A DNA stretch of 33,895 nt from Campylobacterales bacterium (GTDB lineage Bacteria > Campylobacterota > Campylobacteria > Campylobacterales > JAOZPA01). The notes beneath the pieces were generated by a model. It searched no databases, was not told the origin of the DNA, and was given only the letters and a program-made list of their open reading frames with translations. Location: contig JAOZPA010000008.1 of assembly GCA_029932985.1 (NCBI GenBank), positions 1 through 33,895 of the forward strand, given 5' to 3'. A program made the translations under genes and the position numbers. This document shows, in pieces, positions 1-33,895 of the stretch (positions are counted from its first letter, which is position 1; the number at the start of each line of letters is the position of its first letter).

Positions 1-177
1 TAAACGTTACTCTAATGCCTAAAAAACTGGTTTTTCATTAAAAAAACCTATATATGCTTAATCTAAATTTCAAATTTTATTTTGTTCTCTTTTTTCTCTA
101 TGAAAAATTTTTACTTTACAAATTTTTGAAAAATATTCTACCTATAAAAATTTCATCGGATAGGCATATTTCCTCCA

Positions 178-195
178 TTCCAAACGGAAATTTTA
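178..195. repeat. Degenerate copy of the CCAAACGGAAATTTT motif
   Basis: The text TTCCAAACGGAAATTTTA lies just downstream of the minus-strand gene at 199-1224. It resembles the core of the palindrome at 3869-3900 and the element at 32364-32385. It may be a decayed terminator or REP-like piece. The remaining bases 1-177 are AT-rich and I see nothing else in them. Confidence 0.35.
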
Positions 196-198
196 TAT

Positions 199-1224
199 TT
201 ACTCTAAATTTTTTGATTTCATATCTATAATGATAGGCTCATGATTAAATGCCTTTATTCCCACTTTTTCTATATCTTTTGAAACTTTATACGCTAAATA
301 ATATCCAGTCATAGCTGAACCACAAGCTACACTAGTTATTATAAATGTAATATCTAATTGTTTATTATCTCTTAAAACTCTATTTTCTGCATAACTACAT
401 ATCCATGGTTCTAAAAAAGTATAAATTAAAATATTATCTTTTTCAAAATCAATATTAGTTTCTCTTAACTCTTTACTCCACAATAATAGGTCTTCTGTAT
501 CTTTGTATTCATCAGGATACATCTCATTAGATATCTCTTCTAAAAGAGATATAGTTTCAGATAACTCTTCATTATTTGTGATAATCTTTTTATCAAAATA
601 ATTTAAAAATCGTGTATCTTCAAATCTATCTATTGTAATTTCTGATATTTTCTCTTTGGTTATAATTATATTTTCATTCATAAAATCTCCAATCATCGTA
701 TAAAATTTCAATACCGAATCATAAGTTGCATTTATATCTTGCATAACTTGTTTTGATTGCTCTAACTCCTCTAGCTTTCCATTAGCAAATTTTAATCCTA
801 CTATTTTTTTATTTTCTAAAATAATGTCATCATCATCTTTTGCCCCATTTATGATAGCCAAAATAAAATGTTCTCTTTTTATATTTTCACTATCTAACTC
901 CTCTACCCAATACTCTAACCCCTCAATATCTGATTCTCGATTAAACAAATTATTATAGATAGAATTTATAAAACTACTATTTGTCACATCTTCTGGATAC
1001 TGCTCTTTTGTCTCATTTTGGTCAAAAAAACTTTTGGCTATCTGTGAAAGTTTTAAACCAGAATTTTTAACCCAATAATCAAGCCCTGCACTATCGGGGG
1101 CTCTTTTAAATGTAGCCACATAAAGTTTAGTAACCTCCTCTTTACTTGGCTGATTTTCGTTTGCCATTATATCAAAACCGATAAATAACATTATTAAAAA
1201 TACTATAAAACTTTTACTTTTCAT
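199..1224 (-). CDS. Secreted DUF4214-domain protein
   Basis: A 341-aa protein with a typical Sec signal peptide (Lys-rich start, then a hydrophobic run ending near MANEN, about residue 22). Two DUF4214-like units follow: the first near residues 29-75 contains LYVATFKRAPDSAGLDYWV, the second near 80-130 contains IYNNLFNRESDIEGLEYWV. DUF4214 units occur in exported, often S-layer or Ca-binding-associated bacterial proteins. The C-terminal 200 residues are acidic and helical, with no motif I recognise. It is the last gene of a minus-strand run, 22 nt after the ankyrin gene at 1247-2281. The DUF4214 call is from pattern memory and fairly secure; the cellular role is unknown. Confidence 0.75.
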   Translation of the reverse strand: MKSKSFIVFLIMLFIGFDIMANENQPSKEEVTKLYVATFKRAPDSAGLDYWVKNSGLKLSQIAKSFFDQNETKEQYPEDVTNSSFINSIYNNLFNRESDIEGLEYWVEELDSENIKREHFILAIINGAKDDDDIILENKKIVGLKFANGKLEELEQSKQVMQDINATYDSVLKFYTMIGDFMNENIIITKEKISEITIDRFEDTRFLNYFDKKIITNNEELSETISLLEEISNEMYPDEYKDTEDLLLWSKELRETNIDFEKDNILIYTFLEPWICSYAENRVLRDNKQLDITFIITSVACGSAMTGYYLAYKVSKDIEKVGIKAFNHEPIIIDMKSKNLE

Positions 1225-1246
1225 CTTTTATCCTTTAAAAAAATTT

Positions 1247-2281
1247 CTATTCCTCTTTTTCAACTGCTCCATATTTTTTCAGTAAATTATAGATTGGTCG
1301 ATTATCTTTTGCCCAAAAAATCACATCACTATCTTTTGGATTTGTATCTATACCATTTTCTATCAGATATTTTGCCAATTTATATCTTTTATAGATGAGA
1401 GTTAAAATTAGTGGTGGTTGAGAATTTGAGAAATCGGTGAGGGGTTTGTTTAACTCCTTTATATCTGCTCCATAATTTATAAGTGCTTTAACCATATCCA
1501 AATTATCCCGATGAAGTCCCACCAACAAAGCGGAAATTAGAGGAATATTGGAACGGTTGGAGGTTTGGGGATTTAAATCTGCCCCCTTGAAGATGAGATA
1601 TTTAGCCAAATCATTTTTACTCACACTCAAAGCAAGAGATAATAGAGTGCTATCTTTGTATTTTTTATCTTGCTCTATTCCATATTTAAAAAGCAGGTTT
1701 GCCATCAGAAGTTCATCATTTACAGTTTTGAAATTTTGGTTTTCTTCCCTATTGATGAGTGAAAAAATCAGTGGAGTATCTGTTTTGGTTGGCAGATAGA
1801 TATTGGCTTTATTTATAAGTAATAGTTCCGCCGAAGCCAAAGAGTTAAACTCCACCGCCATCTGCAAAGGTGTGATGTCATAGCAATTTTTTTTATCCAC
1901 ATCTGCCTCATTTTTTATCAAAAATCGCAACACTTCAAAATTATTTTTATGGCATTTTTTGGAGTAAATCACATAGTGAATTGGTGTGTAATAATCATTT
2001 TTGAAATTTTGATTCAAATCTGCTCCAGCTTGAGCCAGAAGATAAATCTTTTTCATATCACAGCCATTTTCAAAAGCATACTGCAAAGCGGTTTTTCCAA
2101 GCACCTTAACTTTTTTCAAATCATATTTGTAATTTTTTAGAAAAATATTTAAACTTTTACTATCTTGATACAAAACAGATTCTATAACTTTTTCCCTCTC
2201 CGTAAAAAATGGCTTCGTTATTAAATTTTCTCCATTTATAATTCCAGCCACTAACAAAAATAACAATAATTTTTTTTTCAT
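1247..2281 (-). CDS. Secreted ankyrin-repeat protein
   Basis: A 344-aa protein with an N-terminal signal peptide (MKKKLLLFLLVAGIINGEN). The rest is a solenoid of about seven ankyrin repeats, recognisable by units such as GKTALQYAFENG, TPIHYVIYSKKC, ITPLQMAVEFNSLASAELLL and LAKYLIFKGADLN. Ankyrin repeats are protein-binding scaffolds; an exported one probably acts in the periplasm or outside the cell. Residues about 35-150 are clearly similar to the ankyrin half of the protein at 3917-6361 (for example NYKYDLKKV against SYKYNLKTV), so the two are paralogues. The gene precedes the DUF4214 gene on the same strand. The binding partner is unknown. Confidence 0.85.
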   Translation of the reverse strand: MKKKLLLFLLVAGIINGENLITKPFFTEREKVIESVLYQDSKSLNIFLKNYKYDLKKVKVLGKTALQYAFENGCDMKKIYLLAQAGADLNQNFKNDYYTPIHYVIYSKKCHKNNFEVLRFLIKNEADVDKKNCYDITPLQMAVEFNSLASAELLLINKANIYLPTKTDTPLIFSLINREENQNFKTVNDELLMANLLFKYGIEQDKKYKDSTLLSLALSVSKNDLAKYLIFKGADLNPQTSNRSNIPLISALLVGLHRDNLDMVKALINYGADIKELNKPLTDFSNSQPPLILTLIYKRYKLAKYLIENGIDTNPKDSDVIFWAKDNRPIYNLLKKYGAVEKEE

Positions 2282-2298
2282 AACTTTTTCCTAATTTT

Positions 2299-2799
2299 TT
2301 ATTTTAATATATTTTTTAATTCGGTGTAGGGGATAACTTTTATAGATGAAAAATGTGTAGGGCAATAGTGAGAAGTTAAATTTCTCATTATTCTATCTAT
2401 ATTTTGAATATCACGAATATTATTTTGACAAATAGCTAATAGAAGCTTTTTTTTTAAATAATTTTTATCTCGAATATTATATTTATCTAAAAGTTGATAG
2501 TAGATTAAAAGAGTATCAGATATTTTTAATCTCACTTCCATCTTTATATATTTTTTTACATCTATGGTTGTTTTTGTTTCAGTCAATTCTTTTAATTGTG
2601 CATTAAAATCAGATAATTCCAAAAAATATATAGTATCTTTTTTTCTTTTAAAATAATCACAAGATTTTAAATTTTTACAACCTAACTGCTGTTTTAAGTT
2701 TTTTTGGTTAGCATCAATTTTAAATGCTTTAATATCTAAAAGTGGAATCATAATTCTACATTCTGTATCAATATTCTCATAAAATTTTGATAACCACAT
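2299..2799 (-). CDS. Small partner protein of the AAA ATPase (unknown family)
   Basis: A 166-aa protein whose ATG directly abuts the TAA stop of the ATPase gene at 2800-3810 (TAAATG), so the two are almost certainly translated as a coupled pair. It is Lys-rich and mostly helical. It contains two Cys pairs or motifs (CKNLKSC near residue 41 and HYCPTH near 143) but no HNH, TOPRIM or nuclease motif I can recognise. Tight pairing with an OLD/AAA15-type ATPase is typical of two-gene defence modules in which the small protein is the effector. That role is inference from context only. Confidence 0.6.
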   Translation of the reverse strand: MWLSKFYENIDTECRIMIPLLDIKAFKIDANQKNLKQQLGCKNLKSCDYFKRKKDTIYFLELSDFNAQLKELTETKTTIDVKKYIKMEVRLKISDTLLIYYQLLDKYNIRDKNYLKKKLLLAICQNNIRDIQNIDRIMRNLTSHYCPTHFSSIKVIPYTELKNILK

Positions 2800-3810
2800 T
2801 TAAATATCTTGCATATAAAGGTCATAATATGGTCGGCTTAAATCATCTAAAACAATACCAATTTTTTCCAATTCACTCATTTGTGAAAACTCATCATCAT
2901 AGGGCATTTTATTTATAGCAATAATATTTTCAGCTTTCTCTTCATCCTCTTTTAAAATATTTTCAAATGCTTTCAAAAAGTCTAAACTATGAGTTGCAAT
3001 AACAATATTTGCCCCACCTTTTGCAATTTTGTATAAAATCTTTGCTAGAAATACTTGCCATTGTGGATGAAGATGAACCTCAGGCTCATCCATAATTAAA
3101 AAAGAACCCCTATTTATCGTATTATTTCTAAGTAATAACTCAATAAGCCCAATATTACTAATTCCCATAGCCGTTAAAGACAGCGGAATAGTGTGATTAT
3201 CATCATCTGTATAATTTATATTTCCATTTTGACCAACAACTAATTTACCCCTAATCATCTTTTGAATCTCGTGGCTAATTTCATTGAAATCTGCTATATC
3301 AATATATTCCTTATCAATAAAATCATATAAAATATCTAAATATTCAGGATAACCTTTTAAATACTTCTCATTAATAAAAGTGGAGTTAAAAGATGAAATT
3401 TTTCTTTTTTGTAATGTTGTTCTTATCTTTAAATAGATAGGAGAATCAATAAAAAGAATATTATCAATAATTTCAAGATTTTCCATATTTACCTCTAATT
3501 TTAAACTATTATCTATTATAATTTTAGCAATATTTTTAAAAGATAGTTTTATCTCTCTTCTATTATGTTTAATTAAATTTTGTAGATTTGTAATTTCAAA
3601 ATTTTTTTTAAAAGAAAAATCTAAATTTTTAGATAAAGTTGTTTTAGAATTTTTTCCTCCTATTTGAGATAAAATAGTATAAAGACTCTTCGTTACAAAA
3701 GTTTTTCCACTACTATTCTCTCCTGCAATAATCGTTAAAGGTTTTATAGTAATTGATGCTCTATCTATATTTCCAAAATTTTCAATATTATATATTAGCT
3801 TCATTGCCAT
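2800..3810 (-). CDS. AAA15/OLD-like ATP-binding protein
   Basis: A 336-aa ABC-type AAA ATPase. Walker A is AGENSSGKT (residues 29-37). The Walker B/D-loop region reads FLIMDEPEVHLHPQWQ, followed by an H-switch region IVIATHSLDFL. This is the signature of the OLD/AAA15/RecF-SMC-like group. No TOPRIM domain follows; the protein ends soon after the ATPase core, unlike full-length OLD nucleases. An SD-like GGAATAA precedes the ATG. It is directly followed, with zero spacing, by the 166-aa gene at 2299-2799. ATPase plus separate small partner recalls Septu-, PARIS- and retron-associated pairs, but the partner does not look like PtuB (HNH) or AriB (TOPRIM), so I leave the system unnamed. Confidence 0.85.
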   Translation of the reverse strand: MAMKLIYNIENFGNIDRASITIKPLTIIAGENSSGKTFVTKSLYTILSQIGGKNSKTTLSKNLDFSFKKNFEITNLQNLIKHNRREIKLSFKNIAKIIIDNSLKLEVNMENLEIIDNILFIDSPIYLKIRTTLQKRKISSFNSTFINEKYLKGYPEYLDILYDFIDKEYIDIADFNEISHEIQKMIRGKLVVGQNGNINYTDDDNHTIPLSLTAMGISNIGLIELLLRNNTINRGSFLIMDEPEVHLHPQWQVFLAKILYKIAKGGANIVIATHSLDFLKAFENILKEDEEKAENIIAINKMPYDDEFSQMSELEKIGIVLDDLSRPYYDLYMQDI

Positions 3811-3868
3811 AATTATTCCTTTTTAATATTTTTGACAAATTATATCATTTTGTAGATTTAAAATCAAT

Positions 3869-3900
3869 AGTCCCCAAACGAAAATTTCCGTTTGGGGACT
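3869..3900. terminator. Perfect 12-bp palindromic hairpin, probable bidirectional terminator
   Basis: The arms AGTCCCCAAACG (3869-3880) and CGTTTGGGGACT (3889-3900) are perfectly complementary around the 8-nt centre AAAATTTC. The hairpin begins 17 nt beyond the stop of the minus-strand gene at 3917-6361. T-rich text lies on both sides (TTAATCCTTTTT on plus; TATTGATTTTAAAT on minus), which fits a terminator. Its half-sites recur elsewhere in the window. Confidence 0.65.
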
Positions 3901-3916
3901 TAATCCTTTTTATTTA

Positions 3917-6361
3917 TCATTCGCCGAGGAGTTTTAAGATTCGTTTAAATTTTTTCTTTTTAGCAAAATCTACAACACTCATACCATTTTCATCTTTAAT
4001 TTTATAAAGCAACTCTTTTTTAGCTCCATTTTTGAGCAAAATCTCCACACTTGCCACATCGTTACGACCAACTGCGATATGCAAAGGTGTCATTTTTTGC
4101 CCATTGACCGTTCCAATAGCATTTACATCTGCCCCGTGTTCAATCAAAGCTTTCAATTCTTCAATTTTTTTTCGTTTAATATAACCTAAAAGTTGAGGCA
4201 GATTAGCGGTACTAAATCCTCTAGTGGAATCAGCTTTGATAATAGGTCGGTCGAGAAAAAGTCGATTTTGAGAAAGTTTTTTTTGGTTTAAAAGCCCTAT
4301 TATAAGGGGAAATTTATAGTTTCGTGAACTTATATTGACATTCACATCTGCCCCTTTTGCAATCAGATAACGAAACATATTTTGATTTTTGTACAAAATC
4401 GCATTTGCCAACGGATTATATTTACCTCTTTTGGTATCATCATTTAAGTTCGCACCATTTTCAATCAAAAGTTTAGCTACATCATTTTGGTTTTGAATCA
4501 CCGCCAAAGTTAAAAGTGGCACTCTTTTTTTGTAATGAATCCCGATATCCGCCCGATTATTTATCAGAAACAGTGCAACCTCTTCACTTTTATTATCAAT
4601 CGCTACAACTAAAGGGGTGTTATAATATCGATTTTGTTTGTTAATATTCAATTTATGAGAGAGCAAAAGTTTCAAAATCTCAATTCTTACCTTGGGATGA
4701 TGACCACTTTTTGCCAGAAGATGAAGCAATCCATTTCCAAACATATCTTCAGTTTTAACATCCATCTTTTGATTTATCAAATATTTCACCCCCTTCATAT
4801 TCAAACTACTCACCGCCTCATAGAGTGGAGTTCTGCCATATTTTGCCTTTTTATCGAGCTTCAAAAGTTTTTGCTTATGCAAATAATCCACAATCTCCAA
4901 ACCATTTTTTTTACAATGAGGACTTGACAAAAAAAGATGAGCAGGAGCAAACCAATCCATATCCAGATTTCCCTTAAAACTCCTATCGACCCTCATCCCC
5001 TTATCCACCAGCAATTTTATCTTATCCAGCGAACACTCTTTTTTATTGACCACCAAATCATATAAAATATGGTTATCCCCCTCAAAAGCTACTGTTTTCA
5101 GATTGTACTTATATGAATGCAAAAAATTTTCCAACTCCTCTAGCTTTTTGTCAAGATAATTAAAAATCTCATCCTTTTTCAAATCCGTCGCAATCCAATC
5201 CTCATTAAATCGAATCGCCCAAATATCATACCGCCCCTTTCCATAACTATCAGTATTTCCAACCAGCAGATAATCGCCCCGCTTCGTCACCACAATATCA
5301 CTCGCCACATCATCTTTCTCGCCACCCATCGTCTGCGACCAAATCTCCTCACCATCTTTATCAAGTTTCAAAATTTTCAAATCAGCATTAAAACCCTTAG
5401 TTTTCCCAATCAATATCAAAGTTTCATTTGCCAATTGTGTAATTTTGCTAAAATCCCCTCTCAAAACCCTCTGCCACATCTTTTCACCGTGACGATTAAA
5501 TTTGGTCATATAGGTGTTAAAAATCTGATTTCTAAAAATATTTTTTGAACCAATCGAGATAAAACCATCATCTTTCGTCAAAACCAGCCCACCAGCAATC
5601 TCATCGGTACTTTTTTTCCAAATAATTTTGCCTTTTTTGTTTAATTTTATCAGTAAAAGTTCAGGCTCACCCCTTGCACTTTTTTGCATACTTCCTGCAA
5701 AAACATAATTTCCACCCTTTGTCGTGATAATAGTTTGTGAAAAATCATCAAACACCCCACCAATAAATTTACTCCAAACTTTTTTACCCCTAGAGTTTAT
5801 CTTTAAAATCCAAATATCATATTCACCACTTCCATAGCTATTGGTAACTCCAGCAATCACGAATCCGCCATCTTTGGAGTTGGTTATCGATTTTGGGTAA
5901 TCATTCCCCTCACCGCCAAAACTCTTTTCCCAAATTTTTCTACCAGCTGAGTTAGTTTTTATCACAAATATATCATTATTATCTACATTTTTCTTTTTGT
6001 GAGATTTTTTACCCACAATAATAAAATTTCCGTTGGGGGTCACAATCAAAGATGTAACATATTTTAGCGACCTACTTTTTAACACTTTTTGCCAAATAAT
6101 TTTTTTATTTATATCCATTTTTATTAGTAAAATATTTGAGGATTTAATGCCAGTTACTCCATAAATCGAACGATTCCCTGCGATAATAAATTTTTTATCT
6201 TTTGTTTGTTTTACCGAAAATGAAAATTCATCATTTTTGCCCCCGAAAGTTTTTGTCCAAAATTTTGGCTTTAGATTATCAATACTTGCATAGCTATTTT
6301 GTACAAAAGATATTAGGATAATAAAAAATAGATTTTTCATAAGTATCACTACTTTACTCAT
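3917..6361 (-). CDS. Secreted beta-propeller and ankyrin fusion protein
   Basis: An 814-aa protein. A signal peptide occupies about residues 1-27 (hydrophobic run ending NSYAS). Residues about 33-395 hold seven repeats of roughly 50 aa, each with a W-x-K/Q...GG...D start, a DGGF-x-I-x-G centre and a DIW-x-x-K end, for example FWTKTFGG, IWEKSFGG and IWSQTMGG. This suggests a seven-bladed propeller. Residues about 400-814 are ankyrin repeats (TPLYEAVSSLNMKGVKYL, TPLVVAIDNKSEEVALFL, TPLHIAVGRNDVASVEILL). The ATG at 6361 is supported by an AAGGAGT SD; a second Met, seven codons in, is less likely. The ankyrin half is paralogous to 1247-2281. It probably acts as an exported scaffold; the ligand is unknown. 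Confidence 0.85.
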   Translation of the reverse strand: MSKVVILMKNLFFIILISFVQNSYASIDNLKPKFWTKTFGGKNDEFSFSVKQTKDKKFIIAGNRSIYGVTGIKSSNILLIKMDINKKIIWQKVLKSRSLKYVTSLIVTPNGNFIIVGKKSHKKKNVDNNDIFVIKTNSAGRKIWEKSFGGEGNDYPKSITNSKDGGFVIAGVTNSYGSGEYDIWILKINSRGKKVWSKFIGGVFDDFSQTIITTKGGNYVFAGSMQKSARGEPELLLIKLNKKGKIIWKKSTDEIAGGLVLTKDDGFISIGSKNIFRNQIFNTYMTKFNRHGEKMWQRVLRGDFSKITQLANETLILIGKTKGFNADLKILKLDKDGEEIWSQTMGGEKDDVASDIVVTKRGDYLLVGNTDSYGKGRYDIWAIRFNEDWIATDLKKDEIFNYLDKKLEELENFLHSYKYNLKTVAFEGDNHILYDLVVNKKECSLDKIKLLVDKGMRVDRSFKGNLDMDWFAPAHLFLSSPHCKKNGLEIVDYLHKQKLLKLDKKAKYGRTPLYEAVSSLNMKGVKYLINQKMDVKTEDMFGNGLLHLLAKSGHHPKVRIEILKLLLSHKLNINKQNRYYNTPLVVAIDNKSEEVALFLINNRADIGIHYKKRVPLLTLAVIQNQNDVAKLLIENGANLNDDTKRGKYNPLANAILYKNQNMFRYLIAKGADVNVNISSRNYKFPLIIGLLNQKKLSQNRLFLDRPIIKADSTRGFSTANLPQLLGYIKRKKIEELKALIEHGADVNAIGTVNGQKMTPLHIAVGRNDVASVEILLKNGAKKELLYKIKDENGMSVVDFAKKKKFKRILKLLGE

Positions 6362-6535
6362 GTTGACTCCTTACATCATTATTTTACTATAATTTTAGCA
6401 TAATTTTATTTTGTATAACTTTTTAGTAAGCTAAAATTCTTAAAAAACATTTTATTCCAACTATTTTCAATTCTTTATCAGTATTTTAACTTTATTTTAA
6501 TATTATATCATCTATTTTTCATAAAAGGATAAAAG

Positions 6536-6982
6536 ATGAAAGTATTACTTATAAAAGATGTTAAGGGCTTGGGAAAAACTGGCGAAATTAAAGATGTAAA
6601 AGATGGTTATGGCAAAAATTTTTTAATCGGTCGGGGATTTGCAAAACTTGCGACAAATGAAGTTTTAAAAAGATGGGAATCAAACGAGCGAAAAAAGGCA
6701 AAAGAGACGAAAGAGGAGTTGGAAAATATTAAAAAAATTGAAAAACAATTCACCTCTTTAGAGCTTGTGATAAAGAGAGATTTAGCACCAAACGGCTCAC
6801 TTTATGGAGCGATTACAAAAGATGATATTTCAGATGAGTTGAAAAATCAATATGATATTGTAGTAGATAGAAAAGTGGTAGAGATAAAAAATCCGATTAA
6901 AAAAACGGGAAGTTATGATATTTCATTTAAATTAGGTCATGGGATTCATGCTATTTTAAAAACCACAGTGACGGGAAACTAA
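6536..6982 (+). CDS. rplI: 50S ribosomal protein L9
   Basis: A 148-aa protein of normal L9 length. The N-terminal domain has the classic text [18 protein letters not shown] followed by [21 protein letters not shown] long charged connecting helix (about residues 50-80) leads to the C-terminal rRNA-binding domain with [13 protein letters not shown]9 binds 23S rRNA near the L1 stalk and influences translational fidelity. SD AAAGGAT lies 5 nt before the ATG. The stop codon is directly followed by the hslV ATG (zero gap), so the genes form an operon rplI-hslV-hslU. Confidence 0.97.
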
Positions 6983-7522
6983 ATGTTTAAAGCTACTACA
7001 ATTTTAGCTTATAAGGGCAAAAAAAAATCTGTAATTGGTGGTGATGGGCAAGTTACTTTTGCTCAATCGGTGATTTTGAAATCAAATGCGACGAAAATTA
7101 GAAAACTTTATCACGGCAAAATTTTATCGGGATTTGCAGGAAGTACAGCGGATGCGTTTAATCTTTTTGATATGTTTGAGCGAATTTTAGTTGATAAAAA
7201 AGGTGATTTGTATAAATCGGTCGTGGAGTTTTCAAAGGAGTGGCGACGAGATAAATATCTAAGACGTCTAGAGGCAATGATGCTTGTAATGGATAGAAAA
7301 CATCTATTTATTTTGAGTGGAACTGGTGATGTTGTTGAACCAGAAGATGGTGAACTTGTGTCTATTGGAAGTGGTGGAAATTTTGCGATTTCAGCGGCTA
7401 GAGCGTTAAAAAGACATTCAGATTTAGATGAGGAAACTTTGGTGAGAGAATCTTTACAAATTGCATCAGAGCTTTGTATCTATACAAATGACAATATAAA
7501 AATACATACATTAGAGGATTAA
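6983..7522 (+). CDS. hslV: ATP-dependent protease subunit HslV
   Basis: A 179-aa proteasome-like threonine peptidase (family T1), which forms the double hexameric core of the cytoplasmic HslUV protease. The N-terminus reads [14 protein letters not shown]; the TTIL aligns with the mature N-terminal TTIV of other HslV proteins, so four residues must be removed to expose catalytic Thr5. Later motifs are [30 protein letters not shown] and [14 protein letters not shown]. The extension resembles the start I recall for Helicobacter HslV. hslU starts 5 nt downstream. Confidence 0.97.
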
Positions 7523-7527
7523 GAAAA

Positions 7528-8853
7528 ATGAATTTGACACCTAAACAGATAGTAAAATATTTAGATGAATATATAATTGGGCAACATAATGCCAAAAAAT
7601 CGATAGCGGTGGCTTTGCGAAATCGTTTTAGAAGACTACAACTTGATGAGGCGATGCAAGATGAGATAATGCCAAAAAATATTTTGATGATTGGCTCAAC
7701 TGGTGTGGGAAAAACTGAGATTGCTCGACGAATGGCTAAATTTATGAGCATTCCGTTTGTGAAAGTTGAGGCTAGTAAATATACAGAAGTTGGGTTTGTG
7801 GGGCGAGATGTGGAATCAATGGTTCGAGATTTAGTGACTGCATCTATAAATTTGGTTAGAAAAGAGTATCAAGAAAATATGGAGGAGCAGATAGAGAAAT
7901 ATGTGGAGAAAAAAATCATAGAAAAACTTTTACCACCTCTTCCAAAGGGTGCGACGGAGACCAAAAAATCTGATTATCACCGAAGTTTTAACCGAATGAG
8001 AAATAGATTGCGAGATGGAGAGCTTGATGAACTTGATATTGAAATTGATATGCCAAATAGCAGAATTGAGCTTTTAGATAGTGGAAATATGCCTCCTGAG
8101 ATGTTAAAAATGCAAGAGAGTGTTATTAAAATTTTTGGCTCAAGCAAAGAGGATATTAAAAAAGAGGTGAAGGTTAAAGAGGCTCAAGATATTCTGAAAA
8201 TTGAGGCTAGTGAAAAACTTTTAGATATGGATGCGGTGAAGATTGAGGCTTTGAAAAGAGCGGAAAATGGTGGAATTATCTTTATTGATGAGATTGATAA
8301 AGTGGCGGTGAGTGAAAAATCTAGCCGACAAGACCCAAGCAAAGAGGGAGTTCAGCGAGATTTATTGCCAATTGTTGAGGGTTCAAATGTTTCAACTAAA
8401 CACGGAATCATCAAAACTGACCATATTCTTTTTATCGCTGCAGGGGCTTTTCATGTAAGCAAACCTAGCGATTTGATTCCTGAACTTCAAGGGCGATTTC
8501 CTTTGCGAGTTGAGCTAAATTCTCTTGATGAAAATGCTCTTTATCAAATTTTAACAACCACCAAAAATTCACTTTTGGTTCAATATCAAGCTTTGCTAGG
8601 TACGGAAGATGTTGAATTAGTATTTACTGATGAGGCGATTAAAGCATTGGCTAAAATCTCATATCTGACAAATGAAAAAACTGAAGATATTGGAGCTAGA
8701 CGATTGCACACAGTAATTGAAAAAGTGCTAGAAGATATAAATTTTGATGCAGATGAACATGCAGGTGAAACGATTACAGTTGATGAAAAATTAGTTCACC
8801 ATAAATTAGATGATATTGCAGAAGATGAGGATAATGCTAGATATATTCTCTAA
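7528..8853 (+). CDS. hslU: ATP-dependent protease ATPase subunit HslU
   Basis: A 441-aa AAA+ unfoldase. Walker A is GSTGVGKT (residues 56-63, with the unusual Ser-Thr) and Walker B is IIFIDEID (D254, E255). The I-domain inserted between them (about residues 110-230) is acidic and helical. Sensor and arginine-finger region text includes FIAAGAF, ELQGRFPLRVEL and GARRLHTVIEKVLED. The C-terminal tail RYIL matches the conserved R-F/Y-I-L tail that docks into HslV and activates it. Hexamers feed unfolded substrates into HslV. In relatives era often follows hslU; here an accessory operon starts 24 nt downstream. Confidence 0.97.
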   Translation: MNLTPKQIVKYLDEYIIGQHNAKKSIAVALRNRFRRLQLDEAMQDEIMPKNILMIGSTGVGKTEIARRMAKFMSIPFVKVEASKYTEVGFVGRDVESMVRDLVTASINLVRKEYQENMEEQIEKYVEKKIIEKLLPPLPKGATETKKSDYHRSFNRMRNRLRDGELDELDIEIDMPNSRIELLDSGNMPPEMLKMQESVIKIFGSSKEDIKKEVKVKEAQDILKIEASEKLLDMDAVKIEALKRAENGGIIFIDEIDKVAVSEKSSRQDPSKEGVQRDLLPIVEGSNVSTKHGIIKTDHILFIAAGAFHVSKPSDLIPELQGRFPLRVELNSLDENALYQILTTTKNSLLVQYQALLGTEDVELVFTDEAIKALAKISYLTNEKTEDIGARRLHTVIEKVLEDINFDADEHAGETITVDEKLVHHKLDDIAEDEDNARYIL

Positions 8854-8877
8854 GCTTAGAAAAGAATAGAGAGAATA

Positions 8878-9471
8878 ATGTCTGATAAAACAATAAATTT
8901 TTATGAAAAAAATCATAAAATGTTAATAAAAAGATATAATAGGGCAAAATTAGAAAAGTTACACCTATTATTTAGAAAAAATATCAAACAAAATGATAAA
9001 ATTTTGGATATAGGTTTTGGGAGTGGAAGAGATTTGAGATATATCCACTCTCTTAGAACAGATTGCTATGGAGCGGAAAGTTGTAATAGTTTTCTGAATA
9101 TTTTAGGCAAAGATAAAATTTTTAAGAATAAGCTTTTTTGTGCTAAGCTACCAAATATAGATTTGCCTATTGATTTTCAATTTAATACTATTATTTTGAT
9201 TGCAGTTATTATGCACCTTTCATTAGAGGATATAGAAAAATCTATTATTGAAATTAAAAAATATCTAAAAGATGATGGGATTATTATAATCAGCTATTCT
9301 ACTACTAAAAGAGAGAATGATGAAAGATTTTTTGAAAATTTAAATGAAAAAATTGTGAATAGTATTTTTTTAAAAAATAGTTTTTATAAGATAGAGACTA
9401 TAAAAACTTATGATGGAATGCAAAGAAAAATTGAATGGATTACAACAATTTATAAGGTTAAAAAAGTATGA
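8878..9471 (+). CDS. Class I SAM-dependent methyltransferase
   Basis: A 197-aa Rossmann-fold methyltransferase. Motif I is ILDIGFGSGRD (about residues 42-52), followed by the acidic end of strand 2 at CYGAES. The post-motif region is FNTIILIAVIMHLSLEDI, and a strand-6/7 end KKYLKDDGIIIISYS follows, as in Methyltransf_11/25 type enzymes. It has no target-recognition domain and no DPPY or N6-adenine motif, so a small molecule, protein or modified base is more likely than a classical restriction-modification substrate. SD AGAGAG precedes the ATG, 24 nt after hslU. Its last four bases overlap the next ORF (ATGA). It is the first gene of the accessory operon. Confidence 0.8.
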   Translation: MSDKTINFYEKNHKMLIKRYNRAKLEKLHLLFRKNIKQNDKILDIGFGSGRDLRYIHSLRTDCYGAESCNSFLNILGKDKIFKNKLFCAKLPNIDLPIDFQFNTIILIAVIMHLSLEDIEKSIIEIKKYLKDDGIIIISYSTTKRENDERFFENLNEKIVNSIFLKNSFYKIETIKTYDGMQRKIEWITTIYKVKKV

Positions 9472-10298
9472 ATAAATTAAAAGTATCATTTTCTGGACAT
9501 GATAAATTTGAATGCAAAGTTGATTGGATTACAAAAGGAATTGACACTTTTATGCAAGATAATAATATTTTTTCCAATATAGACAAAAGTATAGAGACTT
9601 TAGGGCTTGGCAAAAATATGATAAAATCATTAAGATATTGGCTTAACAGTTTGAATATTATGAATAATGGTAAAATGACAATATTTGGTCAAATTCTATA
9701 TGAAAAAGACTTATATTTGGAAAATAGCAATAGTATATGGATTTTACATTGGAATTTAGTTAAAAATATGCAGAATTCAACTCTCTATTATTTGCTTTTT
9801 AATAAATTTTATTTTAATAGTTTTACAAAAAATGAATTAGTTTTTGGAATTCAAAAATGGTTAGAATATAACAACATTAAAAGATTTACAGAAAAAACTT
9901 TAATTTCTGATTGTGAAGTATTAATTAGATTATATACAAGTGAAATGGGATTACTTAGAGAATTAAATTTATTTAATAATTCAAATAGAATTTATAATTT
10001 AAATATTACAAATCGAAGTGAAATTAGTGATGAGCTATTTTTATTTATAATTCTTGACTATATTGATATTTTTTATGAAAAGAATATTAGCACTCTTTCT
10101 ATTAGCGATTTACAGCAAGGGAAAATCAGTATTCAAAAATCTTTGCTTATGAGTGAAAATAGTTTTTACAATAAAATTCATATATTATCTAAATTAACAA
10201 ATGGTGATATAAAATATCAAGAATCATTAGGAATAAGAGAACTTTATATAAAAAATTTGCCTAATAAATTTGATATTTTAAAGAAAATATATGATTAA
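9468..10298 (+). CDS. DUF4007 family protein
   Basis: A 276-aa protein. The N-terminal FSGHDKFECKVDWITKGI (residues 8-25) and GLGKNMIKSLRYWLNSLNI (about 46-64) match the DUF4007 pattern FSGHxxFxxRxxWxxKG and GVGKNMVxxIRYW that I know from genes beside PAPS-reductase/DndC-like genes. The GKNM segment looks like a DNA-binding winged helix rather than a P-loop. The C-terminal half is helical with no further motif. The family has no established biochemical role known to me; DNA binding or sensing is a guess. It overlaps the methyltransferase gene by 4 nt and is 8 nt from the next gene. Confidence 0.8.
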   Translation: MNKLKVSFSGHDKFECKVDWITKGIDTFMQDNNIFSNIDKSIETLGLGKNMIKSLRYWLNSLNIMNNGKMTIFGQILYEKDLYLENSNSIWILHWNLVKNMQNSTLYYLLFNKFYFNSFTKNELVFGIQKWLEYNNIKRFTEKTLISDCEVLIRLYTSEMGLLRELNLFNNSNRIYNLNITNRSEISDELFLFIILDYIDIFYEKNISTLSISDLQQGKISIQKSLLMSENSFYNKIHILSKLTNGDIKYQESLGIRELYIKNLPNKFDILKKIYD

Positions 10299-10306
10299 GG
10301 TTAGAA

Positions 10307-13300
10307 ATGTATAGATATAAAGATAATATTATTTTAAATAAAAATTTCAATAAATCAACGAATATAATTTATGACAAAGCAAACTGTGAAAATTATATAT
10401 TAACAACATCATCAAAAAATATTTTAAAAGTTTTTTTCGATGAGGGTAGCGAAAACTCAATAGCTATAATTGGTTCATTTGGTTGTGGAAAATCCTCTTT
10501 TTTATTGTATCTTAATTCTATTTTATCAAATAATTCTAAATGTGTAGATAAATTAAAAAATACTGATTTAGAATTATATGAAAATTACAAAAAACATACC
10601 TCACGAAATTATTTTCATTTGAAAATTGTAGGAGAATCTATATCTTTTAAAGCAAAATTAAAAAATGAAATTTTAAATTTTACTAATTTAGAAAATTCTT
10701 GTGATTATTTAAATCAAAATAGTAACTACCAACTAACTACATTATTAAAAAAAATTGATTTAGATATTGAAAAAAGTAATTTTGATAGCTTTTTATTTAG
10801 TATCGATGAATTTGGTAAATTTATTGATTTCGCATTAGAAAATAGTAATGATAGTGAGATTTTTGATTTGCAAACTATCGCAGAATTTGTGAATAAAAAA
10901 AATAATTATAAACTTATAGTTGCACTTCATAAAAACTTTAAATCATATTTAAATACAACATCTACGGTTAATTATAGTGATTGGGAAAAGATTCAAGGAA
11001 GATTTGAACATATAATTTTTCAAGATGATTTTTATGAAATGCTGAATATATTTAAAAATAGTATAGATTGCAAAAATACTTCTATTATAGAAGAGGGCAA
11101 AACACTAATATCCAATATTTGCAATAGCTTTACTCAAAATAGAAATATGTCATATTCAATAGAAAGTTTTAAAGAGTTAGTACCCCTTCACCCATTTTCC
11201 ATATTAGTGATTTCAGATTTATTCACAAAATATTTTCAAAATCAAAGGTCAATTTATTCATTTCTTTTTTCCAAAGAGCCATTTGCATTTAGTGAATTTA
11301 TTAATTATGAATATAATCAAACAAGATTATATAATTTAACTATTCTTTATGATTATATAACTTATCTTTTAAAAATCTATAATATTCATCTGCCAGACTC
11401 TGAAGCTTGGTATCTATCGATTCAAAATATAAAAAATAGTAGTTTTTCTAATATAGAGATAGATTTGATTAAAACTATAAGTTTAATAGACAGTTTTAAA
11501 TTGAATTATTTGATTAAAATAAATAAGAACAATTTAATACTTTCATTAAATAGTATATATAACTCAAAGGAAATAGAGTTAACTCTTAATTCTCTTATAA
11601 AAAAAGATATTTTAATTTTAAAAAATAAATCTGATGAATATTCGTTGATTGCAGAATCAAACATCAATATTAATAGAGAATTTATAGATGAATTATCTAG
11701 TTTAGGTAAAATTGATTTAGATAAAAAAGTAAATGATTTTATTAAGCATAAAAATATTATAGCTAAAAGATTTTTCTCTAAATATGGGAATAATAAAAGT
11801 TTTACAAAAATATATGTAGATAAAAATAAAAATATACTACAGCAAAAATATAAAATCTTTATTTTAAATAGTTTAAATTTTAATAATCTTCTTAAATTAA
11901 GCAAAAATAATCCAAAGTCATTATTTATAAATATAGATAATTCTGTAAAAATTGAAAATTTTATAAAAAACATAGAGGCTTTAAATGTAATTTTAGATAA
12001 AAAAAATACAATCATAACTTCAAAAACTAGAGAAATAATTGAAAATATGATGAATGATAATATTGTATCTTTAGAAAATCTTTTGAAAAAAGAGATGGGA
12101 CTAAATAAAATATTTCATAATAATAAAAAATATGATTTTAGCTTAAAAAATATACAACAATTAATTAGTGAAATATTTGAAAAACAGTATTCCTTAACTC
12201 CTATTATAAATAATTACACATTTATCCATTCCATAGCAAAAGGACACCTCACCTCAATTATTAAAAGATTATTTATCTTTATGTTAGAAAAAAATAATCT
12301 TCAAAGTTTGGGTTTTGAAAGTGATAAATATCCTCCTGAAAAAGCTTTGTATCTCTCTGTAATTAAGCCCTCAGGAATGCACCAAAAAGTTAATAATATC
12401 TGGATTCTAACAAAACCAAAAAATTTAAATTTTGATAAGATATGGGATTTTTTAGAAAAAACTTTAAAAGAAAAAATAGGTGTAGATAAATTAATAGAGA
12501 AATTATCAAATGAACCTTTTGGTTTAAATGCTCAAAGTTCCCTATTTTTCATTTCATTATTTATCATAACAAATCATTCATTTGTATCTATTTTTAGAGA
12601 TAATACATATAAATACCAGCTAGATATAGATTTAATTATGAATATGTTTAAAGCTTATAAAAAATATGAATTACAATATATTAAATTAAACAAAAAAGAG
12701 CAAGAGATTTTTAAAATATATTTGACCATTATAAATGATATTTCAAATACAACATATTCAAAAGGTAATATTCAAAAAATAATCAAAACTCTCTATCTTA
12801 ATTTTGACAAATTACCAGAATATGCAAAAAATAGTCAAAATTTATCTCAAAAAGCTAAAAATTTAAGAAGTGCTTTATTATCAGCAAAAGAACCCTATCA
12901 AACTTTTTTCACTCTTTTTCCAAAAGCATTAGGATATGATAATATTGAACAAATTAATAAAGATAAATTTATAAAAGAGTTTAAAAATAGTTTTAATGAA
13001 ATTGTACTTTCCTATAAATTATTAATTTCAGATTTAGAAAATTATATAGCTAAAGCTTTTTTATTAGAACACACCTCTTTTCCTTATGGTAGTGAATCAA
13101 TTAATTTATCAGATAAATTTTTGAAAATGCCTTTAGATAGAGAAGAGAGAGCTTTTATTCAAAATTTCAAATATTCCAATAGCTTGATAGAATTTATAGA
13201 TACTACATCTGTAATATTTAATAATAAAAAAATTACTCAAAGTTATGATAATGAAATTATAATTTTAAAAGAAAAAATCTCAAATTGTGCGGATAAACTA

Positions 13301-13540
13301 TTATCAAAACTAGACATTTTACAACTTAGCTCAAAAAATACTATAAAGACAAGAGTTATCGTAACAAAAAAAGATAAAATAATTAATAAGATAGTCTCAA
13401 TAGATAAAAAAAGAGCAGATATTCTAAATTTAAATTTAATAGAGTTAAAAAAGTTACTATTAACACAGAATTTGTCAAAAAATGAAAAATTATATATTAT
13501 CTCTCAACTATTTGAGGAGGAGGCAGAACTTGAAAAATAA
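10307..13540 (+). CDS. Large P-loop ATPase (BrxC/PglY-like)
   Basis: A 1077-aa protein. Walker A is IIGSFGCGKSS (residues 54-64) and Walker B is SFLFSIDEFGKF (161-172), with the Asp-Glu pair at 167-168. Around residues 290-325 it carries PLHPFSILVISDLF and YFQNQRSIYSFLF, a pattern (LHP... QN-x-RS-x-x-x-FL) I associate with the large ATPases of BREX-type (BrxC/PglY) and DUF4007-linked clusters. The remaining 750 residues are helical, Lys/Asn-rich and unrecognised. It is probably the motor or scaffold of the system. Codon use is extremely AT-rich. The 3' end overlaps the next gene, whose TTG start is preceded by AGGAGG inside this coding region. Confidence 0.8.
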   Translation: MYRYKDNIILNKNFNKSTNIIYDKANCENYILTTSSKNILKVFFDEGSENSIAIIGSFGCGKSSFLLYLNSILSNNSKCVDKLKNTDLELYENYKKHTSRNYFHLKIVGESISFKAKLKNEILNFTNLENSCDYLNQNSNYQLTTLLKKIDLDIEKSNFDSFLFSIDEFGKFIDFALENSNDSEIFDLQTIAEFVNKKNNYKLIVALHKNFKSYLNTTSTVNYSDWEKIQGRFEHIIFQDDFYEMLNIFKNSIDCKNTSIIEEGKTLISNICNSFTQNRNMSYSIESFKELVPLHPFSILVISDLFTKYFQNQRSIYSFLFSKEPFAFSEFINYEYNQTRLYNLTILYDYITYLLKIYNIHLPDSEAWYLSIQNIKNSSFSNIEIDLIKTISLIDSFKLNYLIKINKNNLILSLNSIYNSKEIELTLNSLIKKDILILKNKSDEYSLIAESNININREFIDELSSLGKIDLDKKVNDFIKHKNIIAKRFFSKYGNNKSFTKIYVDKNKNILQQKYKIFILNSLNFNNLLKLSKNNPKSLFINIDNSVKIENFIKNIEALNVILDKKNTIITSKTREIIENMMNDNIVSLENLLKKEMGLNKIFHNNKKYDFSLKNIQQLISEIFEKQYSLTPIINNYTFIHSIAKGHLTSIIKRLFIFMLEKNNLQSLGFESDKYPPEKALYLSVIKPSGMHQKVNNIWILTKPKNLNFDKIWDFLEKTLKEKIGVDKLIEKLSNEPFGLNAQSSLFFISLFIITNHSFVSIFRDNTYKYQLDIDLIMNMFKAYKKYELQYIKLNKKEQEIFKIYLTIINDISNTTYSKGNIQKIIKTLYLNFDKLPEYAKNSQNLSQKAKNLRSALLSAKEPYQTFFTLFPKALGYDNIEQINKDKFIKEFKNSFNEIVLSYKLLISDLENYIAKAFLLEHTSFPYGSESINLSDKFLKMPLDREERAFIQNFKYSNSLIEFIDTTSVIFNNKKITQSYDNEIIILKEKISNCADKLLSKLDILQLSSKNTIKTRVIVTKKDKIINKIVSIDKKRADILNLNLIELKKLLLTQNLSKNEKLYIISQLFEEEAELEK

Positions 13541-14387
13541 GGAGTTGCACATTATTTCAGTTTCAGGTGGAAAAGATAGTGCTGCATTAGTAATCTATTT
13601 GAAACAAAAATATCCAAATAGAAAATTTGAATATATTTTTTTTGATACAGGTGAAGAGTTAGAAGATACTTATAATTATTTAAACAAATTAGAAAGCAAT
13701 TTAGGTATAAAAATACAATATATTAAACCTAAAAAATCATTTATAGAATTTTTGCATGACCATAATGATTATCTCCCCTCACCGCAAAAAAGATGGTGTA
13801 CTATAAAAATGAAAATAGAGACATTTTTTGAATTTATGCAAAGATATAAAGATAAGCAAATCTATAATTATGTAGGAATCAGAGCAGATGAAGATAGAGA
13901 GGGTTTAGTGCCAACAAAGGAAAATATAATTACAATCATGCCCTTTAAAGAGGATGGTATAAATTTAAATGATGTAAAAAGAATTTTACATGATGCAGGG
14001 GTAGGATTACCTGCTTATTATGATGTTATTTACGATGAAAAGTATAATATAGAGTATTTTAGAAGCCGTTCAGGTTGCTATTTTTGTTTCTTTATGAGAC
14101 AAATAGAGTGGGTTTGGCTACTAGAAAAACATCCAGATAAATTTCAAAAAGCGATGGAGTTTGAAAAAATAGGCTATTCGTGGATACAAGGAATGAGTTT
14201 AAAAGAGTTAAGCAAACCTCATACAGTAAAAAAAATAAAAGAATCTTATAAAAGATATGAAGAGATGAAAAAAAAACGACAGATAAAAAATGGAACAATG
14301 TTTGGAGAGATGGAGTTTTTGTCAAAACACGATAAAATGATTGACGAAGTTGAAAAAGATGAATTTTGTATAATGTGTATATTATAA
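13530..14387 (+). CDS. PAPS reductase / DndC-like adenylating sulfurtransferase-type protein
   Basis: A PP-loop ATP pyrophosphatase with motif IISVSGGKDSAALVIYL near its N-terminus and FEYIFFDTGEELEDTYNYL next, as in PAPS reductases, DndC and SspD. The text QKRWCTIKMKI and a CYFC pair followed by RQIEWVWLLE provide conserved Cys residues. DndC uses such cysteines for an Fe-S cluster; a second CIMC sits at the very C-terminus. I choose TTG at 13530 because AGGAGG ends 6 nt before it; an in-frame ATG at 13482 has no SD. The length is then 285 aa. The family activates a substrate as an adenylate and transfers sulfur; in Dnd this makes DNA phosphorothioate. Whether DNA is the substrate here is unknown. 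Confidence 0.85.
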   Translation: MKNKELHIISVSGGKDSAALVIYLKQKYPNRKFEYIFFDTGEELEDTYNYLNKLESNLGIKIQYIKPKKSFIEFLHDHNDYLPSPQKRWCTIKMKIETFFEFMQRYKDKQIYNYVGIRADEDREGLVPTKENIITIMPFKEDGINLNDVKRILHDAGVGLPAYYDVIYDEKYNIEYFRSRSGCYFCFFMRQIEWVWLLEKHPDKFQKAMEFEKIGYSWIQGMSLKELSKPHTVKKIKESYKRYEEMKKKRQIKNGTMFGEMEFLSKHDKMIDEVEKDEFCIMCIL

Positions 14388-14401
14388 AATAAGGATAATT
14401 T

Positions 14402-15679
14402 GTGGCGAATTTAGAATTGAAAATATTATCAAAAAGAGAAGAAAAACATAACAATAAAATAAGTACTTGCTATATGTGCAAAGGAACTTTAGAAGATTAT
14501 GTTCGATCAATTCCAGATAGATATAGAGAATACGATATTCAAAGAGGTATTATTAAAAATAATGTTTATTTGGAAAGACTTACTAATACTATTTTAGAAA
14601 AACAGTATATACCTTCTATAGTATTAGTTGCTGATAATGATAGTTTATCAAAAAATAATGAGTCTTTAATAGTTAAAGACTATAAAATCTTAGATGGTTT
14701 ACAAAGAAGTTATAGAATTAAGTTAATTTATAATGCATATAATTTATATCTTAAAGAAATTCAAGATAATAAAAAAAATGAGATTGAAAGTAAAACGAAA
14801 TTTAGATTATCAAGAGAATTAAAGAATGAATTAGTGGAAAGAGAAACAACAATATCTTATTTATGGACTATTATAGAGTTTTATAGAAATAAAAATGTAG
14901 ATATAAATATTTTTAAAAACTTTATACAATGGTTTGAGGTATGGGATAATTTAGATAAAAATGAACAAATTAATAAAATGTTGCTTTTAAATGCTGGGCA
15001 TAAATCTATGGATTTAAAACATCAATTAGAATTATTGTTTTTAAATATAATTTCTAATACCTATTTAAATGATTTTATTCGTTCAAAAGATATAAATGCA
15101 ACTTACTTTTATAAAAATAAAGAAAAAGGACAATTACATCTTACTCATATAATATCATCTTTAATAGCTTTTGATAAATGTGAACCTATTTTATTAAATC
15201 AAAAATATTTACAAGAATTGCATGAAAATATTGATATAGAGCTAGAACAAGCTAAAATTTTTTTTATGGAAGATAATTTAGAAAAATTTATAAAGTTTTT
15301 CAAAGATTTAGATAAAATTATAGAAGAAAAATATGGAAAAGATGGGTTAGAATGGCTAGGAAGAGAATCAGTATTAATTGGTATGTTTTCTTCTTTTGGA
15401 AAATATTTTCAGTATAAATATAATAAAGATATAAGTCAACTAAATAACTGTTTTTCTGATATATTATCAAAGTTAAGAGAAAACATTGATAATATAAATA
15501 TCAATGAATTTAATGATGCAAAAACTAGTATAAATATAGCTAAAGTAAATATTGGAGATTTATTTAAATATTCAATATATTACTATTTTTGTAAATTACT
15601 CATAAGTAACCAAATAAATAAAAGTTGGAAAACGATTTTTAAAATATCTAAAAGTGAGATAAAAAATGAGTGTAATTGA
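14402..15679 (+). CDS. DGQHR/DndB-like protein
   Basis: A 425-aa protein starting at GTG with an AAGGAT SD. The segment YREYDIQRGIIKNNVY (about residues 41-56) and YKILDGLQRSYRIKLIY (94-110) resemble the N-terminal fold of DndB/DGQHR proteins, whose hallmark is D-G-Q-H-R. Here the motif is D-G-L-Q-R-S (98-103), between DGQHR and the DGQQR of DUF262/ParB-like proteins. DndB represses dnd genes and limits modification. The later text AGHKSMDLKHQLELLFLNI and the helical C-terminus are unassigned. It overlaps the next gene by 14 nt. An alternative reading is a DUF262-like nucleotide-binding protein. Family confidence is moderate. Confidence 0.6.
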   Translation: MANLELKILSKREEKHNNKISTCYMCKGTLEDYVRSIPDRYREYDIQRGIIKNNVYLERLTNTILEKQYIPSIVLVADNDSLSKNNESLIVKDYKILDGLQRSYRIKLIYNAYNLYLKEIQDNKKNEIESKTKFRLSRELKNELVERETTISYLWTIIEFYRNKNVDINIFKNFIQWFEVWDNLDKNEQINKMLLLNAGHKSMDLKHQLELLFLNIISNTYLNDFIRSKDINATYFYKNKEKGQLHLTHIISSLIAFDKCEPILLNQKYLQELHENIDIELEQAKIFFMEDNLEKFIKFFKDLDKIIEEKYGKDGLEWLGRESVLIGMFSSFGKYFQYKYNKDISQLNNCFSDILSKLRENIDNININEFNDAKTSINIAKVNIGDLFKYSIYYYFCKLLISNQINKSWKTIFKISKSEIKNECN

Positions 15680-16811
15680 AGATTTAAGAAATAAAATAGA
15701 TAGATATTTTGAACAACAATCTCAAGAAATTCAAGACAGCTTTGACAATATAGAAACTATTAAAGAACAAATAGATTTTAAAGTTTATCTTGCTAAAAAA
15801 ATTCTTGATAAAGGTATTGAAATTGATAATGAAACAATAGTATTTAACTACATATCAAAAGAAGAATATACATTATCCATTAATACAAATATAAAGTTAT
15901 CATATAAAAATAATCCTTTTTTGATTGTTGATACAAATGATTTTAATTTAGAAAATTTTTATGATGAAGAAAATAAATATTACGCTTCTTTATTATTAGC
16001 ACTGAATCAGAATTGGAATAATTTAAATAATCAATTATGGTTTTTCATTCCATATTGTCAAGTAGATGAAAAGAATTTAGAGTCATTTGTTCAATTTATA
16101 TTATTAATTAATGGAAAAACCTTCCATAGTCCTATTGAAACAACAGAAAATCAATTTCTTATAAACGATGTAAAGAATATTCTAGAGTGTAATATTAAAA
16201 ATTTTAATCAATATCAAGAGAGTGCATATATTCTTAGTGAATACAATCATACTAAAGATATTTTACTTAAGTATTTACTGCTTTATCACATAATAGAGAA
16301 TTTCATGTATCGAAGACCTATTGCAGAAATGGTAAATACAAAATTTACTATTCGAGATTTCAAAAACTTGTATAAAAAAGTAGATTTAACGGAAGAAAAA
16401 ACATTAAAAGAACTTTTAACAAAAATTAAAACTGAAAATATTATTCCTTCACAAACATTAGAAGCTTATTTTGATAATAATCTTCTTAATTATAAAAATT
16501 TATTAACTAGTCAAGATAAAATAAATCAAATTTTTACAAAAATGACTCTATCAAATATCAATGGATTAAACTACAGTAATTCCTCTAAACTTATTTACTA
16601 TTTTAGAAATTCAATTATTCATAATAAAGAAACCGAGTTTCATATTACACATACAACTTTAAATAGTTCATCAGATTTAGTTACTTTTTTTGAAAATTTT
16701 TTATTGCCAATCCTAGAAAATATAATCTATTTTCTTATTTTTAAAGAAAATTCAATTATTGATTATCCTAAAAATCATATTTTATTATATGGAGAAGACT
16801 GTGCAACTTAA
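15666..16811 (+). CDS. HEPN-like protein
   Basis: A 381-aa helical protein. Near the C-terminus the text YYFRNSIIHNKETEF contains R314-x4-H319, the R-x(4-6)-H motif of HEPN ribonucleases, followed by a hydrophobic helix (FFENFLLPILENIIYFLIF) as in HEPN bundles. Upstream text IENFMYRRPIAEMV fits the first HEPN helices. The N-terminal 200 residues, including LNNQLWFFIPYCQVD, are unrecognised. It overlaps both neighbours (14 nt and 11 nt). HEPN proteins are common toxic effectors in defence systems, so this and the GHKL ATPase could be the effector pair; that is inference. Confidence 0.6.
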   Translation: MSVIEDLRNKIDRYFEQQSQEIQDSFDNIETIKEQIDFKVYLAKKILDKGIEIDNETIVFNYISKEEYTLSINTNIKLSYKNNPFLIVDTNDFNLENFYDEENKYYASLLLALNQNWNNLNNQLWFFIPYCQVDEKNLESFVQFILLINGKTFHSPIETTENQFLINDVKNILECNIKNFNQYQESAYILSEYNHTKDILLKYLLLYHIIENFMYRRPIAEMVNTKFTIRDFKNLYKKVDLTEEKTLKELLTKIKTENIIPSQTLEAYFDNNLLNYKNLLTSQDKINQIFTKMTLSNINGLNYSNSSKLIYYFRNSIIHNKETEFHITHTTLNSSSDLVTFFENFLLPILENIIYFLIFKENSIIDYPKNHILLYGEDCAT

Positions 16812-19221
16812 AGAATTATTTTTACAACTATATCAAGCTAAAAATGAAACAGAACTACAAAAAATAATAGATTTCAGTTTACTATTTCAAAATCAGAATA
16901 ATTGGTATCCACTAGGAGGAAATGAAAATAACTTTGGAACTATTGAAAACCAACAAGCCTCTTCTATTGGTGCATTAATTGAAAAACTAACCAATTCTAT
17001 TGATGCAATTTTAATGAGAAAATGTTATGAAAGTGGTATTAATCCAAAATCAAAAAAAGCTCCTAAAACTATGCAAGAAGCAGTTGAAATATTTTATAAA
17101 GATATTTATGATAAATGGAATTTACCATCTTTTGCAAAAGCTCAAGCTCACGAAATACAAATTATAGCAGATGGGACTTTTAAAGATAGAAAAAAAGATA
17201 CTTCTCTAGCTATTTATGATAGTGGAGAAGGGCAACATCCACAAGATTTTGAAAAAACATTTTTATCTATTGGAAAGGGTAATAAGAATGATATTTTGTT
17301 TGTGCAAGGCAAATACAATATGGGTGGAACTGGTTCTATTGTATTTTGTGGAAAAAATCGTTATCAATTAATTGCTTCCAAAAAATATGATAATAGTGGT
17401 AATTTTGGATTTACTCTAATCAGAAAACACCCTTTTACAAAAGAAGATAAAGAGACTAAAAAAAATACTTGGTATGAATATTTTAAAATTGATGAAAAAA
17501 TTCCCTCATTTGAAATTGAAAAATTAAATTTAGGATTACATAGCAGAGAGTTTTCAACAGGTTCAATCATAAAATTATACTCTTATGACTTGCCAACAGG
17601 AGCAAAATCTGTAATTTCTAAAGATTTAAGAGAAAGAGTAGATGAATTTTTATTTGAACCAGCTCTTCCTATTTTGATGGTAGATATAAAAGAGAGATAT
17701 CCAAATGATAGAAACTTACAAAGAGAATCTTTTGGACTCAAAAGAAGGTTAGAAAAAGATAAAAATAAGTATATAGAGGATTATTTTTCCTTAGATTACA
17801 ACAGCCCAAAAACTGGTAAAATGAAAATAACCTCTTATGTCTTTAAAACTAAAATTGAAGATAAAAATGTAAAACAATCTAAAAAAACTATTAAAAATGA
17901 ATTTTTTAGAAGCAATATGTATATTGTTTTTACCCTAAATGGACAAGTTCAAGGGCATTTAACTTCTGAATTTATCACTCGTTCACTCAAATTTCCACTA
18001 CTTAAAGAATATCTATTAGTCCATGTAGATTGTACAAATATGGAGTATGATTTTAGAAGTCAGCTTTTTATGGCTAGTCGTGATAGATTAAAAGAGGGTA
18101 CAGAATATCGGTATTTACGAGAACTATTAACAAAAGAGTTGAAAAAAAGTAAATTAAATACAATTCATAAAAAACGAAAAGATTCTATCTCCATTGACGG
18201 CTCTAATACAGATGAATTAATTAAGTCTTTTACAAAAAATCTTCCGCTCAATAATGAACTATTAAAACTTTTAAATAAAACTTTTGAAATAGATAATGAA
18301 ACTAAAAAGAAAAAGCCACCCAAAAAAAACTCAAATAATAAAAAAGAGGTTGAAGAAAAAGAGTTTATTCCTAAAAGATTTCCATCATTTTTCAAATTAA
18401 AAAACTCAAAAAAAGGAATTAATGCTATAAAAATTCCTAAAGGAAGTGAAAAAACTATCCAATTTGAGACAGATGTAGAAAATCACTACTTTGATAGAGA
18501 TGAAGATAATGGAGAGTTAGAAATTTCAATTGTTGATATAGGTAATAATGAAACAGAGGGTGGAGATAAAAAGGGAGAACCAAAAGGCATTAGTAATATT
18601 TTTGAAATATCCAAATCAAGCCCAGAAAATGGTACGATAAAAATTTCTCTAAATCCAACAGATGAATTAAAAATAGGTGATGAAGTTCAAATAAAAGTAG
18701 AACTATCATCCCCTAACGGAAATTTTGAAGAGATGATTTGGATAGAGATAAATGAACCTCAAAAAGATACTATAAAGAAAAAAGAGATTGAAGATAATGA
18801 AAAAATAGCTCTTCCAGAGTTAATTTTAACATCTCAAAATCCAACTGATGATAAAATAATCTCTTGGGAAAAAATGAATGATATTACTACAATAGATTAT
18901 GAAAATATATTATATATTCTCCAAGATGAAGAAAAAATTGAAAAAATTTATATAAATTTAGATAGCACTGTGCTAAAAAATCATAAATCAAAATTGAAAA
19001 GTAATGAAAAAAGAGAGATAGCAGAAAAAGAATATATAGCAAAAATCTATTTTCATACCCTATTTTTATACTCCATAACTCAAAATAGCAAATATAAAAT
19101 TTTTCAAGAAAATGATGAAGAGTTAGAAATTAATGAATATTTACAAAATATATTTAAAAACGAATATACCTCTTTTTTAATAAATTTCAATACAAATAAT
19201 CTCATTGATGACTTACTGTAA
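16801..19221 (+). CDS. GHKL (Hsp90/MutL-like) ATPase protein
   Basis: A large protein of 806 aa from GTG at 16801 (GGAG ends 6 nt before it); in-frame ATGs at 16789 and 16759 lack a better SD. The Bergerat ATP-binding fold is clear: N-box IEKLTNSIDAIL (residues 60-71), G1 box IYDSGEGQHP (138-147) and G2 box GKYNMGGTGS (170-179). A transducer-like region follows (MYIVFTLNGQVQGHL, VDCTNMEYDFRSQLFMASRDR). A Lys-rich linker (PPKKNSNNKKEVEEKE) leads to a beta-rich Ig-like segment (about residues 590-690) and a helical tail. GHKL ATPases act as ATP-gated clamps in Hsp90, MutL, gyrase and MORC. It is the last gene of the operon. Confidence 0.85.
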   Translation: MQLKELFLQLYQAKNETELQKIIDFSLLFQNQNNWYPLGGNENNFGTIENQQASSIGALIEKLTNSIDAILMRKCYESGINPKSKKAPKTMQEAVEIFYKDIYDKWNLPSFAKAQAHEIQIIADGTFKDRKKDTSLAIYDSGEGQHPQDFEKTFLSIGKGNKNDILFVQGKYNMGGTGSIVFCGKNRYQLIASKKYDNSGNFGFTLIRKHPFTKEDKETKKNTWYEYFKIDEKIPSFEIEKLNLGLHSREFSTGSIIKLYSYDLPTGAKSVISKDLRERVDEFLFEPALPILMVDIKERYPNDRNLQRESFGLKRRLEKDKNKYIEDYFSLDYNSPKTGKMKITSYVFKTKIEDKNVKQSKKTIKNEFFRSNMYIVFTLNGQVQGHLTSEFITRSLKFPLLKEYLLVHVDCTNMEYDFRSQLFMASRDRLKEGTEYRYLRELLTKELKKSKLNTIHKKRKDSISIDGSNTDELIKSFTKNLPLNNELLKLLNKTFEIDNETKKKKPPKKNSNNKKEVEEKEFIPKRFPSFFKLKNSKKGINAIKIPKGSEKTIQFETDVENHYFDRDEDNGELEISIVDIGNNETEGGDKKGEPKGISNIFEISKSSPENGTIKISLNPTDELKIGDEVQIKVELSSPNGNFEEMIWIEINEPQKDTIKKKEIEDNEKIALPELILTSQNPTDDKIISWEKMNDITTIDYENILYILQDEEKIEKIYINLDSTVLKNHKSKLKSNEKREIAEKEYIAKIYFHTLFLYSITQNSKYKIFQENDEELEINEYLQNIFKNEYTSFLINFNTNNLIDDLL

Positions 19222-19238
19222 ATTTAAGAAAAGAGATG

Positions 19239-19256
19239 AAAATTTCGTTTGGGGTT
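19239..19256. repeat. Half-copy of the CGTTTGGGG element before recA
   Basis: AAAATTTCGTTTGGGGTT matches the right half of the palindrome at 3869-3900. It lies 18 nt after the operon's last stop codon and about 46 nt before recA. No complementary left arm is present, so it cannot form the full hairpin. Confidence 0.5.
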
Positions 19257-19302
19257 GTAAAGCCTATTTTAATATTATAAAAATAAAATATAAGGAAAAA
19301 AA

Positions 19303-22300
19303 ATGAAAATAGATGAAAAGAAGCAAAAAGCTTTAGATTTAGCCCTAAAACAGATTGAAAAAACTTTCGGTAAGGGGACTTTGGTCAAACTAGGTGATAA
19401 AAACATAGAACCAATTAGTGCTATAAGTACAGGTTCTTTTGGAATTGATAAAGCTTTGGGGATTGGCGGAATTCCACGAGGGCGAATGATTGAAGTCTAT
19501 GGTCCTGAGAGTAGTGGAAAATGTTTTAGTGAAGATAATTATATTCTCACAGAAGAGGGTTATTTAACAATAAAAGAGCTTTTTGAGGGGGAATATCAAT
19601 CTACTCTTGTAAATACAACTAAAACTATATATTTAGAAAAAGATGCCAAAAAACTTATTAATGAAAATAATGATAATGAAGCTGTAACTGCTCTAACTTA
19701 TAATGGCAAGAAAAAAGTTTTTAGAATTACAACCAAAAAGGGTTTTGCCAATGAGGTAACTTTGAATCATCCATTGAGAATTATGGATAAAAATGGTTTT
19801 ATTGTTTGGAAAATGGCTAAAGATATATCATTAGATGATTATTTGGTTTTATCTAAAGATAACTTTTCTAAAAAAAAATCTACTGAGATTAAAATTGATA
19901 TGCACTCCTATATTGCTGGTTTATTTACTGCTGATGGGACAATTAGTGAAAAAAAGATTATGTTTTCAAATGGAGAAAAAGATATATTTGATATGGTTCA
20001 AAATTATTTAGGAATAAATAGCATTGAGTTTAAAAAATATGAAAATCAAAAAGATAGAGTTCCCTCAATTCATATAAATAGAGAAGTTTCTAAAAAGCTT
20101 TTTTTAAAACTTACTGCTTTAAATTTTGGTCTTGCAAAAGATAAAGTGATTCCTAAAAAATATAGAGTTGCTAATGAGGATAAATTGAAAAATTTCATTA
20201 TGGGGTATTTTGATTGTGAATCTCATATAGCAAAGGATTCGATAGAGGTAGTAAGTGCCTCAAAGCAACTTCTTACAGAGGTGCAATTAACTCTTTTATC
20301 TTTTGGAATTGTTAGTGGTATCTCAGAGAAAAGTATTAAAAAATATGCACATAATAACTATTATCGACTTTTTATTTCAGGAAATAATGTAGATATTTAT
20401 ATAAAAACAATAGGAACAAAATCTAAAGTAAAATCCAAACAGATAAAAAAAGCTATATCTTATAAGAAAAATAAAAATGACTTTTCTTATGATATTATTC
20501 CTCATCAAAAACAAAATATCATCTCATTTGTCAAAGATATGCAAAGTGATAGAGATTTACCTGTCGAAGATATAATGTACAAAAAAGATAATGTAGAACT
20601 CTCACAGATGGTTTTAAAAAGATTGCTAAAATATGCAAAAGATAGAAAAAAAGGCAAAACAGCAGAAATTTTTATGGAATATTATCAAGATATTATAGAT
20701 AGAAATCTTTATTTTAGTAAAGTCAAATTTATTGAAGATTTGGGTACAAAACGAACTTTTGATGTTTTTATGCCTAAAACGCACTCATTTATTATGAATG
20801 GAATTATTAATCATAATACAACTTTGACTCTTCACATAATTGCGGAGGCTCAAAAGGAGGGTGGGATTTGTGCATTTATAGATGCAGAACATGCTCTTGA
20901 TGTGATTTATGCCAAAAATTTAGGGGTGGATATTGATAATCTCTTGGTTTCTCAGCCAGATTTTGGTGAACAAGCTTTGGATATTGTGGAAGCGGTGGCA
21001 AGAAGTGGAGCGGTTGATGTAATTGTGATAGATTCGGTGGCGGCTTTGACCCCAAAAGCGGAGATTGAAGCAGATATGAGTGCTAATCATGTGGGACTTC
21101 AAGCTAGACTTATGAGCCAAGCTTTGCGAAAACTCACCGCCGTTACTCACAAGATGAACACTACAATTATATTTATAAATCAACTTAGAATGAAAATTGG
21201 CACAATGGGTTACGGATGTTTTCATTATGATACTTTAGTAAATTTTGCAGATGGTAGGAGTATTCCTATTGGTGAAGTCGTTGATAATAAAATTAATGGA
21301 GATGTTTATACTATTAATGAAAAAAATGATAAAATAGAGAGAAAACCAATTATTGATTGGCACGATAATGGTAAAGTTGCAAATAGTGATGAGTTTGTGC
21401 ATATTCAAACGCAATCGATAGATGGAAAAGGTCGATTTGGTTTTACTTGTACTCAAAATCACAAAATTTTAACAGATAATGGTTGGAAAGAGGCTGGTGA
21501 GCTAAGTTTTAAAGATAAATTAATCTCAAAATATACCAAAACAATTAATGGAACTTATGGAGATTTTTTACGAGGTATTTTAATTGGGGATAGTAGATTA
21601 AATATTAGAGATAAAAATACGGCTAATTTAAAATTTCAAGATAATGAAAATCAAGATTATCTAAATTGGAAACTTGACAAACTCGAAAAATTTTTGGAGT
21701 TTAAAGAGCTTAAAATTAATAGAGGATTTAGATATGATAGTAATTTTAGCTATGAGTTTGCAAAAATAAAAAGAGAATTAGGGGAAAGAAACCCTCTATT
21801 TATGCTTGAAAATTACTCTCCATTAAGTTTAGCTCTTTGGTATATGGATGATGGATATTATGATAACAATAATGGACATAGCAGAACAAATATCTCTATA
21901 AAAAGATTTAAAAATCAAAATATTTTACTTGATAAAATAGTAAAGACATTAAGAGAAAAAACATCAATAGATGGGATTTCTATTTTTTATAAAGAGGGAA
22001 ATATTATGTTTACGGTTAAAGCAACTAATAGTTTAGCAAATATTATAGCTCCTTATATTCCAAAGTCAATGCAGTATAAATTACCTGACAAATTTAAAGG
22101 TAGATATATTGACTTTAAGCTAGAAAATTTACCTGAAATTATTACAGATTCTGTTGAGATTAGAGAAATTAGAGAGGCGTCATCTCGTCAAATGAGAAAA
22201 AAAAGAAAATTTGATATATCGGTTAAAGATAATCATAACTATATGGTGGGAGGCTCAAAAAATGGAGTTATTGTCTCAAATAGTCCAGAGACAACCACAG

Positions 22301-22662
22301 GCGGAAATGCACTTAAGTTTTATACCTCTGTTCGGATTGATGTGAGAAAAATTGCAACACTAAAGCAAGGTGATGATATTATTGGTAACAGAGTGAGAGC
22401 CAAAATTGTTAAAAACAAAGTTGCCCCTCCATTTCAACAAGCTTTATTTGATATAATGTATGGCACGGGAATCTCAAAATCGGGTGAATTAATAGATTAT
22501 GCTATAAAATACAATATTATAAATCAAAGTGGTTCATGGTTTAGCTACGGCGAAATGAAATTAGGACAAGGTAGAGAAAAAGTTAGAGAACTTTTAAAAA
22601 CAGATAAAAAATTAGCTTTAGAGATAGAGAAAAAAATTAAAATAGAGATTAAAGGAGCTTGA
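19303..22662 (+). CDS. recA: RecA recombinase precursor with two inteins
   Basis: A 1119-aa precursor. The exteins are residues 1-73, 506-638 and 994-1119; joined they give a 332-aa RecA of near-normal length. Extein text is typical: [26 protein letters not shown], Walker [35 protein letters not shown] (Walker B), [29 protein letters not shown], and a C-terminal [16 protein letters not shown]. Bars mark intein sites. RecA forms filaments on single-stranded DNA for strand exchange and repair. Both inserts are in frame, so active RecA requires both splicing reactions. SD ATAAGGA precedes the ATG; I see no LexA box. A TATTAT (19273-19278) is a possible -10. TA genes follow 3 nt downstream. Confidence 0.97.
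19522..20817 (+). mobile_element. RecA intein 1 (Walker A site, LAGLIDADG)
   Basis: A 432-residue intein, RecA precursor residues 74-505. It starts with Cys74 ([20 protein letters not shown], block A). Block B is VTLNHPLR with T153 and H156. Two LAGLIDADG-type helices follow: [12 protein letters not shown] (D211) and [10 protein letters not shown] (D304). It ends [10 protein letters not shown] with His504-Asn505, followed by Thr506 as the +1 nucleophile. All residues of class 1 splicing are present, so both splicing and homing activity look intact. The insertion splits GPESSGK from TTLTLH in the P-loop, a favoured intein site in many ATPases. Confidence 0.95.
21217..22281 (+). mobile_element. 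RecA intein 2 (before [17 protein letters not shown])
   Basis: A 355-residue intein, precursor residues 639-993. It starts with Cys639 ([20 protein letters not shown]). Block B is [13 protein letters not shown] (T717, H720). The endonuclease has [12 protein letters not shown] (D763) and [12 protein letters not shown] (D849/D850), a subtype distinct from intein 1. It ends GVIVSN: Asn993 is present but the penultimate residue is Ser992, not His; the +1 residue is Ser994. The site, between GYG and SPETTTGG, lies at the start of the L2 DNA-binding loop. I believe the M. leprae RecA intein uses this site, from memory. Confidence 0.95.
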
Positions 22663-22665
22663 AAA

Positions 22666-22926
22666 ATGCATAGTGTGACATTAAATATAAGTGATAATGC
22701 TTATAATCATCTGATGTATTTTATATCTCATATAAAAAATGATATTGCAATACTAAAAGATGAAATTATTAAAAAAGATTTAAAAGATATAACTTTATCA
22801 AAAGAAACTAAAAGCTCAAAATCTTTAAGAGGTATTTTTAATAGTTATGCAGATAGTTCCAAAATAATTTTAGAGAATAAAGCTTGGCAAATACACATTA
22901 TGGATAAATTCAAAAAAGATGATTAG
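22666..22926 (+). CDS. VapB-like antitoxin
   Basis: An 86-aa protein directly before, and overlapping by 8 nt, the PIN toxin gene. An N-terminal MHSVTLNISDNAYNHLMYFI could form a ribbon-helix-helix DNA-binding unit. The C-terminal part (SLRGIFNSYADSSKIILENKAW) resembles the toxin-binding tails of small RHH antitoxins. The SD AAAGGAG lies inside the last codons of recA, 3 nt before the recA stop region, so translation may be coupled to recA. Role: neutralise the PIN RNase and autorepress. The family call comes mainly from pairing. Confidence 0.75.
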   Translation: MHSVTLNISDNAYNHLMYFISHIKNDIAILKDEIIKKDLKDITLSKETKSSKSLRGIFNSYADSSKIILENKAWQIHIMDKFKKDD

Positions 22927-23284
22927 AATTGATACGAACTATATTTTAAGATATTTAGTTAATGATAATATCGAGATGGCAGATATTGCGGAAGAGATTA
23001 TAACAAAAAAAAATATTTTTATCTCAAATGAGATATTAGCTGAGGTTATTTATGTATTATTTGGTGTATATAAAATATCAAAACCTCAAATAGCAGATAG
23101 TATTTTAAAATTGATTAATTTTGAAAATATATCAACTCTTGATTACAATATAAATAAAAAAGCATTAGAGATATTTAAAACCAAAAATCTTGATTTTGTT
23201 GATTGTTTATTATGTGCCTATTCAAATCAAGATAAAGTGATTACATTTGATAAAAAACTTAATAAATGTATTAAAGATAGTTGA
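22919..23284 (+). CDS. PIN-domain ribonuclease toxin (VapC-like)
   Basis: A 121-aa PIN domain. Acidic catalytic residues are visible: D5 (MIRIDTNYILRYLV), E42 (ILAEVIYVL), D95 (LDFVDCLLCAYS) and D111 (VITFDKKL). These coordinate Mg for RNA cleavage in VapC toxins. The start ATG overlaps the antitoxin's end (ATGATTAG). Length and layout fit an intact toxin. The pair separates recA from eno, which are adjacent in relatives I know, so it is probably acquired. Confidence 0.9.
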   Translation: MIRIDTNYILRYLVNDNIEMADIAEEIITKKNIFISNEILAEVIYVLFGVYKISKPQIADSILKLINFENISTLDYNINKKALEIFKTKNLDFVDCLLCAYSNQDKVITFDKKLNKCIKDS

Positions 23285-23307
23285 AAATTTAAAAATTAGG
23301 AGAATGA

Positions 23308-24573
23308 ATGATATATATTGATGATATTTATGCACTTGAGGTGATGGATAGTCGTGGGAATCCGACGGTTGAGGCTACTGTGGTTTTGAGTGATGGTTCA
23401 AAAGCTAGTGCGATTGTGCCTAGTGGTGCGAGTACGGGTAAAAAAGAGGCTTTGGAGTTACGAGATGGCGATGAGCGATATATGGGTAAAGGTGTTTTAA
23501 AGGCAGTTGAAAATGTAAATATTCAAATTACAGATTCGCTTTTGGGGCAGAATCCATTTAATCAAGCGGAAATTGATGCAATTATGAAAGAGATTGATGG
23601 CACGGAAAACTATGGAAATCTTGGGGCAAATGCAGTTCTTGGTGTTTCTATGGCGGTAGCTCGTGCTTGTGCAAACTCTCTAAATATTCCACTATATCGT
23701 TATCTTGGTGGAGCAAATGCGATGACTTTGCCAACCCCAATGTTTAACATCATAAATGGTGGAAGTCATGCAAACAATAGTGTTGATTTTCAGGAATATA
23801 TGATTATGCCTGTTGGATTTGCAGAGTTTAATGAGGGGCTTCGAGCTTGTGCTGAGGTGTATCATAATCTCAAAAAAATTATTGCTGAGCGAGGTGAAAG
23901 CACTGCACTTGGTGATGAGGGTGGATTTGCTCCAAATTTAAGTAGCAATGAAGAGCCAATTGAGGTGATTATGGATGCGATTAAAAATGCAGGTTACAAG
24001 GCAGGAACTCAAATCGCCATCGCTTTAGATGTGGCGGCGAGTGAACTTTATGAGGATAATAGATATAAATTAGATTCAGAAGACCGAAAAGTAACATCTG
24101 AGGAGTTGGTTGATTATTATGTAGATTTATGTGCAAAATATCCGATAGTTTCAATTGAAGATGGATTGGATGAAGATGATTGGGCTGGTTGGAAGATTCT
24201 CACTGAGAAATTGGCTGACAAGGTTCAATTAGTTGGTGATGACCTTTTTGTGACAAATACTAAAATTTTACAAGAGGGGATTGATAAAAAAATTGCTAAC
24301 TCAATCTTAATTAAACCAAATCAGATAGGGTCAGTGAGTGAAACGATGGCAACAGTACGATTAGCTCAACGAAACGGTTACACTTGTGTGATGAGCCACC
24401 GAAGTGGAGAGAGTGAAGATGCTTTCATCGCAGATTTTGCAGTAGCTTTAAACACAGGTCAAATCAAAACAGGTTCAACAGCTAGAGGTGAGCGAACGGC
24501 TAAATACAATAGACTAATTACAATCAACAAAGAGTTAGGCTATGGCGAATATTTAGGCAAAGAACTTTTTTAA
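23308..24573 (+). CDS. eno: Enolase
   Basis: A 421-aa enolase, normal length, catalysing 2-phosphoglycerate to phosphoenolpyruvate in the cytosol. Landmarks: [14 protein letters not shown] at the N-terminus, [67 protein letters not shown], and [25 protein letters not shown] precedes ATG 23308; another ATG at 23304 is out of frame. It was probably once directly after recA; the TA pair now lies between. Confidence 0.98.
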
Positions 24574-24575
24574 CG

Positions 24576-24959
24576 ATGAACGACAAAGAGAAATTGCTAG
24601 ATGGGTTGGGGTTTAAAAACTCCCCCCCACCGAGTTTCTATCTAAAAATCACAATTTTTATCCTCATAGCTATCTATTTGGCGATACACACGGGTGAAAT
24701 ACTTTTTGGCAAAAATTCTTTAAATGTACTTCACGATGTGAGGGAAACTAAACAGACGCTACAAAAGCAAGTGATAAATATCAAAAATGAAAATGCGAAT
24801 TTGCAAAAAATCTATTTTGAAACTCTAAGTTTAAAGCCACAAATAGAGATAGTGGATATAAATTCAACGATGAAAATTAGTGAAGATTTAAATATAAGTG
24901 ATGATAAAAATTTAACATCAAGCCCCAAAGAGATAAAAAACAACCTCTCCGAGCCATAA
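24576..24959 (+). CDS. FtsB/DivIC-like septum formation initiator family protein
   Basis: A 127-aa bitopic membrane protein. A short cytoplasmic N-terminus precedes one transmembrane helix at about residues 21-44 (FYLKITIFILIAIYLAIHTG), then a coiled coil (VRETKQTLQKQVINIKNENA, about 55-85) and an acidic tail. This layout is that of FtsB/DivIC division proteins. It starts 2 nt after the eno stop, as for the corresponding gene in Campylobacter. It contains a run of seven C (24622-24628) coding for the Pro-Pro part of NSPPPSF. It converges with the HtrA gene, 7 nt away. Confidence 0.7.
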   Translation: MNDKEKLLDGLGFKNSPPPSFYLKITIFILIAIYLAIHTGEILFGKNSLNVLHDVRETKQTLQKQVINIKNENANLQKIYFETLSLKPQIEIVDINSTMKISEDLNISDDKNLTSSPKEIKNNLSEP

Positions 24960-24966
24960 TAGAATT

Positions 24967-26355
24967 TTATTTGATAGCAACTAGATAGATTCGACCATAT
25001 CGATTGATATAAATTCTTTTCAATTTACTATCATATTTTTTCAGAATCTTCTCGACATTGGAAATATCTTTAATATCCATCTCCTCGATTGCAATAATCA
25101 CATCTCCTGCTTGAAAACCAGCAATTTCCGCCTTGCTTTTGGGTTCTACATTTGTAATCAAAACTCCACGAATATTACTTTTTAATCTATATTTATGGCT
25201 ATTTTCCTTGTCAATATCACTCAAAAACAGCCCCCCCAGCACTTCATCAGCTTTAGAGATATGAATATCACCCTCTTTTGTGCCAAGAGTCATATTTATT
25301 ACCATCTCTTTTTTATTTCGCTCAAGCTTAATCACAATTTTATCACTAGGGTCAAATGAACCAATAATCGTTTGTAAATCTATCCCATTTTTAATAATCC
25401 TGCCATTAACTTCATAAATCAAATCCCCCCGCTTAAGTCCATATCTGTGCGAAGCAGAATCTTTTTGAATATCCAAAACCAAAGCACCTTTTTGATGTTT
25501 ATAAATCGCTTTAAAATCCTTATTCATATCACCAATACTCACACCCATATATCCTCGAATAACTTTGCCACTAGAGATAAGTTTTTTGGTAATATTTCTG
25601 ACCATATCGACAGGAATCGCAAACCCCACACCATTATTTCCACCACTTCTTGTAATAATCGCTGAATTAATTCCAATCAAAGCCCCACGACTATCCACCA
25701 AAGCCCCACCAGAATTTCCTGGATTTATCGAAGCATCAGTCTGAATAAAATTTTCATACCGATTAATACCCATCCGATTTTTATTTAAAGCAGAGATTAT
25801 CCCCTGAGTTATCGTTTCACCAATTCCAAAAGGATTCCCAATGGCAAAAACCACATCGCCCTCTTTTAGCTGACCCGAATATCCCAAAAGTGCAGGAGTT
25901 AAACCACTAGCCTCAATCTTAATCACCGCTAAATCACTCCCCTCATCGCCACCAATCAATTTAGCTTTATACTCTTTCGTATTTTTTGGCAAAGTCACAA
26001 TAATCTCATCAGAATTTTTAACCACATGATTATTTGTCACAATATAGCCATCTTCAGAGATAATCACACCAGACCCCAGCGAATGTTGAAGCTTTTTCTT
26101 TGGACTCCTTGCCCCAAAAAACTCTTTAAAAAAAAGTTCATTAAGTGAATTAGATTTTGTCTCAATCTGTTTTTTATTTGTGGAGATATTGACAACAGAT
26201 TTTTTTGCAATCTTGATAGAATCATAAAAAGAGTAGATTTCATTTTGAGAATTTGGCACAACTCTTTTAATATCGCTCGAAGCATTATTGAATGTAATAT
26301 CTTTAGCAAAAATAGAAACAGTCAATAAACAAAAGAAGATAATTTTCTTTTTCAT
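24967..26355 (-). CDS. htrA: Do-like periplasmic serine protease (HtrA/DegP family)
   Basis: A 462-aa protease with a signal peptide (MKKKIIFFCLLTVSIFAKD). The trypsin-like triad is visible: H110 (YIVTNNHVV), D141 (GSDLAVIKI) and S215 (NPGNSGGALV). Two PDZ domains follow, one around GVSIGDMNKDF...LKRGDLIYEVNG (about 265-350) and one around GVLITNVEPKSKAEIAGFQAGD (about 405-460). It degrades or chaperones misfolded periplasmic proteins. A seven-C run (25231-25237 on plus, G7 in the gene) lies in the linker between the PDZ domains. Family S1C is secure; htrA versus degQ naming is a convention. Confidence 0.95.
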   Translation of the reverse strand: MKKKIIFFCLLTVSIFAKDITFNNASSDIKRVVPNSQNEIYSFYDSIKIAKKSVVNISTNKKQIETKSNSLNELFFKEFFGARSPKKKLQHSLGSGVIISEDGYIVTNNHVVKNSDEIIVTLPKNTKEYKAKLIGGDEGSDLAVIKIEASGLTPALLGYSGQLKEGDVVFAIGNPFGIGETITQGIISALNKNRMGINRYENFIQTDASINPGNSGGALVDSRGALIGINSAIITRSGGNNGVGFAIPVDMVRNITKKLISSGKVIRGYMGVSIGDMNKDFKAIYKHQKGALVLDIQKDSASHRYGLKRGDLIYEVNGRIIKNGIDLQTIIGSFDPSDKIVIKLERNKKEMVINMTLGTKEGDIHISKADEVLGGLFLSDIDKENSHKYRLKSNIRGVLITNVEPKSKAEIAGFQAGDVIIAIEEMDIKDISNVEKILKKYDSKLKRIYINRYGRIYLVAIK

Positions 26356-26423
26356 AAAATTCCTTTTTGTAGATGTAAATTTTTTTGATGGTAGAGATGT
26401 GAAGCGATTTGCAGTAGCCTAAG

Positions 26424-26562
26424 TTTAACACAACAAAAAACAAAAAGGCGGAGAATGTATTACTTTATTATTTGGGGTAATCGGTATGTAAGTAATTATA
26501 ATGAATAAAAACAATTTTAGGAGGAGTTTGTGTACCACCCTTCTGTTTTTTGTTGTGTTAAA
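26424..26562. repeat. 19-bp perfect inverted repeat enclosing 101 bp (MITE-like or structured element)
   Basis: Left arm TTTAACACAACAAAAAACA (26424-26442) and right arm 26544-26562 are exact reverse complements. The 396-bp gap between htrA and addB holds this and little else. Inside, on plus, are TATAAT (26497-26502), AGGAGG (26519-26524), and a GTG at 26530 opening a 34-codon frame to 26634 (start VYHPSVFCCVKYF). It could be a MITE or IS remnant, or a structured RNA or type I toxin-like locus. I see no target-site duplication next to the arms. Confidence 0.6.
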
Positions 26563-26751
26563 TACTTTTTGACTGTTGAAATTATACATTTTATTTGTAA
26601 ATGGTTAAGTAACAGAAAGTTAATGAAAAGTTAATGAATCTAAAATTTTTCATTAAAACCCCTACACTTCATTAAAATATTTCAGAATATCTTATGAAAA
26701 AGAGTTTTTATAAACAATATGATACAATGTTTTGCAAAATAAGGAGTTCAC

Positions 26752-29064
26752 TTGAAATTAAAACTTTTCCCAATACAACAAAATATCGGTTTTTCATCTC
26801 ATAAAAATACAACAAATCAGTTCTTGCCCCAAACTATGACCATAAATCAGTTCAAACAGGAGGCGATTTTATTATCAGATAATCTCATAGACCAAGATAG
26901 TCGAATTTTATATCTGCTTCAAGCTTCCAATTTTGAGGAGTTTAAACAGTTGAAGATTGATAGAAATTTTTTTAATTTCATAAAAAACTCATCTCATCTT
27001 CTAAATTTTTTTGATATTTTGGCAGAGGAGCAGATAAATATTGAAAAACTTTATGGATTTGAGGGCTATTCTACTTTCTCAAAAGATTTAGATGTATTAA
27101 AACAGCTTTTAGAAAATTATAAAAATATTTTGAAAAAAGAGGGTAAAATTGATAAGATTCTAGCAATGGATTCATTATCTCTAAATGCCTACCATATAAA
27201 ATCTTTTAAATCGATAGATTTATATTTAGAGGATTATTTAACAAATTTTGATTTTGAATTTTTTAAAAAAGTGGCAAAAATCACAGAGTTAAAAATATAT
27301 TTAACTTACAATGAGTTCAATTTTGCAATCATCAAAAAATTTAAAAATTTTAATTTGGAGAGGGGATATAGATATATCTTAAATCTCTCGACAAATCAGA
27401 TAATTTCCAAAGATTCATTACCCACACGTGTGGGGGCTAAAATCCAAATTAATAGTTTTGAAAATAGAATGTTGCAGATTACAAATATTAAACGAAAAAT
27501 TTATGAATATAAAAATATGGGAATTTTGCCCAAAGATATAGTGATTATTGCTCCTGATAAAAAAATTTTAAACTCTCTATTTGAGTTTGATTATGAGAAA
27601 AATCTGAAATTTGTAGATGGAATTTCATTTAAGCGAACAGATATTTATCAAAAATTATCGGCAATTGAGAGTTTTTTAGATGAGGATTGTGAGCAAAATC
27701 GATTACGAATTAAGAGATTGAATTTGGTGCTGAGTACGATTGAAGATTTTATAGAGAAAAATTATTTTGCCCAGATTATTGATTTTTTGACTTTTTTCTC
27801 GTCCCCAAACGAAAAGGAGATAATTGAAGATGAACTTTTGAAATTTAGGACAATTTTAAATATTTCAGATGATTTTAGAGAACTTTTTCATATTTTTATG
27901 AATCGACTAGCCGTTAGAAGATTGCCCGATTTACGAGGTGGTAAAATTTTGGTAATGGATATTTCTCAAACTAAAAAAATTGATTTTCAAGCGGTGATTA
28001 TTATCGATTTCAATGAAGAGATAGTTCCAAACAAAATAGCAAAAGAGCTTTTTTTATCTACGAATCTAAGAAAATTTTTGCAAATCCCAACTGTTAGTGA
28101 GCGAGAAAATTTGGAAAAATATCACTATTGTAATCTAATTTTTAAGGCTAAATTTATAAATATTTCCTATACTAAAAATGATAAGATGAATGAATCAAAA
28201 TTTTTGGAGGAGTTAAATCTTACTAAAACTTCACATCTTGATGGTGAAAAATTGCTATCGATTCTTTATAAAAAAAATAGTGCTAAGAGTCATCTGCTAA
28301 AGGAGAATTTGGAGTTTGAGTTTGATTTTACAAAAGAGAGCATATCTGCTACGAAATTAAAACTTTTTTTGGATTGTAAGCGAAGATTTTACCTTAAATA
28401 TATTGAAAAATTGAAAAATTTTGAGATTCCAAAGGAGCAAATTTTGGATAACCGAGAGATTGGGATAAAACTTCACAAGGGGTTAAAAATTTTGTATCAA
28501 AATAGAAATCACTATTTCAATGCTGACGAGCTTTTTAACGATTTAAAAACTATTTTTGCAAATCTTAGCCGTGATAATATTTTCCTAAAATATCAACTGG
28601 ATATTATGATGAAAAATTTTAAAACTTTTTCTCAAAATGAGGTGAAAAGATTTATGGAGGGGTATAAAGTTTTGTGGGTTGAGAAAAAATTTACCAAATA
28701 TTACAATGGTTTTAGGCTTGAAGGATTTATTGATAGGGTAGATGTGCGAAATAATAATTTGACAATTATCGATTATAAAAGTGGTAATATTCCCAAATTT
28801 AATCCCAAAAAGGCAGATGATCATAGCGATTTTCAATTGGAAATTTATTATCATCTTTTGGAAAATCAAGCGAAGATTGATGATATAAACTATTATGATT
28901 TAAAAAATCAAAAGTTGATAGAGTGGCAAAATGCCGATGAAAAACTACTGCTCTTTGACGGTAAATTAAATCTATTAAGAGAGAGAAAAATAGATTTTTC
29001 AATGACCCAAAACCACAAAAATTGCTTATATTGCGAATATAAAATAATTTGCGATAGAGATTAG
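26752..29064 (+). CDS. addB: AddB-like recombination nuclease/helicase subunit
   Basis: A 770-aa protein resembling AddB of Campylobacterota. The C-terminal RecB-like PD-(D/E)XK nuclease has GFIDRVD (658-664), IIDYKSG (D674, K676) and a QLEIYY helix. Four cysteines fit the AddB Fe-S clasp: C542 (DCKRRFYLKY), C758, C761 and C767 (CLYCEYKIIC). The N-terminal half is a degenerate helicase; I see no Walker A near the start. With AddA it would process double-strand ends for RecA. It starts at TTG with AAGGAG 5 nt upstream. A CCCCAAACG element is embedded in frame at 27801-27817. Confidence 0.85.
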   Translation: MKLKLFPIQQNIGFSSHKNTTNQFLPQTMTINQFKQEAILLSDNLIDQDSRILYLLQASNFEEFKQLKIDRNFFNFIKNSSHLLNFFDILAEEQINIEKLYGFEGYSTFSKDLDVLKQLLENYKNILKKEGKIDKILAMDSLSLNAYHIKSFKSIDLYLEDYLTNFDFEFFKKVAKITELKIYLTYNEFNFAIIKKFKNFNLERGYRYILNLSTNQIISKDSLPTRVGAKIQINSFENRMLQITNIKRKIYEYKNMGILPKDIVIIAPDKKILNSLFEFDYEKNLKFVDGISFKRTDIYQKLSAIESFLDEDCEQNRLRIKRLNLVLSTIEDFIEKNYFAQIIDFLTFFSSPNEKEIIEDELLKFRTILNISDDFRELFHIFMNRLAVRRLPDLRGGKILVMDISQTKKIDFQAVIIIDFNEEIVPNKIAKELFLSTNLRKFLQIPTVSERENLEKYHYCNLIFKAKFINISYTKNDKMNESKFLEELNLTKTSHLDGEKLLSILYKKNSAKSHLLKENLEFEFDFTKESISATKLKLFLDCKRRFYLKYIEKLKNFEIPKEQILDNREIGIKLHKGLKILYQNRNHYFNADELFNDLKTIFANLSRDNIFLKYQLDIMMKNFKTFSQNEVKRFMEGYKVLWVEKKFTKYYNGFRLEGFIDRVDVRNNNLTIIDYKSGNIPKFNPKKADDHSDFQLEIYYHLLENQAKIDDINYYDLKNQKLIEWQNADEKLLLFDGKLNLLRERKIDFSMTQNHKNCLYCEYKIICDRD
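27801..27817. repeat. In-frame copy of the CCCCAAACG element inside addB
   Basis: GTCCCCAAACGAAAAGG matches the left half of the palindrome at 3869-3900 and codes for Ser-Pro-Asn-Glu-Lys in a likely loop (FFSSPNEKEII). This may be coincidence or an inserted repeat fragment. Confidence 0.4.
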
Positions 29065-29071
29065 AGAGCAA

Positions 29072-29093
29072 AGGGGAAAGCAAACTGTCCCCT
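29072..29093. terminator. Possible convergent hairpin between addB and leuA
   Basis: AGGGGA (29072-29077) and TCCCCT (29088-29093) can pair around a 10-nt loop in the 45-nt gap between the convergent addB and leuA stops. No T-run follows on either side, so an intrinsic terminator is uncertain. Confidence 0.35.
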
Positions 29094-29109
29094 CACCGCT
29101 ATAATGGTT

Positions 29110-30663
29110 TTAGATTTTCATCTCATTTTCATCTCGTGGTTTGATTTTGAGATTGTTTTTCATCGAAAGGTAGGAGTTTAAAGCCCCAACATAAGCTTTT
29201 GCACTAGCAATTACAGTATCGATATTTAATCCGTGACCAATGACTGCTGATGAACACTCTTCAAACTGCACCTTAACAACCACTCTAGCCAAGGCATCCT
29301 TGCCTCTACTTACCGCACTCACTCTAAAATCTTTCAAAATTCCCGTTAATTTCACCGCATCATCGATTGCATTAAAGATTGTATCCATCGTGCCATCTCC
29401 TGTCGCAGTCCCCAAAACCTCTGAGCCATTATGTGCAATAGTCACCGTGGCTTCAGATTTATCATCACTCTCATTATTTGATTTAAGCTTTACAAACTTA
29501 TAAATTTGGGTTGTTTTGATAATTTCATCAGAGATAATCGCTCGAATATCATCATCAAAAATCTCTTTTTTCTGGTCAGCCAAGACTTTAAATCGCTTAA
29601 AAGCTTCATTTAATTCCTCCGTTGCCAAATCGTAACCCAAAGTTTTTATCCTATCACTAAATGCGTGACGACCCGAAAGTTTGCCCAAAACCAACGAATT
29701 TTTTTCCAAGCCAATATCTTCTGCTCTCATAATTTCATAGGTTTCTTGATGTTTCAAAATCCCATCTTGATGAATTCCACTCTCGTGAGCAAAAGCATTT
29801 TTACCCACAATTGCCTTGTTTGGTTGCGGTGAGATTCCTGTGATATTTGCCACCAATTGACTAGTTGGAAAAATCTCTTTGGTGTTTATATTTGTGAAAA
29901 TATCTGGAAATTTATCGGCTCGTGTTTTTATCGCCATCACCACCTCCTCCAAAGCTGCATTTCCAGCTCTCTCGCCTAAACCATTAATGGTACACTCAAT
30001 CTGCCTAGCTCCCCCCTCGATACAAGCCAACGAATTAGCAACCGCCAAACCCAAATCATTATGACAATGCACGGAGATAATCGCCCTATCCTGTACCGTT
30101 TTTTTAAGTTCACTAATCATATATTTCATCTCTTGAGGCATCCGATAACCCACCGTATCGGGGATATTTAGGGTTGTAGCCCCCGCACCGATGACTGCAT
30201 CCAAAATCTCCTGCATAAATTTTATGTCACTTCGCCCCGCATCTTCACAGCTAAATTCCACATCATTTGTGAAAGTTTTGGCAAAAGCGACTGACTCAAC
30301 CGCCCGTTTTATCACTTCATCGGAACTCATTCGTAACTTATATTTCATGTGGATTTGGCTGGTGGCGATAAAAGTATGGATTCGCTTATGTTTTGCACTT
30401 CTAATCGCATCTCCTGCAAACTGAATATCCTTTTCTAAAGCCCTAGCAAGTGAGCAAACCACACTATTTTTGATTCTATCGGAAATTTGCCGAATCGCCT
30501 CAAAATCCCCGGGGGAAGCCGCTGCAAAACCCGATTCTATCACATCGACTCCCAATTTTTCCAATTGTAATGCAATCTGAATCTTCTCCTGCATATTCAT
30601 AGAAGCCCCAGGACTCTGCTCACCATCTCTTAAAGTTGTATCAAATATTATTATATTATTCAT
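29110..30663 (-). CDS. leuA: 2-isopropylmalate synthase
   Basis: A 517-aa enzyme for the first committed step of leucine synthesis: acetyl-CoA plus 2-oxoisovalerate gives 2-isopropylmalate. The N-terminal TIM barrel has [12 protein letters not shown] (R12, D13), metal-binding H199 and H201 in [12 protein letters not shown], and [26 protein letters not shown] lies in the linker, and the C-terminal regulatory domain (about 385-505) contains the leucine-feedback fold region ([21 protein letters not shown]). Length is typical of LeuA type 1. SD AAGGAT precedes the ATG. Upstream lies a leucine leader peptide (30725-30808), pointing to translation-dependent control. Confidence 0.97.
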
Positions 30664-30724
30664 TATATATCCTTGAAAATTGTTATTATTGTTTTGTGAA
30701 AAAAGTGTAAATTAATTTAGTATG

Positions 30725-30808
30725 TTAAAAATTGAGCAGTAGAGTATTGTAGTATTTTTGATTATGATTTTGGTGATTTTTTTGTTTGGTAGAGTATTTC
30801 CTAAACAT
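30725..30808 (-). CDS. leuL: Leucine leader peptide upstream of leuA
   Basis: A 27-codon ORF ending 61 nt before leuA. It has its own SD (AAAGGAG) and a TATAAT about 20 nt before the ATG. The peptide begins MFRKYSTKQK and ends YYNTLLLNF. The three Leu codons are CTA, CTG and CTC in a row, while neighbouring genes mostly use TTA, TTG and CTT. A run of scarce regulatory codons just before the stop is the hallmark of amino-acid leader peptides such as E. coli leuL. No GC-rich terminator lies between it and leuA, so control may be translational or Rho-dependent. I checked every codon against the sequence. Confidence 0.75.
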   Translation of the reverse strand: MFRKYSTKQKNHQNHNQKYYNTLLLNF

Positions 30809-30828
30809 TTTATCTCCTTTTTTTTATC

Positions 30829-30834
30829 ATTATA
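30829..30834 (-). promoter_or_regulatory. -10 box for the leuL-leuA transcript
   Basis: TATAAT on the minus strand within TTGTATAATGATA, 20 nt before the leader ATG. No clear -35 is seen, which is usual for Campylobacterota sigma-70 promoters. The remainder of the 356-bp gap (30835-30960) is AT-rich with nothing else I can name. Confidence 0.55.
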
Positions 30835-30964
30835 CAATAAATTTGATTTAAAGGCAATAGGGGATTTTTTATCCTCACAAATATACTTAGGATTAGAAAT
30901 TAAATTCTATTGAAAAGTCATTTTCTTCTATCTATCTCAAAACTTTAAATATTTTTAAGGATAA

Positions 30965-30994
30965 TTGATATATAATTTCTTTTGATTATATCAA
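30965..30994 (+). promoter_or_regulatory. Promoter with overlapping dyad before the S41 protease gene
   Basis: A TATAAT (30971-30976) preceded by TTGATA lies about 45 nt before the ATG. TTGATATA (30965-30972) and TATATCAA (30987-30994) are inverted repeats spanning the -10, so a repressor operator is possible. The AT-rich composition makes chance dyads common. Confidence 0.3.
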
Positions 30995-31019
30995 AAATAA
31001 ATTATATGAGGAGAATTAA

Positions 31020-32357
31020 ATGTTTAATGTTTTTTTAAAAAAATCTAAGATGATGATAGTTACATTATCAAGTATGCTATTTTTAGTTGGTTGTGGTGGT
31101 GGAGATGAAAATGAGTCAACAAGTGAAAATTGCACCATAGAGGGTAAAAATGAATTTTTATATAACTATATGAAAGATAAATATTTATGGTATCAAAATG
31201 TGCCTGATTTGGATTATCGAAAATACCAAAATAGTGAAGATTTATTGGAGGCATTGATATACAAAAAGTATGATAGATGGAGTTATATTTGGGAAGATAT
31301 TGAGATTACAAATGAGGATGGCTCAACTGATACCATAGATAGTCACGATAGTTATTATAATGAGGGTAAAACTTATGGTACATTTGGAGTGCAACTTACC
31401 TACTTAGGTGATGAAGTGTATGTTCAATATGTTTTTAGAGATTCACCTGCATATAGAGCTGGATTGAAAAGAGGGGTGGAAATTTTGGAGGTAAATGATA
31501 AAACCATTCAAGAGATAAGTGATAATGATTTGTGGGATGAGATTTTGGGTGAAGATAGTGGTGAGATTGAGCATAAATTTAAAGTTAGAATTGATGGAAA
31601 TATCAAAATTCTTACAATGAATAAAAACACGGTAATTCAAAATAGTGTGCTAAATAGCAAAATTATAGAGCAAAATGGTAAAAAGATTGGATATTTTATC
31701 TATCAAAGTTTTATTGATGCTTCAATCCCCGAAATCAATAGAGTTTTTGAGCAGTTTAAAACAGCAGATATAGATGAGCTTATAGTTGATTTGAGATATA
31801 ATGGTGGGGGCAAACTTCACATGGCGGAATGGATAGCATCTTTGATAGGTGGCTATAATGTTGAGGGTAAAATTTTTGAAACCACACTTTATAATGATAA
31901 ACATTCTCATCTAAATTATACTATGAAATTTGAATCTTGGGAAAATCATCTGAATTTAAATAGAGTTTATATTATTGTCACTGAAAATACTGCGTCTGCA
32001 AGTGAGTCAGTTATCAATGGATTGCTACCATTTATCGATGTATATTTGGTGGGAACAACCACAAATGGTAAGCCTGTGGGGATGATGCCTCAAAAATATT
32101 GTAATATGACAATATCTGCTATAAATTTTCAAGGTATAAATGCAAATGGCTATGGAGATTATTTTGATGGATTTGCACCAAGTTGCACATCTTATGATGA
32201 TGTAATGCATAATTTTGGTGATATAAATGAAAAAATGTTAAGTGATACTTTGTATCTAATTAATAATCAATTATGCCCCCCAACCGAAAGATTATTAAAT
32301 AAAAAATCAAGAAAAATTTTCACTAAAGGTTATAGATATGAAGTTGGCTCTATTTAA
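31020..32357 (+). CDS. S41 family peptidase lipoprotein (C-terminal processing protease-like)
   Basis: A 445-aa protein with a lipoprotein signal peptide; the lipobox FLVGC puts the lipidated Cys at residue 25, followed by a Gly-rich stretch. A helical cap (about 40-90) and a PDZ domain (about 115-200; YGTFGVQLTYLGDEVYV, AYRAGLKRGVEILEVND) precede the tail-specific protease core: VDLRYNGGGKLHMAEW, then VTENTASASESVINGLL with the catalytic Ser (S326 or S328), and TTTNGKPVGMMP with Lys351. It resembles the secreted S41 peptidases of marine bacteria rather than canonical CtpA. The substrate is unknown. SD GAGGAGA precedes the ATG. Confidence 0.9.
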   Translation: MFNVFLKKSKMMIVTLSSMLFLVGCGGGDENESTSENCTIEGKNEFLYNYMKDKYLWYQNVPDLDYRKYQNSEDLLEALIYKKYDRWSYIWEDIEITNEDGSTDTIDSHDSYYNEGKTYGTFGVQLTYLGDEVYVQYVFRDSPAYRAGLKRGVEILEVNDKTIQEISDNDLWDEILGEDSGEIEHKFKVRIDGNIKILTMNKNTVIQNSVLNSKIIEQNGKKIGYFIYQSFIDASIPEINRVFEQFKTADIDELIVDLRYNGGGKLHMAEWIASLIGGYNVEGKIFETTLYNDKHSHLNYTMKFESWENHLNLNRVYIIVTENTASASESVINGLLPFIDVYLVGTTTNGKPVGMMPQKYCNMTISAINFQGINANGYGDYFDGFAPSCTSYDDVMHNFGDINEKMLSDTLYLINNQLCPPTERLLNKKSRKIFTKGYRYEVGSI

Positions 32358-32363
32358 AATCAA

Positions 32364-32385
32364 TTTGGGGGCTAAGAACCCCAAA
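32364..32385 (+). terminator. Intrinsic terminator after the S41 peptidase gene
   Basis: TTTGGGG (32364-32370) pairs with CCCCAAA (32379-32385) over an 8-nt loop, then CGGAAATTTTT supplies the T-run. It lies 7 nt after the stop and shares the CCCCAAACGGAAATTT core with other elements in the window. Confidence 0.6.
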
Positions 32386-32488
32386 CGGAAATTTTTAATA
32401 GTATAAAAATTGATGAATTAAAAGGGATTTATAGAAATTTATAATTTGTCAGAAATGAGATTGTTGAGATAGTATAAAATGAAAAATA

Positions 32489-32504
32489 GATTTCCATTTG
32501 GGGA
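32489..32504. repeat. CCATTTGGGG variant of the dispersed element
   Basis: GATTTCCATTTGGGGA resembles the right half of the 3869-3900 palindrome with one change (CA for CG). It lies about 30 nt before the start of the outer-membrane protein gene, about 105 nt after the related terminator at 32364-32385. Confidence 0.4.
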
Positions 32505-32533
32505 TTTATGTATTAAAAATTAAAGGAAATCTT

Positions 32534-33589
32534 ATGAAAAAAATAATAGTTATGAGTTTAGTCTCTATATTTGCAATTGCAAGTGAGCCATCATTGGCAG
32601 AAAAAAGTGATGAAGTTATTAACAAATCTTATGATAAAGTTATGGATAAATGGGATAATAATGATGATAAGATGGATGGGATTGCACTAACTTTTAGTGA
32701 TTGGGTAAAAAAGCAAGTAACTCATAAAAAATTAAAATGGGATGAAGCGGAGAGCGGTGTGAGTGTAGATATTGGGGGATGGTATATAAATTGGACTCAA
32801 AATTCAAATAGTGGTGATAGTTTTCCTGAAAATGCACTTAATATGGATTATAATATTGAGGATAGTGTAGCGACGGTACTTAGACTTAGAGCGAATTATA
32901 AGCTGATTCCTATTGAATTTGAATATTATAGTAGTGGGCTTGACTCTGAAAAGGGGCAAGAGGCGGATGGTTTTTCAATGGGTTTTAGTTTGATAGATAT
33001 GATACCTAATTTAGATGTGGAGTTTAATTTTTTAAAAGCAAATTTTAGGGGTGAGCTAAAGGCAAATTATAAAGGCGAATATCCTTCATCGGGAGATTTT
33101 GAGACAGAATTACAAATACTAAATGCCATTATTTATCCATTTAATCAATATCTGGGTTTTGGTTATCGAAAATATAATTATGAATTTCCGCAAGATATGT
33201 ATATTGTAGAAAATAAAACAGGTGAAGTTTTACACCAAGGTTTGGCAAATATTGAATATGATGGTTACTTTTATCAAGCTGTATTTGGCAATAAACGATT
33301 TTATGAAAATAGTTTGATTTTTAATATAGCTGTTGGTAAAGGTAAATTGGAATCTACGGCAGAGGGATTTAATCAATATTTAACCGATTTAGATGCTGAA
33401 TTTTTAGAAGCGATTATAGGCTACAATATTCAAGAAAAATTTTTAGATGGATATGATGTAGATTTTGATTTTGGATATAAATATAATTATATCAGTACCA
33501 AATATAAAACATCTGGAGATTATAATATGGTAACAGAATTTTCTACAATATTTAGTGGACCATTTGCAAATATGTCTATAAATTTTTAA
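32534..33589 (+). CDS. Probable outer-membrane beta-barrel protein
   Basis: A 351-aa protein when started at ATG 32534, which has SD AAAGGAAA; the longer frame from 32498 has no SD. A signal peptide (MKKIIVMSLVSIFAIASEP) is followed by a charged helical stretch (about 20-70). After this come alternating amphipathic strands such as VSVDIGGWYINWTQ, RANYKLIPIEFEYYSS and YLGFGYRKYNYEF. The protein ends in ANMSINF; a C-terminal Phe is the usual beta-signal for barrel insertion. I do not recognise the family. Being downstream of the S41 protease but separated by a terminator, it is probably its own unit. Confidence 0.7.
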   Translation: MKKIIVMSLVSIFAIASEPSLAEKSDEVINKSYDKVMDKWDNNDDKMDGIALTFSDWVKKQVTHKKLKWDEAESGVSVDIGGWYINWTQNSNSGDSFPENALNMDYNIEDSVATVLRLRANYKLIPIEFEYYSSGLDSEKGQEADGFSMGFSLIDMIPNLDVEFNFLKANFRGELKANYKGEYPSSGDFETELQILNAIIYPFNQYLGFGYRKYNYEFPQDMYIVENKTGEVLHQGLANIEYDGYFYQAVFGNKRFYENSLIFNIAVGKGKLESTAEGFNQYLTDLDAEFLEAIIGYNIQEKFLDGYDVDFDFGYKYNYISTKYKTSGDYNMVTEFSTIFSGPFANMSINF

Positions 33590-33661
33590 TTTAAATTATT
33601 TTATTCATAAAAAATAGTTTTTTTGGAGATTTTAGAAAAGTAGGATTATTGTTTGGCAACG

Positions 33662-33687
33662 CACCCCTATCATTTGAAATAGGGGTG
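33662..33687. terminator. Perfect 9-bp hairpin downstream of the outer-membrane protein gene
   Basis: CACCCCTAT (33662-33670) and ATAGGGGTG (33679-33687) pair exactly around CATTTGAA. It sits about 75 nt after the stop codon. There is no T-run directly after it, so it could equally be part of a structured RNA in the 306-bp gene-free end of the window (33590-33895). Confidence 0.45.
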
Positions 33688-33752
33688 TAAAATCTACGGG
33701 TTTGATTTATTAAGCAATATTTTTTATTTTTCTTGTCGTAGCATTTGGAGAA

Positions 33753-33828
33753 GGAGCAACTTCGGGGTCTGAGGAAGTTTAAGGAATAAAGGAGCAACTT
33801 CGGGGTCTGAGGAAGTTTAAGGAATAAA
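33753..33828. repeat. Perfect 2 x 38-bp tandem repeat
   Basis: Units 33753-33790 and 33791-33828 are identical, beginning GGAGCAACTTCGGGGTCTGA and ending AAGGAATAAA. Each contains AACTTC and GAAGTT facing each other over a 10-nt loop (33758-33779 in unit 1), so each can form a small hairpin. No coding frame is convincing. The G+C is higher than in the surroundings. It may be a copy-number-variable repeat or part of a non-coding RNA or 5' leader of a gene beyond the window. Confidence 0.8.
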
Positions 33829-33895
33829 ACTTAATTCAATATTGGTTTAAATCTAATTATGCTACAAAGTGAGAGAAAATGGTTATTTTAAGATT

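Follow-up and report, generated by a model that had tools for sequence, protein, structure and literature searches.

What system does the seven-gene operon between hslU and recA of this Campylobacterales bacterium encode, and is it new, as the initial annotation of this DNA proposed? Within the window (the whole stretch of DNA that was analysed, 33,895 nucleotides), seven open reading frames on the forward strand fill positions 8878–19221 exactly, beginning 24 bp after the end of hslU (7528–8853) and ending 81 bp before recA (19303). Adjacent genes overlap or lie at most 14 bp apart, which bears out the tight packing described earlier, and the operon is indeed more AT-rich than its neighbours: GC content is 19–27% in the operon genes vs 33–36% in hslV, hslU and eno, and GC3 is 12–23% vs 22–27%. 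The gene after hslU is era in 12 of the 13 relatives that we read, which indicates that the operon's site has been rearranged or has received an insertion. The entire operon recurs, with all seven genes in identical order, at another locus (L018), whose setting differs from the present one in being a defence-island neighbourhood. Comparison with this second copy shows purifying selection on every one of the seven genes (dN/dS 0.11–0.42). The genes are:

8878–9471, forward strand: class I SAM-dependent methyltransferase of 197 amino acids, an optional accessory (Pfam Methyltransf_23/11; PADLOC mad2, 4.8e-10, a match that spans the methyltransferase region only)
9468–10298, forward strand: SspB, DUF4007, wHTH DNA-binding subunit of the phosphorothioate (PT) writer (Pfam DUF4007, 1.9e-56; PADLOC SspB, 1.2e-76; PDB 6juf SspB, 1.1e-7)
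10307–13540, forward strand: SspC, BrxC/Cdc6-type AAA+ ATPase of the PT writer (PADLOC SspC, 1.5e-129; BrxC, 6.6e-40)
13530–14387, forward strand: SspD, PP-loop ATP pyrophosphatase for sulfur insertion (PADLOC SspD, 2.2e-93; PAPS_reduct, 1.5e-13)
14402–15679, forward strand: DzbA-like DUF262/DndB-style DGLQR protein, proposed reader subunit of a swappable cassette (PADLOC DzbA, 2.9e-29)
15666–16811, forward strand: DzbB-like protein, proposed HEPN effector subunit of the swappable cassette (PADLOC DzbB, 2.7e-9)
16789–19221, forward strand: GHKL (Bergerat-fold) ATPase with transducer/S5-like, Ig-like and C-terminal domains, the constant SspBCD partner in this subtype (HATPase_c_3, weak)

The domain calls made initially (methyltransferase, DUF4007, BrxC-like, PP-loop, DGQHR-like, HEPN-like and GHKL) are upheld by Pfam and PADLOC matches and by invariant DGLQR, Rx4H and GHKL motifs. 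The claim of novelty survives in part: no single model covers the operon, but genes 2–6 match PADLOC models that are split between two systems, Ssp and Dazbog, and gene 7 matches none. Judged by sequence, the core of the operon is already known, genes 2–4 being SspBCD, the PT writer, and genes 5–6 are a distant Dazbog pair, DzbA/DzbB. SspC carries the Walker A and B motifs GSFGCGKSS and FLFSIDEF, read directly in its sequence, and SspD an SGGKDS P-loop and CxxC pairs. The PADLOC DndC model scores gene 4 at just 2e-4, compared with 2.2e-93 for SspD. SspD probably starts at TTG 13530 rather than at the ORF-opening ATG 13482, based on alignment with three homologous loci (L018, L017 and L019) and on GAGGAGGAGG upstream. 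The PT motif of studied SspBCD systems is 5'-CpsCA-3', and the present operon presumably phosphorothioates host DNA. It contains no sspA or other cysteine desulfurase; elsewhere in the genome five Aminotran_5 genes score above the family cut-off (best C13, 1.8e-76). An iscS-sspBCD arrangement without sspA has been described for SspFGH systems and is known to work (PMC8092258).

The initial annotation had also suggested that a sulfurtransferase-type enzyme and a methyltransferase together mark nucleic acids. This is a DNA-modification operon, but its marking genes are the known SspBCD, and the methyltransferase, a UbiE/TehB-type class I enzyme, lacks a DNA base-methylase signature and is present in about six surveyed loci. 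Its stop codon overlaps the start of sspB by 4 bp, and the second copy of the operon has a methyltransferase in the equivalent position (dN/dS 0.29). No plasmid matches were found at 1e-5, and the matches at L011, L024, L040 and L018 come from an iterated profile, which is liable to pick up other class I methyltransferases as well. The enzyme is an occasional accessory whose part in the system, if it has one, is putative.

Gene 7 encodes a protein of 810 amino acids that probably starts at ATG 16789 rather than at the ORF-opening TTG 16759. Its N-box (E-x3-N-x2-DA), DxGxG and GKYNMGG motifs are invariant in 44 homologues, and its AlphaFold2 model (pLDDT 79) matches ParE/GyrB, SMCHD1 and Hsp90 modules in Foldseek (4.5e-8 to 1e-5). 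The GHKL profile had no matches in the PDB sequence search, the libraries searched hold no model for the protein, and we found no mention of it in the literature. We considered and rejected the idea that it is a phage or plasmid passenger; there were no matches in phages or IMG/VR and seven plasmid records. Distant relatives are solitary or stand next to a Dcm-type methylase and a nuclease (L009, L015), so membership of the GHKL family does not imply PT chemistry. The protein most likely works as an ATP-gated clamp on DNA that would couple PT status to attack, and we tentatively assign this clamp to the restriction side.

A genome scan yielded 80 GHKL loci. SspC/SspD were present in 72 of them, and the remaining 8 all hit a contig end less than 2 kb from GHKL; in all 72 loci without a contig end beside GHKL, SspBCD lies within 6.5 kb. 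These loci span about ten phyla, and the divergence of GHKL correlates with that of SspCD (Mantel r 0.77, 0 of 2000 permutations, with host phylogeny uncontrolled). GHKL is on the strand opposite SspBCD in 43 of 75 loci. It accompanies SspBCD in about 3 of 67 plasmid records and in two of the five Campylobacterota SspD genomes; because it is absent from most SspBCD loci, it is the partner of one subtype and not a universal one. The cassettes in GHKL loci include Dazbog, DndB with a GIY-YIG-like protein, DUF262 with a kinase, DUF262 with SIR2, SspE and others, and a recognised set could be labelled in 68 of the 72 tree loci. The GHKL tree (68 labelled loci, 9 states) requires no fewer than 31 cassette changes, where shuffles average 45 with a minimum of 40. 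Two loci, L017 in Sulfurimonas and L019 in Sulfurospirillum, both lie in Tn7-like elements beside mnmG. Their SspBCD (67.5%) and GHKL (76.9%) regions align, whereas the intervening 2 kb do not; this stretch holds the DndB pair (DndB and GIY-YIG-like) in L017 vs DzbAB in L019. GHKL is thus a fixed, unnamed partner of one Ssp subtype, whose killer cassette swaps freely.

In the present operon the cassette is DzbAB, two adjacent genes with overlapping reading frames. Residues D98, G99, L100, Q101 and R102 of DzbA are unchanged across five homologues. In DzbB, R314, H319 and N320 (Rx4HN) are invariant in aligned homologues that are 27–80% identical, and R314/H319 agree with the HEPN-type Rx4-6H motif. 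The C-terminal half of the DzbB model is all helical, at low confidence (pLDDT 51); this AlphaFold2 model had no Foldseek match, the protein had no Pfam match at E up to 10, and neither the DzbA nor the DzbB profile had matches in the PDB sequence search. For the Dazbog DUF262 protein, the reading of methylated DNA has been reported as its likely function (PMC10952713). Here, DzbA may read PT, and DzbB could be an RNase of the putative HEPN type. We reject the earlier suggestion that HEPN and GHKL form a coupled effector pair: GHKL travels with SspBCD, and of about 72 distinct loci only 3 have DzbAB beside it. The pair is also seen together with SspFGH, as in the GHKL-negative Campylobacterota locus L129 (SspBCD-DzbAB-SspFGH), or by itself in prophages and on a plasmid. 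The initial annotation named homologues lying mostly apart as grounds for refutation; this does not hold for SspBCD with GHKL, but does in part for DzbAB and the methyltransferase.

Counting SspFGH alone, it was found in 0 of 77 GHKL loci vs 12 of 19 GHKL-negative SspBCD loci, L129 among the latter 12. A Fisher p of 6e-8 belongs to a different count, in which cross-matches of the helicase-ATPase-PLD ATPase model to a second, MzaB-like GHKL are treated as exceptions. The window contains no SspF, SspG or SspH, and SspF had no match in the genome, in a search whose control likewise matched nowhere. SspE (DUF262-DUF1524) is also absent from the window, and its genome matches reach just ~100 N-terminal positions of the model. 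Three loci have both SspE and GHKL, which means that GHKL is no replacement for SspE. The role that GHKL probably fills, as a clamp, is that of SspFGH.

Compared with known systems, the operon shares SspB, SspC and SspD, in equal order and coupling, with SspABCD-SspFGH and SspABCD-SspE, but has GHKL and DzbAB instead of SspE or SspFGH, plus the methyltransferase. Both Dazbog subunits match PADLOC models and are adjacent, overlapping and conserved in order; the DzbB match is weak, however (2.7e-9), and the pair lies inside a PT operon, whereas Dazbog is catalogued as stand-alone. The MORC/paraMORC proteins of restriction-modification systems (Iyer et al. 2008, PMC2292703) likewise have an N-terminal GHKL and S5/transducer module and genes beside DNA-modification systems. 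They differ in pairing with SFII helicase and endonuclease genes rather than with SspBCD and a cassette, and in the GHKL protein here no nuclease motif is recognised in the Ig-like and C-terminal domains. Type 4 BREX has homologous BrxC/SspC, BrxP/SspD and DUF4007 (PMC12839542); we rejected it as an assignment, with no PglZ or BrxL among the operon's model matches.

Our observations comprise the gene identities, the conservation of and selection on all seven genes, the GHKL-SspBCD linkage, the cassette exchange and the non-overlap with SspFGH. The reading that we favour, at a probability of roughly 0.7, is that the operon is a complete PT-based anti-phage system of an unnamed subtype, with a plug-in cassette and a GHKL clamp that couples PT status to attack. 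SspBCD would add the sulfur mark to host DNA, supplied by a housekeeping cysteine desulfurase because the operon lacks sspA. The cassette between sspD and the last gene, here a Dazbog-type pair, would provide DzbA (DUF262/DndB-like), which may read the DNA modification state and license DzbB, a putative HEPN nuclease that would halt infection. GHKL, a gyrase/MORC/Hsp90-type ATPase-transducer module, would engage DNA as an ATP-gated clamp, link PT status to attack and hold the position that SspFGH has in other Ssp loci. On the narrower proposal that GHKL is a further PT-dependent executor beside SspE, SspFGH/DndFGH and PbeABCD, an ATP-gated clamp replacing SspFGH with an exchangeable, modification-reading killer cassette, we are evenly divided.

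GHKL could instead belong to the writing machinery, as a clamp that uses ATP to open DNA or position it for SspBCD; the operon would then consist of a PT writer and a plug-in cassette and lack a distinct restriction module. Its constancy while cassettes vary, and a divergence that follows that of SspCD, would suit such a role. SspBCD writes PT without GHKL in studied hosts, however (PMC8092258), the SspC tree requires 11 or more gains or losses of GHKL, which never coincides with SspFGH, and distant GHKL relatives accompany unrelated DNA methylases; we consider a writing role distinctly unlikely. Slightly less doubtful is that two unrelated systems share one operon in defence-island fashion, a PT system of SspBCD and GHKL and an independent Dazbog reading other modified DNA, given that DzbAB stands by itself in a Priestia plasmid and two viral/prophage contigs and that PADLOC lists Dazbog as its own system. 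Against this, four loci have sspD on one side of DzbAB and GHKL or sspF on the other, which puts the pair precisely in the cassette slot, with reading frames that overlap; elsewhere the slot holds SspE, DndB- or DUF262-type readers or other recognised sets.

A mainly epigenetic or regulatory operon, with PT as antioxidant or gene control, seems very improbable. Non-defence PT roles are reported in other bacteria, but the patchy distribution, the carriage as cargo of Tn7-like transposons, the defence-island neighbourhood of the second copy and the killer-type cassettes across the family (SIR2, kinase, nuclease types and HEPN) all speak for the anti-phage reading that we prefer.

Among 2,678 sspBCD modules surveyed previously, 7.3% had sspFGH, 7.4% had sspE and 36 had both, and the rest (>80%) had no known restriction partner (PMC8092258). 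The locus and the 80-locus survey supply a constant partner, GHKL, to one sub-branch of these partnerless modules, in which the killer part of the PT system is a plug-in cassette, and they make the partner question of orphan PT writers testable. They also place Dazbog, until now catalogued as stand-alone, in the reader position inside a PT system. If GHKL is an executor, a single PT writer would accept any of the Dazbog, DndB, DUF262-kinase and DUF262-SIR2 pairs as its reader, and many sspBCD modules without a known restriction partner would be explained.

Seven ORFs, all in one direction and either overlapping or no more than 14 bp apart, occupy 8878-19221, beginning 24 bp downstream of hslU and ending 81 bp upstream of recA. 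Their GC content is 19–27%, compared to 33–36% in the adjoining housekeeping genes. The ORF and GC data thus confirm the tight packing, elevated AT content and hslU/recA flanks described in the initial annotation. Because era comes after hslU in 12 of 13 related genomes examined, the operon lies where the chromosome has been rearranged or has taken up an insertion. Aligned homologues place the probable start of SspD at TTG 13530 and that of GHKL at ATG 16789.

Genes of the operon at 8878-19221 and the match behind each name.
Gene 1: small class I methyltransferase (domain match)
Gene 2: SspB (PADLOC 1.2e-76; further match to the solved structure of SspB, 6juf)
Gene 3: SspC (PADLOC 1.5e-129)
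Gene 4, from 13530: SspD (PADLOC 2.2e-93)
Gene 5: DzbA of Dazbog (PADLOC 2.9e-29)
Gene 6: DzbB of Dazbog (PADLOC 2.7e-9)
Gene 7, 16789-19221, plus strand: 810-aa GHKL ATPase (weak HATPase_c_3 match; no match among PADLOC and NCBIfam models)

By these matches, genes 2–4 are the predicted writer of ssDNA phosphorothioate (PT), SspBCD. The operon had been proposed as a candidate novel system; its core is known, since PADLOC names genes 2–6, and what stands is the seven-gene combination with its GHKL partner, for which we found no description in the open-licence literature outside bioRxiv. No paper retrieved there on Ssp with MutL or HATPase describes this partner, and GHKL is unmentioned in papers on PT and BREX diversity (PMC10853773, PMC12839542). 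Among 2,678 surveyed sspBCD modules, 7.3% carried sspFGH, 7.4% sspE and 36 both, with no partner reported for the rest (PMC8092258); in a 2025 review, restriction divides into three branches, namely DndFGH/SspFGH, SspE and PbeABCD (PMC12707154).

All seven genes recur in identical order, in a different setting, in a marine-biofilm genome. Between the two operons dN/dS is 0.11–0.42 across the genes and 0.29 for the methyltransferase, an occasional accessory with a putative role. Two genes downstream of this second copy were noted: one is nucleotidyltransferase-like, and the other encodes a large ATPase, putatively Wadjet JetC-like from its sequence. The operon lacks sspA; elsewhere in the genome five Aminotran_5 genes score above the family cut-off, a set that should include NifS/IscS-type enzymes. 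SspBCD is functional with iscS (PMC8092258).

An alignment scan of gene 7 against one genome per species gave 273 relatives, and in the best 80 of these we called ORFs and scored them against a profile for each protein of the operon. SspC or SspD lay within 6.5 kb of GHKL in 72 of the 80; in all eight others a contig end falls less than 2 kb from the gene. The loci span Bacteroidota, Pseudomonadota, Poribacteria, Campylobacterota, Ignavibacteriota, Acidobacteriota, Rhodothermota, Gemmatimonadota, Chloroflexota and Planctomycetota. Divergence of GHKL correlates with that of SspC+SspD (Mantel r 0.77, which includes the signal of shared host ancestry). The N-box (E, N, DA), DxGxG and GKYNMGG motifs are kept in 44 homologues, and the AlphaFold2 model (pLDDT 79) matches the ATPase-transducer modules of ParE/GyrB, SMCHD1 and Hsp90, followed by an Ig-like domain.

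What GHKL probably replaces is indicated by 19 SspBCD loci that lack it (3 Campylobacterota, 16 plasmid). SspF, SspG or SspH occurs in 12 of them, a helicase-ATPase-phospholipase D trio in three, PglZ/BrxL in one and none of these in three; SspFGH occurs in 0 of 77 GHKL loci. One Campylobacterota locus reads SspBCD-DzbAB-SspFGH where the window reads SspBCD-DzbAB-GHKL, so the cassette is the same and the last module differs. The SspC tree requires at least 11 switches between presence and absence of GHKL (17 on average after shuffling), and the GHKL loci of Ensifer and Devosia nest within an SspFGH-locus clade. The case for GHKL in place of SspFGH is strong but not unbiased, because the two sets were sampled differently, GHKL-negative loci mostly from plasmids and GHKL loci from genomes.

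L127 (4982-13544), devoid of both GHKL and SspFGH, has SspBCD followed by a 540/382/286-aa trio, the second protein weakly DolB-like, perhaps another Ssp partner set. L144, L148 and L154 pair SspBCD with a helicase, an MzaB-like GHKL ATPase and a phospholipase D, a second, distinct GHKL link to PT systems.

The remaining genes of the GHKL-SspBCD loci are exchangeable. Besides DzbA+DzbB, the recurring sets are DndB-like with a small protein (GIY-YIG-like by sequence alone, Pfam 0.1), DUF262 with a Ser/Thr kinase, DUF262 with SIR2, a second, MzaB-like GHKL with GIY-YIG, a histidine-kinase-like pair, canonical SspE and a DolB-like set. At least 31 changes fall on the GHKL tree (68 labelled loci, 9 states). 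The clearest is between a Sulfurimonas and a Sulfurospirillum locus, both adjoining Tns-type transposon genes and mnmG: SspBCD and GHKL align at the DNA level and the intervening 2 kb, a DndB pair in one and DzbAB in the other, shows no similarity. TnsA/B/C/TniQ-like genes adjoin SspBCD systems in four loci (L007, L017, L019, L128; mnmG adjacent in three), and Ssp defence is Tn7-like cargo in these Campylobacterota. Solitary DzbA-DzbB pairs occur in viral or prophage contigs (L137:6154-8747; L138:6211-8762, the latter between repressor-like and integrase-like genes).

We propose that SspBCD would PT-mark host DNA and DzbA would sense its modification state; a DGLQR motif of DUF262/DndB type is invariant in DzbA, and PT is sensed by the DUF262 domain of SspE. 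The DUF262 protein of Dazbog is reported as a likely methylated-DNA reader (PMC10952713). DzbB, a putative HEPN ribonuclease with an invariant Rx4HN motif of that type (structure prediction and fold search gave no HEPN confirmation), would arrest the infected cell. GHKL would clamp DNA with the help of ATP and link attack to PT status, in the position where SspFGH acts in other loci.

Elsewhere in the window, recA (19303-22662) is split by two inteins, each with a LAGLIDADG endonuclease domain, and between recA and eno a small ORF overlaps a PIN-domain toxin as a VapBC-like pair (22666-23284). At 1247-6361, two genes for ankyrin-repeat proteins enclose a short ORF together with an ATPase of AAA_21/AAA_15 (AbiEii/OLD) type (2800-3810).

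Distant GHKL relatives lack a partner (L008, L013, L014) or adjoin a Dcm-type methylase (L009, L015); in L009 (4900-9965) the cytosine methylase is accompanied by a 227-aa protein resembling nucleases of the Sau3AI/MutH type. Since they are solitary or beside such methylases, this GHKL family partners DNA-modification systems more broadly.

Follow-up and report, generated by a model that had tools for sequence, protein, structure and literature searches.

Upstream of leuA in a Campylobacterales bacterium lies a 27-codon open reading frame that ends in a short run of leucine codons. We ask here whether this ORF is a leader peptide gene and, if so, how it might control leuA. The analysis covered the whole 33,895-nucleotide stretch of contig on which the ORF resides, referred to as the window, together with leuA loci from related genomes.

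Leucine leaders of this kind have been known since 2013, when Porcelli et al. named LeuL of C. jejuni, a 28-aa peptide with five rare Leu codons, and predicted orthologs in most Epsilonproteobacteria that have leucine genes (PMC3847290). The same authors described short leuL RNAs in C. jejuni that end shortly past the stop codon and proposed a termination/antitermination mechanism (PMC3847290). Ribo-seq of C. jejuni in 2025 revealed a translation-initiation peak at the LeuL start codon, and tBLASTn searches in that study placed the leader in C. jejuni or related Campylobacter alone (PMC11955535), a narrow range that is expected for so short a peptide. Within the literature searched, the mechanisms of amino-acid leaders in Campylobacterota are largely unexplored by experiment.

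The leader ORF in the window

The features of the locus are as follows.

30829..30857, minus strand: sigma70-type promoter-like site, TTGCCT, 17 nt, TATAAT (30834-30829)
30814..30818, minus strand: Shine-Dalgarno AGGAG of leuL, 5 nt upstream of the ATG, from the sequence
30725..30808, minus strand: leader ORF leuL, 27 codons plus TAA, peptide MFRKYSTKQKNHQNHNQKYYNTLLLNF, from the sequence and comparison with relatives
30734..30742, minus strand: proposed control Leu codons CTA CTG CTC, non-preferred in this genome by codon counts
30680..30724, minus strand: G-free, C-containing spacer from the leuL stop to the leuA Shine-Dalgarno, 45 nt with 8 C and 0 G
29110..30663, minus strand: leuA, 2-isopropylmalate synthase, the presumed regulated gene, with HMGL-like and LeuA dimerisation domains that back its identity

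The original prediction of a 27-codon ORF with its own TATAAT and Shine-Dalgarno (SD) sequence, ending in Leu-Leu-Leu-Asn-Phe, was confirmed by the sequence. The ORF runs from 30808 to 30725 and closes with CTA-CTG-CTC-AAT-TTT-TAA, which places the Leu codons at 30742-30740 (CTA), 30739-30737 (CTG) and 30736-30734 (CTC). That these codons are non-preferred also holds: among the 1,054 Leu codons of the window genes, CTA contributes 10.2%, CTG 4.1% and CTC 3.5%, compared with 43% for TTA. Among ORFs of 12-45 codons on both strands of the 33.9-kb window, leuL alone combines an SD with three CTN codons in a row close to the end. Dinucleotide shuffling of the 352-nt region upstream of leuA yielded such an ORF in 0 of 20,000 trials, which bears out the observation and places it beyond chance. 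The TATAAT lies 20 nt from the leuL ATG. Promoter-like matches in this AT-rich upstream region occur at chance level (5 against 4.7 expected), and the site thus counts by its position only. An exact TATAAT 10-60 nt before leuL is present in 29 of the 57 representative relatives described below, where 7 would be expected.

The leuL stop codon is separated from the leuA ATG (30663) by 61 nt. Published LeuL and the window leader share their location before leuA, a length of 20-35 aa, an SD, a short spacer and a C-terminal run of rare CUA/CUC/CUG Leu codons (PMC3847290). With 27 aa, an AGGAG and 61 nt to leuA, the window leuL is a LeuL-type leader peptide gene. The prediction of a leucine leader for leuA stands; the leader is not an overlooked new kind, LeuL having been named in 2013 (PMC3847290). 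In contrast to published LeuL loci, no leuBCD comes after leuA in the window, and the next gene is convergent. No second LeuL was found elsewhere in the window's genome, no Rfam family was found in the window, and none of the six LeuL peptides tried was matched by an NCBIfam model.

Several other features of the window were recorded. The 1119-aa recA ORF (19303-22662) is apparently interrupted by two inteins, as it contains two stretches of intein-splicing type along with LAGLIDADG domains that belong to two families. A defence-like island (8878-19221) encodes SspB, SspC and SspD homologues of the phosphorothioation type followed by DzbA- and DzbB-like proteins, along with a large ORF that has no PADLOC match. 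Ankyrin repeats occur in an 814-aa ORF (3917-6361), and a neighbouring 344-aa ORF (1247-2281) is ankyrin-like by eye only. A near-identical direct repeat at 33750-33830, with ggagcaacttcggggtctgaggaagtttaaggaataaa, was seen in the raw sequence.

Leader peptides and a conserved motif in relatives

leuA is present in 210 of the 299 genomes of the order. A further leuA sample comprised 80 named loci, of which the last nine, from other phyla, were excluded. At 131 loci leuA is preceded by an ORF with an SD and a CTN-rich tail; as two routes led to the same genome for some of these loci, statistics were calculated on 57 representatives with less than 72% mutual identity. The position of the leader before leuA and its CTN Leu run are kept across Campylobacterota, so that the lack of conservation that would have spoken against the original prediction was not seen. 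In some lineages no leader could be recognised before leuA. The leaderless upstream regions of L057, L062, L063, L064, L072 and L112 have a common TTAACCCCTTTTTAAT element near the leuA start.

In six families the peptide carries a longer motif, K..K.LPKIEIKNxLL. In 62 distinct leaders the positions L, P, K, I, E and N within LPKIEIKN never change, nor do the two Leu residues that follow; these leaders were chosen by the core PK[IV]E[IT][KR]N, so the informative observations are the invariant L, the two Leu residues and the choice made at the variable positions of the pattern. The Pro, Ile, Glu and Leu codons of the motif region vary freely across the same 62 leaders. For LPKIEIKN, pS is 0.87 and pN 0.030, giving a pN/pS of 0.035, compared with 0.37 for the six codons just upstream. 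A peptide profile search with the motif matched 75 of the 299 genomes at E<=4e-10, with one strong match each, from families f4, f10, f11, f18, f20 and f22. Wherever both coordinates are listed for a genome, the match adjoins leuA on its upstream side. This LPKIEIKN subgroup is defined in the present analysis and lies outside the published definition of LeuL.

In the window's genome the profile gave no match better than E=0.18, and the window peptide lacks the conserved K..K.LPKIEIKNxLL pattern, retaining only NTLLL. Arcobacter- and Sulfurimonas-type leaders are also without the motif and keep the Leu run. The motif is thus an addition to LeuL and not its core. Conservation at the peptide level would be unexpected if the Leu codons alone sufficed, and the simplest inference from these alignments is that the LeuL nascent chain has an effect of its own within the exit tunnel, besides the role of the Leu codons.

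The Leu run covaries with the leader's own Shine-Dalgarno

In relatives, the CTCTCCT of the Leu run is the complement of the leuL SD, AGGAGAG. Since AGGAG and CTCCT are complementary trivially, the fit of each SD to its own Leu tail was compared with its fit to permuted tails from other leaders. The leuL SD pairs with its own tail at a mean of -10.16 kcal/mol, against -9.12 kcal/mol permuted (z -4.6). The z-score is -4.5 when tails are permuted within leader types and again -4.5 against synonymous redraws. Neither the N-terminal coding part nor the 39 nt following the stop codon paired with the leuL SD any better than permuted sequences did, and the leuA SD fits the Leu tail worse than permuted (-4.74 versus -5.08, z +2.1).

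With the register fixed, the outer five SD-Leu positions pair above permuted (p 0.0035). In leaders whose run starts with CTC, SD position 6 matches the base before that codon in 27 of 38, compared with a permuted mean of 18.9 (p 0.0003). Clear cases of pairing are AGGAGGATAG with CTATCCTCCT (L025) and AGGATAGAAG with CTTCTATCCT (L036), and the SD-Leu helix dominates the predicted folds of both. Among related Campylobacteraceae the covarying position is C:G (L071), a T-G wobble (L073) or A:T (L080), with one mismatch (L118). In these tests, which remove the effect of relatedness only in part, the Leu-codon run of relatives covaries with the SD of the leader itself and not with that of leuA. 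In the window the leuL SD-Leu pairing is weak, with a poor rank of 0.95 and 5 of 6 positions paired in the fixed register.

In the parts covered here, PMC3847290 makes no mention of the LPKIEIKN motif, of SD-Leu covariation or of Rho, and no occurrence of LPKIEIKN was found in full-text papers. The conserved LeuL peptide motif and the pairing of the leader with its own ribosome-binding site have apparently not been described before.

Termination signals and the spacer before leuA

No intrinsic terminator-like site was found between the window leuL and leuA. The predicted fold of the window leader has a z-score of +1.6, its stability being equalled or exceeded by 195 of 200 shuffles, and no alternative stable RNA structure rose above shuffles. 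The original prediction for this locus holds as far as a leucine leader before leuA is concerned; classical hairpin attenuation finds no support here. Among the relatives, terminator-like sites occur in 4 of 57 leaders, compared with 0.4 in shuffled sequences, and a minority of lineages may use intrinsic termination.

The 45 nt that follow the Leu codons and stop in the window are rich in C relative to G and would be free of ribosomes, as expected for a Rho attenuator, which makes this spacer a candidate Rho-loading region. In relatives the median C/G of the 5' flank is 3.4 for leuA and 0.84 for other genes, and C/G before leuA is 2.0 with a leader and 1.1 without. The start of another window gene (6536) is similarly G-poor, and a C-rich, G-poor spacer is in itself no proof of a rut site. 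A rho gene is present in the window's genome. Together, the scarcity of terminators and the C-rich, G-poor spacers favour Rho-dependent or translation-coupled attenuation over a classical hairpin switch. Given the published short RNAs, Rho-dependent attenuation would be the best-supported reading.

Discussion

We consider it likely, on comparative sequence grounds, that the window ORF is a LeuL leader in which ribosomes stalled at the Leu codons relieve an early, probably Rho-linked, stop before leuA. In this model leuL would be translated while the leuA mRNA is being made. When Leu-tRNA is plentiful, ribosomes would clear the rare Leu codons and exit at the stop, so that none would cover the C-rich, G-poor stretch between the Leu run and the start of leuA. 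Rho would then most likely terminate transcription of the bare RNA prematurely, or else the RNA would be degraded. In many relatives the freed Leu run could pair with the leader's own SD, halting leader translation so that the RNA stays bare. When leucine is short, uncharged Leu-tRNA would hold the ribosome on the Leu codons, the RNA would be covered, the SD would remain open and leuA would be expressed. In the six families with the motif, LPKIEIKN in the nascent chain before the Leu codons probably reinforces or tunes the stall. As the window leuL lacks the motif and its SD pairing ranks at 0.95, the motif and SD-pairing steps may not operate there.

Other mechanisms have to be weighed against Rho-linked relief by stalling. 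Classical attenuation, in which alternative hairpins past leuL, an antiterminator and an intrinsic terminator, compete as in the enteric trp, his and leu operons, would account for the C. jejuni leuL RNAs that end soon after the stop, for the termination/antitermination proposed there (PMC3847290) and for the four leaders with terminator-like hairpins. We regard it as improbable, since such a site is missing from the other 53 relatives and from the window leader, whose fold is no more stable than its shuffles. Translational control, with the Leu run serving as an anti-SD against the leuA start site, has a precedent in Actinobacteria (PMC1262725) and fits the CTCCT-like sequence within the Leu runs. 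The evidence makes this very hard to sustain, as the covariation partner is the SD of leuL and the leuA SD pairs with the tail worse than permuted.

The strong purifying selection on the eight residues before the Leu codons, where synonymous change is near-saturated, and a position of the motif that suits the upper exit tunnel could instead reflect an arrest peptide, in which LPKIEIKN stalls or releases the ribosome on leucine itself, as in TnaC, and not only on uncharged tRNA. This seems unlikely: the window, Arcobacter- and Sulfurimonas-type peptides lack the motif although their Leu run is retained in its place, and in family f22 one member has a degenerate motif and its sister an intact one (L002, L003). 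The loss of the motif and of SD pairing from the window copy could also mean that the leader has decayed into a chance ORF without function in this organism. That is very improbable, because the leader, in AT-rich surroundings, has held on to its SD, spacing and position along with three rare Leu codons in a row, which shuffling never reproduced. A more elaborate form of the Leu-codon stall can be put forward as a speculative idea, namely a composite leucine sensor in which LPKIEIKN programmes or reinforces the stall on the Leu codons beside it, and those codons, acting as an anti-SD after the ribosome has departed, close off translation of the leader and expose a Rho site; the window organism would have a reduced, codon-only version. 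If true, this attenuator would dispense with hairpin terminators, and the same few codons would encode a peptide, a codon and an RNA-pairing layer.

The comparison places leuL, whose small size puts it beyond the reach of routine annotation, in a family spread over many Campylobacterota, and turns LeuL from a catalogue entry into testable questions of mechanism. One is why LPKIEIKN is under strong selection at the protein level if Leu codons should suffice; another is whether the Leu codons also gate translation of the leader itself.

Like the enterobacterial leu and trp attenuators, LeuL is a leader peptide with control codons for the regulated amino acid; it differs in that terminator and antiterminator hairpins are missing in the window and most relatives. 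In E. coli tnaC, attenuation is Rho-dependent and involves a leader peptide that acts as an arrest peptide. The likeness to LeuL lies in a stalled ribosome that is presumed to shield a Rho site rich in C and poor in G and, in many relatives, in conserved residues of the nascent chain. In contrast to tnaC, LeuL precedes a biosynthetic gene and has a run of control codons, the action of Rho is putative and the window copy is without the motif. The actinobacterial LEU element is likewise a leucine-run leader before leuA whose Leu run pairs with an SD (PMC1262725). We rejected the window and Campylobacterota leaders as members of this element on the leuA SD pairing (z +2.1). The LEU element pairs its Leu run with the SD of leuA and has a pseudoknot, whereas the Campylobacterota run covaries with the leader's own SD; it is nevertheless the closest parallel for the pairing of a Leu run with a Shine-Dalgarno (PMC1262725).
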